64,000 nt of DNA from a virus: positions 121,565 through 185,564 of the IMG/VR virus record IMGVR_UViG_3300003690_003472; one strand, written 5' to 3'. Shown here piece by piece: positions 1 to 64,000 of the stretch. The position numbers were made by a program, and so were the translations under genes. The notes under the pieces were generated by a model. That model did no database searches, was not told the DNA's origin, and saw nothing but the letters and a program-made list of their open reading frames with translations. How positions within the stretch are numbered: the stretch's first letter is position 1; every line of letters starts with the position of its first letter.

Positions 1-2
1 AA

Positions 3-167
3 GATCCAAAGGCACACGCTGCAGAAATTCCCATTACAGTGGATCATTTTGCGCGCGGCGCCGGGGGGCACGACGCGCGCGGTGCCGGGGCATATGGAGA
101 AGAGACCGACTGGGAAGAAACTGGTATTCCTGAACGTTGGAAGAAATATTTTTCCAAACAACAATAA
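3..167 (+). CDS. C-terminal end of an unidentified protein (partial)
   Basis: The reading frame is open from the window edge to a TAA and encodes 54 residues ending in FSKQQ. It has a Gly/Ala/Arg-rich stretch and then an acidic and Trp-containing tail (TDWEETGIPERWKKYF). The GC-rich middle is unlike the AT-rich surroundings. The start lies outside the window and I do not recognise the family. The other two frames give less protein-like sequence. Confidence 0.5.
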   Translation, partial: DPKAHAAEIPITVDHFARGAGGHDARGAGAYGEETDWEETGIPERWKKYFSKQQ

Positions 168-226
168 GATATATATCTTAAATTAAATTTTTTAATCTTT
201 CTATTTATAAAGAGAGGAAAAAGTAA

Positions 227-1624
227 ATGGCTTTTATTGATCCACCACCAGAAGGTTCTAACGAAATAACAAATCCAGATTTATTTAGAGAGCGCCTCCT
301 GTATAAGCAACAAACATTTTTACGACCCACAAAAACTTCGTATGATCCAGTTCCGATTGATATGATTCATGAAAAACCTTTTTATGGAAAAGTTGATATA
401 TATGGAAATACCGTTTATCCTTCTGAGGGGGGCCGATATCGTGGCATGAAGCAATTACCTGGCCCGGGCCTTATATTGGTACACGATTTTGTGGCCTATC
501 AGTTTAAACAGCTTAAGAATTTTTTACTTCCCTCTCTCCTCTCCAAAGAACGCGTTCTTTCTAGCATGTTCGGTGATTATGTTCCAAAATCTGCTACTAT
601 AAATTTTCATCAACTTTATCAAAAACATTTCAAAACAGAAGTTTATCCTGTTTTTGCCAACGATTATATAACTAGGCCCGAAATTAATAGAAATATTAAA
701 ACTTTTGATGACTTGGTGGATAAGTTTGTTAAATTTTCCATTGTAATGAGAGATCATTTTCCAATAACAAAGACTGCATTTATCATGTCTCCTTCTTGTC
801 CTAATGCAGTTAGTGGGTTAATAATTAACCTACGTAACAAATTGGCAGCTGATGATGATGGTCTTAAATATGAACAATTTATTTCAGATCCATGTTTTCG
901 TAAATATGTAAGGGTTGTATCATCTTATGGTTTTTATGTTGACAAAAATGTCCCATGGCGCATTGTAGCCAATTTAGATCATCCATCTTGGGAATCAGCA
1001 TATGCTTCAGTAGGATCAACCGGCCTTGTTGATAATCACATATTTTCTGAATATTTTTACAAATCTGAATATTTTTCATATGAAACACTTAAGTCAAATT
1101 TGTGGTGGATTTATTTGAAATTATCTAGAAACCCAGACACAGAAGATTGGGGACACACATATGTCACAAAAAATTGTATGAGAGCTTTATGGTCGGATGC
1201 TGCTAGTCATAATTTTAAAACAATTACCGCCCGGGGTAAGAGAAAGCCAATATCCGAAAATTATGACACTTTTCAAGAAACGTACCCAGATGCCTTCTTT
1301 TTACCTATTTACCTTAAAATAAGAGCTAGTGAAAGCAGACTTAGATGGAAACCTCGTACCTTTCGTTCAACTTTGAAAAGGGTTTTACATGTTTATGACA
1401 CACGAGGCATCACAAAAGCTCTTGAATTAATTGGCGATATAACAAAACAATCGAAAGTATATCTTTATAATCCTTTGACAAAAGAGAGTCTAATACGTTA
1501 TTTTGGATTTTCTACAAGTTCGGGCTTGCATTCTTATTTAAGAGATGATATTATACAAATTGACTTAGAAGAACGCGCCGCTGAAATGGCAGAAGAAGAT
1601 AAATTATTAGATGAGATGCTTTAA
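227..1624 (+). CDS. Conserved phage protein of unknown function, 465 aa
   Basis: A full-length ORF with a good ribosome binding site (AGAGAGGAAAAAG) just before the ATG. The protein is soluble-looking, rich in Tyr/Phe, with no signal peptide or membrane segment, and ends in an acidic helix (ERAAEMAEEDKLLDEML). I do not recognise the family. Its size, its position before the replication block and a CTATTTA element 20 bases upstream fit a virion or morphogenesis protein, but that is inference. Confidence 0.7.
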   Translation: MAFIDPPPEGSNEITNPDLFRERLLYKQQTFLRPTKTSYDPVPIDMIHEKPFYGKVDIYGNTVYPSEGGRYRGMKQLPGPGLILVHDFVAYQFKQLKNFLLPSLLSKERVLSSMFGDYVPKSATINFHQLYQKHFKTEVYPVFANDYITRPEINRNIKTFDDLVDKFVKFSIVMRDHFPITKTAFIMSPSCPNAVSGLIINLRNKLAADDDGLKYEQFISDPCFRKYVRVVSSYGFYVDKNVPWRIVANLDHPSWESAYASVGSTGLVDNHIFSEYFYKSEYFSYETLKSNLWWIYLKLSRNPDTEDWGHTYVTKNCMRALWSDAASHNFKTITARGKRKPISENYDTFQETYPDAFFLPIYLKIRASESRLRWKPRTFRSTLKRVLHVYDTRGITKALELIGDITKQSKVYLYNPLTKESLIRYFGFSTSSGLHSYLRDDIIQIDLEERAAEMAEEDKLLDEML

Positions 1625-1665
1625 ATACATTTTACTAGCGCTGTATACAGTATATTATATTTAAA

Positions 1666-2856
1666 ATGATTTTTCAAACGTTTGATGATAAAAAAAATTG
1701 TTATGCCATTTATGCAAATAATAAGATTTACTCAAAAGGCGCACCCTCACGACTGAACCTAACATCGACTTGGGATTATTCTGAATTTCTGAGAGACAAG
1801 GATATTTTATATGCAAAATATTATTGTGGTGGAAAGCCCCTTTCAGAAATATGCCCAGAACATCTTAAGGGAGAGTGGAAAAGTGTTTTTAATAAATTAA
1901 AAGCCTTTTATAGATCTATTAACGAGACAAAATTAAATTTAAGTGAGCATTGTTTTTATGATATGCTTCCTTCTTATATCTTGTTAGAGTATGGAAAGAT
2001 TAAAAACAAAATTTGTTCTTATATATTTGAAAATTATGAAAAACCATTAGATTATAAATTTAAAGTTGAGCTGACAAAAGTTTTAACTGAAATGAAGAAT
2101 AAAAAGTTGAATATTGATCTCTTGGCTATGAAAAGTCGTCGGCATGAGTTTAAAGTTCGTCAGTTCATTAAGAAAATAAAAGAAACACCACCTTTTGTTG
2201 TTTATGATGCATGCGGCACAAAAACAGGAAGATTGACATCAAAGAAGTTTCCCATATTAACTATGGACAAAAGTTTTCGAAAAATATTAAAACCGAACAA
2301 TAGCTGGTTTTTAGAACTTGACTATAATGCAGCAGAACTTCGTGTGTTGCTTGGCTTATTGGACACAGAACAACCAAAAGAAGATATACATACTTGGAAT
2401 CTACAAAATGTTTATAAAGGAATTGGAACAAGAGAAAAAGCTAAAAAAAGAATATTTGCATGGCTATATAATCCCAAATCAAAAGATTACATTTCTAGTC
2501 GAGTATATAATCGAGAAGAACTTTTAGAAAAGTATTGGGATGGCGAATATGTAAAAACATACTTTAATAGAGAAATCAAAGCAGACGAAAAACATGCCTT
2601 GAATTATATTGTACAATCAACTGCTGCAGATTTGTTTTTGCGCCAAATGATCAAAGTGTGGGAATATTTAAAAGATAAAAAATCTTACATTGCTTTTTGC
2701 TTGCATGATTCTTTGGTGATTGATTTGCACACAGAAGACGAGATGCAAATAAATGACATAAAAGAAATTTTTGAAGATACTGAACTAGGTAAATTTAAAG
2801 TTAATTCGTATGGTGGAAAAAACTTTAAGGATATGAAGAGGTTAAACGTAAAATAG
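1666..2856 (+). CDS. Family A DNA polymerase, palm/fingers only
   Basis: Template-directed DNA synthesis. Motif A is FLELDYNAAELRVLLG (catalytic Asp219). The fingers carry a motif-B-like KAKKRIFAWLYNPKS (258-272). Motif C is FCLHDSLVIDL (Asp348), with HDS where most PolA proteins have HDE. A GTKTGRLTS element (184-192) matches the conserved TGRLSS of the family. At 396 aa there is no room for 3'-5' or 5'-3' exonuclease domains; a separate 5'-3' exonuclease is encoded at 7059. DnaE at 18889 is the likely main replicase, so this enzyme may serve repair or primer processing. Confidence 0.85.
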   Translation: MIFQTFDDKKNCYAIYANNKIYSKGAPSRLNLTSTWDYSEFLRDKDILYAKYYCGGKPLSEICPEHLKGEWKSVFNKLKAFYRSINETKLNLSEHCFYDMLPSYILLEYGKIKNKICSYIFENYEKPLDYKFKVELTKVLTEMKNKKLNIDLLAMKSRRHEFKVRQFIKKIKETPPFVVYDACGTKTGRLTSKKFPILTMDKSFRKILKPNNSWFLELDYNAAELRVLLGLLDTEQPKEDIHTWNLQNVYKGIGTREKAKKRIFAWLYNPKSKDYISSRVYNREELLEKYWDGEYVKTYFNREIKADEKHALNYIVQSTAADLFLRQMIKVWEYLKDKKSYIAFCLHDSLVIDLHTEDEMQINDIKEIFEDTELGKFKVNSYGGKNFKDMKRLNVK

Positions 2857-3722
2857 TGAAAACAATTATTGGACTCGGGCACGCAGGCTGTAGTATTGTG
2901 GACAAGCTCTCATCATATCCACAATACAAAACATATAAAATAGACACTAATTTAGAAAAAGCACCTCGTTGTTATCCTTTTCCTAAATATAATCATCCCG
3001 AAGAATATGAAAAAAAGTGTCCTAGTTTAAAGGGTTTTTTTAAAAGTGTAAAAGGAAATGTGCTGTTCATAACTAGTTGCGGTTTTATATCTGCAGCATC
3101 CTTAAAAATCTTAGAACAAATTAAAGATAAGTGTAATATAAGTGTTTTATATATACAACCTAATAGAACTTTGTTGTCTGAATTAAAATTGTTGAATGAC
3201 AATACAATTTTTCACATTTTACAAGAATATGCTCGTTCTGGCTTGTTTCAAAGGGTTTATTTAGTTAGCAACGTCGAGTTGAGTAAAATTATTGGAGATG
3301 TTCCTCTTAGAGAATACTATGACAAGTTAAATGAATTGATTGCAACAACAATTCATATGATAAATGTTTTCGATAATTCAGACTCAGAGATTAGTACTTT
3401 TACACAACTATTTGATTCTGCTAGAATTTCGACTTTTAGCATAGTTGATTATGAAAAAAATGAAGAAAAAATGTTTTTTGATCTTGACATTCCTCGCGAT
3501 AAGAGATATTATTATGCTGTGCCTGAAACAATACTTCAAACAGACAAAACGTTGTTAAAAAAGATTACAGAACAGCTTAAAAGATTGAAGAAAAATGATA
3601 AAATAAAGGTTAGCTATGGAATCTTTTCAACAAGTTATGAAGATATATACGTTTATGGTCTGTTAAATAGTTCTGTGGTGCAAAATAATAATTTTAGACT
3701 TGACAAAGATCTAGATATATAG
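2856..3722 (+). CDS. Possible divergent tubulin/FtsZ-like protein
   Basis: 288 aa from a GTG that overlaps the polymerase stop by one base. The N-terminus GLGHAGCSIVDKL resembles the FtsZ/tubulin nucleotide-binding start (GVGGAGSNAVD). FITSCGFISAASLKIL lies where the GGGTGTG loop should be but lacks its glycines. YDKLNELIATTIHMINVFD resembles the helix that follows the nucleotide pocket in FtsZ. If correct, it could be a phage cytoskeletal or DNA-positioning GTPase, perhaps degenerate. The degraded G-loop makes this a fold-level guess. Confidence 0.35.
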   Translation: MKTIIGLGHAGCSIVDKLSSYPQYKTYKIDTNLEKAPRCYPFPKYNHPEEYEKKCPSLKGFFKSVKGNVLFITSCGFISAASLKILEQIKDKCNISVLYIQPNRTLLSELKLLNDNTIFHILQEYARSGLFQRVYLVSNVELSKIIGDVPLREYYDKLNELIATTIHMINVFDNSDSEISTFTQLFDSARISTFSIVDYEKNEEKMFFDLDIPRDKRYYYAVPETILQTDKTLLKKITEQLKRLKKNDKIKVSYGIFSTSYEDIYVYGLLNSSVVQNNNFRLDKDLDI

Positions 3723-3737
3723 TAATATATTAACCAG

Positions 3738-3761
3738 CAACGTGAGAGAGTTATCACGTTG
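3738..3761 (+). promoter_or_regulatory. Hairpin in the leader of the SSB gene
   Basis: CAACGTGA and TCACGTTG form a perfect 8-bp stem around an 8-base loop, ending 28 bases before the SSB start codon, followed by an A-rich unstructured leader with the ribosome binding site. T4 gene 32 is autoregulated through a structured leader followed by an unstructured A-rich stretch, so a similar feedback control is plausible. There is no T-run, so a terminator is unlikely. Confidence 0.45.
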
Positions 3762-3789
3762 ACTATAACAAAAAGGAAAAAAAATAATT

Positions 3790-4548
3790 ATGTCAATTGA
3801 TATGAAAAAAATGCGAGAGCGCAAAATCTCTCTAGACAACAAAGGTAATGGAAACAATCGTTTCTGGCGCCCTCAAGACGGTGAACAAACTATTCGAATT
3901 GTTCCCACTTCAGACGGTGATCCTTTCAAGGATTACTGGTTCCATTATAATGTAGGAGACAATCCCGGCTTTTTAAGTCCCAAAAGAAATTTTGGAGAAG
4001 ATTGCCCTTTGGATTCTTTTGTTCGCAACCTTTGGAAGGAAGGAACTGAAGACAGCAAGCGCATGGCAAAAAAGCTTTCTGCACGTCAACGCTTTTTCGC
4101 GCCCGTATTAGTACGCGGCGAAGAAGATCAAGGTGTACGTGTTTGGGGTTTTGGCAAACAAGTTTATGAAAAGCTTCTTAATCTTGTTCTAAATCCGGAA
4201 TATGGAGATATTACAGACGCCGAAGCGGGTACAGATCTTGTGCTTACATATGGAAAGCCAGCAGGAGCAAGTTTTCCTGTAACGCAACTTACTCCGCGCC
4301 GACGAAGTTCCCCGCTTTGTTCTGATGGCCCCGAAAAGTGTACTGAATATTTGGACAACATTCCAGATTTTGAGGAGCTTTTTGCAGGTAGTCGTAAGAC
4401 TTTTGAAGAGGTTCAAAATATGCTGGACGAGTTTCTTCTTGGAGATGTAAATCCAGAAGAGAACTCTAGTGAAACTACCAAATATGGAAAAGGTGATGAA
4501 CCAGCCAGTTCGGTTGATAAGGCTTTTGAAGACCTTCTAGGTAGTTGA
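3790..4548 (+). CDS. Single-stranded DNA-binding protein, gp32-like
   Basis: 252 aa with the layout of T4-type gp32: a basic N-terminal segment (MKKMRERK) for cooperative binding, a core with many aromatics (RFWRPQDGEQTIRIVP, KDYWFHYN), and an acidic tail (EEFLLGDVNPEEN to the end) for protein partners. Cys residues at CPLD and CSDGPEKC could bind zinc, less regularly than in T4. It coats single-stranded DNA in replication and recombination. It is followed directly by a terminator and then the UvsX-like recombinase. Confidence 0.8.
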   Translation: MSIDMKKMRERKISLDNKGNGNNRFWRPQDGEQTIRIVPTSDGDPFKDYWFHYNVGDNPGFLSPKRNFGEDCPLDSFVRNLWKEGTEDSKRMAKKLSARQRFFAPVLVRGEEDQGVRVWGFGKQVYEKLLNLVLNPEYGDITDAEAGTDLVLTYGKPAGASFPVTQLTPRRRSSPLCSDGPEKCTEYLDNIPDFEELFAGSRKTFEEVQNMLDEFLLGDVNPEENSSETTKYGKGDEPASSVDKAFEDLLGS

Positions 4549-4554
4549 ATTTAT

Positions 4555-4579
4555 GGGGAGTCATTGACTCCCCATTTTT
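4555..4579 (+). terminator. Rho-independent terminator
   Basis: GGGGAGTCA and TGACTCCCC form an almost loop-less palindrome (7-bp stem with a 5-base loop if drawn as a hairpin), followed by ATTTTTAATTTT. It lies 7 bases after the SSB stop and separates SSB transcripts from the recombinase gene. Confidence 0.85.
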
Positions 4580-4601
4580 AATTTTAACAAAAGGGGAAAA
4601 C

Positions 4602-5705
4602 ATGGCGAGAGCTAAAACAAAAACAGGAAAACTTTCTATAGCTGATATGAGGCAGCTTATTAATAAAAAAGCTGGCATGAATGTTGCGCATAATTTAAAT
4701 GACGATAGCCCAACAATTGTAAAAGATTGGATATCAACTGGTTCGCGTTGGCTTGATTCAATTATTTGTCGAGGAAAATTAGCGGGAATTCCAGTAGGAA
4801 AAATTGTCGAGATTGCCGGTCTTGAATCAACAGGAAAATCATTTTTAGGTGCTCAAGTAGCAGCAAACGCACAACAGCGGGGAATCGATGTTGTTTATTT
4901 CGATTCAGAATCTGCAATTGATCCAAACTTTTTAGAAAAAGCTGGCTGTAACGTTGATGATCTTTTATATGTTCAAGCAACATCTGTAGAGTTTGTATTA
5001 GAAACGATTGAAGAATTGCTTGGTTCAAATGAAAACCGAATGCTCTTCATCTGGGATTCATTAGCACTAACACCAGCAATTTCAGATATTGAGGGAGATT
5101 TTAATCCTCTTTCTTCGATGGCAGTTAAAGCACGAATTCTTGCAAAAGGAATGTCAAAGCTAACAGTTCCAATTGCAAATAGCCAATCAACATTTCTGGT
5201 ATTAAACCAACTTAAAACAAACATCACTAGGAGCCCTTCAGAGGCTCTTACAACGCCCTTTATGACTCCCGGGGGTAAAGCCATGATTTACGCTTATTCG
5301 TTGCGTATATGGCTCACAGGGCGCAAAGCAAAGGCTTCTTTTGTTACGGATGACAAAGGCTTTAGAATTGGCTCCGAAGTCAAAGTAAAACTAGAGAAAA
5401 GTCGCTTTGGAACACAAGGACGACAATGTAATTTTAAGATTTTATGGGGAGATGAAGTAGGTGTACAAGACGAAGAAAGCTGGTTGGATGCGATCAAAAG
5501 TTCACAACATTTATCAAACAGTGGTGCATGGTTTGCGCTTAATTATAGTGATGGCACGTCCGACAAATTTCAAAGTTCGGGTTGGAAAGAGAAACTTGAA
5601 GAACCTAAATTTAAACAAAGAGTTCTAGAAATTATGGATGAAGAAATTATTATGAAGTTTGATAAAAGAATTGGCGATGCTGAAAGTTTTTATGAAGAGG
5701 AATAA
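4602..5705 (+). CDS. RecA/UvsX-like recombinase
   Basis: ATP-dependent strand-exchange protein of 367 aa. Walker A is GLESTGKS (residues 73-80), followed by the RecA-type VYFDSESAID and a Walker B-like MLFIWDSLALTP. The chosen ATG follows AAAAGGGGAAAAC; an in-frame start at 4545 would run through the terminator hairpin and is rejected. It should load on SSB-coated DNA for recombination-dependent replication and repair. The C-terminus is acidic. Confidence 0.9.
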   Translation: MARAKTKTGKLSIADMRQLINKKAGMNVAHNLNDDSPTIVKDWISTGSRWLDSIICRGKLAGIPVGKIVEIAGLESTGKSFLGAQVAANAQQRGIDVVYFDSESAIDPNFLEKAGCNVDDLLYVQATSVEFVLETIEELLGSNENRMLFIWDSLALTPAISDIEGDFNPLSSMAVKARILAKGMSKLTVPIANSQSTFLVLNQLKTNITRSPSEALTTPFMTPGGKAMIYAYSLRIWLTGRKAKASFVTDDKGFRIGSEVKVKLEKSRFGTQGRQCNFKILWGDEVGVQDEESWLDAIKSSQHLSNSGAWFALNYSDGTSDKFQSSGWKEKLEEPKFKQRVLEIMDEEIIMKFDKRIGDAESFYEEE

Positions 5706-5749
5706 TACTCTTTTAAATACTATTTAATATAGTTAAGGGAGATCATTCC

Positions 5750-5974
5750 ATGAAAATTACCAAAACTAAATTACAACAAATTATCAAAGAAGAGCTAGAG
5801 GATGAATGGTTGCATGATCCGGAAGCAGAAAAAGATGCAAAAATTAAATGGCTCGAAGAGCGCGTCGGAGAGCTTTTCGAAAGAGTTGTTGGCCTAGAGC
5901 AAGAAGCTGGTATCGAATGGCGCGGCGGGGGCCGCCTGCCGCCGCCTGGCGGATGGCGCGGAGGCGGTGAATAA
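5750..5974 (+). CDS. Tag A protein, 74 aa, coiled coil with Gly/Pro/Arg tail
   Basis: Starts with MKITKTKLQQIIKEELED, one of ten tag A N-termini in the window. A heptad-like helix follows (WLEERVGELFERVVGLEQEA), then a Gly/Pro/Arg tail. A CTATTTA element lies 24 bases upstream and AAGGGAGA precedes the ATG. The IIKE site fits the hydrophobic-x-Glu cleavage rule of T4-type prohead proteases. First of three consecutive tagged genes. Function unknown. Confidence 0.7.
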   Translation: MKITKTKLQQIIKEELEDEWLHDPEAEKDAKIKWLEERVGELFERVVGLEQEAGIEWRGGGRLPPPGGWRGGGE

Positions 5975-5975
5975 T

Positions 5976-6392
5976 ATGAAACTTACCAGAACACAACTTA
6001 CACAACTTATTAAAGAAGAGATTGTTCAAGCAATAAAAGAAGGTGACGTCGTTCAGGGCCCATGGGGAAAGACCGAAGAAGATCCTGGCATTGTTGGAGG
6101 AGAAGAACTTCCGGAAGAATATCAATATGAATATGTTTTAGATGAATTGGTTAATGCAGCTAGAGATGGTATAATGCCTATTGCCATAGATAAGCTTAAG
6201 GCAGCAAACGCATACCGCGAGGGATCCCGGTCTAATACACCGGGCGACATACGCATAGATGCTCCTGGCTTTACTTATAATGATATTGAACTAGAAATTG
6301 AAGAGCCTCTATTAGATGCCCTTAAGCCACTAGCTAAATTAATTCAAGCTAAAACGGATCGCGCGTCGGAGGACAACGACGATGACTGGTAA
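5976..6392 (+). CDS. Tag A protein, 138 aa, acidic
   Basis: Starts MKLTRTQLTQLIKEEI. The ATG at 5976 puts the tag at the N-terminus; a GTG nine bases upstream is in frame but less likely. The rest is acidic, ending in RASEDNDDDW, with no recognised domain. It begins two bases after the previous stop, so the genes are translationally coupled. Confidence 0.7.
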   Translation: MKLTRTQLTQLIKEEIVQAIKEGDVVQGPWGKTEEDPGIVGGEELPEEYQYEYVLDELVNAARDGIMPIAIDKLKAANAYREGSRSNTPGDIRIDAPGFTYNDIELEIEEPLLDALKPLAKLIQAKTDRASEDNDDDW

Positions 6393-6400
6393 ACAATAAT

Positions 6401-6616
6401 ATGAAGCTAACCAAGACAAAACTTAAAGAAATTATTAAAGAAGAAATAGAGAACATTTTAGATGAAGCAGAAGAAGGCAATGTTTATGCCATATGTACAG
6501 CTTCAATAGCAAAAACTGCTGGCACCTCGGAAAGAAGCAAGTGGTCAAAAGCAGATCTCGCGCGTTATGAGAAGTGTGTTAAAGGCGTTGCTAAAGAGCC
6601 TGGAATGCACAAATAA
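6401..6616 (+). CDS. Tag A protein, 71 aa, small conserved domain
   Basis: Starts MKLTKTKLKEIIKEEIENIL. The remainder (YAICTASIAKTAGTSERSKW, then a KCVKGV helix) resembles a small domain I recall from other marine phage proteins, with two Cys residues. Third in the tagged trio and probably co-transcribed. Function unknown. Confidence 0.7.
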   Translation: MKLTKTKLKEIIKEEIENILDEAEEGNVYAICTASIAKTAGTSERSKWSKADLARYEKCVKGVAKEPGMHK

Positions 6617-6621
6617 AACCC

Positions 6622-6650
6622 TTGACATTCCTTTTATAATTTGATATTAT
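6622..6650 (+). promoter_or_regulatory. Sigma-70-type promoter for a leaderless gene
   Basis: TTGACA (6622-6627), 17-base spacer, TATTAT (6645-6650). Transcription would start about 7 bases on, at the ATG of the deaminase gene (6658), leaving no room for a ribosome binding site. Confidence 0.7.
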
Positions 6651-6657
6651 AACACCA

Positions 6658-7062
6658 ATGGCAGTCTATATTCCAAGTAACAAAACAAAAAAGTTTCTAG
6701 ATTTAGCTGGCAATGTTGCCAATCAGGGCGGTTATCCACGTTTTAAACATGGAGCAGCCTTAGTTAAAGGATCATCTGTTATCAACACTGCATATAATAA
6801 AAATGGTTATTGCAGTTTTGGTGCACGATTCTACGAAGGCAACCCAAACAACGTCACACTTCACGCAGAACTGGCCTCAATTCTAAATATTGAACGCGAA
6901 AACACTGAAAACTCAGTAGTATATGTAGTTCGTGTGAATACCGCTGGCGAATACCGTCTAAGTAAACCATGCAAAATGTGCGAAAGTGCCATGAGATTTT
7001 GTGGTATCAAGAAAGTGATTTATTCAACAAACGATGGTTTTGAAGTAATGAGGTTAAAATGA
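6658..7062 (+). CDS. Cytidine/deoxycytidylate deaminase-like zinc enzyme
   Basis: 134 aa. Zinc and catalytic motif HAELASIL (His-Ala-Glu) and the paired PCKMC motif are both present, so it should hydrolytically deaminate a cytosine nucleoside or nucleotide and feed dUMP to ThyX (45990). It is shorter than typical dCMP deaminases. The mRNA is probably leaderless. The end overlaps the exonuclease start by 4 bases (ATGA). Confidence 0.8.
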   Translation: MAVYIPSNKTKKFLDLAGNVANQGGYPRFKHGAALVKGSSVINTAYNKNGYCSFGARFYEGNPNNVTLHAELASILNIERENTENSVVYVVRVNTAGEYRLSKPCKMCESAMRFCGIKKVIYSTNDGFEVMRLK

Positions 7063-8012
7063 AAAGAGTAATGATTATTGATGCTCTCAATCAATTTTTG
7101 AGAGCGTATATTGTAAACCCAACTTTGTCTCCAAATGGAAATCCAATTGGCGGCACAGTTGGTTTTCTTAAAATTTTACAGAAACTTTGTCGAGAAGTTA
7201 AACCTGATAGAATTGTTATTTGTTGGGATGGTCAAGGGGGCAGCAGAAAGCGCAAACTTGTAAATAAAAACTACAAGGAAGGCCGCAAGCCCATTCGCTT
7301 AAATCGCGATATTAAAAATCTTACAGAAGATCAGGAGCTTCAAAATAAAGCTTGGCAACAATTACAATTAATTAAGTACTTGAATAACTTTCCGATTACT
7401 CAATTGATGTTTGATGAAGTAGAAGCAGATGATGTTATTTCTTTCGTTGCACAAATGCCATATTTTTCTGGTTGGCAGAAAATAATTGTTTCAAGCGATA
7501 AAGATTTTTTTCAATTACTCGATGATGAAACTATTATTTATCGTCCAACTCAGCATGAAGTACTAAACAAAAACATGATTGTAGAAAAGTTTGGGATTCA
7601 TCCAACCAATTTCGCATTGGCACGTGCAATAGTCGGAGATAAAAGCGACAATCTCGAAGGCGTTAAAGGCGTTGGCTTACCAACGGTCGCAAATCGTCTT
7701 CCTTTCTTATCAGAAGAAAAATCTTATACAATTCAAGAAGTTAAAGAATTCTGCGAAAGTGCCAATTCACCCTTGAAAGCTTATCAAAGCATTATAGAAA
7801 ACCAAAAAGTAATTAAAGAAAACTATAAATTAATGCAACTATATAGTCCTAGCATTTCAATACAAAATAAACAAAAAATCAAATATATTGTTGAAGAAAC
7901 TGAGTTAACATTTAACAAAACTTCTACAGATGGCATGATGCTAGAAGATGGAATTGGAAAAACTAGTTGGCTAGATTTATATATAGCTTTTAAAAAGATT
8001 GCAGCAAAATAA
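7059..8012 (+). CDS. 5'-3' exonuclease (PIN/FEN-like)
   Basis: 317 aa with the resolvase-like N-terminal fold: MIIDALNQFLRAY, VICWDGQGG, the acidic EADDVISF and SSDKDFFQLL. A helix-hairpin-helix region (VGDKSDNLEGVKGVGLPTVA) binds DNA. It corresponds to the separate RNase H/5' nuclease of T4-like phages and would remove RNA primers. Its partner polymerase at 1666 lacks this domain, so the PolA functions are split between two genes. Confidence 0.85.
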   Translation: MKRVMIIDALNQFLRAYIVNPTLSPNGNPIGGTVGFLKILQKLCREVKPDRIVICWDGQGGSRKRKLVNKNYKEGRKPIRLNRDIKNLTEDQELQNKAWQQLQLIKYLNNFPITQLMFDEVEADDVISFVAQMPYFSGWQKIIVSSDKDFFQLLDDETIIYRPTQHEVLNKNMIVEKFGIHPTNFALARAIVGDKSDNLEGVKGVGLPTVANRLPFLSEEKSYTIQEVKEFCESANSPLKAYQSIIENQKVIKENYKLMQLYSPSISIQNKQKIKYIVEETELTFNKTSTDGMMLEDGIGKTSWLDLYIAFKKIAAK

Positions 8013-8037
8013 AACTTTTCACAATTCAGCAATTAAG

Positions 8038-8066
8038 TTGACCTTTAAAGAAAAGTGTGACATAAT
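8038..8066 (+). promoter_or_regulatory. Promoter before the glycosyltransferase gene
   Basis: TTGACC (8038-8043), 17 bases, extended -10 TGACATAAT ending at 8066. A TTGGAGG ribosome binding site follows before the ATG at 8087. Confidence 0.65.
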
Positions 8067-8086
8067 ATATTGGAGGTAAATAAAAA

Positions 8087-8881
8087 ATGAAAGAATTAGA
8101 TATTTCTAGATTAGAAGGCAAAAAACTATTTGTTGCAACACCAATGTATGGTAATCAATGCAATGGAGGATATATGCAATCTTGCATGCGTTTACAAAAA
8201 ATGTGTTTTGAATTAAACGTTCCAATAGAACTTTATATTGTTTTTAATGAAAGTTTAGTAACACGCGCAAGAAATATATGTGTACATGAATTTTTAAAAA
8301 CAGACTACACACATATGATGTTTATTGATTCTGATATTGTTTTTGATCCCATTGATGCATTAAAACTATTGGCATATGATCGTGACATTATATGCGGTGC
8401 TTACTCTAAAAAAACAATCAGATGGGACAGGGCACTACAAGCTCTTTCTACCGGTGATTTAAATCTTGGTTCTAGTGCTTCTGAAGTAGAGAGCTTTACT
8501 GGAGATTTTATTTTTGATCCTTCTAATAGGGGCAGAATGTCTCTTTATAATCCAATAGAGGTCACAGATACAGGAACTGGTTTTATGATGATTAGAAGAG
8601 ACTGTTTTGAAAAGTTCGAAAAGGCCTATCCTGAATTAAAATATATTTCCGACTCATCAGGAGATAATGAAGTATATTATAAAAAAGAAATGGTGGCCTA
8701 TTTTGATACTGTGATTGATGCTGATTCAAAACGATATCTCTCAGAAGATTACATGTTTTGTAGATATGCAAAAAAAATAGGATTAAAAGTATGGCTATGT
8801 CCATGGGTAAAACTACAACACATTGGAAACTATACGTACAAAGGAAATTTTCTTTCTACAATAAAGCTACTTACGAGCTAG
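8087..8881 (+). CDS. GT-A fold glycosyltransferase-like protein
   Basis: 264 aa. MMFIDSDIVFDP carries the DxD metal and nucleotide-sugar motif, preceded by SLVTRARNICVHEFL and followed by DIICGAYSKK and TGTGFMMIRRDCF, as in family 2-type transferases. SEDYMFCRYAKKIGLKVWLCP is the acceptor-side Glu-Asp motif. It has no membrane segment, so it probably works in the cytosol on DNA, a virion protein or a host sugar. The acceptor cannot be told from the sequence. Confidence 0.75.
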   Translation: MKELDISRLEGKKLFVATPMYGNQCNGGYMQSCMRLQKMCFELNVPIELYIVFNESLVTRARNICVHEFLKTDYTHMMFIDSDIVFDPIDALKLLAYDRDIICGAYSKKTIRWDRALQALSTGDLNLGSSASEVESFTGDFIFDPSNRGRMSLYNPIEVTDTGTGFMMIRRDCFEKFEKAYPELKYISDSSGDNEVYYKKEMVAYFDTVIDADSKRYLSEDYMFCRYAKKIGLKVWLCPWVKLQHIGNYTYKGNFLSTIKLLTS

Positions 8882-8900
8882 CATAAAAGGATATATTAAA

Positions 8901-9125
8901 ATGAACGACGAAGTAAAAGAAATATTAATTGACCTAATCGATTATTATAATAACACAGGAACAGAAGATGATCCCGGCTTTGGGGTGTTTGAGAATATTG
9001 CGCAACGCGCATCAAAAGCATTAGAAAAATACGCACAAAGCAAAAGGTTTAATTCTGCTGACGTTGATCCATATGCCATAGATGTCGTGGGATATAGAAA
9101 AACTAAACACGAAAATGATTTATAA
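8901..9125 (+). CDS. Hypothetical protein, 74 aa
   Basis: Acidic helical protein with no recognised domain, preceded by AAAAGGA. Its stop overlaps the start of the next gene by one base (TAATG). Confidence 0.6.
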   Translation: MNDEVKEILIDLIDYYNNTGTEDDPGFGVFENIAQRASKALEKYAQSKRFNSADVDPYAIDVVGYRKTKHENDL

Positions 9126-9367
9126 TGATGAGAATATTTTTAATTTTATTGTTTTTAACGGGATGTACTGTACACATTGAGGAAGAACATGTTCTTTGTG
9201 GATACTATGAAACGCCTTATTATGAAACGCCCTATGCTTGTGATCACCAATGTTGTGCTTGGCATGTTGATGATATCTATTTTTACAGCGAGTGTGCTGA
9301 AATTTGGTGTTATAATGAATATGCCTGCGCATGGCAACTTTATGATTATTCTTGTTATCCAATTTAA
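9125..9367 (+). CDS. Small Cys/Tyr-rich lipoprotein
   Basis: 80 aa. The N-terminus MMRIFLILLFLTGC is a signal peptide with lipobox LTGC. The mature part is very rich in Cys, Tyr and acidic residues (ETPYYETPYACDHQCC), so it may form disulfides or bind metal at the cell surface. A superinfection-exclusion or envelope role is only a guess. Confidence 0.65.
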   Translation: MMRIFLILLFLTGCTVHIEEEHVLCGYYETPYYETPYACDHQCCAWHVDDIYFYSECAEIWCYNEYACAWQLYDYSCYPI

Positions 9368-9370
9368 GGA

Positions 9371-9399
9371 TTGACATATGTTATCATTGGTGATATAGT
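9371..9399 (+). promoter_or_regulatory. Promoter for the tRNA-Leu gene
   Basis: TTGACA (9371-9376), 17-base spacer, extended -10 TGATATAGT ending at 9399, 14 bases before the tRNA. Confidence 0.7.
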
Positions 9400-9412
9400 G
9401 TATAGAGTATTT

Positions 9413-9497
9413 GGCCGAATGGCGGAATTGGTAGACGCAACGGACTTAAAATCCGTTATCCGTAACGGGTGTGGGGGTTCAAGTCCCTCTTCGGCTA
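9413..9497 (+). tRNA. tRNA-Leu(UAA)
   Basis: 85 nt with a long variable arm typical of leucine tRNAs. Acceptor GGCCGAA pairs with TTCGGCT (one G-U at the end). The anticodon loop contains TAA. The T-arm is GGGGG-TTCAAGT-CCCTC, and the discriminator is A. CCA is not encoded. Confidence 0.9.
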
Positions 9498-9507
9498 CAT
9501 AAAATAT

Positions 9508-9700
9508 GCCCGGGTAGCTCAGTCTGGTTAAGAGCGCTATCCAGTAGGACACTAAGGTCTGCAAGCGCATGACAAACACGGGAGTGATCATCTCGCTGCA
9601 GCTTGATTGATCCTAGCCGAAGTTAAAACACTGCAAGGGTTTTGAGCAGTGGATCTACGTTACGAGATGGAGGTCGGTAGTTCAAATCTATCCCTGGGTA
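9508..9700 (+). tRNA. tRNA-like gene interrupted by about 117 nt in the anticodon loop
   Basis: Outer parts make a full cloverleaf. Acceptor GCCCGGG pairs with CCTGGGT; D-stem is GCTC/GAGC; anticodon stem CTATC (9537-9541) pairs with GATGG (9666-9670); then AGGTC; T-arm is GGTAG-TTCAAAT-CTATC. The anticodon loop is 124 nt instead of 7. Inside it CACTGC/GCAGTG and GATCC/GGATC form nested stems, and CTGCA(A)GCG pairs with CGCTGCAG. If a C remains from the 5' side and TTACGA from the 3' side, the anticodon would be UAC (Val), but this is uncertain. It could be an unusual small intron or a decayed tRNA. Confidence 0.6.
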
Positions 9701-9718
9701 CTAAAATGTGTGAGGACA

Positions 9719-10420
9719 ATGGAAAATAATATATACCTATTTGATGTTGATGGAACGCTAACATCAGCAAGACAAAAAATGACTGATGAATTTTGTTCCT
9801 TTTTTAAGGAATGGATTAAAGATAAAAAAGTTTACTTCGTTTCTGGTAGTGATTATGAAAAACTTCAAGAACAAGTACCAAAAAACATTTTAGAATCTGT
9901 TGCTGGAGTTTTTGATTGTATGGGAAGTTCTTTTTATAATAATGGTAAAAATATATTTAAACGCACTTTCAAGCCCACTGAAGATCTTTTGTACTTTTTA
10001 ATTGAATGTTTAGCTAAGTCGCCTTATTATATTAGAACAGGCAATCACATAGAAAAAAGAATAGGAATGATCAATTTTTCTATAGTGGGTCGAAACGCTT
10101 CTTTAATCGAAAGAAGGCACTATTTTTCAACGGATCGCTTATCTAAAGAGCGAGAAAAAATAGCCGCCCAAATTAATGAAAATTTTGAAGGAATTTCTGC
10201 GTCTGTTGGTGGAGAGATAAGCATTGATATATATCCAACTGGATGGGACAAATCACAAATACTAAAAGAATTACCAAAAGGAAACTATTTTTTCTTTGGA
10301 GATCGAACACTTCCAGGCGGTAATGATTTTTCTTTAGCAAAAGCCTTGACGGATGCTGGTCATATAGTGTATGATATATCTGATTATAAAGAAACATGGA
10401 AAATTATTGCAAATCGGTGA
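9719..10420 (+). CDS. HAD-family phosphomannomutase-like protein
   Basis: 233 aa resembling eukaryotic-type phosphomannomutases (alpha-D-mannose 1,6-phosphomutase fold). HAD motif 1 is LFDVDGTLT with the nucleophilic Asp, SGSDYEKL is the motif 2 region, the cap motif is IEKRIGMINFSIVGRNAS, and the metal motif is FFGDRTLPGGND. It could make mannose-1-phosphate for glycan synthesis with the glycosyltransferase at 8087. Its last codons (IIANR-stop) lie inside the start of the next gene. A GTG at 9710 is an alternative start. Confidence 0.8.
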   Translation: MENNIYLFDVDGTLTSARQKMTDEFCSFFKEWIKDKKVYFVSGSDYEKLQEQVPKNILESVAGVFDCMGSSFYNNGKNIFKRTFKPTEDLLYFLIECLAKSPYYIRTGNHIEKRIGMINFSIVGRNASLIERRHYFSTDRLSKEREKIAAQINENFEGISASVGGEISIDIYPTGWDKSQILKELPKGNYFFFGDRTLPGGNDFSLAKALTDAGHIVYDISDYKETWKIIANR

Positions 10421-10571
10421 TTTAGTAACTGTAAGGCCTGCCAAAACTGGCTTATACATAGTAGTTGCAGAGAAATCAAAAGACACTGTTGTCCTTTATG
10501 GGAAAATAAATGATGATTATTTATCGTTACCAATGGATAAAAAATGGATAGATGTTATAAGTAAAGGATAA
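10407..10571 (+). CDS. IGDLV family small protein (isolated copy)
   Basis: 54 aa from a TTG: MQIGDLVTVRPAKTG. It uses the same overlapping start/stop element as the 42-45 kb array, here fused to the end of the phosphomannomutase-like gene (14-base overlap). A beta-rich SH3-like fold is likely. Function unknown. Confidence 0.6.
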   Translation: MQIGDLVTVRPAKTGLYIVVAEKSKDTVVLYGKINDDYLSLPMDKKWIDVISKG

Positions 10572-10576
10572 AACAG

Positions 10577-10605
10577 TTGACATTTAAAACTAAATAGGAT
10601 AATAT
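10577..10605 (+). promoter_or_regulatory. Promoter before the 10631 gene
   Basis: TTGACA (10577-10582), 17 bases, TAATAT (10600-10605). TGGAGG precedes the ATG at 10631. Confidence 0.6.
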
Positions 10606-10630
10606 TTGTATAGAAAACATTGGAGGAAAT

Positions 10631-10930
10631 ATGCCAAAAATTTATCAAGCCCACTATAAAGATCAAGACAAAGCTTGGAGGATTCACAACGCCTCTAAAA
10701 CGCTTATTCTTGTAGAGGCCAAGAAAGTGGCTAAAGCTTTTGGTAAAGAAGTAAAAGTGGATGTATTAGAAATGGATAAGCCTTCAATAAAATATCTTAT
10801 TGAATTAATGAATGGTCGCAAACCCAATTCTAGAAAACGAATATGTTCTTTTATCCCAAAAGGCAGACCAACTGTAAAAACAATTAATGGCGAAATTAAA
10901 AAAACATGGAAAGTAAAGAAGAAAAAGTAA
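10631..10930 (+). CDS. Hypothetical basic protein, 99 aa
   Basis: Strongly Lys/Arg-rich, especially the C-terminal half (RKPNSRKRICSF, KKTWKVKKKK), which suggests nucleic acid binding. No recognised domain. It has a clear ribosome binding site and its own promoter. Confidence 0.6.
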   Translation: MPKIYQAHYKDQDKAWRIHNASKTLILVEAKKVAKAFGKEVKVDVLEMDKPSIKYLIELMNGRKPNSRKRICSFIPKGRPTVKTINGEIKKTWKVKKKK

Positions 10931-10973
10931 TAATATTATATTCTCGTAACGCAAATAGGCGCAGAACTTGAAG

Positions 10974-11102
10974 ATGAGAAACGTCTGTAAGGTAATAAAG
11001 ATATCAACAATTGGGCTAATATTAGTTTCAACTGTTGTTACTATAATGGTGGCAGCAGCACCATTTTTACTTTGGGATTGTATAAAGAAAAACTACTTAT
11101 AA
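10974..11102 (+). CDS. Short membrane protein, 42 aa
   Basis: One hydrophobic helix (TIGLILVSTVVTIMVAAAPF) flanked by basic ends, stopping 4 bases before the next gene. The ribosome binding site is weak. It may be a real single-pass peptide, but length alone does not prove it. Confidence 0.4.
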   Translation: MRNVCKVIKISTIGLILVSTVVTIMVAAAPFLLWDCIKKNYL

Positions 11103-11106
11103 TAAG

Positions 11107-11427
11107 ATGAACATCACAATAAAAGCAATTAAAAAAATACAAGAAATGGCCACTAAACAAAATTTAACAAACTATGGTCTACGAATTATGGTAGTGGGCG
11201 GCGGTTGTTCCGGTTTTAGTTATAATCTAGACTTTGATGACACTAGGCAACCCAACGACTTTGTTTTAGAAGAAGATGGACTCAATATTTTTGTTGATCC
11301 TATGAGTTTTCAATATCTTGATGGTACAAAAATTGATTATGTCGAGTCTTTTATGGATACTGGGTTTCATTTTGAGAACCCTAACGCCACAACCACTTGT
11401 GGTTGCGGCTCCTCTTTTGCTATATAA
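11107..11427 (+). CDS. A-type iron-sulfur carrier (IscA/ErpA/HesB family)
   Basis: 106 aa with all three conserved cysteines: GGGCSGFSY (Cys34) and CGCGSSF (Cys98, Cys100). These carry a [Fe-S] cluster or iron for delivery to apo-enzymes. Phage copies may keep Fe-S enzymes running during infection. Length is normal for the family. Confidence 0.9.
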   Translation: MNITIKAIKKIQEMATKQNLTNYGLRIMVVGGGCSGFSYNLDFDDTRQPNDFVLEEDGLNIFVDPMSFQYLDGTKIDYVESFMDTGFHFENPNATTTCGCGSSFAI

Positions 11428-11434
11428 TAAACTA

Positions 11435-11701
11435 ATGCTAAAAATACACCATCGAATGTTTCCTTGTTATTTTATTTGGAAAGATCCAGAAAAGAGCTTC
11501 GAGACCTTAAAGTCACACATTCTTAAAGATATTAAAGAAAATAATTTTGATAGTTATGTTTTTGAAGAATATCATGATGAAAAAAAGCACTTAGAAACAA
11601 AAAACAAGCAGCTTCAAAAACATATTGAATTATTAACTCTAGAGTTAGACACTCTTAAAAAGAAAAAGAAAAAAAAGAAAGACAAAAAGGTTGACACTTA
11701 A
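11435..11701 (+). CDS. Hypothetical coiled-coil protein with poly-Lys tail
   Basis: 88 aa. A long heptad helix (HLETKNKQLQKHIELLTLEL) ends in a run of nine lysines. The ATG starts 8 bases after the Fe-S carrier stop; the in-frame upstream extension overlaps that gene and is rejected. Its 3' end contains the -35 of the next promoter. Confidence 0.55.
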   Translation: MLKIHHRMFPCYFIWKDPEKSFETLKSHILKDIKENNFDSYVFEEYHDEKKHLETKNKQLQKHIELLTLELDTLKKKKKKKKDKKVDT

Positions 11702-11719
11702 ATCTAAATAGGGTAATAT
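11691..11719 (+). promoter_or_regulatory. Promoter for two tRNA genes
   Basis: TTGACA (11691-11696), 17-base spacer, TAATAT (11714-11719), 14 bases before the first tRNA, the same layout as at tRNA-Leu. Confidence 0.7.
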
Positions 11720-11732
11720 ATTACTATGATTT

Positions 11733-11805
11733 ACTCTCGTAGCTCAGTTGGTAGAGCAAGCGGCTCATAACCGCCCGGTCGTAGGTTCAAGTCCTACCGG
11801 GAGTA
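11733..11805 (+). tRNA. tRNA with CAU anticodon (Met type)
   Basis: 73 nt. Acceptor ACTCTCG pairs with CGGGAGT, D-stem is GCTC/GAGC, anticodon loop is CTCATAA, T-arm is GTAGG-TTCAAGT-CCTAC, discriminator A. CAU could be elongator Met or lysidine-modified Ile2; sequence alone does not decide. Confidence 0.88.
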
Positions 11806-11810
11806 CTTAT

Positions 11811-11882
11811 TGCGGGTTAGAGTAGTGGTTACTCACAAGTTTCATAAGCTTGTTTAGGTGGGTTCGATTCCCACACCCGCGA
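11811..11882 (+). tRNA. Second tRNA with CAU anticodon
   Basis: 72 nt, 5 bases after the previous tRNA. Acceptor TGCGGGT pairs with ACCCGCG (one terminal wobble). D-stem GAGT/ACTC has a short loop. Anticodon stem CAAGT/GCTTG encloses loop TTCATAA. T-arm is GTGGG-TTCGATT-CCCAC. It lacks the three G-C pairs of initiators. With two CAU tRNAs side by side, one may be tRNA-Ile2. Confidence 0.85.
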
Positions 11883-11897
11883 CTTTAAAAGGACTAA

Positions 11898-12239
11898 ATG
11901 AAAATTTTAATAGGAGTCGTACTTTTCACCATTGGAAACATTCTTGCATGGTTTCAATTTAATTCTCAGTTTGTTTGGGGATGGTGGAAAGATAAGCCAA
12001 TACTACCTAATCTTATTTTTGCCATTCCTATGGGCCTTTGTTTTTGGTATGCTATTAAATATATCATGGAAGATACAAATCTTTTATGGACTTCTAAGCT
12101 TATAGGTTTTGGTGTTTCTAATATTGTATTTGCTATTTTGACCTACCTTCTTTTAAAAGAAAGTATATTTGCTCCCAAGACTTTGATTTGTTTACTTTTG
12201 TCTGTTGTTATTGTTGGAATACAAGTAGCGTGGAAATAA
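11898..12239 (+). CDS. Small integral membrane protein, four helices
   Basis: 113 aa with four hydrophobic segments: residues 1-20, 36-58, 66-88 and 95-112. They are separated by short polar loops (WWKDKP, MEDTN). The arrangement resembles small multidrug/DMT-type or lipid-associated membrane proteins, but no diagnostic motif is visible. AAAAGGA precedes the ATG. Confidence 0.65.
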   Translation: MKILIGVVLFTIGNILAWFQFNSQFVWGWWKDKPILPNLIFAIPMGLCFWYAIKYIMEDTNLLWTSKLIGFGVSNIVFAILTYLLLKESIFAPKTLICLLLSVVIVGIQVAWK

Positions 12240-12254
12240 ACAATGAAATCACCC

Positions 12255-12284
12255 TTGACATATCCACTTTAAAAATGATAGAAT
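12255..12284 (+). promoter_or_regulatory. Promoter before the helicase gene
   Basis: TTGACA (12255-12260), 18 bases, extended -10 TGATAGAAT ending at 12284. TGGAGAA follows ahead of the TTG start at 12307. Confidence 0.55.
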
Positions 12285-12306
12285 ATAATTCTGGAGAATT
12301 ATAATA

Positions 12307-13668
12307 TTGAATTATAATGAACAAGAAGATTTTTCTCAATTTGGAAAATCTTTTCAAGAAAATATGTGTCAACTAATTCTTTATGATCGTGCTTTTGCTG
12401 ATCAAATAAAAGAAGTGCTTAATATAAACTTTCTTGAATTAAAATACCTTCAAGTGTTTGTCAGGCGTGTTTTTTCTTATAAAGAAAAGTATGGAATTCA
12501 GCCTTCCAATTCTATAATGACTACAATTCTTCGAACAGAAATTTTAGAAGAAAACGAATTAGTCCAAAAACAAGTGCGTGATTTTTTTGCACGCCTAGTC
12601 AAAACAGAGGTACAAGATGCTGAATACATAAAAGAAACTTCAATTGATTTTTGTAAAAAACAAGTACTAAAAGAGGCTATTTTAAAATCAGTTTCTTTGC
12701 TTAAAAAATCATCTTTTGAAGACATTCAAAAGTTAATTAATGAAGCAATGAAGCTTGGGAACGATTCTGATTATGGCTATCACTATATTAAAGACTTTGA
12801 GCGCAGATTTGAGATAAAAGCTAGAAATCCAATAGCCACTGGTTGGAAGGTTATTGATGACCTGAACAAGGGTGGCCTTGGAAGGGGTGAGCTTGGTGTA
12901 GTAATTGCTCCTACGGGTGCTGGTAAATCCATGGCCTTAGTACATATAGGAGCACACGCAGTTAAAGAAAATAAAACAGTTATTCATTATACTTTAGAAT
13001 TGGCGGATACAATAGTTGCATCTAGATATGATAGTTGTATTACCGGAATTCCCTTGAGAGAAATTTTCAATAAAAAAGATGAAGTTTATGAAGAAATTAA
13101 AGACTTCGAAGGGCAATTAATCATAAAAGAATATCCTACTAAATCTGCAAGCGTAGACACACTTCGTAATCATTTAGAGAGGTTGCAACAACGTGATATT
13201 TTTCCTGAAATAATTATTGTAGATTATGCAGATTTATTACGTTCAAAAGACAAAAAAGATGAGAAAAGACACCAATTAGAATCTATTTATGAAGAGCTAA
13301 GAGCAATTGCTCAAGAGTTCAAATGTCCTATTTGGACAGCATCTCAAACAAACAGATCTGGTCTAAATGCAGAAGTTATTACAATGGAATCAATATCGGA
13401 AGCTTTCAATAAGTGCTTTGTGGCAGACTTTATATTTTCAATTTCACGCACTATTCAACACAAGAATAGTAATAGTGGAAGAGTTTTTATCGCTAAAAAT
13501 AGAAATGGACCAGATGGCATAGTGTATCCCATTTTTATGGATCCTGCTAATGTTAAGATAGATGTGCTTCCTCAAATTGAAACATTTGATGAGGTTAAAC
13601 AAAATGAAATTAAAAAACAAGAAGAAAGATTAAAAGAAAAGTACAAATATTACAGGAAACAAAGGTGA
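12307..13668 (+). CDS. Replicative DNA helicase, DnaB/gp41 type
   Basis: 453 aa. The N-terminal helical domain is followed by a RecA-like motor with Walker A APTGAGKS (201-208), the H1a-like HYTLELAD and Walker B IIIVDYADLLR. ISRTIQHKNSNSGRVF near the C-terminus corresponds to the DNA-binding/Arg-finger region. It should be the hexameric fork helicase working with DnaE and SSB. The TTG start is supported by TGGAGAA ten bases upstream. No separate primase is visible in this window. Confidence 0.9.
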   Translation: MNYNEQEDFSQFGKSFQENMCQLILYDRAFADQIKEVLNINFLELKYLQVFVRRVFSYKEKYGIQPSNSIMTTILRTEILEENELVQKQVRDFFARLVKTEVQDAEYIKETSIDFCKKQVLKEAILKSVSLLKKSSFEDIQKLINEAMKLGNDSDYGYHYIKDFERRFEIKARNPIATGWKVIDDLNKGGLGRGELGVVIAPTGAGKSMALVHIGAHAVKENKTVIHYTLELADTIVASRYDSCITGIPLREIFNKKDEVYEEIKDFEGQLIIKEYPTKSASVDTLRNHLERLQQRDIFPEIIIVDYADLLRSKDKKDEKRHQLESIYEELRAIAQEFKCPIWTASQTNRSGLNAEVITMESISEAFNKCFVADFIFSISRTIQHKNSNSGRVFIAKNRNGPDGIVYPIFMDPANVKIDVLPQIETFDEVKQNEIKKQEERLKEKYKYYRKQR

Positions 13669-13672
13669 TTAA

Positions 13673-15532
13673 ATGACAGAAGTGGCAACACAAATATTAT
13701 CTGATATTACTGTTCATATGAAATATGCGCGCTACCTTCCAAGAAAAAAGAGACGCGAAACTTGGTATGAATTAGTTACGCGAAATAAAAACATGCACAT
13801 TAAAACATACCCTCAATTAAAAGAAGAAATTGAAAAAGCTTATAAATTCGTGTATAATAAAAAGGTGCTTCCATCGATGAGGTCGATGCAGTTTGGAGGA
13901 AAGCCAATTGAAGTTGCACCAAATAGAATATTTAATTGTGCTTATTTACCAGTTGACGACTGGAGAGCATTTAGTGAAATAATGTTTTTATTACTTGGAG
14001 GCACTGGTGTGGGATATAGTGTTCAGAGGCACAATGTCGAAGCGCTTCCAGAAATACAAAGACCCAACGAAAAACGAAGTCGCAGATTTTTAATTGCAGA
14101 TTCTATTGAAGGGTGGGCAGATGCTATAAAAGCTTTAGTAGGGAGTTATTTTAAAGGAGGCTCCAAAGTTAGATTTGACTACAGCGATATTCGAGAAAAA
14201 GGGGCACCTCTTTTAACTTCTGGTGGCAAAGCCCCGGGCCCACAACCATTACGCGAATGTTTGGTTAAGGTTGAGGGAATTTTAAATGAAAAAGAAGACG
14301 GCGATCAATTAACATCCATTGAAGTGCATGATATTGTTTGTTATATAGCAGATGCTGTATTGGCTGGAGGGATTCGAAGAGCCGCACTAATTGCACTATT
14401 TAGCGCCGATGATGAAGAAATGTTGGCAGCAAAAACTGGAAATTGGTGGGAAAAGAATCCGCAAAGAGGCCGAGCAAACAATTCTGTTGTTTTGATGCGT
14501 CATAGAATTACAAAAGAATATTTTGATGAATTATGGGAAAGAGTAAGAGCTAGCGGCTCAGGAGAACCGGGCTTTTATTTTACAAATGATAAAGATTGGG
14601 GCACGAATCCCTGTTGCGAAATTGCTTTACGCCCTTTTCAATTTTGTAATTTAACAGAAATCAATACTAGTGATCTTTCTTCTCAACAAGAATATGAAGA
14701 AAGAACCCGCGCTGCAGCTTTCATTGGCACTCTCCAAGCTGGATATACAGATTTTCATTATCTTCGCGATGTTTGGCGCAGAAACACAGAAAGAGATGCT
14801 TTAGTCGGTGTTAGCATGACAGGAATAGCGTCTGGTAAAGTATTAAAATTAGATATGAAACAAGCTGCAAAAATTGTGAAGGAAGAAAACAAACGAGTAG
14901 CAGAAGCAATTGGCATTAAACAAGCAACAAGAACTACATGTGTTAAGCCAGCAGGCACAACCTCTTTAACTCTTGGCACCTCTAGCGGAATTCATGCTTG
15001 GCATAATAAATATTATATTAGACGTGTTCGTGTTGGAAAAAATGAAGCTATTTATAAACACTTAAAGAAGCATCATTTAGATCTAATAGAAGATGAATTT
15101 TTCAGACCACACGACACAGCAGTAATTGGCGTGCCACAAATGGCACCATATGGAGCTATTACTCGCCATGAACGAGCTACCGATTTGTTGGCAAGAATTA
15201 AAAAAGTGAGCGAAGAGTGGGTTAAACCAGGACATAGGCGAGGTCAAAATACTCATAATGTTTCCGCCACTATTAGTATTAAAAATCGTGAATGGGATGA
15301 AGTAAGAGAGTGGATGTGGGAAAATCGTGCTTGCTATAATGGTTTAAGTGTGTTACCATATGATGGGGGCAGTTATAAGCAAGCTCCCTTTGAAGATTGC
15401 AGCCGCGAAGATCATGAGCGATTAAGCGAAACCCTAAAAGAGGTGGATTTAACTCGCGTAATTGAAACGAGCGACGAAACAGATTTAACTGGTGAATTAG
15501 CATGCGCAGGTGGCGCGTGTGAAATTACATAG
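13673..15532 (+). CDS. Adenosylcobalamin-dependent ribonucleotide reductase (class II, monomeric)
   Basis: 619 aa, similar to the RTPR type. MRSMQFGG and FLLLGGTGVGYSVQ begin the catalytic barrel. NPCCEIALRPF holds an active-site Cys and Glu. CVKPAGTTSLTLGTSSGIH is the phosphate-binding loop. The C-terminal CAGGAC supplies the redox cysteines. It makes deoxyribonucleotides without oxygen but needs B12, so the host must make or import cobalamin. It starts 4 bases after the helicase stop. Confidence 0.92.
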   Translation: MTEVATQILSDITVHMKYARYLPRKKRRETWYELVTRNKNMHIKTYPQLKEEIEKAYKFVYNKKVLPSMRSMQFGGKPIEVAPNRIFNCAYLPVDDWRAFSEIMFLLLGGTGVGYSVQRHNVEALPEIQRPNEKRSRRFLIADSIEGWADAIKALVGSYFKGGSKVRFDYSDIREKGAPLLTSGGKAPGPQPLRECLVKVEGILNEKEDGDQLTSIEVHDIVCYIADAVLAGGIRRAALIALFSADDEEMLAAKTGNWWEKNPQRGRANNSVVLMRHRITKEYFDELWERVRASGSGEPGFYFTNDKDWGTNPCCEIALRPFQFCNLTEINTSDLSSQQEYEERTRAAAFIGTLQAGYTDFHYLRDVWRRNTERDALVGVSMTGIASGKVLKLDMKQAAKIVKEENKRVAEAIGIKQATRTTCVKPAGTTSLTLGTSSGIHAWHNKYYIRRVRVGKNEAIYKHLKKHHLDLIEDEFFRPHDTAVIGVPQMAPYGAITRHERATDLLARIKKVSEEWVKPGHRRGQNTHNVSATISIKNREWDEVREWMWENRACYNGLSVLPYDGGSYKQAPFEDCSREDHERLSETLKEVDLTRVIETSDETDLTGELACAGGACEIT

Positions 15533-15542
15533 GAGGAAAATT

Positions 15543-15848
15543 ATGAACGCCAAAAATGTTATTTTAAGAGAAGTAAAAGAAACCGAACAGACAGAAGAAG
15601 AAAAGAAAGAACAATATGTTGTTAATTATCTTAAATCGATGATTGCGCTTGAAGAGGCTATGGAGCCATTTAAAGAGCAGAAAAAGGATTTGCGACGAGA
15701 ATACATTGAAAATGGATGGCTTTCAAAAGATGAAATTTGGTCAGTCATAAAGGCTTTTCGTTTATATGAAAAAGGTGCAGACATGGATGATTTAAATGAT
15801 ATGTTTGATGCGATTGAACGAAGATTTGGAGAAAAAGATGTCTCTTGA
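15543..15848 (+). CDS. Hypothetical acidic helical protein, 101 aa
   Basis: TAGGAGGAAAATT gives a strong ribosome binding site for this ATG. Helical, charged (EMEPFKEQKKDLRREYIENG), with no recognised motif. It overlaps the next gene by 11 bases. Confidence 0.6.
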   Translation: MNAKNVILREVKETEQTEEEKKEQYVVNYLKSMIALEEAMEPFKEQKKDLRREYIENGWLSKDEIWSVIKAFRLYEKGADMDDLNDMFDAIERRFGEKDVS

Positions 15849-16131
15849 TCCCGGTTTACAGCCAATGAACCGGCACTTGTTAGTAGAAAAAATAGAAGAA
15901 AACATCAAAGAAGAAGAAGAAGATTCTTTAGTTTTGGTGCCAGATGATTATAAAATTGATAATCAATATGGCTTATATAAAATACTTAAGTGTGCAAAAG
16001 ATTGTGAAAAATTTAATGAAGATTTTATTAGCCGTAGAGTTATAGTAGAAAATAGCATGGTTCAAAATATACCCCTTTGGGGTAAAACATACTATTTAAT
16101 ACTGGAGAACTATGTTTATGGAATTTATTGA
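15838..16131 (+). CDS. GroES-like co-chaperonin candidate
   Basis: 97 aa, the length of GroES. The opening LQPMNRHLLVEKIEE resembles the GroES start (PLNDRVLVK). Later strands (VLVPDDYK, GLYKILKCAKDCEKF, RVIVENSMVQNI, YYLILENYVYGI) fit the GroES beta-barrel with an acidic mobile-loop region (EENIKEEEEDSL). T4 gp31 is a precedent for a divergent phage co-chaperonin. The phage encodes GroEL at 29433, which supports the call. Confidence 0.55.
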   Translation: MSLDPGLQPMNRHLLVEKIEENIKEEEEDSLVLVPDDYKIDNQYGLYKILKCAKDCEKFNEDFISRRVIVENSMVQNIPLWGKTYYLILENYVYGIY

Positions 16132-16855
16132 AAAAATACAAAAAAGCATAACAATCTTAAAGAAAAGCTTGACGAAAGAAAAATTTCATGGTTTTATTAT
16201 AGAGGCAATGAAAGAATATGAACTCATCAAAGAGATGAGTTCATATAATAGGGTTCGAAGTCATATTGAAGAAGGCGAACCGTTTGTTATAATGTCGTCT
16301 GACAGACACGAGCGTACGCCTTCTGAAAACAGAGAGGCTTATAAACAATTTAAGTCAGATTTCCAGAGTGCTGGCTTTCCCTTCACAGAATTAAAAGGCG
16401 GTTTTAAGGAAACTACTCGATTTGAAACAGATCCAGAAACTGGCGAAGAAGTAGAAGTAGAACTAGAAGAGCCGGAATATGTTATTGAAAATAGCATACT
16501 TATAACTACACACGCTCGGGAAGATATTCCTGCAGATAATACTGCCGAGGATTTATTTGATATTGCGATAGAAATATCTCAAAAATATGATCAGGAAGCT
16601 TTTATATTTGGCGAGACTGCTCAAACTGCACGAGGCACAAAAACAAAAATTATTAATGCTTTTGATAAGACCGGTGCTGAGATACAGGAAAGTTGGGCCG
16701 GTCCATGGACCAGCGTTGAAACTGTTTCTAATGACGCTGATTTTTGGTCGAGAATAAAAGGAAAACACTTTCAATTGAAAGAGAATAAAAAAACGTCTCA
16801 ACCAAAATCATGGATTGAAGCTATGAAAAAAAGTCGAAGTGGCTTAAAGTGGTAA
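16112..16855 (+). CDS. DUF3293-like protein
   Basis: 247 aa. GEPFVIMSSDRHERTPSENR, then an alternating region (FPFTELKGGFKE) and ENSILITTHA with EAFIFGETA, resembles DUF3293 proteins, whose role is unclear. The N-terminal 40 residues are helical. Starts 16112 and 16118 are both possible; TGGAGAAC fits either. Confidence 0.45.
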   Translation: MFMEFIEKIQKSITILKKSLTKEKFHGFIIEAMKEYELIKEMSSYNRVRSHIEEGEPFVIMSSDRHERTPSENREAYKQFKSDFQSAGFPFTELKGGFKETTRFETDPETGEEVEVELEEPEYVIENSILITTHAREDIPADNTAEDLFDIAIEISQKYDQEAFIFGETAQTARGTKTKIINAFDKTGAEIQESWAGPWTSVETVSNDADFWSRIKGKHFQLKENKKTSQPKSWIEAMKKSRSGLKW

Positions 16856-16891
16856 TAATTTATCTCTTAAGAATAAAGGAAAAATAAAATT

Positions 16892-17251
16892 ATGACAAAT
16901 TTATTAGTTAATACAATAATTTCCACGTTTATAATGTGCGCACCCCAAGGTGACGTCGATGACAATTTTATTGACGAGGCATTTATGAACCATCCATTTG
17001 TTGAAGAATTTTTAAGCGCCAAGCATTGGCCAGAAGTACCAAATGTGTGGATAATTAAACAACGAAATATAATTGAAGAAAGAAATACATGTAATGATGT
17101 ATCTGAAAAAGAAAAATGGGCTTCATTATGGTTAGAAGCATATTCATCAAAATCAAGCTTTAATAATAAATGTATACAAAAAAACTCTAGTTATAAGTTA
17201 TTAAATATGTGGTACCGACATATTAAAGAAGCTGTAAGAGAGTGGCGATAA
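16892..17251 (+). CDS. Hypothetical protein with possible signal peptide
   Basis: 119 aa. The N-terminus MTNLLVNTIISTFIMCAPQG is hydrophobic and could be a signal peptide or lipobox (FIMC). The mature part has several Cys and Trp residues (EEFLSAKHWPEVPNVWII). The stop overlaps the next gene by 10 bases. Family not recognised. Confidence 0.5.
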   Translation: MTNLLVNTIISTFIMCAPQGDVDDNFIDEAFMNHPFVEEFLSAKHWPEVPNVWIIKQRNIIEERNTCNDVSEKEKWASLWLEAYSSKSSFNNKCIQKNSSYKLLNMWYRHIKEAVREWR

Positions 17252-18039
17252 AATTATTAAAATATCATTACGATGAAATTGTCATCGGCGGCAACTTAAA
17301 CGCCCTCAGTTACTCCTATTTAAACGATACTCCGATCATAATTAATAAATCAGAACCGCCTCATCGGTTTGAAGTATGCGATTCTAAAAGTTCGTTAGCA
17401 CTCTGGAATAAGCTTTTTTTTGTTTTATCTTTGAAGGGGCTTAATTTAGTAGGTAATAAATCGAATTCAGTTAGAATTAAAGATGAAGAGATTGTAGTTT
17501 CCACCAAGGATGCAAGAGTGGTGAAATTTACTTATAAAAAAATTACAGTTTTTGATAATGAAAATACAACAGGACTTCCGCCAATTAAAGAAGAAAATGA
17601 TCAATTTATTGTTTTAGATTGGATAACGGCTTACTCGTGTGAATTACATAGCCACAACTATATTAAAACTGATGATAATTTAGTAAATGAAATATACTTT
17701 TATCCCACGGAAAGAATGGATGGAAATCATTCAAAAATAAAAGATATGGTAGCTCTATCTCACCTAAGTAAAAAACAATTAGAAGATTTTGAATATTCTG
17801 ATACATATGTTAAGTTTAAAACTAAAAGTATTTTAAAAAATTTAGGTTTGCGCGGTATAAAGTGCGGCGGAGGAAAACGGCGCGCCCTATTGCTAGAAAT
17901 AGAAAAAAGAGAAATTCGAAAGAAAAAGATGGATTTTTATGAAAACGCGCCAAATATCAAATTTCAATATAAAGCGCCAAAAGAAATAAATTATGATTTG
18001 TTTTTGGAGGATAAATGGTTGAAACCGGCCTCCAGTTAA
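17242..18039 (+). CDS. Hypothetical protein with Rossmann-like N-terminus
   Basis: 265 aa from a GTG. DEIVIGGNLNALSYSYL resembles a dinucleotide-binding beta-alpha-beta start, but the glycine pattern is incomplete. LRGIKCGGGKRRALLLEIEK is a basic segment. It overlaps the next gene by 25 bases and is probably its partner. No function assigned. Confidence 0.45.
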   Translation: MAIKLLKYHYDEIVIGGNLNALSYSYLNDTPIIINKSEPPHRFEVCDSKSSLALWNKLFFVLSLKGLNLVGNKSNSVRIKDEEIVVSTKDARVVKFTYKKITVFDNENTTGLPPIKEENDQFIVLDWITAYSCELHSHNYIKTDDNLVNEIYFYPTERMDGNHSKIKDMVALSHLSKKQLEDFEYSDTYVKFKTKSILKNLGLRGIKCGGGKRRALLLEIEKREIRKKKMDFYENAPNIKFQYKAPKEINYDLFLEDKWLKPASS

Positions 18040-18899
18040 TTAATAGTTTTCACTTAGCTGGTATAGTTCCAGTTGCTGGTCAAAAATTAGATTTTGATTT
18101 TCCGTGGCACGATTGTTTACAGCCAATTGGTAAGGATTATTTAGCTGTTGAGCGCGCCGTTTGGGAGTGCGCTTGTGCTGGGTGCGAAACAGTGTGGATC
18201 ATTTGTCACGATGACATGCAACCTCTTATAAGATATCGTCTAGGTGATTATGTTCAAGACCCCAAACAACACAACCTCACTAGAAAAACGTTTCCCAAGG
18301 AGCACGAGAGAACTATTCCTATTTATTATGTACCAATTCACCCACGAGATAGAGATAAGAGAGATTGTTTGGGGTGGAGTATACTTTATGGTGCACTTAC
18401 AGCTTATTGGTTAAGCAAAACACTCAGCAAGTGGGTAGTACCCAATAAATTTTATGCTGCATTTCCATATGGAATCTACGATCCAGAACTATTATTAACT
18501 TGGAGGTCCAAAATATCAAGCAAAAAACCATTTCATGTTTCTTATGAAAATAAAACTATTAAAAATAATGAATATCTGGGATTTACTTTTGATGCAGAAG
18601 ATTTCAAAGAAGCCCGCAGAATTATTAGAAAAGAAGGAACAGGAGAGTTTCCAGATTATAATGCAAGTAAAAGAATTCCAATAGAAAAAAGATGGTCGGC
18701 GCGGTTTTTTGAACTTGACAAAATATTTAAGTATGTTACAATGGGTGATATAAAACTTGAACTACCATGGTATTATAAAATAGACAATTGGGAAGGCTTG
18801 CAAGCTTATTTTAAAAGTGAGAAAAAGCTTGAGAGACCACCCCGGGATATATTGGGATATCATGAGTGGAATTTAATTGGAGTAGATAATGAAAAGTAA
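18015..18899 (+). CDS. Nucleotidyltransferase-like (GT-A fold) protein
   Basis: 294 aa. LAGIVPVAG, CLQPIGKDYLAVERAVWE and GCETVWIICHDDMQPLIRYR follow the order of sugar-nucleotidyltransferases: phosphate loop, product-site helix, core strand. The canonical GxGTRLxP loop is not present, so activity is uncertain. DDILGYHEW-like C-terminal residues are conserved-looking. It may modify a nucleotide or sugar together with the 17242 product. Confidence 0.45.
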   Translation: MVETGLQLINSFHLAGIVPVAGQKLDFDFPWHDCLQPIGKDYLAVERAVWECACAGCETVWIICHDDMQPLIRYRLGDYVQDPKQHNLTRKTFPKEHERTIPIYYVPIHPRDRDKRDCLGWSILYGALTAYWLSKTLSKWVVPNKFYAAFPYGIYDPELLLTWRSKISSKKPFHVSYENKTIKNNEYLGFTFDAEDFKEARRIIRKEGTGEFPDYNASKRIPIEKRWSARFFELDKIFKYVTMGDIKLELPWYYKIDNWEGLQAYFKSEKKLERPPRDILGYHEWNLIGVDNEK

Positions 18900-21800
18900 A
18901 ATACCTTTTGTTGGATTGCATGCACATAGCGGCGTCGGTTCACCGTTTGATGGGTTGGGATATCCACAGGAACACATGGACTTTGCTTATGAAAATGGCT
19001 GTGACGCATTAGCGCTGACAGATCACGGAAACATGAATGGTTTAGCATATCAAGTGTTGCATGCTAAAAAAATGCAAGAGGAAAACAAGAACTTTAAACC
19101 AATTTTTGGAGTAGAAGCTTATTTCCTTCCAAGCCTTTCCACGTGGAAAAAAGAATATGATAAAGCAAAAGAAAATAAAAAATCCAAACGTACCTTAGAC
19201 AACTCTAGGTCTGCTACAACAATTGAAGACGAAGGCTCATCTAAGAAAGCAGTTAAAAATATTTTAAATCGAAGACGACATTTAATTCTTTTAGCTCAGA
19301 ATCAAACAGGGCTCAACAATATCTTTAAAATGGTTTCTAAATCTTTTTCTAAAGCTAGCTTTTATCGTTTTCCGAGAGTAGACTATAAAATATTAAAAAA
19401 GCACAATGAAGGCGTTATCGCAGCAAGTGCATGTCTCGGCGGCATATACGCTGGAGATTATTGGGAAAACAGAGAAAAAGGAATAGAAGCTGTTGTTTGT
19501 GCAATGCAAACGACTACACAAAAAATGATGGACATTTTTGGTGATAGATGGTATGGAGAACTTCAATGGAACAACATTCCAGAACAGCACGAATTAAACA
19601 AATATATTATTCAAATGTCAGAAAAATATGGTTTTAATTTAATCTCTACTGCCGACAGCCACTACCCTTCACAAACTGCATGGAAAGATAGAGAATTATA
19701 TAGACGCTTGGGGTGGCTTGGAAAAGGTTCTGCGCCTTCATGGTTATCTTCCGAACTTCCAATTGGAATTGAAGAGATCGGATATGAACTTTATCCAAAG
19801 AATGGCGATCAAATGTGGGAGTCATATAAGACCTATTCAGAAGAATGTAAAGTTGAATATGATGATGATCTGGTTTTGGCCTCAATGGAAGAGACATATT
19901 ATATCGCTCACAGCCGCATAGAGGCGTTTTTACCGGACAATACAGTGCGCCTCCCAGACTTTGTAGTCCCACCCGGGTTTACGGCCTCACAAACGCTCTC
20001 ACAGCTTTGTTTTGAGGGCTTGCGAACATTAAAACTTCATACAAATGAAGAATATACTGATAGACTTAAGAAAGAACTAGTTGTTATTGATGATAGAGGG
20101 TTTAGTAAATACTTCCTTACAATGAACGCAATTGTAGATAAAGCGAATTCAGTACAATTAACTGGTCCTGGTCGAGGTTCTGCGGCGGGCTCATTGGTGG
20201 CATACGTGCTTGGAATTACACAAATTAATCCTATCAAATATAACCTTCTATTTTCTCGCTTTTTGCGTAAAGATGCAAAAGATTATCCCGATATTGATTA
20301 TGATGTATCAGACCCAATGGAACTTAAAGAAATGTTAATTGAAGAATGGGGCGGCGATAAAGTTGTTCCTATTTCAAACTTTAACACATTACAGCTTCGT
20401 TCACTAGTAAAGGATATTTCAAAATTTTATGAAATTCCATTTACAGAAGTTAACACTGTAACTTCTAGAATGTTAAAAGAGGCAACACCGCTAGCTAAGA
20501 AAAAACACGGTATTAAGTCGGGAGTTTACAGTCCAACATTTGAAGAAGTAATGGAGTTTTCAGAATCTCTCAAGAATTTTCTTGATAAATATCCGCATGT
20601 TGCAAACCACATTAATGTTTTGTATGGGCAAATGCGCTCCGTTTCTCGCCATGCTGGTGGAGTTGTCATTGGTAAGGAACTGAATAAGTATATGCCATTG
20701 ATTAATAGCGGAGGTGTTACACAAACTCCATGGTCTGAAGGCCAAAACGTTAGGCACTTAGAATTGATGGGTTTCATTAAATTTGATATTCTTGGGCTGT
20801 CGACATTAAAGATGATTGAGGGTGCGATTGGACACATTCTTAAGCGACATCATAATATTCCGAATCCTACTTTTAAGGATGTTAAAAATTATTATGATGA
20901 AAACCTTCACCCAGAAAAGATTGATTTAAATGACCAAAAAGTTTATGAGAATATTTTTCATAAAGGTAAGTGGGCAGGAATATTTCAGTTTACAGAAGAA
21001 GGCTCTCAAAAATTTTGTAGAAAAGCAAAGCCTCGAAACATAATTGATGTTGCAGCAATTACTTCTATTTATAGACCTGGGCCTTTAGGAGCAGATGTTG
21101 ATAAGCTTTATGTAAGGTCCAAGAAAAACCCTGAAGACATAGTTTATGAACATGAGCTAGTAAAAGAACTTACAAAAGAAACTTATGGTTTTCTCATTTT
21201 TCAAGAACAGATTGCATTGCTCGCTCATAAGCTAGGTAAAGATATTAGTTTGGACGAGGGCAATAAACTTCGCAAGCTTTTAACTAAAAAGGGAACTGGA
21301 GAAGTAGCAAAAGAAAAGTTAAAAATTAAAGAAAAGTTTATTACTGGGTGCATTGAAAAAGATTTGACAAAAGATTGGGCAAATAAAATGTGGAAAAAGT
21401 TTGAATACTTTTCAGGATATGGTTTTAATAAATCGCATGCTGTTTCTTATTCTATTATTTCATATCAATGTGCGTGGTTGTTCAACTATTATCCTGCCGA
21501 ATGGATGGCAGCATTTCTGGACAAAGAACCGGAAACTAGAAAAGAAAAAGCAATTAACTTAGCAAAAAAGTTTAAGTTTAAAATTAAACCTGTTAATGTT
21601 AATAATTCTGGTGTTGTGTGGGAAATCGCACAAGACAATAAGACTTTAATCCAACCCCTGACTTCATTAAAGGGTTTGGGAGAGAAAGCAATCGAACAAA
21701 TTATTAACAATAGACCTTTTGATATTATTGAAGATTTTCTCTTTAATGATAATATTATATATAGCAAATTAAACAAAAAGGCTTTGGATGTTTTAGTAAG

Positions 21801-22314
21801 AAGTGGCGCCCTGAATGACCTAGTAGACGATAGATTCACGGGCCTTAAACATTTTTGGTCTGCTACTGTTGTAGATAGGCCAAAAAGCTTAAAGAAACTT
21901 GAAGAGAATATTGAATTATATTTACCCGAAGAAGAGTTTAATGATGAAGAAAAAATTAATAATCTTGTTTCTCTCACTGGTATCTTTCCAATGGATTTAG
22001 TTTTGGATAGCTCTGTTATGAATAGACTTGATTTTTATAAGGTTCCTCCAATTGGAGAGTGGGACGATGATTTGGGAGTAGCATGGTTTATTCCAAGAGA
22101 AATTATTTCAAAGAAAACTAAGAATGGTAAAACGTATTGGATTCTCAAAGTAATTGATAATACCTCAACCGTAACTTCAATTAAATGCTGGGGCGTTAAT
22201 CCAGAGCGAGATGAAATATATGTAAATCGCCCTTACATGAGTAAATTAGACTATGATGAACAGTGGGGATTTAGTACTCGATCTATAAAGTATAACTTTA
22301 GAATGTTAGCATAA
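18889..22314 (+). CDS. DNA polymerase III alpha subunit (DnaE-like, with PHP domain)
   Basis: 1141 aa, close to bacterial DnaE length. The N-terminal PHP domain has LHAHSGVGSPFDG and ALTDHGNMNGLAY metal ligands. The palm has GPGRGSAAGSLVAYVLG and the catalytic PDIDYDVSD (about residues 465-473); a third Asp is expected near VVPISNFN. The fingers include RPGPLGADVDKLY and FLIFQEQIALLA. C-terminal helix-hairpin-helix and OB-like regions follow. It should be the phage replicase. A family C polymerase beside T4-like helper proteins is unusual. Confidence 0.93.
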   Translation: MKSKIPFVGLHAHSGVGSPFDGLGYPQEHMDFAYENGCDALALTDHGNMNGLAYQVLHAKKMQEENKNFKPIFGVEAYFLPSLSTWKKEYDKAKENKKSKRTLDNSRSATTIEDEGSSKKAVKNILNRRRHLILLAQNQTGLNNIFKMVSKSFSKASFYRFPRVDYKILKKHNEGVIAASACLGGIYAGDYWENREKGIEAVVCAMQTTTQKMMDIFGDRWYGELQWNNIPEQHELNKYIIQMSEKYGFNLISTADSHYPSQTAWKDRELYRRLGWLGKGSAPSWLSSELPIGIEEIGYELYPKNGDQMWESYKTYSEECKVEYDDDLVLASMEETYYIAHSRIEAFLPDNTVRLPDFVVPPGFTASQTLSQLCFEGLRTLKLHTNEEYTDRLKKELVVIDDRGFSKYFLTMNAIVDKANSVQLTGPGRGSAAGSLVAYVLGITQINPIKYNLLFSRFLRKDAKDYPDIDYDVSDPMELKEMLIEEWGGDKVVPISNFNTLQLRSLVKDISKFYEIPFTEVNTVTSRMLKEATPLAKKKHGIKSGVYSPTFEEVMEFSESLKNFLDKYPHVANHINVLYGQMRSVSRHAGGVVIGKELNKYMPLINSGGVTQTPWSEGQNVRHLELMGFIKFDILGLSTLKMIEGAIGHILKRHHNIPNPTFKDVKNYYDENLHPEKIDLNDQKVYENIFHKGKWAGIFQFTEEGSQKFCRKAKPRNIIDVAAITSIYRPGPLGADVDKLYVRSKKNPEDIVYEHELVKELTKETYGFLIFQEQIALLAHKLGKDISLDEGNKLRKLLTKKGTGEVAKEKLKIKEKFITGCIEKDLTKDWANKMWKKFEYFSGYGFNKSHAVSYSIISYQCAWLFNYYPAEWMAAFLDKEPETRKEKAINLAKKFKFKIKPVNVNNSGVVWEIAQDNKTLIQPLTSLKGLGEKAIEQIINNRPFDIIEDFLFNDNIIYSKLNKKALDVLVRSGALNDLVDDRFTGLKHFWSATVVDRPKSLKKLEENIELYLPEEEFNDEEKINNLVSLTGIFPMDLVLDSSVMNRLDFYKVPPIGEWDDDLGVAWFIPREIISKKTKNGKTYWILKVIDNTSTVTSIKCWGVNPERDEIYVNRPYMSKLDYDEQWGFSTRSIKYNFRMLA

Positions 22315-22317
22315 AAG

Positions 22318-22782
22318 ATGAATTTAAAAGTATTTAAAATACGTCCAGATGCAAAGTTGCCAGTACGAGCACACAAAACTGATGCTGGAATTGATCTGTT
22401 TTATTGTCCAAATGAAGAAAGGAAACTTTATGACACGAAAAGCTTTTTCATTCCCCCTAGAGAATCTAGAATACTTCCCACTGGGATAAAAATAGAAGTA
22501 CCACACGGGCATATGTTAGAGATTAAAAATAAATCAGGAATTGCTTTAAAAAAACAACTTTTAGTGGGAGCATGCGTGGTTGATTCTGGATATAATGGAG
22601 AAATATATATAAATCTTCACAATGTTGGAAGCGAAACACAAGTATTTATACCGGGCGATAAAATTGCGCAAGCAGTTTTAATCCCTGTTGTTTCTTGTGG
22701 AATAGAAGAAACATATGAAGATAACTTAAACAAAGGAACAATCCGCGGTGATGGCGGTTTTGGTTCTACAGGAGATAAATAA
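22318..22782 (+). CDS. dut: dUTP diphosphatase (dUTPase)
   Basis: 154 aa trimeric-type dUTPase. AGIDLFY is motif 1, NKSGIALKKQLLVGACVVDSG spans motifs 2-3, GDKIAQAVLIP is motif 4, and RGDGGFGSTG is the C-terminal motif 5 that closes the active site. It hydrolyses dUTP to dUMP, keeping uracil out of DNA and feeding ThyX. It starts 3 bases after dnaE. Confidence 0.93.
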   Translation: MNLKVFKIRPDAKLPVRAHKTDAGIDLFYCPNEERKLYDTKSFFIPPRESRILPTGIKIEVPHGHMLEIKNKSGIALKKQLLVGACVVDSGYNGEIYINLHNVGSETQVFIPGDKIAQAVLIPVVSCGIEETYEDNLNKGTIRGDGGFGSTGDK

Positions 22783-23642
22783 TGAGTTTATTATATAAAA
22801 ATGGAGATAAAGGCCAAGAAGTAAAAAGGGTTCAAAGAGCTATTGGCGGCATTGCTATTGATGGTGATTTTGGACCAAAAACAGAAAAAGCTGTACGAGA
22901 TTATCAGCAAACTAATTCGTTAGGAGTTGATGGTGTAGTTGGACCAGCCACTAGAAAGTCTTTAGAAATTAATATTTATGCTGGTATAGATGTCAGTGGT
23001 TGGAACGGCAATGTTCCATGGGGAAATGTTGATAAAAAACAAGTAGAATTTGTTTGGGCAAAAATGTCGCAAGGTCGAGATTGGTACGATAAAACCAGAT
23101 TTCACAACTTAGAAGGTTGCCGATCTAATGATATTCCCATTGGTGGCTACCACTTTCCTTCACCTCATTTGGGAGCTAGAAGCACAGATCCTCAGAAAGA
23201 AGTACAATGTTTTATTAAGGCTTTGGGAAAAATTGAAGAAGGAGATATGATTCCTGTGCTTGATCTAGAGGCGGGAAAGAAAAAGGATCCTGAATTTAAT
23301 CGTCAATGGGCTTTAGAGTGGCTACGAGAGTTTGAAAACGAAACTGGAATTCGATGTGCCATTTATACTGCGCGCTGGTTTGTGCGCGGATATTTAGGTC
23401 GCAATGTAAAGGGACTAACTGACTATCCTTTGTGGGTAGCAGACTATACAAAACCTTATAATAAAGGTGGACGCAACGAACCAGATGATTTGTGCGGCTG
23501 GGATGAGTGGGCAGTTTGGCAGTGGACTAGTAAAGGTCAAATTAAAGGTTTAGATCAAACTGGAATCCGCAAATGTGATCGCAATTGGCTTGTTGGTGGC
23601 GCTGAAAGTTTCAAAAAAATGCAAGTCTGTAAAAATCATTAA
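22782..23642 (+). CDS. Endolysin: peptidoglycan-binding domain plus GH25 lysozyme
   Basis: 286 aa. Residues 1-65 are a PG_binding_1 domain (GDKGQEVKRVQRAIGG, GDFGPKTEKAVRDYQ, DGVVGPATR). From about 67 on is a GH25 muramidase: AGIDVSGWNG with the catalytic Asp, IPIGGYHF, MIPVLDLEAG, WVADYTKPY and AVWQWTSKG. There is no signal peptide, so a holin is needed for release; the 31032 product is a candidate. It cleaves the glycan backbone of peptidoglycan. Confidence 0.92.
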   Translation: MSLLYKNGDKGQEVKRVQRAIGGIAIDGDFGPKTEKAVRDYQQTNSLGVDGVVGPATRKSLEINIYAGIDVSGWNGNVPWGNVDKKQVEFVWAKMSQGRDWYDKTRFHNLEGCRSNDIPIGGYHFPSPHLGARSTDPQKEVQCFIKALGKIEEGDMIPVLDLEAGKKKDPEFNRQWALEWLREFENETGIRCAIYTARWFVRGYLGRNVKGLTDYPLWVADYTKPYNKGGRNEPDDLCGWDEWAVWQWTSKGQIKGLDQTGIRKCDRNWLVGGAESFKKMQVCKNH

Positions 23643-23651
23643 AGAGGATTT

Positions 23652-23942
23652 ATGAGTAGTTTAGAAAGAAAACTTAAAAGAAAAAATAAAAAATCTGTTA
23701 AAAAAGAATTAGCTAAAAAAGTTAAATTAATGGGTTCCCTCTCAGATAAGTGCTTGACATGTGAAAAGTCATTTGATAAAATGAACAAAGAACAGGTTAA
23801 AACTTGGAATGTAGTTGTACGCCAAGAAGAAGGCATCGTTCGTCTTTACTGCCCCCTTTGTTGGGATAAAGCAATAAATGTTTTACAAGACTTTAGAAAG
23901 CACATAGAAGAAAGGGGAACAAGAAAAGAAACAGATGACTGA
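23652..23942 (+). CDS. Small zinc-finger-like protein
   Basis: 96 aa. A basic N-terminus (RKLKRKNKKSVKKELAKK) precedes two Cys pairs, CLTC and CPLC, about 40 residues apart, consistent with one zinc site. Likely nucleic-acid or protein binding. It overlaps the next gene by 8 bases. Confidence 0.65.
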   Translation: MSSLERKLKRKNKKSVKKELAKKVKLMGSLSDKCLTCEKSFDKMNKEQVKTWNVVVRQEEGIVRLYCPLCWDKAINVLQDFRKHIEERGTRKETDD

Positions 23943-24180
23943 TGAAATTAATCGTCCAAAACATTACAATATAAATTGGGCGGGCGAACAAGCTATAGAA
24001 ACGTTTGAATATATTAAGTCTTGGAAGATGGGCTATGCAGAGGGAAATGTAATTAAGTATGTTTCTAGACATAAATATAAAGGGAAAGCCCTTCAAGATC
24101 TTAAAAAGGCCAGTTGGTACATAAATAAAATGATTGAAGAATTGGAGAAAGATGAAACTAAAAGAAACACTAACATATGA
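23935..24180 (+). CDS. DUF3310 family protein
   Basis: 81 aa. NRPKHYNINWAGEQAIETFE, GNVIKYVSRHKYKGKALQDL and KKASWYINKMIEEL match the conserved pattern of DUF3310 (SaV-like), common in phages as a nucleotide-kinase-associated or stand-alone domain. Function not established. Confidence 0.8.
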   Translation: MTDEINRPKHYNINWAGEQAIETFEYIKSWKMGYAEGNVIKYVSRHKYKGKALQDLKKASWYINKMIEELEKDETKRNTNI

Positions 24181-25174
24181 CGACGTACTGCTCGTCCCAC
24201 AGTATTCAGATATTGAAAGCAGAAAAGAAATTAATTTGTCAGTAAAGCTTAGTAATGATATTGTTTTAAATTATCCAATAATCTCAAGCCCAATGGATAC
24301 CGTTACAGGATTAGCTATGGCCGTAGCAATGTGTCAAACGGGCGGATTAGGGATTATACACAGATATAATTCAATTGAAGAACAATTTCGTTTGGTTCTT
24401 GACGCAGATGACCGTGGAGCGCATAATATTGGCGCTGCAGTTGGAGTTGTAGGAGATTTCGAAGAACGTGCTTGTGCTTTGCATGATGCTGGTGCTAATG
24501 TTATTTGCATTGATGTTGCACACGGTCATCACACATTAGTAAAACACGCCATTGAAAAGTTAAAAAACATTTTTGATAACGAGGTACATGTTATGGCAGG
24601 AAACATAGCAACAAAAGAAGGTTATATTGCTCTTTCTCAATGGGGGGCCGATTCCATACGTTGTAATGTCGGCGGCGGTTCAATATGTTCCACCAGAATT
24701 CAAACGGGCCATGGTGTACCTGGCTTACATACCATATTTGAATGTGCTTCTGTAAAAAATGGACGTGCAAAAATAATTGCTGATGGAGGGATCAGAAGTT
24801 CCGGCGATGCAGTAAAAGCGTTAGCTGCTGGTGCTGATTTTGTTATGTTGGGTTCGTTGTTGGCCGGTACAAACGAAGCTCCAGGAGAAAAGATAATTAC
24901 TCTTGGAGGAATCAAAAAACAATATAGAGGAATGGCCAGCAAAGACGCACAGATTGACTGGAAAGGAGATTACTCTTCAAACGAAGGTGTCTCTACGACA
25001 ATTCCATATAAGGGTGCACTTGAGCACGTAATGGATGATTTACTTCGCGGCCTAAGATCGGGACTTTCTTATTCTGGAGTTAGAAACATTAAAGAACTTC
25101 AAGAAAATGCAATTTTTATAAAACAAACTGCTGCGGCCAATATAGAAAGTGGCACACATATATTAAAGAAATAA
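24152..25174 (+). CDS. IMP dehydrogenase / GMP reductase family enzyme
   Basis: 340 aa TIM barrel without CBS domains. LTYDDVLLVPQYSD opens the family, SSPMDTVTG follows, and GGGSICSTRIQTGHGVP is the catalytic loop with the nucleophilic Cys; IIADGGIRSSGDAVKALAAG and YRGMASKDAQ complete the IMP-binding site. Lacking CBS modules and at this length it could be either an IMPDH or a GMP reductase. The ATG at 24152 sits within the previous gene's end. Confidence 0.88.
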   Translation: MKLKETLTYDDVLLVPQYSDIESRKEINLSVKLSNDIVLNYPIISSPMDTVTGLAMAVAMCQTGGLGIIHRYNSIEEQFRLVLDADDRGAHNIGAAVGVVGDFEERACALHDAGANVICIDVAHGHHTLVKHAIEKLKNIFDNEVHVMAGNIATKEGYIALSQWGADSIRCNVGGGSICSTRIQTGHGVPGLHTIFECASVKNGRAKIIADGGIRSSGDAVKALAAGADFVMLGSLLAGTNEAPGEKIITLGGIKKQYRGMASKDAQIDWKGDYSSNEGVSTTIPYKGALEHVMDDLLRGLRSGLSYSGVRNIKELQENAIFIKQTAAANIESGTHILKK

Positions 25175-25177
25175 ATT

Positions 25178-25504
25178 ATGTCTGATTATGGAATAAATAA
25201 AAAACAAATATGCTTTGATAGTACAGCCAAACTGCATGCAGAATTAAAAATACGTTTACATTACGATGAAATTAAAATTAGAGATTTTTTCAATGAAACC
25301 ATAAAAGCCTATCTTGAAAAGGATGAAAATATAATTAATTTTATTGAAAAAATAAAAGAAAAAAAGAATATATCTAAAACTCGTCGTAATAAAATTAAAA
25401 AAGCAAATAAAAAACAAAAAAATACGATCAAAAAATTCAGCTTAGATAAAGGCGACATTGAAGATATTTTTGATATTTTACAAAAGGAGCATCCAGATTT
25501 ATGA
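25178..25504 (+). CDS. Hypothetical basic helical protein, possible regulator
   Basis: 108 aa. KLHAELKIRLHYDEIKIRDF resembles a ribbon-helix-helix type N-terminus, followed by a Lys-rich helix. ATGA overlap with the sigma-like gene downstream suggests they act together. Function unknown. Confidence 0.45.
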   Translation: MSDYGINKKQICFDSTAKLHAELKIRLHYDEIKIRDFFNETIKAYLEKDENIINFIEKIKEKKNISKTRRNKIKKANKKQKNTIKKFSLDKGDIEDIFDILQKEHPDL

Positions 25505-25740
25505 AAAAATGTTTAAAAAAGTGTATATTAAAAGATGAAAATTGTAACGAGAAAGAGTGTAGATCTTGGATTGATTATGGAGAAGACTTTAATTGTGCTT
25601 TGTGTTCTGTACACAAACATGGAAACCTAACCTTAAACCAAGTTGCAAATCGGCTTGGCTTAAGTATTGTGCGTATTAAGCAAATACAAGACAAAGCCAT
25701 AGAAAAATTACAAAAAAAGAGACGTTTAAAGGCTTTATAA
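25501..25740 (+). CDS. Tiny sigma-region-4-like protein with Cys cluster
   Basis: 79 aa. The N-terminal half has seven Cys (CLKKC, then CNEKEC, then CALC), probably a zinc site. The C-terminal half, LTLNQVANRLGLSIVRIKQI followed by QDKAIEKLQ, matches the helix-turn-helix of sigma-70 region 4, which recognises the -35 element. With no region 2 it cannot be a full sigma factor, so it could redirect or block host RNA polymerase, perhaps for the CTATTTA-type promoters. Confidence 0.7.
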   Translation: MKKCLKKCILKDENCNEKECRSWIDYGEDFNCALCSVHKHGNLTLNQVANRLGLSIVRIKQIQDKAIEKLQKKRRLKAL

Positions 25741-25802
25741 CTATTTACTATAAGAAGCGCCAGGAGTGCTGGCCATAGCTTATTAAATCAAGGAGAAAGA
25801 TA

Positions 25803-26480
25803 ATGAGTAAAAAAAACTTATTGAATGAAGGTACCATCCGTCGTTTCATGAAGTTGGCCGGTACAGATGTATTAGTTAGTGATTTTTTGGCCGAAGAAAA
25901 TAAAGGCCATGGACCTGGCAAAGAGGTTAAACCTGGAGCAAATGTTGTTCCCTCTTCAGGCCAACTAAAAGAAACAGAAGAATTAGAAGAAGGCGAAGAA
26001 GTTGTAACAGAACAAGAAGAAGAACTTGCAGCTGGCCCTGAAGAATTGGGCGCCGAAGAAGATCTAGGTCTTGATTTAGAAGTACCCGAGGATGAAGAAG
26101 CAGAGCCCGAGGAAGAGACTTCTGTTGAAGAGTTTGCACGTGACGTACTCGACGCTATTAAGGATGTTGCCGGGGAACACGGTGTTGATATGGAAGTAGA
26201 AGAGATGCCGCCAGAAGAATTAGATGTTGGCGAACTGGAGCCCGAAGAAGAAGGTGAAGGCTTGGAACTTGGCGGAGAGGAAACCGGAGAAATTGGCGGC
26301 GAAGAAGCACCTGAAGAACTTGAAGAACTTGAAGAAGTTAATTATATTGATGATGCCGCACTCATGCAAGAAGTTTATAATCGAGTAACAAAACGAATTC
26401 TTCGCAAAAAAAAGACAGATGATATGGCAGCTACTTTGGCAGAGAAAATTAGCCAACGTCTCAGTAAAACAAAACAATAA
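25803..26480 (+). CDS. Highly acidic protein, scaffold/core-like
   Basis: 225 aa, dominated by Glu from about residue 55 to 185. The N-terminus LLNEGTIRRFMKLAG and VSDFLAEE contains two hydrophobic-x-Glu sites and resembles the C-terminal LLTESEIKRFAEIMN of the 57802 protein. A basic helix follows the acidic part (RVTKRILRKKK). Extreme acidity and position near a ClpP-like protease fit a prohead scaffold or core protein, by inference. CTATTTA lies 56 bases upstream. Confidence 0.6.
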   Translation: MSKKNLLNEGTIRRFMKLAGTDVLVSDFLAEENKGHGPGKEVKPGANVVPSSGQLKETEELEEGEEVVTEQEEELAAGPEELGAEEDLGLDLEVPEDEEAEPEEETSVEEFARDVLDAIKDVAGEHGVDMEVEEMPPEELDVGELEPEEEGEGLELGGEETGEIGGEEAPEELEELEEVNYIDDAALMQEVYNRVTKRILRKKKTDDMAATLAEKISQRLSKTKQ

Positions 26481-26495
26481 CCTCAAGAGGCTTAA

Positions 26496-26882
26496 ATGTA
26501 TGAATTCGCATGGTTTGTCGGCGGCGCGCTAGCCTATAGGCTCCTTTCTAAAATATTTGGTATTAGTCAAGTTGCAATTGTTTTTCAAAATTTACAATAT
26601 AATATTTTAACACTTCTAGCTACAGTAACAGAAGATGTTTCTTATATTAAAGCTTTAAAATACAAAACAATGGCAGAATCCCAAATAGATCCAAACATAA
26701 TCAAACAAAGTAAACTAACTGATGAGCAATTTTTCGAAGAATGGCAGAAAAATTGTCTTAGCAATATTTGTTCTTCTATGCCTATTTATGTTAAGCTTTC
26801 TTTCGATAGTTGGAAAGAAGGAATGGATCTTTTAAGTAAACACTACAGGGATCGCCTGCATGAACAAGAAAAAGAAAAATAA
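26496..26882 (+). CDS. Hypothetical membrane-anchored protein
   Basis: 128 aa. The first 45 residues are largely hydrophobic (FAWFVGGALAYRLLSKIFGI) and could anchor it in the membrane; the rest is helical and charged. Overlaps the next gene by 23 bases. No family recognised. Confidence 0.55.
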   Translation: MYEFAWFVGGALAYRLLSKIFGISQVAIVFQNLQYNILTLLATVTEDVSYIKALKYKTMAESQIDPNIIKQSKLTDEQFFEEWQKNCLSNICSSMPIYVKLSFDSWKEGMDLLSKHYRDRLHEQEKEK

Positions 26883-27177
26883 TTTATTAAACTGGCTCTT
26901 TCATGAGGGTGCAATACAAAAAAAAGAAAATGTTTATATTGCTGATCGCGCATTTTTAGCTAATGCATTTATAAACTGGATTAGAGATGAAGTAAAAAAT
27001 AAAAACTTAAATCCTGAAGATATAGAAAAAAAAATGAATATATTAAGGCTTTTTTTAAAAAAAGAAATTGATTTGAAATGGAACGATAATGCAACCCAGA
27101 TTATTGAGACACCTTCTTCTAAAAAAAGAAAAAATAGAGAAATAGAAAACTATAAAACAAACAAGGACGTTGTATGA
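26860..27177 (+). CDS. Hypothetical protein, 105 aa
   Basis: Basic, helical (LANAFINWIRDEVKNKNLNP). ATGA overlap with the ClpP-like gene. No domain recognised. Confidence 0.55.
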   Translation: MNKKKKNNLLNWLFHEGAIQKKENVYIADRAFLANAFINWIRDEVKNKNLNPEDIEKKMNILRLFLKKEIDLKWNDNATQIIETPSSKKRKNREIENYKTNKDVV

Positions 27178-27830
27178 AGTTTATAAAAAAAAACAAATCA
27201 AGCAACAAGGAAAAAGAAGAAGAAGTTACATCATTAATATTTGTTGACAGTACTAAAGAAGAATGTAAAGTTCGTTTAATAAACCTTTTTGGTACCATTG
27301 ATGATGAAAAAGCCGAAGAATTAATCCAATCATTATTTATTTTACATAAATGTGGTAAAGAAAATATCTTAGAAGATCCCGAAGATTACAATTCTGCAAT
27401 TAAAGAAACTATTTATAAACCAATTGATTTTTATATATCTACTTGGGGTGGATGTGCGCGCGGCATGTTCGCTATTTATGATGCGATGAGGGCAGTAAGA
27501 CAAGATTGTGAGATAATCACATATGGTTTGGGAAAAGTAATGTCTGCTGGTATTTTACTTCTTGCAGCCGGTACAAAAGGAAAAAGAAAGATTGGCAAAA
27601 ATTGCCGCATTATGCTTCACAGTGTACGAGCAGAGCAATGGGGAGCCATCCACAACCTTGAAAACGAAATGGAAGAAACACAATGGCTACAAAAACAGCA
27701 TATTAATGCTCTTATACAAGAGTCGGATATGACGCAAAGACATTTAAAAAAATTACTCGATAGAAAAGTAAATGTTTACTTGAACGCACAACAAGCGGTT
27801 GAATATGGAATCGCAGATATAATAGTTTAA
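27174..27830 (+). CDS. ClpP-like serine protease
   Basis: 218 aa. GLGKVMSAGILLLAAG carries the nucleophile (Ser124) and RIMLHS the catalytic His149. LDRKVNVYLNAQQAVEYG aligns with the ClpP segment holding the catalytic Asp, and STWGGCARGMFAIYDAM is the substrate-binding strand. In phages this fold is used either as a cytosolic protease or as a prohead protease. The acidic scaffold-like protein three genes upstream makes the second possible. Confidence 0.85.
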   Translation: MKFIKKNKSSNKEKEEEVTSLIFVDSTKEECKVRLINLFGTIDDEKAEELIQSLFILHKCGKENILEDPEDYNSAIKETIYKPIDFYISTWGGCARGMFAIYDAMRAVRQDCEIITYGLGKVMSAGILLLAAGTKGKRKIGKNCRIMLHSVRAEQWGAIHNLENEMEETQWLQKQHINALIQESDMTQRHLKKLLDRKVNVYLNAQQAVEYGIADIIV

Positions 27831-27886
27831 AAGCCAAAATGTGGATTAGGATAGGTATTGTAAGAGTTTAAGGACTAATTATAAAT

Positions 27887-29377
27887 ATGGTAGATTTAAA
27901 CAAAATAGTAGACAATTATTATAATTCCAACAACGTAACATTTGAAAACATACTTCAACTAATTGAAGAAGTCGTAAATCAAAAAACACTTTTTGAAAAG
28001 ATGCAACTTGATCCCGGCGAAGAAAAAGATATAACAATTCACTTTCCTAAAATTCGAATTACTGAAGACTTTGGTAAAATTGGTACCGAAGATCGCACAA
28101 TGATCGAAAAATTCACTAAAAATGTTGTTGGCAATACATTGGAAGAAAAATTAACTGCACTTAATAATATATTAACAACAAAAAAAGAAGACGCAACCAT
28201 AGCAGAAATTCTTTCAACCATGGTGACTTGCGAAATTCTTTATGCAATTGTTACAAATTTTACTGAATCTGCTGGTGGTTTTATTTTCGAGGGGTTTCTC
28301 GCTGGTTTGTTTGGAGGCCAATCAATTCAAATTCAATCAGCCGCAGATATTCCTGCAACTTCAGGCGAAGATGAGTCTGGTGTGACTGGAAAACCAATCA
28401 CCGATGTAATATTGGGAGATAAACACTATTCTTTGAAGCTCCTAGGTGAAGCCACAGAAGTTAAAGGCTCTTTTAGAAATATGGTTGAACACTTTAGAAA
28501 ATATGATCACGTAATTTATTTAGATGCAAGACGAATAGGGCACAACGAAGGGCTTCAATTTGGTGAATTTATAATTACTTTAGGTAATTTCATAGAGGTT
28601 TTTGTTGACCCATTTTTAAAGCAAGTTTACAGAAAAGAAGCAGATCACTTTGAAGATGCCACTAAATTTAAACAGAAAGTTGCAGAACTAGCTGCAAACA
28701 ACTTAGCTATTAAAAAGATTTCTTTTGGCACCCCAGGATTTTTTGCAGCCAAATCAGATTCAAGATCTTTTAAATTTGCCCCGGGGCTAGAGCCCGACGT
28801 TATAAAAGAACAAACCGGATTGGGAAATACACAATTAAGCGAGCTTGTTCATCAAATAATTAATTCACCCGAAGATGAGTTACAGCAGTACGCAAATTTT
28901 TCCATAATATATGCTGAAAGTAAGTTTGAAGGTACAAAAGCAGAAAAATTATTTGGATCATATGCAATTGTTGAACAACTACAAAGAGCTATTGAAAGCG
29001 GAGACAAGGAAGATATACTTAAATCTTTAGAAATGACCCCTGGCTATGCTTCTGGAGCCGGTCAAAGTCCCCAGCAATTTATATTTACGAGAGACCAAGC
29101 AGAAAACATTAAAAGCTATAGAGAAATTGGCACCTTAATGGTTGGCGAAGAACATATGAAAGCAACGTTTGCTATATATGCCGACCTACTTAAAGAAACT
29201 ATTTCTCCCGTATATGAACAATTACAGTTTTTTACAAACAATATAAATGATTATTTCTTAGGTGTAAGCAATGAAGAGGTAGAACAAGATAGAAAACAAT
29301 ATGCACTAAGTGCAATTAATAATGCTCAAAATCTTGAAAAGGCCACGCACAATGCTGTAGAAAAAATTGAAAAATAG
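27887..29377 (+). CDS. Large protein with possible PD-(D/E)xK nuclease core
   Basis: 496 aa. GGFIFEGFLAGLFGG followed by ITDVILGDKHYSLKLLGE gives a Glu-helix, then Asp and xxK spaced as in PD-(D/E)xK nucleases. The rest is helical, ending in a coiled-coil-like region (YALSAINNAQNLEKATHNAV). A role in host DNA degradation or packaging is speculative. No signal peptide. Overall family not recognised. Confidence 0.45.
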   Translation: MVDLNKIVDNYYNSNNVTFENILQLIEEVVNQKTLFEKMQLDPGEEKDITIHFPKIRITEDFGKIGTEDRTMIEKFTKNVVGNTLEEKLTALNNILTTKKEDATIAEILSTMVTCEILYAIVTNFTESAGGFIFEGFLAGLFGGQSIQIQSAADIPATSGEDESGVTGKPITDVILGDKHYSLKLLGEATEVKGSFRNMVEHFRKYDHVIYLDARRIGHNEGLQFGEFIITLGNFIEVFVDPFLKQVYRKEADHFEDATKFKQKVAELAANNLAIKKISFGTPGFFAAKSDSRSFKFAPGLEPDVIKEQTGLGNTQLSELVHQIINSPEDELQQYANFSIIYAESKFEGTKAEKLFGSYAIVEQLQRAIESGDKEDILKSLEMTPGYASGAGQSPQQFIFTRDQAENIKSYREIGTLMVGEEHMKATFAIYADLLKETISPVYEQLQFFTNNINDYFLGVSNEEVEQDRKQYALSAINNAQNLEKATHNAVEKIEK

Positions 29378-29378
29378 C

Positions 29379-29407
29379 TTGACATTTCATGTATAATATA
29401 TTATAGT
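29379..29407 (+). promoter_or_regulatory. Promoter for groEL
   Basis: TTGACA (29379-29384), 17 bases, TATAGT (29402-29407). TTGGAGG precedes the ATG at 29433. The -35 overlaps the end of the previous gene. Confidence 0.65.
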
Positions 29408-29432
29408 TTAAAGCAAGACAATTGGAGGATAC

Positions 29433-31007
29433 ATGCCACGAAAATATGAATCTGGAACAAGCTTACAACAGAAAATTTTAAAAGGTGTTAATGTGTTAGC
29501 AGATAATGTTGCTTCAACACTAGGTCCGCGAGGACGCAACGTTATTTTACATCATCCAGAACAAAATCCTGTAATTACAAAAGATGGAGTAGCCGTCGCT
29601 AGATTTATAGAACTTGAAGATCCATTTGAAAATGTTGGCATACAAATAATTAAACAAGCCGCTTCCCAAACTAGCATCGAAGCTGGCGACGGCACCACAA
29701 CTTCTACTGTTTTAGCTAGAGCAATTCTCACACAAGCACAGCGATATTTAATGGCTGGCGCCGCGCCCATTGAACTTAAAAAAGGTATTGATAAGGCTGT
29801 AAAAGTTATTGTACAAAATTTAAAAGAAATTGCACAACCCATTGCTTCCATGGAAGATGTCACACATATTGCAACAATATCAGCAAACAATGATAGTACT
29901 ATAGGAAAATTAATTGCTAAAGCAGTAGAATTGGCAGGTAAAGATGGCGCAATTAGTATTGAAGAAGCACGATCAGCTGAGACAAGCCTAGATTTATTAG
30001 AAGGTTTTCGCTTTGATTCTGGATATATAGCAAATGCTTTTGTAACAGATGAAAAAAGGGGAATAGTAAGGTATGATGATCCGTTAATTTTAATTACAGA
30101 TGAAAAAATCGACTCCGTTGAAGAATTGATGCCTGTTTTAGAATTAGCTGCAAGAGAAGGGCGCCCATTTATTATTGTAGCTGAAAACATTGAAGGACAA
30201 GCGTTGGCTGCATTAATAATGAATGCTGTGCGCGGCACCATGCGCATTGTTGCTATAAAAGCACCACGATATGGTGAAGAAAGACGTAATATCCTCCAAG
30301 ATTTATCTTTATCAGTAGGTGCAACTTTTGTTTCAAGACAAAACAATTTAAGACTACGTGATATAAAATTGAATCATTTTGGAAAAGCAAAATCTTTTGA
30401 AAGCAGCAAAAGTTTTACAACAATTGTTGGTGGAAAAGGCAGCATGGAAGACATAGAAAAAAGAATAGATTTACTAAAGGCACAGGTGAGGGAAACAGAC
30501 AGCTTAAAAGATTGTGAAAAAATTCAAGAAAGAATTACGAGACTCGCTAGTGGCATAGCTGTTATTCGAGTCGGCGCTGCAACAGAAGTAGAAATGGTAG
30601 AGAAAAAGCATCGAATTGAAGATGCGCTCGAAGCTGTTAATGCAGCCCAACTTGAAGGAATTGTTCCTGGAGGAGGAGTTGCATTAATTCGAGCAAGCAA
30701 AAACATAAAAGTAGAAACCAACAGCGAAGATCAAAAGCTTGGAGTAAAAATAGTTTGCGAAGCAGTTAAAGAGCCTTTAAGACAAATGGCACTAAATGGT
30801 GGATATTCTCCTGATATTTTTATTTCACTAGTTTCTAAAGCTAGTGGAAATAAAGGAATTAATTTTAATACAGGGAAATTAATAGATCTTTTAGAAGCTG
30901 GGATTGTTGATCCAGTAAAAGTTACTCGATGCGCATTGCAAAACGCGGCATCAGTTTCTTCAACTTTAATCACAACCAATCACGCCATTATAGAGTCTTC
31001 TAACTAA
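29433..31007 (+). CDS. groEL: GroEL-like chaperonin
   Basis: 524 aa, near-full length. STLGPRGRNVILH, ITKDGVAVARFI and GDGTTT (85-90) form the ATP site, and GIVPGGGVALIRA the conserved equatorial motif. The C-terminus lacks the GGM-repeat tail. It should fold phage proteins, probably with the GroES-like protein at 15838. It has its own promoter rather than the HrcA/CIRCE type control seen in some hosts. Confidence 0.95.
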   Translation: MPRKYESGTSLQQKILKGVNVLADNVASTLGPRGRNVILHHPEQNPVITKDGVAVARFIELEDPFENVGIQIIKQAASQTSIEAGDGTTTSTVLARAILTQAQRYLMAGAAPIELKKGIDKAVKVIVQNLKEIAQPIASMEDVTHIATISANNDSTIGKLIAKAVELAGKDGAISIEEARSAETSLDLLEGFRFDSGYIANAFVTDEKRGIVRYDDPLILITDEKIDSVEELMPVLELAAREGRPFIIVAENIEGQALAALIMNAVRGTMRIVAIKAPRYGEERRNILQDLSLSVGATFVSRQNNLRLRDIKLNHFGKAKSFESSKSFTTIVGGKGSMEDIEKRIDLLKAQVRETDSLKDCEKIQERITRLASGIAVIRVGAATEVEMVEKKHRIEDALEAVNAAQLEGIVPGGGVALIRASKNIKVETNSEDQKLGVKIVCEAVKEPLRQMALNGGYSPDIFISLVSKASGNKGINFNTGKLIDLLEAGIVDPVKVTRCALQNAASVSSTLITTNHAIIESSN

Positions 31008-31031
31008 TTATAGACACAGGGGGACTTTCTA

Positions 31032-31301
31032 ATGCCAAACGATTCTGCGGTTGCATTTGCTGAAATTTCTGGAAAGTTTGATCAAATGATTGACAAAATA
31101 GAAACAGTAAAAGAAAAACAAGATGAAATGGCTGCGGATATAGTTCAAATTAAAGAAGCCGTTTATAATCCAGATCAAGGATTATATGCGCGCTTAAGAG
31201 AATTAGAGTCCTGGAAAGAAACCTCTGCACACCTTCTTTGGATTATAACTACTGCTGTTGTAGGTCTTATTGCTGCAACCATATATAAATCTTTTTTTTA
31301 A
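31032..31301 (+). CDS. Coiled coil plus C-terminal membrane helix, holin-like
   Basis: 89 aa. Heptad region (FDQMIDKIETVKEKQDEMAA) then one C-terminal membrane helix (LLWIITTAVVGLIAATIY) with a short basic end. This matches the XhlA/haemolysin-type phage membrane proteins that assist lysis. Candidate helper for the endolysin at 22782. Confidence 0.55.
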   Translation: MPNDSAVAFAEISGKFDQMIDKIETVKEKQDEMAADIVQIKEAVYNPDQGLYARLRELESWKETSAHLLWIITTAVVGLIAATIYKSFF

Positions 31302-31302
31302 C

Positions 31303-31330
31303 TTGACAAATAATTAACATGTTGTATAAT
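31303..31330 (+). promoter_or_regulatory. Promoter before the 31353 gene
   Basis: TTGACA (31303-31308), 16 bases, TATAAT (31325-31330). AAAGGAGG follows before the ATG. Confidence 0.7.
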
Positions 31331-31352
31331 TAATACTATAAAGGAGGCGTTT

Positions 31353-31685
31353 ATGCGCGTAAATGTAACTTATTCAATAGAACTTGATGAAATAAAACAG
31401 CTTGTTAGAGAGCTTCTCTTGAAAGCAGAGGATGATTTGCAAGAATTGCAAGAATTGTTTTTAAAAGTAAAAGTTGACATTGAAAAGGATAAAGATCAAA
31501 ATGTTGCGACACTATTAAAAGAATGTAGGTCAAGCTTATCATCTTTAGATCACAATATATTTGATGCTGGAAACATTCTATCTGGATATCAACAAACCTC
31601 TCTTCGCATAGAAAGAGAACAACAAAAGACACCAACAAACTTTGAGGAAATCACAGGTGGGGAGCAAAGCAATGAAAGCGGGTGA
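31353..31685 (+). CDS. Hypothetical coiled-coil protein, 110 aa
   Basis: Helical throughout (LVRELLLKAEDDLQELQELF). Ends QSNESG, with its last 14 bases forming the start of the next IGDLV-type gene, the same overlap device as in the 42-45 kb array. Confidence 0.6.
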   Translation: MRVNVTYSIELDEIKQLVRELLLKAEDDLQELQELFLKVKVDIEKDKDQNVATLLKECRSSLSSLDHNIFDAGNILSGYQQTSLRIEREQQKTPTNFEEITGGEQSNESG

Positions 31686-31947
31686 TTTAGTTTATGTGCC
31701 AGCACATATCACCTTAATGGAATTCGATGAGACTATAAAGGATGTTGACCCAGAAAAAACCTATGTTGGTCCTTCTCCTTTGCGCTTTCATAAATTGGAA
31801 AAGCCCACAAATCTTCTTTTATTAGAAGTCACGGCTGAATGGCAAAACGACAACGACCAGTGGCTTCCAGTTTTATATCATGGAAAAAGGTTTTATATCG
31901 ACAAACATGATATTTTACCTTATCAGGAGGAAAGATGGTTAGATTAG
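31672..31947 (+). CDS. IGDLV-like protein with longer domain
   Basis: 91 aa from an ATG inside the previous gene's end: MKAGDLVYVPAHITLMEFD. Beta-rich with WLPVLYHGKRFYIDKHDILP, which resembles SH3-like barrels. It overlaps the next gene by 13 bases. Confidence 0.6.
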   Translation: MKAGDLVYVPAHITLMEFDETIKDVDPEKTYVGPSPLRFHKLEKPTNLLLLEVTAEWQNDNDQWLPVLYHGKRFYIDKHDILPYQEERWLD

Positions 31948-32213
31948 TAGAAGTATATAGAAACTCAACTCAAACATATACTTTGAGAGAAGTATATATT
32001 AATCCAAAACATGTTGTTTCTTTAAGAGAAGACGATAGCATTAAAAAAAAGTTAAACGAAGGTACTCTTCCAGCTGGCTTAGATGATTCTCATCGTTTCA
32101 CGAGACTTGTATTAGACAAAGGCCGAACAGGCGCTGAATTAATTATAGTTGGTGAACCCAAAACCATACAAGAAAAAATGAAGGAGAAAAAAAATGAACT
32201 TCTCCTTGGATGA
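31935..32213 (+). CDS. Hypothetical protein, 92 aa
   Basis: REVYINPKHVVSLRED is reminiscent of small FlbD-like beta proteins; the second half is a charged helix. AGGAGGAAAG provides the ribosome binding site. Overlaps the glutaredoxin gene by 20 bases. Confidence 0.55.
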   Translation: MVRLVEVYRNSTQTYTLREVYINPKHVVSLREDDSIKKKLNEGTLPAGLDDSHRFTRLVLDKGRTGAELIIVGEPKTIQEKMKEKKNELLLG

Positions 32214-32469
32214 TAAACATTACATTTTGTGGATTAAATCTCATTGTCCGTGGTGTCAAAAAGCAGTTGATATTTTATCTAACAAACTCTTGTCTTATAA
32301 AGTGTTTGATATGGAAGAGCGCTTAGAGGAACTAGAGTTGTTGAAGAACAAGCTTGATTGGCAAACCGTACCAATTGTTTTTGAAGTTAACGTAAAAGGC
32401 GACTTTAAATTAGTTGGAGGCTACACTGACTTAGAAAAATATCTAGGCGAGACAAATGATTCCATGTAA
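32194..32469 (+). CDS. Glutaredoxin
   Basis: 91 aa thioredoxin fold. Active site SHCPWCQKA, cis-Pro loop WQTVPIVF and GGYTDLEKYL all match the family. It reduces disulfides with glutathione and could recycle the C-terminal cysteines of the ribonucleotide reductase. Confidence 0.88.
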   Translation: MNFSLDDKHYILWIKSHCPWCQKAVDILSNKLLSYKVFDMEERLEELELLKNKLDWQTVPIVFEVNVKGDFKLVGGYTDLEKYLGETNDSM

Positions 32470-32860
32470 ATTGTTGGCAACTATAAAAAACAAATATATG
32501 GAAAACGACTCTCTAGAAAGAAGATTTGGTCACTACTTAAATTCTTTTTATCCGATAAAAGGATTTGGACGTGATTGTTGGGTGGTCGTTGTTAACATTT
32601 TGGTTGACTATGAACAATATTTAAAAGAAGGTTTAAACGAAGAAAAGATTACATTGGAATGTATTAAATATTTAAATCATAGACCAAAAAGTAAATATGG
32701 CAAAAGGCGCAGACGTAAAGCAACTTATGGTATTTTTCGAAACATTCCTTATTCTTTTAAACCGAAAGAAAAAGACGGTAAAAAAATCATACAAACACTG
32801 TTAGTTGTAGAAGAACGAAAAAACAAAAACTTCTGGGGAGAAGGAAGAAAAGATATATAA
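32456..32860 (+). CDS. Hypothetical protein, 134 aa
   Basis: Basic (KSKYGKRRRRKATYG) with a helical N-terminal half. Overlaps glutaredoxin by 14 bases. No recognised domain; the basic patch suggests nucleic acid binding. Confidence 0.5.
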   Translation: MIPCKLLATIKNKYMENDSLERRFGHYLNSFYPIKGFGRDCWVVVVNILVDYEQYLKEGLNEEKITLECIKYLNHRPKSKYGKRRRRKATYGIFRNIPYSFKPKEKDGKKIIQTLLVVEERKNKNFWGEGRKDI

Positions 32861-32865
32861 CACCT

Positions 32866-33210
32866 ATGTCAAAAGAAGAAAAAATAATTTTATACACACT
32901 AGACGAAGAATCCATGTATAATTATTTTTTAAAAATAGAACTAGATAGAAAAATTATATCTGATTTTTTATTTAAAGAAGAATCCTCAATAACTCGGAAC
33001 AACAGGAGTGCAATGTGTGAATATTTTACTCTTCTGGATGGTCTTGAAAACGTTTTAGAAGAAATATTAGATGATGATTGTAAAGACGAGACCACCGACT
33101 CTTATATTACCACAACACAACAAGCCGCGCGCATTTCCATATACATGGAAGGTATTGTTCATGCTAAACAAATTTTAAATAGTCAAAACATTTCTCTTTA
33201 TTTACATTAG
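32866..33210 (+). CDS. Hypothetical acidic protein, 114 aa
   Basis: Acidic in the middle (NVLEEILDDDCKDE) and helical. No signal or domain recognised. Confidence 0.5.
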   Translation: MSKEEKIILYTLDEESMYNYFLKIELDRKIISDFLFKEESSITRNNRSAMCEYFTLLDGLENVLEEILDDDCKDETTDSYITTTQQAARISIYMEGIVHAKQILNSQNISLYLH

Positions 33211-33228
33211 TGGCCTACTATTTATTTT

Positions 33229-33687
33229 ATGACCATTCTCGCTTCTTTTTTGATCGCCTATTTATATGGTGGCGTCGCAGAATGGATTTTTCATAAATAT
33301 ATTCTCCACGGCCGCGGAAAAAACAAAAAAAGTATTTTTTCTTTTCACTGGCACTCTCACCATAAAGCATGTAGAAAAAACAACAATATTGATAAAAATT
33401 ATAAATTTCCCCTTGCTACCCCAGTAAGAAGAGAAATTTTATTTTTATCTTTGCTTAGTTTAATTCATTTTCCAATTTATTTTATTGCACCATATTTTTT
33501 TATTGGAATTGTTTTGTATCTCTGTAGATATTTTTATTTTCATAGGCGCGCCCACCTAGATGTACAATGGGGACGAAGAAAAATGCCATGGCATTATGAT
33601 CACCACATGGGAAAAAATCAGGATTTAAACTGGGGAGTTACCGTTCAGTGGATTGATAAACTATTTAATACAAGAAGGAAATATTAG
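33229..33687 (+). CDS. Fatty acid hydroxylase/sterol desaturase superfamily membrane protein
   Basis: 152 aa with the di-iron histidine boxes in order: EWIFHKYILHG, FHWHSHHKACRKN, FYFHRRAHLD and PWHYDHHMGKNQDLNWG. Two hydrophobic stretches (LIAYLYGGVAEWI, LSLIHFPIYFIAPYFFIGIV) place it in the membrane. Such enzymes hydroxylate or desaturate lipids using oxygen. A phage copy could remodel host lipids or carotenoids. Smaller than most relatives, but all boxes are present. Confidence 0.8.
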   Translation: MTILASFLIAYLYGGVAEWIFHKYILHGRGKNKKSIFSFHWHSHHKACRKNNNIDKNYKFPLATPVRREILFLSLLSLIHFPIYFIAPYFFIGIVLYLCRYFYFHRRAHLDVQWGRRKMPWHYDHHMGKNQDLNWGVTVQWIDKLFNTRRKY

Positions 33688-33698
33688 GAGGCTTTATT

Positions 33699-33983
33699 GT
33701 GAAACAAATGAAAAATACTTTATTTTGGTCAACAACTCTCATAATAACGGCCTTAATATATATTTATACACTTAGTAGCTTCCCATTAGCACACGCAAAA
33801 CCACCTCCAACGAAATCAAAATTTTATGACTTTAATGAGCAAATAATTGATGGTGAAATTCGCAAACCAACCGCAACATATATAGATTCACGCGAAAAAG
33901 CAAAATTTGAAAGGCTCTTGAAATTGAAAAAATCTTTCATGCCTGAGCTTTTTAAAACTCACAAAAACAAAGTATTTAAATAG
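33699..33983 (+). CDS. Small secreted protein
   Basis: 94 aa from a GTG after TAGGAGG. Signal peptide NTLFWSTTLIITALIYIYT with AHA cleavage site. The mature part (FNEQIIDGEIRKPTATYI, then FERLLKLKKSFMPELF) resembles a family I associate with deltaproteobacterial genomes. Periplasmic location expected; function unknown. Confidence 0.6.
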   Translation: MKQMKNTLFWSTTLIITALIYIYTLSSFPLAHAKPPPTKSKFYDFNEQIIDGEIRKPTATYIDSREKAKFERLLKLKKSFMPELFKTHKNKVFK

Positions 33984-34069
33984 TAAAACATATCCTTAAT
34001 TATTAAAAAATAAATAAATTTGTTCATAATGATGCTTTTTATTATTCATAAGCATATGTATTTATAGAG

Positions 34070-34089
34070 GTGTGAATCTTTTTTCACAC
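34070..34089 (+). terminator. Hairpin, possible terminator
   Basis: GTGTGAA (34070-34076) and TTCACAC (34083-34089) form a 7-bp stem; loop and flanks are T-rich but only three Ts follow directly. It sits in a 180-base gap otherwise AT-rich and without clear coding. Confidence 0.4.
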
Positions 34090-34163
34090 TTTCCCAACCA
34101 ATATATTTTTATTTTTCTCTTTCTTTATAAAAAAGAACGAGTTTTATGTGGAGGTCTGTTTAG

Positions 34164-34835
34164 GTGTCAATAAATGTGAAGGCTCGGTATCTTTTTTTAG
34201 CTCTTGTACCATACTTCGCATTCTATTTTTTAATTCAATCATTAATTCAAACAGGTAGTTATAATTTGTTAACAGAAATGGATTTAAAAATACCTTTTAT
34301 ACCTTATTTCATTTGGATATATCACACAATTTTACCGGTGATTCTTGTGACAAGCTTTCTTATATTACAAAAAAAAGATATATTTTTAGCGTTAATGTTT
34401 TCAAATATTTTTGCTGGTATTGTATTATGTTTGTTTTATGTATTATTTCCAGCATTTTACCCAAGAGAAATGTTTGTTGATACAGCTACGATATCGGGAT
34501 GGCTCATTGAAATGACACAATCTATCGATGGCCCCCACAACACTTTCCCATCAAGCCATGTAACTTTTGCATGGCTTTTGGTGTTTTTTGCAAACCTTTC
34601 CCAATATGTAAAAGGACATCGATGGCTTCGTCTTGTTTATTTTTATTGGGCTATCCTGATATCAATTTCCACTCTCATGCTTAAACAACACTATATAGTG
34701 GATGTAATTTCTGGTTTTGCACTAGCTATACTCATGTATTTCTTGTGTAAGCGTTTATTTGTGAGAGAGGCCGCCCCCAAACAACTAATTACTTTAGATG
34801 TTAAATTCGTTTCCTCAAGAAGCCTTGCAGAATGA
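34164..34835 (+). CDS. PAP2-superfamily membrane phosphatase
   Basis: 223 aa, about six membrane helices. NTFPSSHVTFAW is the SGH-like motif and LMLKQHYIVDVISG the His/Asp motif. The usual first Lys/Arg motif is not clear. It may dephosphorylate lipid phosphates such as phosphatidate or undecaprenyl diphosphate. GGAGG lies 13 bases before the GTG start. It forms a lipid-related neighbourhood with the hydroxylase at 33229. Confidence 0.75.
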   Translation: MSINVKARYLFLALVPYFAFYFLIQSLIQTGSYNLLTEMDLKIPFIPYFIWIYHTILPVILVTSFLILQKKDIFLALMFSNIFAGIVLCLFYVLFPAFYPREMFVDTATISGWLIEMTQSIDGPHNTFPSSHVTFAWLLVFFANLSQYVKGHRWLRLVYFYWAILISISTLMLKQHYIVDVISGFALAILMYFLCKRLFVREAAPKQLITLDVKFVSSRSLAE

Positions 34836-35400
34836 ATGCCACTTAATTATACAAGAGGTTTTGGGGGATTCTTATATTAGAGTGTTCATTGGAGATTTCT
34901 CTCTTGTAGAAGATGACAAGAAAAAAATTACACATGTAAACTGTAAAATATTTTTTTCAAACAACCGAGAAGAAACAATAGAAGGAAAAGGGCACGGAAT
35001 CGTTGATGCTTTATTTAATTCTATTATACAGAAATATTCCAGCGAATATACTTCCTTAACTCAAGTAAGGTTTGATGACTTTATCATGAAAGTTAATTTT
35101 AAGAGCGCCAACAGCAGAAGTACAGACTCACCAGTTGAAATAAAATTAGCTTTGAAAACTATTACTAGGAGAGAGCAAAATATATTTTTTTCTGCAACGG
35201 CGCGCTCAATGGTGGTTGCTGCAATATCAGTCATTAGAAAAGCGTTTGAATATTTTATAAATGCGGAAGCTGCCGTATTAGTGCTACAAGAAAGCATAAA
35301 AGACGCGCGCGCGCGCAACAGGAGAGATTTAAACAATAAATATGTTTCTCAAATGGCACAGTTGGTACAAATAGTTTCTTATGAAGATGTGCTCTTATAA
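34798..35400 (+). CDS. Stand-alone LeuA-regulatory-domain-like protein
   Basis: 200 aa. EGKGHGIVDALFNSIIQKYS and a following three-strand/helix repeat (VEIKLALKTI, then FFSATARSMVVAAISVIRKA) resemble the C-terminal dimer domain of 2-isopropylmalate synthase (GxGPVDA..., ...DIVxAS..AY..ALN). No catalytic TIM barrel is present, so it is not a LeuA enzyme. It might bind a small ligand or host LeuA. It overlaps the PAP2 gene by 38 bases. Confidence 0.5.
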   Translation: MLNSFPQEALQNECHLIIQEVLGDSYIRVFIGDFSLVEDDKKKITHVNCKIFFSNNREETIEGKGHGIVDALFNSIIQKYSSEYTSLTQVRFDDFIMKVNFKSANSRSTDSPVEIKLALKTITRREQNIFFSATARSMVVAAISVIRKAFEYFINAEAAVLVLQESIKDARARNRRDLNNKYVSQMAQLVQIVSYEDVLL

Positions 35401-35421
35401 AACTGAAATATATTTATTTTT

Positions 35422-35622
35422 GTGAAGATAGGTGATATAGTTCAATGGACGCCCGTTTATGCACAGCATAAATATATGCCGAGGTGGATGGGTATAATTA
35501 TTGAAATCAAAGAAGCAAAAGATAAAACGCAAGTAAAAGTTTATTGGTTCAGCAACAACGAAAATTATTACATGGCAGATTGGACTTCAGTTGAACAGCT
35601 AAAAAGAATTTCTAGTTCTTAA
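35422..35622 (+). CDS. IGDLV family protein
   Basis: 66 aa from a GTG: MKIGDIVQWTPVYAQ, ending KRISSS. Beta-rich, SH3-like pattern with a conserved Trp in the middle (VKVYWFSNN). Confidence 0.6.
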   Translation: MKIGDIVQWTPVYAQHKYMPRWMGIIIEIKEAKDKTQVKVYWFSNNENYYMADWTSVEQLKRISSS

Positions 35623-35632
35623 TATTTTTTTA

Positions 35633-35661
35633 TTGACAAATATGTATTTTTTTTGTTACAC
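35633..35661 (+). promoter_or_regulatory. Weak promoter candidate
   Basis: TTGACA (35633-35638), 17 bases, TTACAC (35656-35661), ahead of the 35701 gene with GGGAGGA. The -10 is poor. Confidence 0.4.
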
Positions 35662-35700
35662 TTCTAATAGGAATATTTTTATTTTTGTGGGAGGAACAAA

Positions 35701-35889
35701 ATGATTAAAATTGGAGATACTGTTAAAGTAATTGCCAAAGAAAACGAAAAATACGGGAAAGTTGGCACCGTAACTAATATATTAGATTATGAAAGATATC
35801 AAACTGCTCGCGTATCCTTTAGTTCAAGCTTGTTTGATTATATTGATGTTAATGATTGGAGCCTGAAAAAAATATGCTCAAATTCATAA
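35701..35889 (+). CDS. IGDTV family protein, KOW-like
   Basis: 62 aa. MIKIGDTVKVIAKENEKYGK then VGTVTNIL resembles a KOW/SH3 strand-turn as in translation and transcription factors. Overlaps the next gene by 16 bases. Confidence 0.6.
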   Translation: MIKIGDTVKVIAKENEKYGKVGTVTNILDYERYQTARVSFSSSLFDYIDVNDWSLKKICSNS

Positions 35890-36065
35890 AAACAGGTGAT
35901 TTAGTAAGAGTCCATGGACACAATGGACCCACCATTAATGTAATAACTAAAATAGAAAAGCGTCGTAATCATTATGGAACTCATGATATTTATGCCAACG
36001 TTTTTGGCTGTGACTCAGAGTTTTTTCATGAAAAAGACATGGTACTAATCAGTGCAAGTCGGTGA
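35874..36065 (+). CDS. IGDLV family protein
   Basis: 63 aa. MLKFIKTGDLVRVHGHN, ending LISASR. Its last 14 bases are the start region of the following gene. Confidence 0.6.
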   Translation: MLKFIKTGDLVRVHGHNGPTINVITKIEKRRNHYGTHDIYANVFGCDSEFFHEKDMVLISASR

Positions 36066-36225
36066 TTTGGTTGAGCATGAAAAGTTTGGCATAGGAATCG
36101 TAACTGAAATCAGCGAACCTACTCCTCTTTTTGCATATCAAATCGCGTCAGTTAATTTTAACAATGGTCAATTGGAGCAACTAGTAACGACAGTTTTACA
36201 TCAAATAAAAAAAGAAAAAAATTGA
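36052..36225 (+). CDS. IGDLV family protein
   Basis: 57 aa from a GTG in the shared 14-base element: MQVGDLVEHEKFGIGIVTEI. Short, but keeps the family pattern through VNFNNGQLEQLV. Confidence 0.55.
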   Translation: MQVGDLVEHEKFGIGIVTEISEPTPLFAYQIASVNFNNGQLEQLVTTVLHQIKKEKN

Positions 36226-36233
36226 AATTTCTC

Positions 36234-36262
36234 TTGACTTTTTCTTGGTGATGCAGTATAAT
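36234..36262 (+). promoter_or_regulatory. Promoter before the 36290 gene
   Basis: TTGACT (36234-36239), 17 bases, TATAAT (36257-36262). GAGGAGAGG follows ahead of a TTG start. Confidence 0.7.
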
Positions 36263-36289
36263 TATAATGAACAGTCGAGGAGAGGATAA

Positions 36290-36949
36290 TTGACGACGCA
36301 AATCACAGCTCGTATTCAAAAAGTTATTGATTTTAATAAACAACATTCTGTTTTGAGCGCGTGGGAAAATGGATTCTTGGAATCTGTTTTTAGCCAAGCG
36401 CAGCGAAAAGGGCAACTATCTATAAAGCAAATAGAAATATTTGAAAAAGCTGAAATAAAATGCACCTCCGAGGCACTTGAAGAAGCAAAAGCTTGGACGA
36501 AGTTGTATCGAATTCAGCATCAAGAAACTGCTAAGATTTGCGCGCGCTATTACAAGATTACTGGCTATTTCAGCGATTTGTCAGCTAATATACTTGGCGA
36601 CTCCGAATTCGTCCCCAGTGAGCGCCAATATAAGAAAATGTGCGAGAACAAGTACGCCCAGAAAGTGCTTGCCATGGCCAATGCAAAGCCATTGTATACC
36701 ATTGGTACCACCATTGTCATACGACGTCCAGCACTCAAATATAATAATCGCCATCTAGAACTGGTGCCGTGTTTGGTGCTGGAAGTTTTAGATGAAATAA
36801 AATCTGCTGCAAAAGGCGCAAAACAATACAGAGTTTTACCATATGGTGAAGCTGCCCCACTAGTGCTCGAAGAACGACAAATCAAAAAATGCAAACCCGG
36901 CGCTAAAAAAAAGTCAAAGAAAAAATCTTTTGACGACATACCATTTTAA
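36290..36949 (+). CDS. Hypothetical protein, 219 aa
   Basis: TTG start after a strong GAGGAGAGG. Mostly helical N-terminal half (VIDFNKQHSVLSAWENGFLE), then a beta-rich part (TIGTTIVIRRPALKY) and a basic tail KKKSKKKSFDDIPF. No recognised domain; resembles hypothetical proteins common in marine phages. Confidence 0.65.
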   Translation: MTTQITARIQKVIDFNKQHSVLSAWENGFLESVFSQAQRKGQLSIKQIEIFEKAEIKCTSEALEEAKAWTKLYRIQHQETAKICARYYKITGYFSDLSANILGDSEFVPSERQYKKMCENKYAQKVLAMANAKPLYTIGTTIVIRRPALKYNNRHLELVPCLVLEVLDEIKSAAKGAKQYRVLPYGEAAPLVLEERQIKKCKPGAKKKSKKKSFDDIPF

Positions 36950-36961
36950 TCAAAAAACTTC

Positions 36962-36990
36962 TTGACATTTCCTCAAATATTTGAGATAAT
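36962..36990 (+). promoter_or_regulatory. Early-type promoter 1 (TTGACA-17-TGAGATAAT)
   Basis: TTGACA (36962-36967), 17 bases, extended -10 TGAGATAAT ending 36990. One of eight with identical -35, spacer length and extended -10. Confidence 0.85.
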
Positions 36991-37022
36991 ACATAAGTAC
37001 CTAGCAAAAAAGGAGAAAAATT

Positions 37023-37661
37023 TTGAGCTGGAACAATACGGTAACTTGCAGTTGGTGTTATACCACAGGACACAACAGGAGTAGCTGTTCTGAGAGAAAA
37101 CAACATATTGCTGACCGGCCCGATTCATATGAGGCCCAACGCGACCATGAGCGTAGAAATAGAGGTCGCAGATGTAGTTATTGTGAGGGTCATGGTCACA
37201 CACGTCGCACATGTGCTAACAAGAAAGAAGATCGCAAGAATCTTCTCATAAAAAACAAACAGTTGCGAGCTGAAGCATACGAGCACTTTTGCACTGAAGG
37301 GTTAGCCCCCGGTACATTGTTTACTATGAATCATTGGAATCGAGGCAAGGTGGCAGCAATGGTTAACCGTTTGCAATGGGAAAGAATTCGTGTTGACAAT
37401 GGATTTACAATAAGTAGTTTCCGAACAGGCCATGGCGCTTTTATTGTATATACACAACTCAGCACGGGTGACAACGGTCACATAGTAGGAATGGGCGAAA
37501 TTGAACAAATTGTTAGCCCTGTTTCTTCCGATGCTGTTTCCATAGGCATGCCCAAAGGTTGGTTGGATAGCACAGACGAGCAAACAATCTATGCGCTGGA
37601 TGAGCTTCAAAAAGAGCGCACTTCAGGGTACGTACGCCAACATTATCTTGAAGACGCTTAA
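37023..37661 (+). CDS. Protein with two CCHC zinc knuckles
   Basis: 212 aa from a TTG after AAAAAAGGAG. CSWCYTTGHNRSSC and CSYCEGHGHTRRTC are two C-x2-C-x4-H-x4-C knuckles, the retroviral-type motif for single-stranded nucleic acid binding, with basic linkers between. The C-terminal 130 residues are unfamiliar (LSTGDNGHIVGMGEIEQI). Zinc knuckles are uncommon in phages. May bind RNA or ssDNA early in infection. Confidence 0.7.
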   Translation: MSWNNTVTCSWCYTTGHNRSSCSERKQHIADRPDSYEAQRDHERRNRGRRCSYCEGHGHTRRTCANKKEDRKNLLIKNKQLRAEAYEHFCTEGLAPGTLFTMNHWNRGKVAAMVNRLQWERIRVDNGFTISSFRTGHGAFIVYTQLSTGDNGHIVGMGEIEQIVSPVSSDAVSIGMPKGWLDSTDEQTIYALDELQKERTSGYVRQHYLEDA

Positions 37662-37688
37662 AAAAAACAAAAAAAAACAAAAAAACTC

Positions 37689-37717
37689 TTGACAAAATCC
37701 TCTTCATATGAGATAAT
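37689..37717 (+). promoter_or_regulatory. Early-type promoter 2
   Basis: TTGACA (37689-37694), 17 bases, TGAGATAAT ending 37717. Drives the MoxR-like ATPase gene at 37757. Confidence 0.85.
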
Positions 37718-37756
37718 TATAATCAAGAAGGGTCGAAAAACAAAGGAGCTTAAAAC

Positions 37757-38839
37757 ATGGCAATCGACTTCAAAACATTTCTTTCCTGCGCACCCCACGT
37801 CATCGCAGTTCGCAAACCCATTCTCCTTCGTGGTCGTCACGGTGTCGGTAAATCCGAGGTCGTCTATCAAGTAGCTGAGAGCATAAATCTGCCTGTCGTA
37901 GAGCGACGCGCTTCTCAGATGACAGAAGGCGACTTGCTAGGCATGCCTTCCCCTGAGTTTGTCGAAATTAACGGTGAACAAGCTTCCGTTTTCCGGCCCT
38001 TCTCTTGGTTCATTCAAGCTTGTACGGAGCCTGTCGTCCTGTTTTTGGACGAAGTTGACCGCGCAACCCAAGAGGTACGCCAAGGCATCTTTGAATTGAC
38101 GGATAGTCGGAAACTTGCAGGTTGGACCTTGCACAAGGATACCATCGTTGTTGCTGCTGTTAATGGCGGCGAGCATGGTGACCAATACCAAGTCAACGAA
38201 ATGGACCCAGCGGAATTAGACCGCTATACTGTTTTTGACATTGAGCCCTCTATTGAAGACTGGCTTGTGTGGGCAAAAGAAAATACTCACGGCATCATTT
38301 GGGATTTCATTAATCAGAATCGTAACCATCTTGACCATAAAGATGATTTTGAGCCGAACAAGGTATATCCTTCGCGTCGTTCATGGAAGCGACTAAACGA
38401 TTGTTTGGTTGAAGCAAGCGCAATAGAAGAAGCTTCTCCGCTTCTCTTCAACCTTTCCACTGCTTTTGTCGGCTTTGAAGCTGCTGTTGCTTTCAATGAT
38501 TTCGTAAAAAATTACTCTCGCGTTGTCACGGTTGAGGAAATTTTGGTTGAGGGCAATGTGGATGCTACCACAAACTTTGACCTGAACGAGCATTGCGCTC
38601 TCATTGAAAAGATGGAAGCTAAAGATACGTTTGCTGCAGCGCTTCCAAAAGAGCAGATTCAAAATCTGGCAAACTATTCTGTAACGCTTCCTTCTGAGGC
38701 GTTCATGAAGCTTTGGACTCTCGTAGGCAAAGGCGACGTGTTGGAAAATACAACAGGACTTCACAGTGCCACTGCTGATAGTGGTACAAAAGTTTCTTCT
38801 TTCATCGTTGAGATTCTCACAGGAAATCAAACAGACTAA
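37757..38839 (+). CDS. MoxR-type AAA+ ATPase
   Basis: 360 aa. Walker A is GRHGVGKS and Walker B is VLFLDEVDRA, followed by VRQGIFELTDSR and the sensor-like VVAAVNGGEHGDQYQ. MoxR ATPases partner with VWA-domain proteins to remodel metalloproteins or cell-envelope complexes. The VWA partner is the next gene. A terminator follows, so each has its own transcript. Confidence 0.88.
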   Translation: MAIDFKTFLSCAPHVIAVRKPILLRGRHGVGKSEVVYQVAESINLPVVERRASQMTEGDLLGMPSPEFVEINGEQASVFRPFSWFIQACTEPVVLFLDEVDRATQEVRQGIFELTDSRKLAGWTLHKDTIVVAAVNGGEHGDQYQVNEMDPAELDRYTVFDIEPSIEDWLVWAKENTHGIIWDFINQNRNHLDHKDDFEPNKVYPSRRSWKRLNDCLVEASAIEEASPLLFNLSTAFVGFEAAVAFNDFVKNYSRVVTVEEILVEGNVDATTNFDLNEHCALIEKMEAKDTFAAALPKEQIQNLANYSVTLPSEAFMKLWTLVGKGDVLENTTGLHSATADSGTKVSSFIVEILTGNQTD

Positions 38840-38847
38840 TCAAACAT

Positions 38848-38886
38848 GCTCCACCCAAAAATAATTGGGTGGAGCTTCACTTTTTT
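38848..38886 (+). terminator. Rho-independent terminator
   Basis: GCTCCACCCA (38848-38857) pairs with TGGGTGGAGC (38866-38875) around an 8-base A-rich loop, followed by TTCACTTTTTT. Confidence 0.9.
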
Positions 38887-38887
38887 C

Positions 38888-38916
38888 TTGACAAATTCAT
38901 CTACATGTGAGATAAT
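38888..38916 (+). promoter_or_regulatory. Early-type promoter 3, leaderless start
   Basis: TTGACA (38888-38893), 17 bases, TGAGATAAT ending 38916. The ATG of the next gene is exactly 7 bases after the -10, so the mRNA probably begins at the start codon. Confidence 0.85.
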
Positions 38917-38922
38917 TATAGC

Positions 38923-40170
38923 ATGGAAAACACAAAAAACAAAAGTTTTGATTTGAACATGCACATCGCGCGCTTGCTCATGAGCGAGCCTTTCTTTGCA
39001 TCTTTGTCACGTCGAGTTACAAAGTGTGCTAGCACCATTGTTCCAACGGCTGGCGTTCGTGTTAATCCTGAGACGGCACGTTACGAATTAGTTTATAATC
39101 CCACTTTCTTTGAAGGGTTGACGGATGATGAGCGCAGAGCAGTGCTCATTCATGAGTTTTATCACCTAATCTTTGAGCACGTAACTAGTCGTCTTCCCGA
39201 TGGCGCAATGACTCGTGATTGGAACATTGCAGCAGATTTAGCAATTAATAGTCACATCAACGGACTGCCTGAAAGTGCTTGCATTCCCGGCCAAGGACCA
39301 TTTGCTGATTTTGCACCAGAATTGTCTGCGGAAGCTTATTTGAGGCTGATTCAGCAAAAGCGGAAGGAAGAAAAACAGCAAGCAAAAGATGGCGACAAGA
39401 GCGACAAAAACGATGGCAGCGATGGCAACAACGGTCAAGGTGATGACGAGGAAAACACCAACAACAAACTTCCCGAAAACAATGGGCTTGATAGCCACCA
39501 AGATTGGGGTAAAAGTGACAATACAACCAACGAGATTGCTAAAGAGCGAGTAAAGGAGCATATCAAAGAAGCAGCCCAAGAAGCGCAAAAAGGTCGAGGC
39601 TGGGGCACTATTTCTGCTTCTGTTCGGCGTGAGATTATGGAGCGCTTAATCACAAAAGTAGACTGGAAAAAGGTTCTACGCTATTTTGTAAAAACTTCTC
39701 GTCGTGCATCCACGCGGAGCACCGTCAAGCGCATCAACAAGCGTTACGCCTACATCCACTCTGGTAAAAAAGTGACACGTCAAGCACGTATCGCTATCAG
39801 CATTGACCAATCCGGGTCAGTAGATGATGGTATGTTGGCTGCATTTTTCAATGAGCTTAACAAGCTTTCAAAGCTTGCTTCGTTTACTGTGATTCCGTTC
39901 GATACTATTGTTTGCGAAGAAAAAGTATACGAATGGAAAAAAGGTGAAAATCGAAAATGGGAACGTGTTCTTTGTGGTGGAACCTGTTTCAATGCTCCAA
40001 CCGATTATGTAAACAAACATGGCTTTGATGGTCATATTCTCTTGACCGATATGATGGCACCAAAGCCAAAAGCATCGAAATGTCAACGCATGTGGATGAC
40101 AACTGAAAATTATGCACGTCACCCCTATTTCAAAACAAATGAGCGAGTACTCGCAATTGATTGCGACTAG
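38923..40170 (+). CDS. VWA-like protein with metallopeptidase-like N-terminus (MoxR partner)
   Basis: 415 aa. HEFYHLIFEH is an HExxH zinc motif in the N-terminal domain, as in DUF2201-type proteins. A Lys/Asp/Asn-rich linker follows (residues about 145-190). The C-terminal VWA domain has the MIDAS motif SIDQSGSVDDG. The order fits MoxR-VWA two-gene systems. It would be loaded or unfolded by the ATPase at 37757. Confidence 0.85.
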   Translation: MENTKNKSFDLNMHIARLLMSEPFFASLSRRVTKCASTIVPTAGVRVNPETARYELVYNPTFFEGLTDDERRAVLIHEFYHLIFEHVTSRLPDGAMTRDWNIAADLAINSHINGLPESACIPGQGPFADFAPELSAEAYLRLIQQKRKEEKQQAKDGDKSDKNDGSDGNNGQGDDEENTNNKLPENNGLDSHQDWGKSDNTTNEIAKERVKEHIKEAAQEAQKGRGWGTISASVRREIMERLITKVDWKKVLRYFVKTSRRASTRSTVKRINKRYAYIHSGKKVTRQARIAISIDQSGSVDDGMLAAFFNELNKLSKLASFTVIPFDTIVCEEKVYEWKKGENRKWERVLCGGTCFNAPTDYVNKHGFDGHILLTDMMAPKPKASKCQRMWMTTENYARHPYFKTNERVLAIDCD

Positions 40171-40249
40171 TCGAAAGGAGGCTATTTCAATGAAGCCTTA
40201 CAGCTAATTTAACTCATTGTGATTCGACCATGAAGAATATTGTATAATC

Positions 40250-40375
40250 GCCTTCTATGATTCTATCGAAGGGTAGTTAAAAACCTCAGATTACGAGGGG
40301 TCTACAGTCGAAGAGAATCTGGGGAAGTTACGCGCCAAGAACAGCGGCTTCTTTATGGTCGATTTATAACAAAAA
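40250..40375 (+). ncRNA. Candidate small RNA
   Basis: A 267-base gap without a plausible gene. A TATAAT (40243-40248) lies just before this segment, with a weak -35. CCTCAGATT (40284-40292) pairs with AATCTGGGG (40316-40324) in a 9-bp stem. Upstream, AAGGAGGCT/AGCCTT can form another. No known RNA family recognised. Confidence 0.3.
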
Positions 40376-40379
40376 CTTC

Positions 40380-40408
40380 TTGACAAAAGCTCATATATAT
40401 GAGATAAT
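40380..40408 (+). promoter_or_regulatory. Early-type promoter 4
   Basis: TTGACA (40380-40385), 17 bases, TGAGATAAT ending 40408, then a TATAGAAAC leader and AAAGGAG before the ATG at 40438. Confidence 0.85.
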
Positions 40409-40437
40409 ACTTATAGAAACGGTTGAAAAAGGAGAAA

Positions 40438-40953
40438 ATGTCAACCATGAAACAAAACGATTACCTTATGAAAAAGTGGTGTTTTGGCTTTGGCCGCAGC
40501 AAAGCAAAAGCGCGTGAAGAAGCTTACATGAACAAAGATGGCGAGCTTCAAACACACCGCAGCTATCCAAAATACCGCACAATCATATTCAAAGTGGAAA
40601 AAGCGACAAAGAAAGGCAATCAATGGCAAGTCGAAGGCACACAATTTGCCTCACTCACAGGCAAACCTAAAAAGACCAAGCTGATTTTGCAAGAAAAGAA
40701 TGGTCTTTTGTACGTCGCAGGACAAAAGCGTCCATTCCTTCGTATTCAAGACCCCGGCTTACTCACAGAAGATGGCATTCCACCTGTCGGTTCACTGATT
40801 ACGGTTGATAAGAAACATGCCATTGTCACGGCAGTAGATCGCAACCAGTTGACTGTCTTTGTCAAAGGACAGTTGAAAACTGTTGTTTGTAAGCCCGGTC
40901 AAATTCGATGGCACTCAGACAAAGTGCTCATCAGTGCGGTAGGTGGCAAATGA
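40438..40953 (+). CDS. Hypothetical basic protein, 171 aa
   Basis: Lys-rich N-terminal half, then a beta-rich C-terminal part (GSLITVDKKHAIVTAVDRNQ) that looks SH3-like and ends VLISAVGGK, reminiscent of the IGDLV family ends. AAAGGAGAAAATG supports this start. ATGA overlap with the next gene. Confidence 0.6.
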   Translation: MSTMKQNDYLMKKWCFGFGRSKAKAREEAYMNKDGELQTHRSYPKYRTIIFKVEKATKKGNQWQVEGTQFASLTGKPKKTKLILQEKNGLLYVAGQKRPFLRIQDPGLLTEDGIPPVGSLITVDKKHAIVTAVDRNQLTVFVKGQLKTVVCKPGQIRWHSDKVLISAVGGK

Positions 40954-41438
40954 GCAACGCTAAAAGTTATAACACAGGTAAACAAAACGAGAGTGATTCG
41001 TGGTCAGTGATGCGAGAACATGGTTTTGCGCGCCCAACTCCAAAACAAAGAGAGAATTTGGTTGCTGCTTACTTTATGAAGGGTAAAACGCTCAAGTCGA
41101 AAGGTTTTGATTTGATTAAAGAATCCGACGTAGAAGTAACCAATAGTCTCCATAAACTTCTAGAAACTATTGATAATATTGAGCTTTTTGAACTAAAAAC
41201 CGCTGGAAAGAAGAGAAAAAAAGCGATTGGAGATGATTGGTCTGGTCTTGGGTTTACTTTAACTAACTCAGAAAGACACAACGCTGAAACCTTTGGAAAT
41301 AACTTCAAATTTATCTTTCTCAATCTGAAGAACAATAGCATACACAAGTGTAGCCTAAAAGATTTCTTTCTTCCAGAGGTATCAAATATTTACCCAACTT
41401 GGTCGATTTTCATCAAAAAAGAAGGCTTGACAAGCTAA
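40950..41438 (+). CDS. Candidate nuclease-fold protein (NO VEIN/DUF3883-like)
   Basis: 162 aa. ELFELKTAGKK contains an E-x-K core; GFTLTNSERHNAETFGNNFK and FIFLNLKNN follow as in DUF3883/NOV C-terminal domains (IEVKT... LT.NE...A...G..Y.LY). This is a PD-(D/E)xK-type fold often fused to defence proteins. The catalytic Asp is not clear, so activity is unsure. Confidence 0.45.
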   Translation: MSNAKSYNTGKQNESDSWSVMREHGFARPTPKQRENLVAAYFMKGKTLKSKGFDLIKESDVEVTNSLHKLLETIDNIELFELKTAGKKRKKAIGDDWSGLGFTLTNSERHNAETFGNNFKFIFLNLKNNSIHKCSLKDFFLPEVSNIYPTWSIFIKKEGLTS

Positions 41439-41455
41439 CGCCAGCGTGGTATAAT
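41427..41455 (+). promoter_or_regulatory. Promoter before the 41484 gene
   Basis: TTGACA (41427-41432), 17 bases, TATAAT (41450-41455). It overlaps the 3' end of the previous gene and excludes an in-frame ATG at 41454 as start of the next. Confidence 0.75.
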
Positions 41456-41483
41456 GGTGGCAGAAAACAAATCGGAGTACAAC

Positions 41484-41648
41484 ATGGTTGACAAGATTAT
41501 CCACTATGAGAATGGAGAAATGAACGAGGACGAGACAATTCAATTCTTTCAGGAGTTGATTGATTCTGGTCTAGCTTGGAGTCTTCAGGGTCATTACGGT
41601 CGTGTTGCTAGTTCTTTGATTGAAGAAGGCTTGTGCACCAATGGATAG
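41484..41648 (+). CDS. Hypothetical protein, 54 aa
   Basis: Starts MVDKIIHYENGEMNEDE. An ATG at 41454 lies within the -10 and cannot be transcribed, so this ATG is preferred. Resembles short phage proteins of unknown role that act on the bacterial cell. Confidence 0.5.
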   Translation: MVDKIIHYENGEMNEDETIQFFQELIDSGLAWSLQGHYGRVASSLIEEGLCTNG

Positions 41649-41877
41649 GTCACGTTGGGCCGATATCGGGGATTTGGTAATCGAAAAGACAACGAAACGA
41701 GTTGAGGAACTCAAATGGGTTGGCGTTGTATACAAGATTATACGCAATAAATATAATCATGCCACAGTTTTTATTAATTGGACTCCAAACAACCCTCCTC
41801 ATTATTACAAAGAACGTGGCTATTCAGCTACAAACATTCATAATCTTCGAAGCAGATTTTGTGTGGTGAAAACATGA
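41641..41877 (+). CDS. IGDLV family protein
   Basis: 78 aa: MDRSRWADIGDLVIEKTTKR. The core VGVVYKIIRNKYNHATVFIN follows the family pattern. Start overlaps the previous gene by 8 bases. Confidence 0.55.
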   Translation: MDRSRWADIGDLVIEKTTKRVEELKWVGVVYKIIRNKYNHATVFINWTPNNPPHYYKERGYSATNIHNLRSRFCVVKT

Positions 41878-42050
41878 AACGAGAGAAAATCATGATTGGA
41901 GATTTAGTTCAGACCACATTAGGCTATGTGGGAATTGTTCTGGAGCGGAACACACAGACTGAAACCGGACAACATTGGTGGAGAGTTTGGAACATAGCTA
42001 AAAACAGACTAAGAATTGTTGGAGAGTGGGAGTTGACACGATTGTCATGA
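41874..42050 (+). CDS. IGDLV family protein
   Basis: 58 aa: MKREKIMIGDLVQTTLGYVG. ATGA overlap at both ends. Ends WELTRLS. Confidence 0.55.
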   Translation: MKREKIMIGDLVQTTLGYVGIVLERNTQTETGQHWWRVWNIAKNRLRIVGEWELTRLS

Positions 42051-42232
42051 AAGTCGGTGATTTGATTAGAGAAGAAGAGTTTCCCGAAGATGAATATGGA
42101 GTAATTGTTTACGTTGGAGACTTGCGAACAAAAAAGCCATATAAAGTCTTTTGCCCCTATTGGCAAGCAGTTATAGCTTTTGAGAAGAAATACGTTCATG
42201 AACAATGTGAGGTAATCAGTGCAAGTCGGTGA
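42047..42232 (+). CDS. IGDLV family protein
   Basis: 61 aa: MKVGDLIREEEFPEDEYGV, ending CEVISASR. The stop lies in the next gene's start element. Confidence 0.6.
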   Translation: MKVGDLIREEEFPEDEYGVIVYVGDLRTKKPYKVFCPYWQAVIAFEKKYVHEQCEVISASR

Positions 42233-42404
42233 TTTAGTAAAATTCAAAGCAAGTGGCGTTACGGTAGTTTACTTAGGACTAGTAAATGGCCTTTATCAGT
42301 TTTATGATACAGAATACGGTCGAATTGAACTTATGAAAAAACATCGAGCAGGAAAACCCGGATTCAACCTTAGTAAAGTGGAGTTGGTCAGTGCAAGTCG
42401 GTGA
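42219..42404 (+). CDS. IGDLV family protein
   Basis: 61 aa, GTG start in the shared element: MQVGDLVKFKASGVTVVYLG, ending VELVSASR. 14-base overlap on each side. Confidence 0.6.
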   Translation: MQVGDLVKFKASGVTVVYLGLVNGLYQFYDTEYGRIELMKKHRAGKPGFNLSKVELVSASR

Positions 42405-42534
42405 CTTGGTAAAGAACGGTCAGTATGGAATTGGAATCGTTGTATTCGTCGGCAATTGCACCGTTCAGATTAAATATAACAACTCTCCCGTCCCCCTGTG
42501 GACCAGTCTTGAGTTAATAGAGAAAATATCGTGA
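42391..42534 (+). CDS. IGDLV family protein, short
   Basis: 47 aa, GTG start: MQVGDLVKNGQYGIGIVVFV, ending LIEKIS. GTGA overlap with the next gene instead of the 14-base one. Too short for most gene finders. Confidence 0.55.
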   Translation: MQVGDLVKNGQYGIGIVVFVGNCTVQIKYNNSPVPLWTSLELIEKIS

Positions 42535-42728
42535 AAATCGGTGACTTAGTTATTTACAAACCTTGGGCTAGTACCTACGAGGGCACAGGCTTGATACACG
42601 CGATAGAAGCCGTTTCTAGCGATGTTTATCGCTATAAGGTAAGTTGGCCAGCAAAACCAGCGTACATTGGGAGAACGATGACTTGGGAGAGCCCACGAGA
42701 CGTAGAGGTCATCAATGCAAGTCGGTGA
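42531..42728 (+). CDS. IGDLV family protein
   Basis: 65 aa, GTG start: MKIGDLVIYKPWASTYEG; central YKVSWPAKPAYIG; ends VEVINASR. Confidence 0.6.
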   Translation: MKIGDLVIYKPWASTYEGTGLIHAIEAVSSDVYRYKVSWPAKPAYIGRTMTWESPRDVEVINASR

Positions 42729-42915
42729 TTTAATAAAATACACTTGGAACGGTCATAACGTTGGAGTGGTTTATAAAAACAATCATTGTTGGAACAACCA
42801 GCAACTAGGAACTGTCACAAAAATGGATGGTAATATAGTTTGGTGGACTGACACAAAAGGATATGCTTCTTGGACACATATTCTGAACTTGGAGTTAATC
42901 AGTGCAAGTCGGTGA
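42715..42915 (+). CDS. IGDLV family protein
   Basis: 66 aa, ATG start: MQVGDLIKYTWNGHNVGVVY; ends LELISASR. Trp-rich (IVWWTDTKGYASW). Confidence 0.6.
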   Translation: MQVGDLIKYTWNGHNVGVVYKNNHCWNNQQLGTVTKMDGNIVWWTDTKGYASWTHILNLELISASR

Positions 42916-43099
42916 CTTAGTGAAGCTTAATGATTTGGTGGGTTTAGTCATTGGAACGGTGTCAGTAGAAGAGTCTCCCATTCACTTTCAAGAGGATCAC
43001 CCTACAGAACCGCATTTATATTGCGTTGCATGGTATCGATATCAACAATACGGTACTTATTGGAGCAACGATTTAGAGGTAATCAGTGCAAGTCGGTGA
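42902..43099 (+). CDS. IGDLV family protein
   Basis: 65 aa, GTG start: MQVGDLVKLNDLVGLVIGTV; ends LEVISASR. Confidence 0.6.
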   Translation: MQVGDLVKLNDLVGLVIGTVSVEESPIHFQEDHPTEPHLYCVAWYRYQQYGTYWSNDLEVISASR

Positions 43100-43283
43100 C
43101 TTAGTTAAACTTTCGAGTAAGGGCAATAATATTTTATGGTGTAAAGTGTACAAAAACAAGGCAGGAATTGTTGTGGACACACAGCCAAGAAACAAAAGAC
43201 TTCACAACATACAAGTGATGTGGATGAATTATGGTAGCCGATGGGTGCATCGGGCCTATCTCAAAACAATTTCGAGAGGCTAA
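43086..43283 (+). CDS. IGDLV family protein, end of first sub-array
   Basis: 65 aa, GTG start: MQVGDLVKLSSKGNNILWCK; ends LKTISRG without the overlap element, so it closes the run from 42047. Confidence 0.6.
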   Translation: MQVGDLVKLSSKGNNILWCKVYKNKAGIVVDTQPRNKRLHNIQVMWMNYGSRWVHRAYLKTISRG

Positions 43284-43292
43284 AAAATAAAT

Positions 43293-43457
43293 ATGAAAGT
43301 CGGTGATTTAGTTAAAGCAAGATTATACCATACGTGGTATAATAATGGTGTTGTTGTCAATATTGCTGGGCGCAAGTGGCTTAAAATTGCTTGGGCAGAT
43401 GGAGTCATTCAACAAGAACATGTTGATGATTTAGAATTAATCAATGAAAATCGGTGA
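43293..43457 (+). CDS. IGDLV family protein, 54 aa
   Basis: ATG start: MKVGDLVKARLYHTWYNNGV; ends LELINENR inside the next gene's start element (14-base overlap). Confidence 0.6.
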   Translation: MKVGDLVKARLYHTWYNNGVVVNIAGRKWLKIAWADGVIQQEHVDDLELINENR

Positions 43458-43635
43458 TTTAGTAAAACACAAAAGAAATGGTCAACTAGGTTTGGTTATT
43501 CGCATAGAAATAGCTATGGGAGGCAACGACCCATTTTATCACATTCAATGGGCAAACAACTCCAACAGCGCATGTTGGAACGATGAAATAGAACCAGTCG
43601 ATAAAAATTGGTATAAAAAACAAAAAAGTACTTGA
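43444..43635 (+). CDS. IGDLV family protein
   Basis: 63 aa, ATG start: MKIGDLVKHKRNGQLGLVIR; ends in the -35 of promoter 5. Confidence 0.6.
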   Translation: MKIGDLVKHKRNGQLGLVIRIEIAMGGNDPFYHIQWANNSNSACWNDEIEPVDKNWYKKQKST

Positions 43636-43660
43636 CAAAACCCCAAAAATTTGAGATAAT
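43632..43660 (+). promoter_or_regulatory. Early-type promoter 5, leaderless start
   Basis: TTGACA (43632-43637), 17 bases, TGAGATAAT ending 43660. The ATG at 43667 is at the expected transcription start. Confidence 0.85.
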
Positions 43661-43666
43661 ACTTAC

Positions 43667-43894
43667 ATGGCGTTGAAGACTACAACATTTATTGCTTCAA
43701 AATTTGACCGCTGCCACGATGACCTTGATGGTCTTCTGCCAGAGGGTCACATTCTTTACTCATGGGATTGGATTGACACACCTGAAGGTCATGAACTAGA
43801 GCGTAACGACGTTCTTGTTGAGGTCCAGCATGGAACTCTCAGCGACATTGCCGAGCATGCAGGTGTTGAACTTCATCTAGCAGAGGACAACTAA
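43667..43894 (+). CDS. Hypothetical acidic protein, 75 aa
   Basis: MALKTTTFIASKFDRCHDDL; acidic and His-rich toward the end (IAEHAGVELHLAEDN). Probably leaderless. One-base overlap with the next gene. Confidence 0.6.
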   Translation: MALKTTTFIASKFDRCHDDLDGLLPEGHILYSWDWIDTPEGHELERNDVLVEVQHGTLSDIAEHAGVELHLAEDN

Positions 43895-44202
43895 TGTCAC
43901 AAAAACAAATTTATCTTGCACAGTGGGACCATAAACATGGTCAAAACATTTCAGCGCACACTACACACGATGGCGCATTCAAGCAATGTGTTGAATGGGC
44001 ACGCGAGACTTTAGAGGAATGGTTACCTTACGCTAACAATGCCGAAGAGTGCGCAAAATTGAACGATAAAGACCTCATAGCCAATTGGGGCGAGATTACA
44101 GGATATACTGAATATTTCAACGTTGATTCGCTTTCACTAAACGAGGATGAGCCAGACGAAAAAGAAACATGGATTGCTGATACTTCTCACATTGGAGCCT
44201 AA
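43894..44202 (+). CDS. Hypothetical acidic protein, 102 aa
   Basis: QIYLAQWDHKHGQNISAHTT and an acidic C-terminus (LNEDEPDEKETW). Pattern resembles small phage proteins that mimic DNA or bind host proteins, but no family is recognised. Confidence 0.55.
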   Translation: MSQKQIYLAQWDHKHGQNISAHTTHDGAFKQCVEWARETLEEWLPYANNAEECAKLNDKDLIANWGEITGYTEYFNVDSLSLNEDEPDEKETWIADTSHIGA

Positions 44203-44206
44203 ATAA

Positions 44207-44578
44207 GTGGGATACTGTTCAGAAGTAGCATTGGCCGTCAGTAAAAAACTCATGCCACATTTTTTAGGTGTCTTAGCTAAGGAGCCTGCTGCTCGTCCTT
44301 TAATTTTCAAAGAACATGACCACCTTGACTTAGATTATAACGGTGAGGGCACACTGCTCGTCATATGGCATGAAATAAAGTGGTATGACAGTTGCGCTGA
44401 AATTAATGCTCTCAACGACTTCATTGAATTATGCGAAGCCGAGATGGTTGATGGTTTTGACGGTGAATCAAGTGAACATGTACGTTTTGTGCGACTTGGC
44501 GAAGATAGCGACGACTACGTAGAAAAAGGTACGCTGCACGATTGGGATATATCTATGAGCAGGAGCTTGATGTATTGA
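44207..44578 (+). CDS. Hypothetical acidic protein, 123 aa
   Basis: GTG start. GYCSEVALAVSKKLMPHFLG, then alternating strands and acidic stretches (FVRLGEDSDDYVEKGT). No recognised domain. TTGA overlap with the following IGDLV gene. Confidence 0.55.
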   Translation: MGYCSEVALAVSKKLMPHFLGVLAKEPAARPLIFKEHDHLDLDYNGEGTLLVIWHEIKWYDSCAEINALNDFIELCEAEMVDGFDGESSEHVRFVRLGEDSDDYVEKGTLHDWDISMSRSLMY

Positions 44579-44742
44579 GAATCGGTGATTTAGTAAAGTT
44601 TGATAGCAATGGCATGATTGGCCTTTTACTGCACAAACACTATATGCCAGAAGATGAAATTCTGTTTAAAGTTTTGTGGCTTGATGGTACGACTAGCAAT
44701 CGTTGGCAAGATGAATTGGAGGTTATTGATGCAAGTCGGTGA
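44575..44742 (+). CDS. IGDLV family protein
   Basis: 55 aa from a TTG that overlaps the previous stop: MRIGDLVKFDSNGMIGLLL; ends LEVIDASR. Confidence 0.6.
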   Translation: MRIGDLVKFDSNGMIGLLLHKHYMPEDEILFKVLWLDGTTSNRWQDELEVIDASR

Positions 44743-44905
44743 CTTAGTTCAACTTTTAGACGTTCATGGAGAACCAGAACTGTTGACAGGCATTATTACC
44801 GGATTCAGAAAAGGACTTGTTAAAGTGCACTGGTCTGGCGTATTCAACCAACGCGATGCTGCATGGCAGTGGGGACGATTGAAGGTGCTAAATGCAAGTC
44901 GGTGA
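44729..44905 (+). CDS. IGDLV family protein
   Basis: 58 aa, ATG start: MQVGDLVQLLDVHGEPELLT; ends LKVLNASR. 14-base overlaps on both sides. Confidence 0.6.
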   Translation: MQVGDLVQLLDVHGEPELLTGIITGFRKGLVKVHWSGVFNQRDAAWQWGRLKVLNASR

Positions 44906-45053
44906 CTTAGTAAGACAAAAAGTCAGACCGCAAGGCGCATTGCTTGTAATCAGAATAGATGACACCGGCAATTGGTTCATGGCTCATGATTATGGGTCAC
45001 ATAATACGTGGCTAACTATAAAAGATTATGAGATAATTAATGAAGATAGGTGA
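44892..45053 (+). CDS. IGDLV family protein, 53 aa
   Basis: ATG start: MQVGDLVRQKVRPQGALLVI; ends EIINEDR inside the next start element. Confidence 0.6.
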   Translation: MQVGDLVRQKVRPQGALLVIRIDDTGNWFMAHDYGSHNTWLTIKDYEIINEDR

Positions 45054-45255
45054 TTTAGTGAGAACTACGCGCGCGCGCATCGGCGTTCCAAAAGGAACGA
45101 TTGGTTTGATTTTTGAAACCCACGATGCGCGCCCTTATGAACCCTTCAATGAATTTGATGGGGGACTCTGCGATGTGCAGCTTTATGGTTTGAAAAATCT
45201 TCGAACAGTTCGCCGCATACCAAAAGATTTGGAGGTCATCAATGCAAGCGGGTGA
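45040..45255 (+). CDS. IGDLV family protein, 71 aa
   Basis: ATG start: MKIGDLVRTTRARIGVPKGT; contains an alternating CG run (ACGCGCGCGCGC). Ends LEVINASG. Confidence 0.6.
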   Translation: MKIGDLVRTTRARIGVPKGTIGLIFETHDARPYEPFNEFDGGLCDVQLYGLKNLRTVRRIPKDLEVINASG

Positions 45256-45454
45256 CTTGGTCAAAGAGAAAACCAAAACGAATCGCAAACCTTCACTTGG
45301 AATATTGTTGTATACATGTGAGGACCGCAATCCACGAGAAAAGCCTTTTCCTTATTTTATCCATTGGTTTGATAATGATGAACAAGAGTGGACAAAAGAA
45401 ATATTCTTTGAGGTGGTTAACAATGGTAATATTGAACGAAAAAATTGTCTGTAA
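45242..45454 (+). CDS. IGDLV family protein, last of the array
   Basis: 70 aa, ATG start: MQAGDLVKEKTKTNRKPSLG; FIHWFDNDEQEW in the middle; ends without the overlap element. Confidence 0.6.
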   Translation: MQAGDLVKEKTKTNRKPSLGILLYTCEDRNPREKPFPYFIHWFDNDEQEWTKEIFFEVVNNGNIERKNCL

Positions 45455-45722
45455 AGACGGGTTTGAGATGAGTGTACAGGCAAACGAAGGTGCATATTGT
45501 TCACCACGAATTGACAATGCAGAAAAATACACAGCAGTTGAAGTGGGGTACCCAAATCAACATGAACCAATGTTGATGGAATGGTGCAATGGTGGAGAGC
45601 CTCTCAATACAGTTTATGGGTGGGTACCAGCATCGAGAATTTCATTGATTTGCGCCAAGCACGGTGGGATTGTTTCAGGTAAGTTGCCTGCTGGAATTCC
45701 ATTTATTGAGGCGGCAAAGTGA
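45423..45722 (+). CDS. Hypothetical protein, 99 aa
   Basis: ATG inside the previous gene: MVILNEKIVCKDGFEMSVQA. GAYCSPRIDNAEKYTAVEVG and EWCNGGEPLNTVYGWVPA suggest a compact beta fold with Cys. I recall similar hypothetical phage proteins but no function. Confidence 0.6.
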   Translation: MVILNEKIVCKDGFEMSVQANEGAYCSPRIDNAEKYTAVEVGYPNQHEPMLMEWCNGGEPLNTVYGWVPASRISLICAKHGGIVSGKLPAGIPFIEAAK

Positions 45723-45744
45723 AAACCAACGAGGTCAACAATTA

Positions 45745-45828
45745 ATGGAATTATTTGGTCTACTGATACCAATCATAGGTTTTATTGCATATGTTTGGCT
45801 ACAAGAAACGTCACAAAATAGGAGATAA
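45745..45828 (+). CDS. Very short membrane peptide, 27 aa
   Basis: MELFGLLIPIIGFIAYVWLQ then ETSQNRR: one hydrophobic helix and a basic tail. The end supplies AGGAG for the next ATG (45832). May be coding or chance. Confidence 0.35.
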   Translation: MELFGLLIPIIGFIAYVWLQETSQNRR

Positions 45829-45831
45829 ACT

Positions 45832-45990
45832 ATGACGAGAAAAGAAGAATTAAAGCAACTTAATGAATATGTTGAAAAAAATGGAGTAACAATATTACCA
45901 CCAGACGAAAGAGGTCCAGAAGTATTGTTTAGCGCATGGAAAAGGCAGCCCACAAAAAAGAAACGTGGAAGAAAGAAAAAAGAAAAGTGA
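45832..45990 (+). CDS. Short basic protein, 52 aa
   Basis: MTRKEELKQLNEYVEKNGVT, ending in KKKRGRKKKEK, an AT-hook-like basic tail (RGRKKK). Preceded by AGGAG, and its stop overlaps the thyX start by one base. Confidence 0.5.
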   Translation: MTRKEELKQLNEYVEKNGVTILPPDERGPEVLFSAWKRQPTKKKRGRKKKEK

Positions 45991-46679
45991 TGTCAATTGA
46001 ATTATATGATGATAAACTTGGGCGTGTTGATTATGTAAGTCACATGGGTTCGGATTTGACCGTGGTTAATTCTGCCAGAGTTTCTTTTGGAAAAGAAGTA
46101 AAAGAAATTTCTGCAAAAGATAAAAAATTGATTAAATATTTAATCACACACAAACATACTTCTACACTTGAACATTGTGTAATTACATTTAGATTCAAAG
46201 TACCATTATTCATTCGCTCACAACATCACAGGCATCGCACGTGGTCTTACAATGAAATATCCAGACGGTATACCGATATAAATTTAGAATTCTATGAGCC
46301 GAAACAGTTTAGAAAACAAAGCGAATCAAACAGACAAGCATCAACTGATGAAACATTTGACCCATATATGAATGATATGCTTGAACCAGCCTCTAAAATT
46401 ATTAGAGAACATCATGAAGCATCGCTCTACGTTTACAATAAACTTTTAGAATCAGGGATATGTCGTGAGCAAGCAAGAGGAGTACTTCCACAAAATTTAT
46501 ATACAGAATATTATGGTACGTGTAACCTGAACAATTTGTTTAAATTTATAGATTTGCGCTCATATACTGGAGCGCAATGGGAAATTCAACAAGTAGCGAA
46601 AGCATGTCTTGAAATTGTAACAGACTTGTTTCCAATAACAATTGGAGCATATCAAGAAGTTTCGCGCGCGCCCCCATGA
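45990..46679 (+). CDS. thyX: Flavin-dependent thymidylate synthase
   Basis: 229 aa. The ThyX signature RHRTWSYNEISRRYT is intact, with QHHRHR before it, STLEHCVITF and the substrate-end REQARGVLPQNLYTEYYGTC. It makes dTMP from dUMP using FAD and methylene-tetrahydrofolate, completing the route from deaminase and dUTPase. The ATG overlaps the previous stop. Confidence 0.95.
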   Translation: MSIELYDDKLGRVDYVSHMGSDLTVVNSARVSFGKEVKEISAKDKKLIKYLITHKHTSTLEHCVITFRFKVPLFIRSQHHRHRTWSYNEISRRYTDINLEFYEPKQFRKQSESNRQASTDETFDPYMNDMLEPASKIIREHHEASLYVYNKLLESGICREQARGVLPQNLYTEYYGTCNLNNLFKFIDLRSYTGAQWEIQQVAKACLEIVTDLFPITIGAYQEVSRAPP

Positions 46680-46710
46680 GAGAAAAACGCGATTCGAAAT
46701 AATTTTTTCC

Positions 46711-46739
46711 TTGACAAACGTGGCAATTCATGAGATAAT
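46711..46739 (+). promoter_or_regulatory. Early-type promoter 6
   Basis: TTGACA (46711-46716), 17 bases, TGAGATAAT ending 46739, followed by the TATAGAAAC leader shared with promoters 4 and 7 and an AAGGAG site. Confidence 0.85.
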
Positions 46740-46784
46740 ACCTATAGAAACAATCGAGGTTTTGAAGGAGAAGAATCAAATGCT

Positions 46785-46913
46785 GTGAATGTTACCCCAA
46801 AGCTGTATGGGGTCAGCCCGTTGTATGAGCTTGGTGCCTGCTCTGAAAAGTGCCACATTTTAATTAGACTACTAGGAATAAAAGCTTGGGATACAAGATT
46901 TAAAGATTGGTGA
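46785..46913 (+). CDS. Short ORF after a two-codon ORF, 42 aa
   Basis: AAGGAG (46765-46770) is followed at best spacing by ATG-CTG-TGA (46780-46788), a two-codon frame overlapping GTG at 46785. From that GTG runs MNVTPKLYGVSPLYELGACS to FKDW. It ends in GGTGA as in the IGDLV array. CSEKCH here and CCEC in another frame suggest a possible frameshifted zinc finger. Low certainty. Confidence 0.35.
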   Translation: MNVTPKLYGVSPLYELGACSEKCHILIRLLGIKAWDTRFKDW

Positions 46914-46917
46914 CAAA

Positions 46918-47109
46918 GTGTTTGACGAGGACATGCAAGACTGGGGGATTATTACAGAATTTCGTCCCACGACGGTTATTGTCCTTTGGTCTGCGCTTGG
47001 AATTCCAATGGCAACTCCTAAGCTTTTAGCCGAGGATGCGCTAAGAACAGGCGAGTGGAAAATTCAACCACGAGTTGAAATAACTTTAATTGACCCAAGA
47101 AAAAAGTAA
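46918..47109 (+). CDS. IGDLV-like protein with unclear start
   Basis: GTG start gives MFDEDMQDWGIITEFRPTTV, but the family start KIGDKV lies just upstream in frame (46903-46920), with only ATA or TTA as possible starts. Either the start is non-standard or the family N-terminus has been lost. Ends LIDPRKK. Confidence 0.45.
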   Translation: MFDEDMQDWGIITEFRPTTVIVLWSALGIPMATPKLLAEDALRTGEWKIQPRVEITLIDPRKK

Positions 47110-47117
47110 AATACTCC

Positions 47118-47146
47118 TTGACAACCATTGATTTTTGTGAGATAAT
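47118..47146 (+). promoter_or_regulatory. Early-type promoter 7
   Basis: TTGACA (47118-47123), 17 bases, TGAGATAAT ending 47146, then a TATAGAAAC leader and AAAGGAG. Confidence 0.85.
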
Positions 47147-47177
47147 ATATATAGAAACAATGGCAAAAGGAGCCAAA

Positions 47178-47378
47178 TTGAGTCGCAAACATTTTCAAAT
47201 CATAGCAAATATCATTAAACTTCATGGCACAAGTCCAACTGCCAAAGCAATGGCATTGGATTTCTCAGTTGCTTTCAAAAAAGAAAACCCTCGTTTTGAC
47301 GCCGTACGCTTCTTGAGCGCTTGTGGTCTTGAGCGAGTAACGCTTGGCAACGGTGAAAAAGTTCACATCGTCAACTAA
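47178..47378 (+). CDS. Hypothetical protein, 66 aa
   Basis: TTG start preceded by AAAAGGAGCC; alignment of the leader with promoters 4 and 6 favours this over the ATG at 47160. MSRKHFQIIANIIKLHGTSP, then a helix (VRFLSACGLERV). Pattern seen in small phage helical proteins; function unknown. Confidence 0.55.
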   Translation: MSRKHFQIIANIIKLHGTSPTAKAMALDFSVAFKKENPRFDAVRFLSACGLERVTLGNGEKVHIVN

Positions 47379-47391
47379 TCATAGGAATATC

Positions 47392-47562
47392 ATGCTAGAC
47401 GCAAAACGTGCAAAAATACAGTTACACATCGACAACGCTACAACGCCCGAAGAAGCCGAGCTTGCAGAAGCTTTGCTTGAAGGCTACGATAGCGGAGAAC
47501 TAATGATTTTGACTGACACCGCAACGGGCGAATTGCTCTTTGCTTTGAACGAGGTAAACTAA
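47392..47562 (+). CDS. Hypothetical protein, 56 aa
   Basis: MLDAKRAKIQLHIDNATTPE, acidic helical with ELMILTDTATGELLF. One-base overlap with the next gene. The ATG is 13 bases after the previous stop; ATAGGAA is a weak ribosome site. Confidence 0.5.
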   Translation: MLDAKRAKIQLHIDNATTPEEAELAEALLEGYDSGELMILTDTATGELLFALNEVN

Positions 47563-47732
47563 TGGACATAGACTGGAAAGAGGAAATGGACAAACTGATG
47601 GCTCGCACCACAAAAAATTGGTGGAAGACGGGCAATCGAAAGTTTGCTACTGGCGTTACAGGCAGCTTGGAGCTAGGAAGTGCCGAGGACACAAAAGATA
47701 AAAAAACTCTTGACAAATGCTGCTCGATATGA
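47562..47732 (+). CDS. Hypothetical protein, 56 aa
   Basis: MDIDWKEEMDKLMARTTKNW, Trp-containing and basic. The 3' end runs through promoter 8, so the gene's last codons double as promoter sequence. Confidence 0.45.
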   Translation: MDIDWKEEMDKLMARTTKNWWKTGNRKFATGVTGSLELGSAEDTKDKKTLDKCCSI

Positions 47733-47738
47733 GATAAT
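47710..47738 (+). promoter_or_regulatory. Early-type promoter 8
   Basis: TTGACA (47710-47715), 17 bases, TGAGATAAT ending 47738. Confidence 0.85.
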
Positions 47739-47762
47739 GTATATAGGATGGAGGAATTACAA

Positions 47763-47933
47763 GTGTTCTTTATTGAACGTTTAAACAACACAAATTGGGT
47801 GGTCATTAGTGGGCCACATGGCTGCGAAGATGTTGCATATATTCATGCAAGAGGCTACGCAAATAATAACACCAGCGCATATGGTCCTATCCGTATTGTG
47901 ACCGACACAGGCGCAGTTGTTAACTTTCTGTAA
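47763..47933 (+). CDS. Hypothetical protein, 56 aa
   Basis: GTG start 8 bases after GGAGG (47750-47754); the upstream ATG at 47748 lies almost at the transcription start and would put the GGAGG inside the gene. MFFIERLNNTNWVVISGPHG, ends VTDTGAVVNFL. Confidence 0.5.
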   Translation: MFFIERLNNTNWVVISGPHGCEDVAYIHARGYANNNTSAYGPIRIVTDTGAVVNFL

Positions 47934-47939
47934 AGTTTG

Positions 47940-48050
47940 GTAAGGCTGGAGGTGAAAGGAAGCTAATACATTTTTAATAGTGCGAAAATAACTTGGCGTT
48001 TAAAGGTACGGGAAAACTAGATACTATCTAGTCTATATTCTCGCACCTGT
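47940..48050 (+). ncRNA. Structured intergenic RNA candidate
   Basis: GTGCGA (47980-47985) pairs with TCGCAC (48041-48046), enclosing a perfect CTAGATA/TATCTAG inverted repeat (48017-48031). No convincing ORF. It may be a small RNA or an operator region. Confidence 0.35.
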
Positions 48051-48071
48051 CAAGTGAATAATCCCTACACT

Positions 48072-48162
48072 GTGTAGAATTGTTACGCATGTGTAGAGTA
48101 AGACAACACGTGTAATGTGGAAGCAGTACACACTTGAGTGTAGAAATAATACACATGCGAGA
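48072..48162 (+). repeat. GTGTAGA repeats (iteron-like)
   Basis: GTGTAGA occurs at 48072, 48091 and 48138, with a near copy GTGTAAT at 48110 and inverted ACACA motifs nearby. Spacings are 19, 19 and 28 bases. Could bind a regulator or replication protein; nothing else explains the segment. Confidence 0.45.
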
Positions 48163-48170
48163 GCATAAAT

Positions 48171-48296
48171 ATGAACAACATTAAACTTATTAAAAATCTA
48201 GCCAGCCAAGCAGAGTCAACCATTGTAGGAATGGATATCGTTTCTCCAGTGGTTACAGTACTACCCAAAAACATTCGGAAGGATACTAAAAAATAA
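48171..48296 (+). CDS. Hypothetical protein, 41 aa
   Basis: MNNIKLIKNLASQAESTIVG then MDIVSPVVTVLPKNIRKDTKK. Codon use looks natural but the ribosome site is weak (GAGAG). Confidence 0.4.
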   Translation: MNNIKLIKNLASQAESTIVGMDIVSPVVTVLPKNIRKDTKK

Positions 48297-48351
48297 AAAA
48301 GTACTTGACTAGTTACAACATACATGTAGTGGTTAGCCACTAGGTAATACA

Positions 48352-48549
48352 ATGAATATGATATTTAAATCAGAAAACCTAACACACGATTCGCTTTTGT
48401 GTGTATTACCTTTTGGCTCAGCATATACATGTCGAGAAAACGGCGAACCATTACCAGAGTCAGTCATGGTCGCTGTTGCTTTACAATCATTACAGTATGT
48501 GCTTAGGCCGAGCGCTTGGGATCCATACAAAGTAGAGCCAAAAAATTAA
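48352..48549 (+). CDS. Hypothetical protein, 65 aa
   Basis: MNMIFKSENLTHDSLLCVLP. Soluble, two Cys. It is preceded by TAGTGG-TTAG-CCACTA, a 6-bp inverted repeat that may be an operator. Confidence 0.45.
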   Translation: MNMIFKSENLTHDSLLCVLPFGSAYTCRENGEPLPESVMVAVALQSLQYVLRPSAWDPYKVEPKN

Positions 48550-48586
48550 CTCAATGATTACAACATGTTAATTAAACTTTCTCTAG

Positions 48587-48796
48587 GTGGAGATAGAAAC
48601 GTGCGCGAGAGCATTAATGAACAAAAACAGTCTAACCTATAGATTCTTAAGAGGCTATCTAATTGGCTTCGCCATTGTCAGCATGTACCACATCCTCCCA
48701 CAAGTCGGCGCAATCCCACAGCTTTTACTCGGTGTATCTATTGGTGCGCTAGGTTGGACATGGCTAATAAATGTTTCCGAGAGTAATAAAAAATAA
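48587..48796 (+). CDS. Small membrane protein, two helices
   Basis: 69 aa from a GTG (or 59 aa from ATG 48617). FLRGYLIGFAIVSMYHILP and LLLGVSIGALGWTWLI are membrane helices. Ends in a short polar tail. Function unknown. Confidence 0.5.
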   Translation: MEIETCARALMNKNSLTYRFLRGYLIGFAIVSMYHILPQVGAIPQLLLGVSIGALGWTWLINVSESNKK

Positions 48797-48837
48797 AAAG
48801 ATACTAGACAACCCTACCTAAGATAAGTAATATATAT

Positions 48838-48957
48838 ATGATAGATAAAGATATAGTAGAGAGAGAACAACAGGATAGTGTTGGGTATAAGCTTGACCTG
48901 TTTGAATTAGTTTGTTGGGCAGCAGTAATTTGGCTGCTAGTTCAATACGTACAGTAG
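48838..48957 (+). CDS. Short membrane protein, 39 aa
   Basis: MIDKDIVEREQQDSVGYKLD then one helix FELVCWAAVIWLLVQYV. A TAGACA/GATAAG promoter-like pair precedes it. It is followed by a C-rich tract. Confidence 0.4.
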   Translation: MIDKDIVEREQQDSVGYKLDLFELVCWAAVIWLLVQYVQ

Positions 48958-48961
48958 TACG

Positions 48962-48980
48962 CCCCCCCCCCTGCCCCCCT
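48962..48980. other. Poly-C tract
   Basis: Ten C, TG, six C, T. In an AT-rich genome this is unusual; the other strand has two long G-runs and could join other G-runs in a quadruplex. It may also cause assembly errors. Confidence 0.6.
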
Positions 48981-49108
48981 ATACCGGAATGTATGTCACA
49001 GTAGTAATATCAAGGGGTTAGAGGCCGACTAAGTACATGTTCATATCGCAGCCCAAATTTTGAGATTTTAAGTTTTCTATATACTACTTATTGTACGAGG
49101 TCTTACCA

Positions 49109-49378
49109 ATGAAAATAACCAAATCTAAACTCAAACAACTAATCAAAGAAGAGCTTAATCTTATTTTAGAAGAAAAAGAAAGATATGTCTTAGAAAGGTC
49201 TGGTGTTTCCTTTAACAAGAAATTTGTTACCGGTGGCAAAGCTGATGATCCGAATTTTGGTACACTTGAAAAAGCTAAAACTTTTGCATGTAAAGATGCT
49301 GCTAAAGTATACGCAAAGAAAGTGGATAAAGAATCTGGTATACATGTTAGCGTAGAAAATAAAAAAGGACTTGAATGA
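49109..49378 (+). CDS. Tag A protein, 89 aa
   Basis: MKITKSKLKQLIKEELNLIL, then a basic domain (FVTGGKADDPNFGTLEKAKT, CKDAAKVYAKKV). The ATG at 49109 places the tag at the N-terminus. It opens the second group of tagged genes. Confidence 0.65.
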   Translation: MKITKSKLKQLIKEELNLILEEKERYVLERSGVSFNKKFVTGGKADDPNFGTLEKAKTFACKDAAKVYAKKVDKESGIHVSVENKKGLE

Positions 49379-49379
49379 T

Positions 49380-50360
49380 ATGTATATAACCAAATCCCAA
49401 CTTAAGTATATCATCAAAGAAGAGGCGTCCGCCGTGTTAAAAGAAAAGCAATTGCACGAAGCCACTGTACCCGCGCCAGGATCGGATCCTCAACATGATA
49501 TGGGAGACGATGCATCAATTGAATCTGGCCGCGCAGGATCTATCCCTTTTTGTAGAACACCAGATCCTAGAGGGGGAGTCGGAGGTACCGGAATCGGGCA
49601 AACAGTAGGCACGGATGCATGCCGCAAATGGAACTACGAGCGCGGCCGAGCCCAAGTGCCCATGGGCGCCAAATTGGGTGGTTTAGGCCAAGGCCAAAAA
49701 GGAGGAGATCGTTTAAATATTGGCGCCATTCGTAGCTATGAAAAATATTTAGCTAGATATCCAGAACTAGGTACTGGAAGACTAGAGGGTATATCTGGAA
49801 ATGAAAAAAATCTCAGATGGCTGCAAAGCAAATTAGACATATATGTCACACAAGTTAAGCGCGAATACAACCTTCGTACTGATTATTGGGACCGTCAACA
49901 CGAAGTACGTAACCTCCCCAAAGGATCGGACGAACGGCAAGAGGCCTTGATCGCCCGGTGGGATATTATGAATAGTCTTCACAATGCCATGTTTGAGGTT
50001 GATAAAACGTTTGCCAGTTATATTAACGTGAGAGAAATGTTTAGAAAGGCCACAAAAATGCGATCCGGCCCGGGCTTTCCTGCCGCGCCTCAAGGCGCTG
50101 CAATGCAACAAAAAATATATAAAACGGAGGCACCTGACGAAGCATTGACAGATCTTGGATATTTTTATCGACTTTTGAAGCAGTATAGCATAAAACAACC
50201 AGAACATTTAACAAAATATGGCCAAGATTTCACTTGGGGCCCTGAACATCAAAGAGCATATAACGAATTAGTAAAACGTATGGAAATTGCAGACGAGGCA
50301 GCGCCCCAACTTGATAGGTTGAAAAAAAGCGTACTTTATATTATTAAAAAATATAAATAA
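49380..50360 (+). CDS. Tag A protein, 326 aa
   Basis: MYITKSQLKYIIKEEASAVL, then a Gly/Pro-rich stretch and a helical domain (RSYEKYLARYPELGTGRLEG, RREYN-like helices, IADEAAPQLDRLKKSVLYII). No known domain. Follows the previous gene by one base. Convergent with the minus-strand lipoprotein gene. Confidence 0.65.
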   Translation: MYITKSQLKYIIKEEASAVLKEKQLHEATVPAPGSDPQHDMGDDASIESGRAGSIPFCRTPDPRGGVGGTGIGQTVGTDACRKWNYERGRAQVPMGAKLGGLGQGQKGGDRLNIGAIRSYEKYLARYPELGTGRLEGISGNEKNLRWLQSKLDIYVTQVKREYNLRTDYWDRQHEVRNLPKGSDERQEALIARWDIMNSLHNAMFEVDKTFASYINVREMFRKATKMRSGPGFPAAPQGAAMQQKIYKTEAPDEALTDLGYFYRLLKQYSIKQPEHLTKYGQDFTWGPEHQRAYNELVKRMEIADEAAPQLDRLKKSVLYIIKKYK

Positions 50361-50370
50361 TTAAATAAAC

Positions 50371-50724
50371 CTACCTTCTCTTTTTACCTCTCTTAGATTT
50401 CTTACCCTTACGTCTATTCTTAACATTATTATCGTAGTAGTGCCTGTGGATTGTAGTCCGATTATAGACATTTCTTTTATATATATGTCGATGTCTTATT
50501 CTCGGCCTTACAATTGTTCTATGGTGCCTATATTGTCTATGTTGGTGATGACGTATAATTCTACGTTTATAATGATGACGTGGATGATATACACGTGCTC
50601 TTGGTACATATACAGGTGACGTATATACTACACGGTGTGGCGTAATTACCCCATAAGCACCAAAACATCCTGGTAAAAATATCATGCTAAGTCCTGCTAT
50701 GATATATAAAATACACTTTTTCAT
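50371..50724 (-). CDS. His/Arg/Tyr-rich lipoprotein (only minus-strand gene)
   Basis: 117 aa. Signal peptide with lipobox FLPGC, then a mature domain of His/Arg/Tyr repeats (RRIIRHHQHRQYRHHRT) and a basic end KRGKKRR. AAAGGAG precedes the ATG on that strand. Such a tail could bind metals or polyanions such as LPS or DNA at the cell surface. Orientation is opposite to every other gene, so it has separate control. Confidence 0.7.
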   Translation of the reverse strand: MKKCILYIIAGLSMIFLPGCFGAYGVITPHRVVYTSPVYVPRARVYHPRHHYKRRIIRHHQHRQYRHHRTIVRPRIRHRHIYKRNVYNRTTIHRHYYDNNVKNRRKGKKSKRGKKRR

Positions 50725-50791
50725 GATTTAACTCCTTTAATGTATATATAGATGATGCATATTACATGCCAAGTTATAGTTAGATAAAAAA

Positions 50792-50810
50792 AATTTCGGA
50801 TTCCGAAATT
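50792..50810. promoter_or_regulatory. 19-bp palindrome between divergent genes
   Basis: AATTTCGGA-T-TCCGAAATT is perfectly symmetric around one base and lies between the minus-strand lipoprotein and the plus-strand tagged gene at 50861. It could be an operator for both. Confidence 0.55.
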
Positions 50811-50860
50811 GGATTTTTAAAATAATTGCAACTATTTAATATTAGCAAGGAGATATCCCC

Positions 50861-51280
50861 ATGAAACTAGCCAAGTCGCGACTAAAACAGATCATAAAAG
50901 AAGAATTACAAAAAGTACTAAAAAAGAAACAACTTAGAGAAGCTATTACAATACCATTCGGAGGATGGGGACAAGATATACTTGATTGTCACAAAGCAAA
51001 GGGAGACAAACATGCCGCAGAAGTACTTCAAAAAGTATACGACACGCGCGGTCGAGATCCGAATGCGATGATGGCATATTCAATAGTTATGAAAAATAAT
51101 GCAATGCATCCTGATTGTAGGAATCTCTTTCCAGACAAAAAACAAGAAAGAGCAGATATTGAAGCTTATAATAAAGAACTAGCCTGGCGCCCCGATGATC
51201 CAGAAACAGGACAAGGAGCCAAAGTAGTACCCCGAGAAACAAGAGGTCGGGCTCCGGAAGACTACGAAGAAGTCGAGTAA
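50861..51280 (+). CDS. Tag A protein, 139 aa
   Basis: MKLAKSRLKQIIKEELQKVL followed by FGGWGQDILDCHKAKGDKHA and a charged tail. A CTATTTA lies 23 bases upstream and AGGAGAT before the ATG. DCHKA and HPDCRNLFP suggest a compact Cys/His domain. Confidence 0.65.
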   Translation: MKLAKSRLKQIIKEELQKVLKKKQLREAITIPFGGWGQDILDCHKAKGDKHAAEVLQKVYDTRGRDPNAMMAYSIVMKNNAMHPDCRNLFPDKKQERADIEAYNKELAWRPDDPETGQGAKVVPRETRGRAPEDYEEVE

Positions 51281-51302
51281 CTTTAAAAGGGAAAACATTC
51301 AA

Positions 51303-51644
51303 ATGAACCTCACAAAAAAAGACCTCAAACAACTCGTCAAAGAAGCCATGGGCGAAGAAAAAAAAGAATGGGATGTTAGCAAGCGTACAGCACTTCCTCG
51401 TGTTTTATCTCAAATTCTGAGCGCGCTAAGAGAAGCGCAAGATATTATTGATGGCGGCCACTTAGATGAAGAAAGGCCTGTTTCACCCACTGATATAGAA
51501 AATATAAAAAACATCTTCGAGCACCCTGCCTTAAAAACACTTAAAAAACTAGGTAATATTTCTGATGAAGCTGCTCACGAAGAAGCATATGGATTAGACA
51601 TCGATTGGGGAAGTGGTGAGCGCGACGCCGACTGGGATTATTAA
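51303..51644 (+). CDS. Tag A protein, 113 aa, acidic
   Basis: MNLTKKDLKQLVKEAMGEEK, a helix SQILSALREAQDIIDGG, ending in acidic GSGERDADWDY. This tag is the most diverged copy (VKEA instead of IKEE). Confidence 0.65.
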   Translation: MNLTKKDLKQLVKEAMGEEKKEWDVSKRTALPRVLSQILSALREAQDIIDGGHLDEERPVSPTDIENIKNIFEHPALKTLKKLGNISDEAAHEEAYGLDIDWGSGERDADWDY

Positions 51645-51646
51645 AC

Positions 51647-52096
51647 TTGAAACTAACAAAAACAAAACTTAAACAAGTTATCAAAGAAGAAGTATGTATT
51701 ATTTTGTATGAACAAGTCGGGCTTGAAAAAAACCTAGAATTCATAGCTGCACAAAAACGTAAAGCTGAAGAAAAGAAAACCTTTAAGAGCGCACTTACAA
51801 GATTTGTAAATACACTTGGCCATGGAACACATGAAGCAGCGCAGGGAAAATGGATTGATGATTTATTGAAAGCAGGATCTGATGCCTACAGCAAAGGCGA
51901 TTATGCCGGTGCATTAACTACTATGGCTAGCGCAGCTGCAGAAGATAAAATACCCGGTTATGAAATATTAATGGCCGCGCTTAAATCTATTAAAGATATC
52001 GAAATACAAAAACCTTCTTTTCTGCGTCCGCGCAAGTCGCTGATTTCGCACTCGGGCCGCGCGCTCTCGAAGTGGGCGAAGGAAAGGGACGGCTAA
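51647..52096 (+). CDS. Tag A protein, 149 aa
   Basis: TTG start two bases after the previous stop: MKLTKTKLKQVIKEEVCIIL. Helical domain (WIDDLLKAGSDAYSKGDYAG, MASAAAEDK) then a basic end. The GC-rich 3' end (TCGGGCCGCGCGCTC) differs from the gene body. Confidence 0.65.
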   Translation: MKLTKTKLKQVIKEEVCIILYEQVGLEKNLEFIAAQKRKAEEKKTFKSALTRFVNTLGHGTHEAAQGKWIDDLLKAGSDAYSKGDYAGALTTMASAAAEDKIPGYEILMAALKSIKDIEIQKPSFLRPRKSLISHSGRALSKWAKERDG

Positions 52097-52106
52097 TGGC
52101 CACCTT

Positions 52107-52295
52107 ATGAATAATTTATTTTTTTTAGATGAGCGAAGAATTAGAAAACAATTAAAATTAGCTCAAGAGAATTTAATAGCTCTCCGCACTTTAGTTTGTG
52201 ATGGGCATAAAATTTCTAAAAAAACATTTCGTATTACAGAAAAAACAATATACGAATTAGAAAGCCAATTAGAAACTTTAATAATTGGTCAATAA
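52107..52295 (+). CDS. Hypothetical coiled-coil protein, 62 aa
   Basis: MNNLFFLDERRIRKQLKLAQ, a heptad helix to the end. Little else can be said. Confidence 0.5.
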   Translation: MNNLFFLDERRIRKQLKLAQENLIALRTLVCDGHKISKKTFRITEKTIYELESQLETLIIGQ

Positions 52296-52370
52296 AATAA
52301 AAATATTTCTTAAATTAAACTAAATATCATGTTAAAATTTTATAATGCGGCACCAAAAGGAGTTATAACA

Positions 52371-52556
52371 ATGTCAATGCCTACAAATAACCAAATACAA
52401 GAACAAGTTATTAAATTAAATGCACAAGTTGCACAGTTAGCTATTTCAAATTCAAATTTAAATGATGAAATATCACTTCTCAAAAACAATTATGGCAAAT
52501 TAGTTGAAGAAGTAAATCTTCGCTTAGAGGCTGTACATAAGAAAGTTTTTCGTTAA
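52371..52556 (+). CDS. Hypothetical coiled-coil protein, 61 aa
   Basis: AAAGGAGTTATAACA precedes this ATG, so the upstream in-frame ATG at 52329 is unlikely. Heptads (LNAQVAQLAISNSNLNDEIS) over the whole length. Confidence 0.55.
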   Translation: MSMPTNNQIQEQVIKLNAQVAQLAISNSNLNDEISLLKNNYGKLVEEVNLRLEAVHKKVFR

Positions 52557-52631
52557 AGAAAAGAAACAGCCCAAAACAAAAAATTTTATAGACACAATTA
52601 AAATGTTTTTATTAATTAAAAAAGGATAAAC

Positions 52632-52850
52632 ATGCAAGAACCACAACCACAACCACAAGTTAATATTGATGTAAAACAGGCAGAAGATGTGCCATGTAAA
52701 GAATGTGGAAATGTATACTTTTTTCCCGTTGTAATGTTAAAGAGATTATCTGCTATATTATCACCAACCGGAGAAGAGCTTAAATTCCCAGTCAATGTAC
52801 TTCAATGCACTTCGTGCAAAAAAATTGAGATACCCTTTTCAGAAGAATAA
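52632..52850 (+). CDS. Zinc-ribbon-like protein, 72 aa
   Basis: CKEC and CTSC pairs 40 residues apart make a zinc ribbon; the N-terminus is Gln/Pro-rich (EPQPQPQVNID). Resembles small zinc ribbon proteins common in marine phages. A short inverted repeat (CACTATTTATAGTG) follows the stop. Confidence 0.65.
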   Translation: MQEPQPQPQVNIDVKQAEDVPCKECGNVYFFPVVMLKRLSAILSPTGEELKFPVNVLQCTSCKKIEIPFSEE

Positions 52851-52927
52851 CACTATTTATAGTGTGAAGCTCTTATTAGAAAAAAATCCCTCCAAGCTTC
52901 GTCCCACCAATATCAACTGGTACTAAA

Positions 52928-53137
52928 ATGTCATCCTGCAAGTTCTACATTGGAGATCTAGTACAGTTTGATTGTTCGAGAAAACTAGGCGTAGTCACAG
53001 AAATAAAAAATGCTCCAGAATTTGAACCTCCAGAAAAAATAGCAGATGTAAAGGTGCTTTGGTTAAATGGTGAAGAATTTTGGTGTTTAGACTTTACATT
53101 AGAGTTAGTTTCACGCAATTCACGCAATTATAACTAA
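52928..53137 (+). CDS. IGDLV family protein, outlying copy
   Basis: 69 aa: MSSCKFYIGDLVQFDCSRKL, LWLNGEEFWCLDF, ending RNSRNYN. No shared overlap element here; the family occurs alone. Confidence 0.6.
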   Translation: MSSCKFYIGDLVQFDCSRKLGVVTEIKNAPEFEPPEKIADVKVLWLNGEEFWCLDFTLELVSRNSRNYN

Positions 53138-53161
53138 TTATCTACAGGACTGGAATTAATG

Positions 53162-53839
53162 ATGAAACTACTATTTGAAAATTGGCGAAAATTCTTATTA
53201 ACAGAAAAGCTAATGCTTAAGCCTGGTCCAAATGGTTGGGACAAATATAGAGAATTAGTAGCAAAAGCTTATGACGACGCTCCGCCGTTTGATGAGAGCG
53301 CGGCAAGCTCATTTGAAGCAATAGAGCCATTTGTAGATAAAATGTTTAAAAGAATATCTTCTAGAGTTGATGTACAATTTGTAGATGAGGATCCATACGA
53401 AGGCCCGGAAGAAATGTGTGACGACGCCCTCAACAATGGTATATTAAAAATATGGAAAGGCGGCACAGAACATCAAATATTTGACCCTGAGTTAAATTTA
53501 AAATTAAGAGCCGTTCATGATTATATGGCCCATTGTCAAAAAAGTACAGACTTTACCATGAAAGGTGAAATTGCTTCTTATAATGCTCACATGAAGACTG
53601 TCCCCCCTTCAGCAGCAGGCGCGCTATTTACGGAAGTTGTGGGGCAGGCAGCGTTTTTTCTTGATAGAGGATATTTTCCTCCACAAAAAATAGCCATTTT
53701 ACCAGGATTTGATTTTTTTAATGTTGGTGAAGTTGACCCAGAAATTACAGGATACAGATTAGATCCAGAAAGAAAAGAATTGATTAAAGTTGGAGAGGAA
53801 ATTCAGGAGCCGTCTATAGATCCGGAGGGCTTATTATAA
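53162..53839 (+). CDS. Tag B protein, 225 aa
   Basis: MKLLFENWRKFLLTEKLMLK is the type example of tag B. The rest has a conserved-looking core RAVHDYMAHCQKSTDFTM, then a helix with FTEVVGQAAFFLDRGYFPPQ, which I recall in other phage proteins without a function. Fully soluble. The hydrophobic-x-Glu site is LLTE. ATG 53159 is one codon earlier. Confidence 0.65.
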   Translation: MKLLFENWRKFLLTEKLMLKPGPNGWDKYRELVAKAYDDAPPFDESAASSFEAIEPFVDKMFKRISSRVDVQFVDEDPYEGPEEMCDDALNNGILKIWKGGTEHQIFDPELNLKLRAVHDYMAHCQKSTDFTMKGEIASYNAHMKTVPPSAAGALFTEVVGQAAFFLDRGYFPPQKIAILPGFDFFNVGEVDPEITGYRLDPERKELIKVGEEIQEPSIDPEGLL

Positions 53840-54048
53840 TGGGCCATTTGAAAAGAAATAATGAAACATACATAAGCCACTTATTGTTTGCAGGAAAAGT
53901 TGGCTTGACTTTAATCTTCCGTGGCATTATATTTTTACTACATGGTATATTACCAATTTGTAAGATTCCAAAATTCTTAAATCTTAAAAGCACTAGCGAT
54001 AAACTATACAAATGGAATGAACATACATATAGGAGAAAGTGGAAATGA
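53839..54048 (+). CDS. DUF6356-like small membrane protein
   Basis: 69 aa. GHLKRNNETYISHLLFAGKV, one membrane helix (LTLIFRGIIFLLHGILPI) and a basic tail resemble DUF6356 proteins found in bacterial hosts, probably captured. Shares one base with the previous stop. Confidence 0.6.
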   Translation: MGHLKRNNETYISHLLFAGKVGLTLIFRGIIFLLHGILPICKIPKFLNLKSTSDKLYKWNEHTYRRKWK

Positions 54049-54401
54049 AAAATTGGAAACCAAAATTTATTAATAATAGTAAAATTCCAGTCTGGTTGTC
54101 TAAGCTATCACCTATCAACATTTGGGCTTTAAGCTTTGGGTTTTGGGTTTGGTGTCGAGGAAAGGCCTCAGAAACTACAAAACGACACGAAACAATACAT
54201 TTTCAACAACAATTAGAACTATTATTTATTTTTCAGTGGATATTATACGGCTTGTTTTGGGTTATTGGTCTTATAAAATATAAAAGCGGTAAAGAAGCTT
54301 ATTATAAAAATCTTTTTGAGCAAGAAGCCTATAGCAATCAACACAACACTAATTACTTAAAGAACAGAAAACGATATTCATGGTGGAAATATAAAGTATG
54401 A
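54045..54401 (+). CDS. Membrane protein with HExxH motif
   Basis: 118 aa. RHETIHFQQQLELLF carries HExxH plus a Gln, followed by a membrane helix (FIFQWILYGLFWVIGLI). Possible zinc peptidase in the membrane, but no third ligand is clear. ATGA overlap with the preceding and next genes. Confidence 0.5.
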   Translation: MKNWKPKFINNSKIPVWLSKLSPINIWALSFGFWVWCRGKASETTKRHETIHFQQQLELLFIFQWILYGLFWVIGLIKYKSGKEAYYKNLFEQEAYSNQHNTNYLKNRKRYSWWKYKV

Positions 54402-55201
54402 ATAAGTGGAAAAAATTTTTAGATGAAATTGTAGAACCAGAAAATGTTCAAATTAAGGGGATATCTGTTAAAGAAACTCTAGATCCTGTCATTTGGGACA
54501 ATAATCAATTAAAAGGTTATATTGCTGAACATCTCTACAAGATCGCAAAAAACTTTTTTATATCCTTAGAAATCGATTGGGAATTCGTACAAGATGTTAC
54601 ATTTACTGGATCTTTAGCAAATTATAATTGGTCAACATATTCTGATATTGATTTACATATTTTAGTTGATTTTAGTGATATTGATACAAATAAAAAACTA
54701 GTAAGAGATTTTTTTAAAAATGCAACAATGATATGGAATAAAGTTCATAATATTACAGTGAAAGGCCATGAAGTAGAATTATATGTTCAAGATTCGCGCG
54801 AACCACACCACTCAACAGGAGTTTATTCAATAAAATATGATCAATGGAAAAAAACACCATCAAAATACAATCCAGAAATTGATGAGACAAGCGTGAGAAA
54901 AAAAGCAGCTAAATTTATGAACGATATTGATGATGTATATGATTTATACGCAGAAAAGAATTTTAAAGATGCACATGAACAAGCAGAGAAATTACGAGCG
55001 AAATTAAGAAAATTTAGACAAGGTGGCTTAGAGAAAGGTGGAGAATATTCAATTGAAAATTTAGTTTTTAAGGTTCTACGCCGTAACGACTATTTGTATA
55101 AGCTATCTAGTTTAAAAATTATGTCATATGACAAAATGATGTCCGTTAATGGAGGAATAGGAAGTGAAATTATCAAAGTCAATCTTAAAACAACTAATTA
55201 A
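54398..55201 (+). CDS. Tag B nucleotidyltransferase-fold protein
   Basis: 267 aa. MNKWKKFLDEIVEPENV is a short tag B (LDE site). FTGSLANYNWSTYSDIDLHI gives the GS...DxD motif of the minimal nucleotidyltransferase/polymerase beta fold, and KGHEVELYVQD supplies the third acidic residue. Such enzymes add nucleotides to RNA, proteins or antibiotics. A tagged, possibly injected nucleotidyltransferase could modify a host target, in the way T4 Alt is packaged and acts on host proteins. Confidence 0.65.
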   Translation: MNKWKKFLDEIVEPENVQIKGISVKETLDPVIWDNNQLKGYIAEHLYKIAKNFFISLEIDWEFVQDVTFTGSLANYNWSTYSDIDLHILVDFSDIDTNKKLVRDFFKNATMIWNKVHNITVKGHEVELYVQDSREPHHSTGVYSIKYDQWKKTPSKYNPEIDETSVRKKAAKFMNDIDDVYDLYAEKNFKDAHEQAEKLRAKLRKFRQGGLEKGGEYSIENLVFKVLRRNDYLYKLSSLKIMSYDKMMSVNGGIGSEIIKVNLKTTN

Positions 55202-55337
55202 AGAGGAAATTGATGCTCTTTTTGAATGACCGGGCCCAGACGAAGGGGAGTCTCCTCTTGAAGAAGAATTAACCGACAAAGAAGAAGAGCACAAAGAGAA
55301 ACTCGAAGACGAACTCGAAGATTTAGAACATAAGTGA
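55164..55337 (+). CDS. Tag A peptide with in-frame TGA, then acidic tail
   Basis: GTG start: MKLSKSILKQLIKEEIDALF, Glu, then TGA (55227-55229). The same frame continues PGPDEGESPLEEELTDKEEE to HLEHK-like end and TGA at 55337. Either a 21-aa tag peptide, a nonsense-broken gene, or stop read-through (TGA followed by C is a leaky context). Overlaps the previous gene by 38 bases. Confidence 0.45.
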
Positions 55338-55348
55338 ATAAAGGAAGG

Positions 55349-55366
55349 AAAGCTGAGTTCAGCTTT
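55349..55366. promoter_or_regulatory. Perfect inverted repeat
   Basis: AAAGCTGA-GT-TCAGCTTT, 8 bp each side with a 2-base centre, immediately before the TTG of the next gene; it could control its translation. Confidence 0.4.
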
Positions 55367-55556
55367 GGTCAAAAGATATAACTTGAATGAATCGATTGGA
55401 AAAGTTTTATGGCATTCTTTAGATAAAAGTGGAAATATTGAAGAATATGATATGCAATTTGGGAATACAATTATTAGAGGCCTTCTACCTGAAGATATTG
55501 AGCCTCAAACAACTAAATTACATGAACATAACACACAAAAAAGAGATGGCAGGTAA
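55365..55556 (+). CDS. Hypothetical protein, 63 aa
   Basis: TTG start (or ATG later): MVKRYNLNESIGKVLWHSLD. The start overlaps an inverted repeat. Beta-rich and soluble, no domain recognised. Confidence 0.4.
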   Translation: MVKRYNLNESIGKVLWHSLDKSGNIEEYDMQFGNTIIRGLLPEDIEPQTTKLHEHNTQKRDGR

Positions 55557-55561
55557 AAATT

Positions 55562-55753
55562 ATGTGTTTAATTTGTATTGAATATGAAAAAGGTAAATTA
55601 AAGATCAATGAGGCTCTCCGAAACTTAGAAGAGATGAGAGAATCTATTGGAGAAATACACTATGATGAAACAAGAGAACTTCTCATAGAAGATATGATGA
55701 ATGAATTTAATTTTGATGACGAATATTGGGAAAAATTAGGATTTGGAGACTAA
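55562..55753 (+). CDS. Small conserved phage protein, 63 aa
   Basis: MCLICIEYEKGKLKINEALR opens a family I recall from other phages; acidic helix to the end (MNEFNFDDEYWEKLGFG). One-base TAATG overlap with the next gene. Confidence 0.65.
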   Translation: MCLICIEYEKGKLKINEALRNLEEMRESIGEIHYDETRELLIEDMMNEFNFDDEYWEKLGFGD

Positions 55754-57438
55754 TGAAATATTTCAAAGGTTGGCGAAAGTTCTTAAATGAAAGTGTTGAT
55801 CCATATGCAGAAACTGCAGAAACACAAGTACAAACTAAAATAGCCAAACCAAAAGCTAAAACTGATGAATATGATTCTCCTTACGAATATGAAGAAACTC
55901 CAGAAAAATCACGTGAAACATACTTTGGCAAAAGCCCAGACAACCTTCGATGTATAAAAGACCTTAGAAATCAAGCAATAGATGTCTTTCCTCCGGACTT
56001 TTATAGGTGTATGGAACAAGAAGGCTATACTAAATTAGGTGCAGGCTCTTTTAGAGCGGTTTTTAACGTCCCAGAAAACCCGGAACTAGTTCTTAAGGTT
56101 GTAGGACCGGCAAATTCTTATCCAGAGCAAATCAGAAGCAGAGAAATGAACAAAGAAGAAGCAAAAGCCTCTTTTCAAACAGCTTCTGACTTAGTACCAA
56201 AGGTTTTTGATAGTGCAAGAGACTATTTTTGGATTATATCTGAAAAAGTTACTCCCATATTAACTTGGGAAGAGATGAAGAAGTTCTTTCCGGCGTGGAA
56301 AGACGAAAATGAATATGATTTCTCGTGGTGGTTCCAAAAATTAATTTTATCAGAGCTTAATAATGAAGTTGCGATTAGAAATTTAGATAATCGCATTGAA
56401 TACGTAAAAACTGGTAAAGAATTAGTTAATGATCCGCTTATTTTACAAATTCGTGACCTTCTGGCACAATTTGACCTTCCGGCGTGGGATATTCGCCCTC
56501 ATAATGTAGGATATGCCACTAGAAACGGTCAAAAACAGTTTGTTATACTAGATCCCGGCTTTGAACTAGGAAAAGCTACAGGAACAGTTGCTGATCAAGG
56601 CCCAGAACCTTCGATTTCAGACATTTTTAAGGATGACGTAGCAAAAACATGGAAACCACAACAAAAAGACAAGAATACAACAACCATAAGAGAAGATTTG
56701 ACTAAAAATTGGCAATTGTTTGTCGAAAATGCCGAAATTAAGGGCCCAAATGACTTTTTATACGACATTACAGCCTCTCCAGACAAAATTACCATCAATT
56801 TACTCGATTCAGTAACAAAAGAGCCCGTAGAAAGCAAAAAAGAGGACACAAATGCCTACATTTCTATGGAAAAGCGAACAAACGTGCCTAATTGGGAGGT
56901 TGCATGGTCATCTTCGCCTCTAAATAGCGAAAAAGTAGGTATAATCATGTATTTAATGGCTCTAGAGCTAGTTGAAGAGGGTTTGTCGCCCGATTCTTAT
57001 GAAACCAGCCCTGATGCACTGCGAATTTGGGCAAAATTCATGAAAAAGAACGAATATGGGGTTAAAAAAGAACTAAAAGACGGTCATGAGGGTCAAGATG
57101 AAGAAGATCCTGTTAATTTTGTGTTTTTTAAGCCAAATAAGGCCATTTTAGAGCAATATTCGGACAAAATCACCGTAAAAGAGGTCGAAAGCGAAGAAAA
57201 AGACGAATTTGACCCCAAAAAAGAGGAAAAATTCGAATATTTTGACACCGAAGCGTTTGATTGGGAAGATTTAGACGAATTAGACGAGCAAACAGAGCCA
57301 TATCAGCTATTTTCAATAGGTACATACAAAGATTTCATAAAAGATCTTGCAAATCAAGGCAAAAACAAGTATAATATAGGTGGAAAAATGAAAAAAGCAT
57401 CAAACAAGCACCTAAAAAGTGGTCCTCTAGGCGGTTGA
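55753..57438 (+). CDS. Tag B protein kinase-fold protein
   Basis: 561 aa. MKYFKGWRKFLNESVDPYAE is tag B (LNE). A kinase-like lobe begins near residue 96: GYTKLGAGSFRAVFN is the glycine loop, LVLKVV holds the Lys, and LPAWDIRPHNVGYA and ILDPGFELG stand for the catalytic loop (D...N) and the DFG-type Asp. The catalytic loop lacks the usual HRD His, so it may be an atypical kinase. The C-terminal half is acidic. A packaged kinase could act on the host at injection. Confidence 0.65.
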   Translation: MKYFKGWRKFLNESVDPYAETAETQVQTKIAKPKAKTDEYDSPYEYEETPEKSRETYFGKSPDNLRCIKDLRNQAIDVFPPDFYRCMEQEGYTKLGAGSFRAVFNVPENPELVLKVVGPANSYPEQIRSREMNKEEAKASFQTASDLVPKVFDSARDYFWIISEKVTPILTWEEMKKFFPAWKDENEYDFSWWFQKLILSELNNEVAIRNLDNRIEYVKTGKELVNDPLILQIRDLLAQFDLPAWDIRPHNVGYATRNGQKQFVILDPGFELGKATGTVADQGPEPSISDIFKDDVAKTWKPQQKDKNTTTIREDLTKNWQLFVENAEIKGPNDFLYDITASPDKITINLLDSVTKEPVESKKEDTNAYISMEKRTNVPNWEVAWSSSPLNSEKVGIIMYLMALELVEEGLSPDSYETSPDALRIWAKFMKKNEYGVKKELKDGHEGQDEEDPVNFVFFKPNKAILEQYSDKITVKEVESEEKDEFDPKKEEKFEYFDTEAFDWEDLDELDEQTEPYQLFSIGTYKDFIKDLANQGKNKYNIGGKMKKASNKHLKSGPLGG

Positions 57439-57481
57439 GGCCCCCTTTAAACTAGTTATTATAGACGTGGAGGTCCATATT

Positions 57482-57673
57482 ATGCCTATTATACCCGAAA
57501 TACCCCCCGATTTGATTGATTTTTTGATTCAAATGGAGAAGGAAGAGCAAAAAAAGCAAGAAAACAGGCCATATTTATACATTCCAGTCCCAAACATGCC
57601 CGAAATACCCCCCAAAAAGGAAGAAATAGAGGAAAAAGACAAGGAAAATGGGGTCATTATAATAGATATTTAG
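57482..57673 (+). CDS. Pro/Glu-rich small protein, 63 aa
   Basis: GGAGGTCC precedes this ATG. MPIIPEIPPDLIDFLIQMEK, then Pro/Glu repeats and VIIIDI at the end, a pattern I associate with small proteins of deltaproteobacteria and phages. Confidence 0.5.
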   Translation: MPIIPEIPPDLIDFLIQMEKEEQKKQENRPYLYIPVPNMPEIPPKKEEIEEKDKENGVIIIDI

Positions 57674-57801
57674 GCGATAAGTAGACATATATAATACATT
57701 GAAGAGTTATTGCGTAAAAATAATAATATTAAGAGGTAAATAACAAAGAAATATGACTATTTATTTACGAGTTACCTTATTCTGTGGCCAGGAGATTTAA
57801 T

Positions 57802-58827
57802 ATGAAACTAACTAAAGAGCTTATACAACAGTATATTAAAGAAGAACTAGCAAATCACACTTTAAAGCTGAACGAACAGCTGCCAAAGCCAGAACCTCGC
57901 TTGCCTGTACCTGGACAAGCTGCAGCTGCTGAAACAGATGTTGAAGGTGCTCAAGCTAAAACAGCTGAAGCAGAGGCGAAAGAAGAATCGCGCAAAGTAA
58001 TGTTTAATTTTGCTACTCAGGCCATAAGAATAGCTGAAGCGCTGATTAAAAAACGTACGGTGGCCGCTGCAGCTGCCCAAGAAGCACTAGAAGAAGCCAC
58101 ACGTGAGCAAGAAAAAGCTGAAGAAGGTCCATGGGGTGGCGCGCCGCACAGTTTAGATTGGAAAGTTGAACAGGCCATGGCGGATCTCAAAGATGCTCAA
58201 AGCGATCTAGCACAATCAAAACAACAACAACTGCAGTACCAACAAATGTTGGAGAAACACAAACGCCCCCTAACACCAGAAGAAATAGAAGCCGGGAAAA
58301 AGTTCTGGGGAAATATTATCAAAAAAGGCAAAGAATGGCTTGGTATTGGAGGTGAATCTACTCCTACCGTAACTCCTACGGACAAAGAACAATCTAAACA
58401 ACAAAGTTTGCCCGGTGAACATCCGCCAGGATCCGGTATGGAACCACAACAGAGTATGGCTGATCCTATACCGAAACCTCGACGCATAGCAGGAATGTCA
58501 GTTAAATATTTGGAAAAAAGAGGTTACACATGGGATCCAAATAAAGGCACTATGATACACCCCAAAAAAGGTGATGTACGCAACGTTGCCTCCAAGTGGA
58601 AGAGTCAGAAGAGGAGCCGCCGAAAGCGCATCGCAGCGCAAAATAAAATGGTAAAAAAGCTACAAAACTTAAAAAGACAAAATTTTCCAGCTGGACAAAC
58701 ACAAGCAGATCGAGACGCAGAAGGAATTGAATCGAAAACATTGCAAGAAAACAAGCAAACAAACACCGATCTTTTAACTGAATCTGAAATTAAACGCTTT
58801 GCAGAAATAATGAACACTAAAAGTTAA
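57802..58827 (+). CDS. Tag A protein, 341 aa, long coiled coil
   Basis: MKLTKELIQQYIKEELANHT begins it; the ATG follows CAGGAG. The middle is an Ala/Glu/Gln coiled coil (KTAEAEAKEE to SDLAQSKQQQLQ), then a Gly-rich and a basic domain (VASKWKSQKRSRRKRIAAQN). It ends LLTESEIKRFAEIMNTKS, similar to the N-terminus of the 25803 protein. CTATTTA lies 39 bases upstream. Confidence 0.65.
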   Translation: MKLTKELIQQYIKEELANHTLKLNEQLPKPEPRLPVPGQAAAAETDVEGAQAKTAEAEAKEESRKVMFNFATQAIRIAEALIKKRTVAAAAAQEALEEATREQEKAEEGPWGGAPHSLDWKVEQAMADLKDAQSDLAQSKQQQLQYQQMLEKHKRPLTPEEIEAGKKFWGNIIKKGKEWLGIGGESTPTVTPTDKEQSKQQSLPGEHPPGSGMEPQQSMADPIPKPRRIAGMSVKYLEKRGYTWDPNKGTMIHPKKGDVRNVASKWKSQKRSRRKRIAAQNKMVKKLQNLKRQNFPAGQTQADRDAEGIESKTLQENKQTNTDLLTESEIKRFAEIMNTKS

Positions 58828-58831
58828 ATGA

Positions 58832-59176
58832 ATGAGACTAATACTTGAAAACTTTCGAAAATATCTTAAAGAGATCAAAGATAGATGGGAATTCAGCGTA
58901 TTAGTTCGCTTAGAAAAAGATGCCAACCTTTATGCAGACATATTTGAAAAAATTCGTGCAATTCCTGGCGTTACAATTGTTAAAACCAAAGAAAAACAAA
59001 GAAACATATCTCCCACACAAAAAGCTGCTGTTTTAGAAGTTAAATGCATTATTGGTGGTACCGGAATGGTAAATTACGGCGTATACCTTAAAAGCCAGCT
59101 AGCAAAACTCCAAGATGAACAAGGTGATCGAATTCTTGGAGTTCAATTTTCTTCACCCCCAGAAGACGTTTCTTAA
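58832..59176 (+). CDS. Tag B protein, 114 aa
   Basis: MRLILENFRKYLKEIKDRWE carries tag B (LKE). The rest alternates strands and helices (EFSVLVRLEKDANLYADIFE, VLEVKCIIGG) like a ferredoxin-type fold. Starts 4 bases after the previous stop. Function unknown. Confidence 0.6.
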   Translation: MRLILENFRKYLKEIKDRWEFSVLVRLEKDANLYADIFEKIRAIPGVTIVKTKEKQRNISPTQKAAVLEVKCIIGGTGMVNYGVYLKSQLAKLQDEQGDRILGVQFSSPPEDVS

Positions 59177-59242
59177 AAAAATATTTTAAAAACAATTGTT
59201 TTTAATGTATTCTATATATAGTTATTATATGAGGTATAGGAT

Positions 59243-61570
59243 GTGTCAGTAAAAAGACTGGTTTTCACATGCCTTGTTATTATATTTACTTTAATTTTCT
59301 TAGTTTCATGTAGCGATAATGAACAAGGCGGCGACAACGTATACACCCCTATACCTACATATCCAGATATTGAAGTACCGCCTGAAGATATAGAAGAAAC
59401 ATCAGATGGTATAGAAGAAGATATTAAACCAGATACATATGAACAAGATTGTATTAAATGTGCATATTATTTTTGTCCCCCTTTAGATGAAGTTTGGCAA
59501 AAAGAAATTTGCATTGATCATTGCACCGATCCGCCCACCGTTGTTCTAGAAAACGAATGCATTGAATTGTTAGAATGCGACCCAACCACACATATTCTAG
59601 AATCTGATATTCCTTGTACCACCGAAGAAGGATATCCCGGCACAAAAGATAAAACATGCGATAAAGGACATATTTATTATACCAATTGTCAATCACCCTG
59701 TAAACCAGAAGAGTGCAGCGGTATTGATGACGATTGTGACGGAGAAATTGATGAAGGCTTTTCAGATATAGAAGAAACATGCAACAATATTGATGATAAT
59801 TGCAATGGCATTGTTGATGAAGGAGATTGGGGAAAATGTGAAAAACTATGTGGACCAGGAGAAAATCTATGTATTGCTGGCCAATTAATTTGCAAGGGCC
59901 CTGAGCCAAAAGAAGAAATTTGTGATAAAATAGACAACGATTGCGATGGCGAGATTGACGAAGATGTTGCAAATGCATGTGGAGAATGCGGTGATGTACC
60001 AGAAGAGGTGTGCGATTATATAGATAATAATTGTGATGGGCAGATTGATGAAGGCCTTGCGAATGCATGCGGTGAATGTGGAAAAGAACCTGAAGAAATA
60101 TGCAATGGTTTAGATGACGATTGCGATGGTGAAATTGATGAAGGACAATTAAATGCTTGTGGAGAGTGTGGTCCAATTGAGGATGAAATATGCGATGGAA
60201 TCGATAATGATTGTAATGGTTTGATTGATGAAGAGTTGGTTGATAAATGTTCCACTGATTGTGAAGAAAATTTAAAGTTTTGTGTTGGTGGAAGTTGGCT
60301 ATGTACAGCAAAACAACCAGTTCCTGAATTTTGTAATGGCTTAGATGATGATTGCGATGGTAAAATTGATGAAGGTTTAAATTGTCTTTGTTCAGTTAAT
60401 GATCTTGGGGCGCTATTTCCATGTCAAGAAGATCCGCTTATTTGTGGGGGCGGATATAAAACTTGTGAATGTATAAATGCAGCTTGTACAAAGCTACAGT
60501 TAACTGATTGTTTGGCAGTTTGTCATTGGCTACCACAAACAACCGCCCCAGGAACAACTTGTGATAAATACTTAGGTGAAATTAAACCAGAAGAATGCAA
60601 CAATCATGATGATAATTGTAATCAGTTAATAGATGAGGGTATGTTTGCAAGTTGTTATAGCGGGTCAGTAAGTACTATGATGGTTGGCATATGTTTACCG
60701 GGTGAAATGACATGTGAAGTAGGTAAATGGGGCCATTATGATGATAATAATAAGTTTATACAAAATCTTTGCCTAGGGGAAATTACACCAGAAAAGGAAG
60801 ATCTTTGTAATGGTACCGATACAAACTGTGACGGAAAAATCGATGAAGATAAGGAATTAGAACCCACTGATATTCTTTTTATTATTGATTGGTCGGGTTC
60901 AATGATTAACGAAATTAATTCCGTTACAACTGCTTTAAATTACTTTGCAACTCACTATAGCGATTCGGAAGTTGTAAAATGGAGCATTGTGCTGACAGCG
61001 CATTGGGCTGGTGGTGGAGCAGAACAAGTAATACTTAAAACAGATCTTGTTGAATTTCAATCATTCATGACTGTTTTTCAAACTCTTAGCTTTACTAATA
61101 TGGGTGGCCTAGAGCAAAATTATGATGCAATATATTTGGCCATTCATAATTTAGTTGGTGCTGCAGCACTGCCTTATCAAATAGCAGATTTAAAATGGAC
61201 ATCAGGCCCATGGGGCAATTCTCCAAGTGAATCAATACCACCAAAAGAACAATGGAATATTAACTGGAGAAGTGATGCAAAACATGTCATTATTTTGTTC
61301 TCTGATGAAGAGGGCCAATCATATTTTGAACCACTAATCACAGAACCAATATTAGTAGATATGATTAGCATGGCTGATGAATTAGCTGTTTATGTTTTTT
61401 CAACTAACAATATTATAAATCAATTATGGGGAGATAATTATGAACCCTTAACTCAAGCAGGTTTTGCCGGGAAGATGTTTAAACTTTCGTCAAAAGCAAT
61501 TGAAATGTATAATAATCTTTTAGAAATCTTGGATGAAACCGCTTGCGGCAATAATAGCGCTAGTCCTTAA
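59243..61570 (+). CDS. MopE-like lipoprotein with Cys/Asp repeats and VWA domain
   Basis: 775 aa. GTG start, signal peptide with lipobox LVSC. Residues about 150-515 hold nine repeats of the type CNGxDDDCDGxIDEG, each a likely Ca or Cu binding loop. The C-terminal VWA-like domain has DILFIIDWSGSMINEI (MIDAS). Such proteins are typical of Myxococcota/Deltaproteobacteria surfaces. In a phage it could be an adhesion or host-surface protein, perhaps captured. Confidence 0.8.
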   Translation: MSVKRLVFTCLVIIFTLIFLVSCSDNEQGGDNVYTPIPTYPDIEVPPEDIEETSDGIEEDIKPDTYEQDCIKCAYYFCPPLDEVWQKEICIDHCTDPPTVVLENECIELLECDPTTHILESDIPCTTEEGYPGTKDKTCDKGHIYYTNCQSPCKPEECSGIDDDCDGEIDEGFSDIEETCNNIDDNCNGIVDEGDWGKCEKLCGPGENLCIAGQLICKGPEPKEEICDKIDNDCDGEIDEDVANACGECGDVPEEVCDYIDNNCDGQIDEGLANACGECGKEPEEICNGLDDDCDGEIDEGQLNACGECGPIEDEICDGIDNDCNGLIDEELVDKCSTDCEENLKFCVGGSWLCTAKQPVPEFCNGLDDDCDGKIDEGLNCLCSVNDLGALFPCQEDPLICGGGYKTCECINAACTKLQLTDCLAVCHWLPQTTAPGTTCDKYLGEIKPEECNNHDDNCNQLIDEGMFASCYSGSVSTMMVGICLPGEMTCEVGKWGHYDDNNKFIQNLCLGEITPEKEDLCNGTDTNCDGKIDEDKELEPTDILFIIDWSGSMINEINSVTTALNYFATHYSDSEVVKWSIVLTAHWAGGGAEQVILKTDLVEFQSFMTVFQTLSFTNMGGLEQNYDAIYLAIHNLVGAAALPYQIADLKWTSGPWGNSPSESIPPKEQWNINWRSDAKHVIILFSDEEGQSYFEPLITEPILVDMISMADELAVYVFSTNNIINQLWGDNYEPLTQAGFAGKMFKLSSKAIEMYNNLLEILDETACGNNSASP

Positions 61571-61573
61571 TAT

Positions 61574-61891
61574 ATGAAGTTTCCTAACAGTGTTTTAAGG
61601 TTTTTTCTTATTCTCCTGCTTGTTTTAAATATTTTTGATGCATATGCCACTTTTTATTGGGTCACTAACGGGTTAGCGTCAGAGAGAAATCCAATTATGC
61701 AAGAGTGGCTTCATTTGAATCCTTTTGTATTCATATATATAAAATTAATCCTAGTCGGTATCGCGATTGGATTTTTATGGACTGTTAGAAACAGACAACT
61801 AACACATATATTGATAATTCCACTTATTTTAACGTATATGTATGTTTTTATATTACATTGCAACATTGCATATCTGGTTTTTTATAACTAA
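61574..61891 (+). CDS. Small membrane protein, DUF5658-like
   Basis: 105 aa. LRFFLILLLVLNIFDAYATF, then GLASERNPIMQEWL, then two more helices; the D...T...ANP-like pattern resembles DUF5658. It follows the lipoprotein stop by 3 bases. Confidence 0.55.
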   Translation: MKFPNSVLRFFLILLLVLNIFDAYATFYWVTNGLASERNPIMQEWLHLNPFVFIYIKLILVGIAIGFLWTVRNRQLTHILIIPLILTYMYVFILHCNIAYLVFYN

Positions 61892-61899
61892 TTAATAAT

Positions 61900-62109
61900 A
61901 TGAAGATTGATATTAAAACAGCTATAACAATAGGAGCTTTATTATTTGCTATAGCAGGTTTTTATTATACAACCACAAACGACCTTTATTCTCTTTCTTT
62001 AAAAATCGAAGGTCTTGAGAGTGAAAATAGAATGCAACAAAAACGTTTAGACTCATTAGATAAAAAAATGAATAGAGTAAACAAACAACTACGGGAGTTA
62101 AATAAATGA
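61900..62109 (+). CDS. Membrane-anchored coiled coil, possible inner spanin
   Basis: 69 aa. N-terminal membrane helix (AITIGALLFAIAGFYYTT) and a long charged coiled coil (LDSLDKKMNRVNKQLRELNK). The topology fits an i-spanin, and the overlapping lipoprotein gene next to it could be the partner. Other coiled-coil membrane roles are possible. Confidence 0.45.
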   Translation: MKIDIKTAITIGALLFAIAGFYYTTTNDLYSLSLKIEGLESENRMQQKRLDSLDKKMNRVNKQLRELNK

Positions 62110-62570
62110 AAAAATTTTTATTATTAGTGTTATTAGTGTTTTTCTTAGCTTCATGTGCTAATACAACAACACAATTGAAAAAACAAGATTTATACCCTAG
62201 TATATCAGTAGAAAACATTAAAAAGTACTGTGATTCTACTGAACAATGGCAAATGGTGATATTAGGTTTGCCAAGTTATGTTTTAAGATTTGATAATTGT
62301 TTAAAAGTTAAAACACTTCTGGCTATTTCAATCGACACTACATTATATACAGAAAAAATAAGACAACATTCCATAGATCTACTTGCATTACATTATGTGG
62401 AATATTTAAAACGCAAATATTTTGAAGAGACAGCTGCTGATTCACCGACTAGAACTTGGTTCATAAAAAGAATTAAAGAAGAAATTGGTGATAACTGGAA
62501 TACTTATTTTTATGATATCACTTATAAAATAATTAATTGTTCTGATAGCACATGTACGAAAGAAGACTAA
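62106..62570 (+). CDS. Lipoprotein, possible outer spanin partner
   Basis: 154 aa. Signal peptide with lipobox FLASC. Mature domain includes two Cys pairs (YCDSTEQW, NCSDSTC). Larger than most o-spanins, so the spanin idea rests on gene order and ATGA overlap with 61900. Confidence 0.45.
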   Translation: MKKFLLLVLLVFFLASCANTTTQLKKQDLYPSISVENIKKYCDSTEQWQMVILGLPSYVLRFDNCLKVKTLLAISIDTTLYTEKIRQHSIDLLALHYVEYLKRKYFEETAADSPTRTWFIKRIKEEIGDNWNTYFYDITYKIINCSDSTCTKED

Positions 62571-62573
62571 TTT

Positions 62574-63203
62574 ATGAAACTATTATTTGAAAGTTGGAAA
62601 AGATTTTTAAACGAAGAAGATGATGTTTTTTCTTATCAAGTTTATTGTGACATGGACGGCGTATTAGTAGATTTCGAAAGCGCAGCTATTGAACAAATAA
62701 ATAGAGATATAAAAAATGAAACAATCGCTGGAATAAATATAGACAAATTACGAAAAAAACTATCTGATCTTGGAAGAGATGAAATTATAAAACAAGATTT
62801 GAATAAAATGGATAAAGAAAACAGAATTCAAGCTGCTAGAAATTATATGTATAGGCGATTTGATGATGATGAAGAATTTTGGGCCAATCTTCCATGGGTT
62901 GAGGGCGGTAAAGAGTTATGGTCTTATATAAGTAAATTTAATCCCTATATATTAACAGCGCCAATGAAGGGCGAAGGATCAAAGAGGGGAAAAGATATTT
63001 GGATTCAAAAAAATCTTAACCCACCGCCGGAAAAAGTATATATGTCTCATAAAAAATATAATTGGGCGGTTGATACAGATAACAACCCAAATGTTTTAAT
63101 TGATGATTTCACCACAAATACCATCCCATGGGAAGAGCATGGCGGAGTTGCAATATTGCACACAGACACAAGTAGTACCATTCAAGAGTTGGAGAGATTA
63201 TAA
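62574..63203 (+). CDS. Tag B HAD-family phosphatase (5'-nucleotidase-like)
   Basis: 209 aa. MKLLFESWKRFLNEEDDVFS is tag B (LNE). VYCDMDGVLVDFESA is HAD motif 1, WANLPWVEGGKELWSYI the cap region, and NVLIDDFTTN motif 4 with Asp-Asp. The set is typical of deoxyribonucleotide 5'-nucleotidases. A tagged copy could act inside the host right after injection, for example on nucleotide pools. Confidence 0.7.
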   Translation: MKLLFESWKRFLNEEDDVFSYQVYCDMDGVLVDFESAAIEQINRDIKNETIAGINIDKLRKKLSDLGRDEIIKQDLNKMDKENRIQAARNYMYRRFDDDEEFWANLPWVEGGKELWSYISKFNPYILTAPMKGEGSKRGKDIWIQKNLNPPPEKVYMSHKKYNWAVDTDNNPNVLIDDFTTNTIPWEEHGGVAILHTDTSSTIQELERL

Positions 63204-63205
63204 AC

Positions 63206-63724
63206 GTGAAACTCTTATTTGAAAATTGGCGTCAATATCTTTTAACTGAAGTTTCTTTTGCAGACGCCAAAGAAATTCTTAACTCTAAAAGAACAATGAA
63301 AATCATTAAAGCGTATCGTTACGACAAAGAACAGGATGACACAATTGATAGTTGGGATGCAGCATTGCCACGCACTCAACACCGCAACTTTATAAACTAT
63401 CTTCTCGATCAAATCCCAGACGATTTAACAGACAATCAAAAAGGTTCTTCTGTGTTGTGGTTGTTGAAATTGTCACGAGAAAATCCAAGTTATGCAGCTT
63501 CTTTTATTGAGGGAAGCACAAACCGGTTCCGCAATGTCTGGGATCATCTCGAAACCTTTTTCCATCACCAACGCTTTATGCCTCAACAGGATTTGATGCA
63601 AATTAAATCAATCGAAGATCTTGAAAACATGGCAGAAGGTGCGAAAGAAGAAATTAATAAAGCACAAGAGCTGCTTGCGAATTGGGAAAAGGGACAAATT
63701 GGTGTACTGCTGCTCCCGGTTTAG
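63206..63724 (+). pseudogene. Tag B protein, interrupted by a frameshift
   Basis: GTG start: MKLLFENWRQYLLTEVSFAD. The frame runs to LLLPV-stop at 63724, but protein-like sequence continues in another frame from 63661 to the window end: ACELGKGTNWCTAAPGLDYF, YYKPDDPLFYFEG and EKYQFHYGSEQFMDKDD. The shift lies near 63650-63695. GAA-AAG-GGA provides a slippery A-AAG-GGA, so programmed -1 shifting is possible, as is an assembly error or mutation. Confidence 0.6.
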
Positions 63725-64000
63725 ATTATTTTGAAGATTACTATAAGCCAGATGATCCATTATTTTATTTTGAAGGCTCTCCAAACCGTAATGATCTCGC
63801 AGAACCAGCGGCCGAAAAATATCAATTTCACTATGGTTCAGAACAATTTATGGATAAAGATGACAGTCATGTTTCCGAGGAAATCGAAAAATGGCTCCAC
63901 AACATTCTCATGCAAACAGAAGCACCAAAAAAATATCCAGTTGTGCAATTTTATCACGATCATATGATAGCTGAAGACCGATCAACGCCTCCAGAAGAAT
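63661..64000 (+). CDS. Downstream frame of the interrupted protein (partial)
   Basis: Open to the window edge with coding-type residues, about 113 codons. GKGTNWCTAAPGLDY is a motif I recall in phage proteins near the end of tag-bearing genes. It has no good start of its own; it follows two TAA codons in this frame, so it must be reached from the frame above or has been cut off from it. Confidence 0.55.

Follow-up and report, generated by a model that had tools for sequence, protein, structure and literature searches.

A shared N-terminal leader in uncultured marine T4 relatives as a probable capsid-targeting sequence resembling the capsid propeptide end

Six genes lying within 11 kb of an uncultured viral genome start with a similar short peptide, designated tag B, and then diverge into proteins of different kinds. 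What might such a common start do, and why should it sit on several putative enzymes? The window analysed here is the whole stretch of 64,000 nucleotides corresponding to positions 121,565 to 185,564 of the IMG/VR record IMGVR_UViG_3300003690_003472.

Tag B and its carriers in the source genome

The six tag-B starts listed in the preliminary description were all found where it had placed them, each with the claimed aromatic/basic helix followed by (L/I)-x-E. With a slash marking the putative cut, the copies, all on the plus strand, are MKLLFENWRKFLLTE/K (53162..53206), the short form MNKWKKFLDE/I (54398..54427), the 13-residue form MKYFKGWRKFLNE/S (55753..55791), MRLILENFRKYLKE/I (58832..58873), MKLLFESWKRFLNE/E (62574..62615) and MKLLFENWRQYLLTE/V (63206..63250), the last with a GTG start. 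The short form has the exact length and register of the T4 peptide (aromatic residues at 4 and 7, L8 and E10). A seventh copy, MKLLFENWRKYIKE/D, opens a 568-aa protein encoded outside the window (G000:191), close to the opposite end of the 185.6-kb record. All seven copies end in (L/I)-x-E, and tag-B variants span 10–15 residues. At the threshold used in the census, 0 of 6,784 shuffled N-termini scored above the tag-B profile, which was passed by 5–10 N-termini per genome in seven genomes, a few of them low-scoring. Six shared starts are thus far beyond chance.

The first carrier (53162..53839, plus strand) is a 225-aa protein of the phrog_3170 family. Its AlphaFold model comprises a low-confidence helix corresponding to the tag, a hinge at residues 15–19 and a confident body; a fold search of this protein against the PDB gave no match. 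The second carrier (54398..55201, plus strand; TGSLANYNWSTYSDIDLHI) is nucleotidyltransferase-like, a call made from the motif and a weak Pfam match (0.0048), with a strong match to the unnamed phrog_36119. In the third (55753..57438, plus strand), a protein-kinase-like domain with the motifs GAGSFRAVF, VLKVV, DIRPHN and ILDPG is fused to a second module (residues 316–476; 56698..57180, plus strand), which opens with the tag-B-like remnant LTKNWQLFVEN and corresponds to a stand-alone tag-B-led protein at L097:5663-6247. The fourth carrier (58832..59176, plus strand) has 114 aa, and its orthologues in G002, L097 and L040 bear tags or tag-like leaders. The fifth (62574..63203, plus strand; YCDMDGVLVDF) resembles HAD-type 5'-3' deoxyribonucleotidases, with homologues that carry the tag in L078/L191 (same genome), L038 and L055 and lack it in L250, L015 and L177. 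The sixth (63206..64000, plus strand), of the GTxWCTAAPGLDYF family, runs into the window end and is interrupted near 63,690 by a frameshift, at a place where its relatives are continuous; intact relatives were found at L065:3733-5082 and L094:5830-7074. Among the folds proposed earlier for the carriers, that of the HAD protein was backed by a good match (phrog_2643, 3e-20), the nucleotidyltransferase was backed by the motif and weak Pfam match and the kinase stayed at motif level, with a YrbL match (4.7e-4) below the cut-off.

A second leader, tag A, of the MKLTKSKLKQIIKEEL type, was recognised in a neighbouring cluster (49109..52096, plus strand; starts at 49109, 49380, 50861, 51303 and 51647), and one further tag A carrier (MKLTKELIQQYIKEEL; 57802..58827, plus strand) sits between tag B genes. 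Like tag B, tag A has an M-K start and I-x-E at residues 12–14, making it a candidate sister signal.

Boundary of the tag and its likeness to the capsid propeptide

The tag-B consensus, MKLLxENWRKYLxE, occurred in more than 120 IMG/VR stretches. For the boundary test, 118 N-termini were picked by MKLLxENWR only, which left the later residues unbiased. E14 was present in 86 of them (p ~1e-66) and F/Y11 in 100, W8 being set by the search pattern. The motif [LI]xE stood at residues 12–14 in 80 N-termini, against 1.4 expected, and at 13–15 in 12 more; any offset other than 12–14 gave 0–12 of 118, and about one quarter of the prefix-picked N-termini had LxE at neither place. Information dropped from 2.0 bits at residue 14 to 0.56 and then to about 0.2. 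The putative P1' residue was mostly E (33 of 118) or D (13), followed by S (12), A (10) and G (9), whereas the capsid proteins of these genomes have A, S or N.

Mutagenesis of the T4 capsid-targeting sequence (CTS) assigned targeting to residues 4 and 7 (Y and F) and processing to residues 8 and 10 (PMC9026906). When the T4 sequences, taken from the T4 record, were compared with tag B by counting back from the cut, W8 and F/Y11 corresponded by alignment to T4 residues 4 and 7, and L/I12 and E14 to residues 8 and 10. The closeness to T4 MKTYQEFIAEA asserted in the preliminary description gains from this matching register of targeting and processing residues, as it does from the encoded protease, the roughly 89 carrier families and the resemblance to the capsid propeptide.

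The propeptide of the major capsid protein (MCP) ends in MARLLENQAKELLRE/A, also given as MACLLENQAKELLRE/A; with its downstream residues the site reads LLENQAKELLRE/ASAM. Between MACLLENQAKELLRE and the tag copy MKLLFENWRKFLLTE, 8 of 15 residues are identical, the best non-tag window in the proteome of the source genome, and in six further genomes the propeptide end was the best or joint-best non-tag window, with 7–8/15. The match stops at the inferred cleavage site. Among 680 windows ending in [LI]xE, the MCP site ranked first, with 6/12 upstream and the runner-up at 4 (shuffled-tag p ~0.002). Of the control 15-mers, about 5% reached 8/15 somewhere in the proteome, and 0 of 1,500 internal controls did so at the MCP site; taken alone, the similarity is modest. 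A direct match of the P7 and P4 aromatic residues was rejected; because MCP has Q and E at these positions, the resemblance rests on LL-EN-K-LLxE.

The source genome encodes a gp21-type prohead protease (phrog_207) together with gp20 and gp23 homologues, its gp23-type capsid protein carrying an LxE propeptide site; a scaffold candidate is located at G000:103271. The lineage is large and marine, has a T4-type head and encodes DnaE, and its capsid protein is nearer to those of Flavobacterium phage immuto, Microcystis phage Mel-JY01 and Rhodothermus phage RM378 than to that of T4. The protease was detected in 9/9 tag-B records of at least 139 kb (source genome counted), and on 11 of 14 tag-B and 13 of 14 tag-A contigs versus 2 of 13 untargeted control contigs (Fisher p 2.6e-5), the association being weaker among mid-sized contigs only (p 0.03).

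Judged from the sequences, tag B is very probably a capsid-targeting sequence that imitates the MCP propeptide and is clipped in gp21 fashion, and we infer docking, cleavage, packaging and injection as its successive steps. During head assembly, the tag would dock its cargo on the prohead (scaffold or capsid interior), probably by imitating the MCP propeptide end, a segment expected to touch the same partner in assembly and to offer the same protease site. The gp21-type prohead protease would then remove the tag after (L/I)-x-E at residues 12–14, the mature enzyme would stay free in the head and the carriers would most likely enter the cell along with the DNA, to work at an early stage of infection; an action on the host at injection, put forward in the preliminary description, is a further putative step.

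A distinctly less probable reading retains the targeting to the prohead and takes the carriers as assembly helpers or structural/core fillers instead of injected effectors. It would suit the tag-B gene of G001 (122477), which lies immediately upstream of the protease, the weak match of the tag A carrier at 57802..58827 to a head scaffolding family and the influence of T4 IPIII on head assembly (PMC9026906). However, the carriers are mostly accessory and vary from one genome to another, and enzyme folds foreign to assembly are present in many of them.

It is improbable that tag B acts as a docking helix for the inner membrane, the replication compartment or the late transcription machinery, with LxE being a part of the helix and not a protease site. 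The tag is predicted, with low confidence, to be helical and a clean LxE is missing from the above quarter of copies, but conservation ends at LxE, in the register of the processed T4 CTS, and the same genomes have the protease and a matching capsid propeptide site. The preliminary description had regarded tag B on replication genes of related phages as evidence against its reading; in the window, 0 of 10 replication, nucleotide-metabolism or chaperone proteins were tagged.

Portability of the tag among unrelated proteins

In IMG/VR, 164 tagged ORFs fell in 89 families without relation beyond the tag, among them nucleotidyltransferase, kinase-like, HAD, ADP-ribosyltransferase-like, NUDIX and zeta-toxin-like proteins. 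Leaders also changed between orthologues while the residue formula was kept: those of the nucleotidyltransferase orthologues read MNKWKKFLDE, MKAFKEYLEE, MDFIKSWKSFLEE and MFYSSKKWKIFISE, and MKLLFENWRKYIKE of the 568-aa protein is replaced by MKLTLEAIEKLINE in an orthologue. The DNA upstream of the tag was not conserved and synonymous codons varied, with all six Arg codons used at residue 9, a pattern which indicates that selection on the tag acts at the peptide level. A DNA-level feature (a recombination cassette or translation enhancer) as the source of the shared 5' ends is very unlikely: many carriers are adjacent, in clusters, and some bias exists at tag codons 4–6, but the exchanged leaders, the varying codons, the unconserved upstream DNA and the end of conservation at LxE speak against it. 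Descent of the six genes from one ancestor, to which their position within 11 kb might point, can practically be dismissed, as similarity ends with the tag, the families are many and untagged homologues exist (HAD in L250 and L015, nucleotidyltransferase in G005).

This portability has let the lineage put the tag on dozens of unrelated enzymes. That it arose by copying or mimicking the MCP propeptide end and, with tag A and a tag C, builds a large, rapidly exchanged injected arsenal is a tentative proposal, with chances slightly short of even. If tag B is such a copy or mimic, any protein led by it would enter the prohead like a capsid subunit and be freed by the same protease.

Tag B is phage-specific and essentially absent from cellular genomes. 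Its one match in 84,980 cellular species genomes lay on a contig of phage-like appearance that bears several tag B and tag A genes. When cultured phages were searched with the tag by tblastn, tag B was not found in them; the first query match in Flavobacterium phage immuto was rejected as an untagged HAD protein. In this phage, gp095, gp094 and gp080 start with tag A-like leaders and gp092, gp077 and gp076 with a repeated leader of its own, of the type MENxFDLKKFLVE/N, and the stretches read of RM378 and Microcystis phage Mel-JY01 had no repeated tag. Literature searches returned no description of tag B and no virion proteomics for Flavobacterium phage immuto.

Comparison with known systems

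Like the T4 CTS of IPI, IPII, IPIII and Alt, an N-terminal propeptide of 10–19 residues on unrelated proteins, tag B has aromatic residues at P7 and P4, L/I at P3 and E at P1, and both lineages have a gp21-type protease, a T4-type head and ADP-ribosyltransferase-like cargo, the domain here being modelled at low confidence. Tag B differs in its longer core (14–15 residues), its sequence, its close resemblance to the capsid propeptide end and its often acidic P1', which is A, S or N in T4 IPII and IPIII. The T4 CTS is known from a few proteins, in contrast to the roughly 89 families here, and a general loading route for T4-like phages has only been suggested (PMC9026906).

In the giant phages phiKZ and SPN3US, a gp21-related protease cuts the N-terminal propeptides of many packaged ejection (E) proteins behind a short motif whose last residue is E (PMC9026906). 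Propeptides ending in E and a gp21-related protease are shared with tag B, for which cleavage is putative, whereas here a compact consensus peptide is common to dozens of unrelated proteins and the nearest heads and protease are of T4 type, not phiKZ type. The cargo-loading peptides of encapsulins usually sit at the C terminus and stay uncut. Tag B would resemble them as a short portable peptide bringing enzymes into an HK97-fold shell; an identity with them was rejected, as tag B stands at the N terminus, closes with a protease motif and is confined to phages.

The tag looks like a removable label loading enzymes into the head, so a probable injected toolkit could be read from phage sequence. 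A recognisable tag that is connected with the capsid propeptide as well as the protease would make the virion-delivered enzymes of abundant uncultured marine T4 relatives predictable. It also suggests what a capsid-targeting sequence imitates, a testable answer on cargo recognition in head assembly, and may serve in practice as a leader by which proteins are brought into phage heads.

The ADP-ribosyltransferase-like carrier family (L105/L418), encoded outside the window, echoes T4 Alt. Its PDB sequence and Pfam searches gave no match, and the top two PDB fold matches of its low-confidence domain model were from the ART superfamily, tRNA 2'-phosphotransferase (probability 0.99, E 0.023) and DarT (probability 0.38). 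Endolysin-like and M23 peptidase proteins were also among the carriers; they are not obvious host-takeover enzymes and need not act on host metabolism.

Copies, extent and modularity of tag B

The preliminary description had reported six tag B N-termini in the window (53162, 54398, 55753, 58832, 62574 and 63206), each with (L/I)-x-E after an aromatic/basic helix. This observation is right: all six were found, and the (L/I)-x-E ending was borne out in every copy, including a seventh at G000:191 of the IMG/VR phage record (185,564 bases, of which the window spans 121,565–185,564), where MKLLFENWRKYIKE followed by D leads a 568-aa protein. A tag B profile placed none of 6,784 shuffled N-termini above the threshold used and gave 5–10 candidate N-termini per genome, a few of them low-scoring, in seven related genomes.

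A degenerate DNA pattern matched more than 120 IMG/VR stretches, with at least 164 tagged ORFs whose parts beyond the tag formed at least 89 families by BLAST, all among the matches listed. Because this pattern itself required the terminal LxE, the scan was repeated with only MKLLxENWR fixed. Among the resulting 118 distinct N-termini, F/Y was present at residue 11 in 100, L/I at residue 12 in 89 and E14 in 86, and [LI]xE occupied residues 12–14 in 80 (1.4 expected). At other offsets [LI]xE occurred in 0–12 of the 118, the maximum of 12 lying one residue later, and the information content, 2.0 bits at residue 14, was down to 0.56 at residue 15 and about 0.2 further on, indicating that the signal ends at LxE. 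Since the upstream bases lacked conservation and synonymous codons varied within the tag, the signal is one of peptide and not of DNA. The 84,980 cellular species genomes contained tag B once only, on a contig that has several genes led by tag B or tag A (another repeated leader of G000) and looks like misbinned phage DNA.

Tag B is clearly modular. The leaders of orthologues of the nucleotidyltransferase-like (NTase) carrier at 54398 were very different, all retaining aromatic-x-x-aromatic-[LI]-x-E, and MKLTLEAIEKLINE stood at the head of an orthologue of the 568-aa protein with 57% identity. The second module of the kinase-like carrier at 55753 (residues 316–476) was a stand-alone tag-led protein in phage sequence L097, and the tag remnant LTKNWQLFVEN lay at the joint of the two modules in the window carrier. 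Untagged homologues were found for the HAD protein (L250, L015 and Flavobacterium phage immuto) and for the NTase (related genome G005). AlphaFold modelled the 53162 protein with its tag as a helix of low confidence, joined by a hinge to a body that was predicted confidently.

Relation to the T4 capsid-targeting sequence and the capsid protein

In T4, amber-suppressor work assigned targeting by the capsid-targeting sequence (CTS) mainly to residues 4 and 7 and processing to residues 8 and 10 (PMC9026906); IPII and IPIII start with MKTYQEFIAE|A (T4 sequence record). Counted back from the cut, these positions correspond to W8, F/Y11, L/I12 and E14 of tag B, so that the likeness to T4 proposed earlier extends to both sets of residues in register. 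MNKWKKFLDE|I in the window NTase and MKAFKEYLEE|I in its G002 orthologue agree exactly with the T4 leader in length and register. At the sequence level the CTS analogy is well supported, and tag B would be a large, distinct variant of CTS-like signals already known.

The head of G000 is T4-type: the genome encodes terminase, portal (phrog_213), a gp21-type head maturation protease (phrog_207, 2.7e-45) and a gp23-type capsid protein (phrog_138, 4e-68). The protease family was present in all nine tag B records of at least 139 kb, G000 among them, and in 11/14 tag B and 13/14 tag A contigs versus 2/13 contigs chosen by an unrelated pattern (p 2.6e-5; mid-sized contigs alone, p 0.03). DnaE, a bacterial-type DNA polymerase III alpha, is encoded at 18889–22314 of the window; DnaE was also present in all six relatives checked (G001–G005 and G008).

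The capsid protein alignment showed, around residue 59 and ahead of the mature domain, a conserved (L/I/V)-x-E|A/S/N site, which by analogy with T4 would be the cleavage position; in T4, the gp23 cut follows residue 65, FGSFLTE|AE (PMC9026906; T4 sequence record). Tags aside, the 15-mer in the G000 proteome that most resembled MKLLFENWRKFLLTE was the capsid segment MACLLENQAKELLRE (8/15, ungapped), which terminates at this putative site. The capsid site was also the best or joint-best non-tag window (7–8/15) in six further genomes, the seven being related and hence not independent. Among 680 windows ending in [LI]xE, it alone exceeded 4/12 upstream identities, with 6/12, a value attained by shuffled tag B in 11 of 5,000 trials. 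About 5% of control 15-mers reached 8/15 somewhere in the proteome, and the capsid site was the best match for none of 1,500 internal controls. Mimicry of the capsid propeptide end by tag B is likely, not established.

Proteins that carry tag B

The six window carriers comprised an NTase-like protein, a HAD 5'-3' deoxyribonucleotidase-like protein, a kinase-like protein with a weak profile score and with catalytic motifs, and three proteins of unknown function. Cargo beyond the window comprised zeta-toxin/AAA kinase, NUDIX, GDSL lipase, GNAT, HNH, ParB-like, DUF192, M23 and amidase proteins, as well as a YHGT/YHYT-motif family whose top two PDB fold matches were ADP-ribosyltransferase-superfamily enzymes, the model confidence being low. 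Tag B on replication genes of related phages was named in the preliminary description as counting against injection; in the window, the tag was found on none of ten Pfam-identified replication, nucleotide-metabolism or chaperone proteins. A role of the carriers as injected effectors is plausible, though unproven.

A recurrent cargo with CPPATQDLxLNTKNRD (phage sequences L051, L071, L435 and others) was annotated as high potential iron-sulfur protein in other phage records, once beside a capsid maturation protease. The tag B gene at 63206–64000 carried a frameshift near 63,690, its relatives in L065 and L094 being continuous; as the gene lies at the end of the record, an assembly error is possible.

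Tag A, other leaders and a neighboring gene

Tag A (MKITKSQLKQIIKEEL) is probably a sister signal of tag B, because it shares the M-K start, I-x-E at residues 12–14 and the protease association. It leads about ten G000 proteins (MKLTKSKLKQIIKEEL; window 5750, 5976, 6401, 49109–52096 and 57802; G000:90053). Its conservation extended to residue 16, with a second LxE at 20–22 in 33/158 (2 expected). A possible third tag, MSKKNLLNEGTIRRFMKLAGTDVLVSDFLAE followed by E and again with an FLxE end, was noticed on a very acidic protein at 25803–26480.

The relative immuto (NC_055915, L177) is in culture and encodes a T4-type protease; it had its own repeated leader of the MENxFDLKKFLVE|NKLTxNS type (gp092, gp077 and gp076) and tag A-like leaders (gp095, gp094 and gp080), and offers a good experimental entry point. 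The window also encodes, at 59243–61570, a secreted-looking 775-aa protein, unusual for a phage, in which EECDGIDNDCDGxIDE is repeated many times and a region, TDILFIIDWSGSM, is von Willebrand-like.
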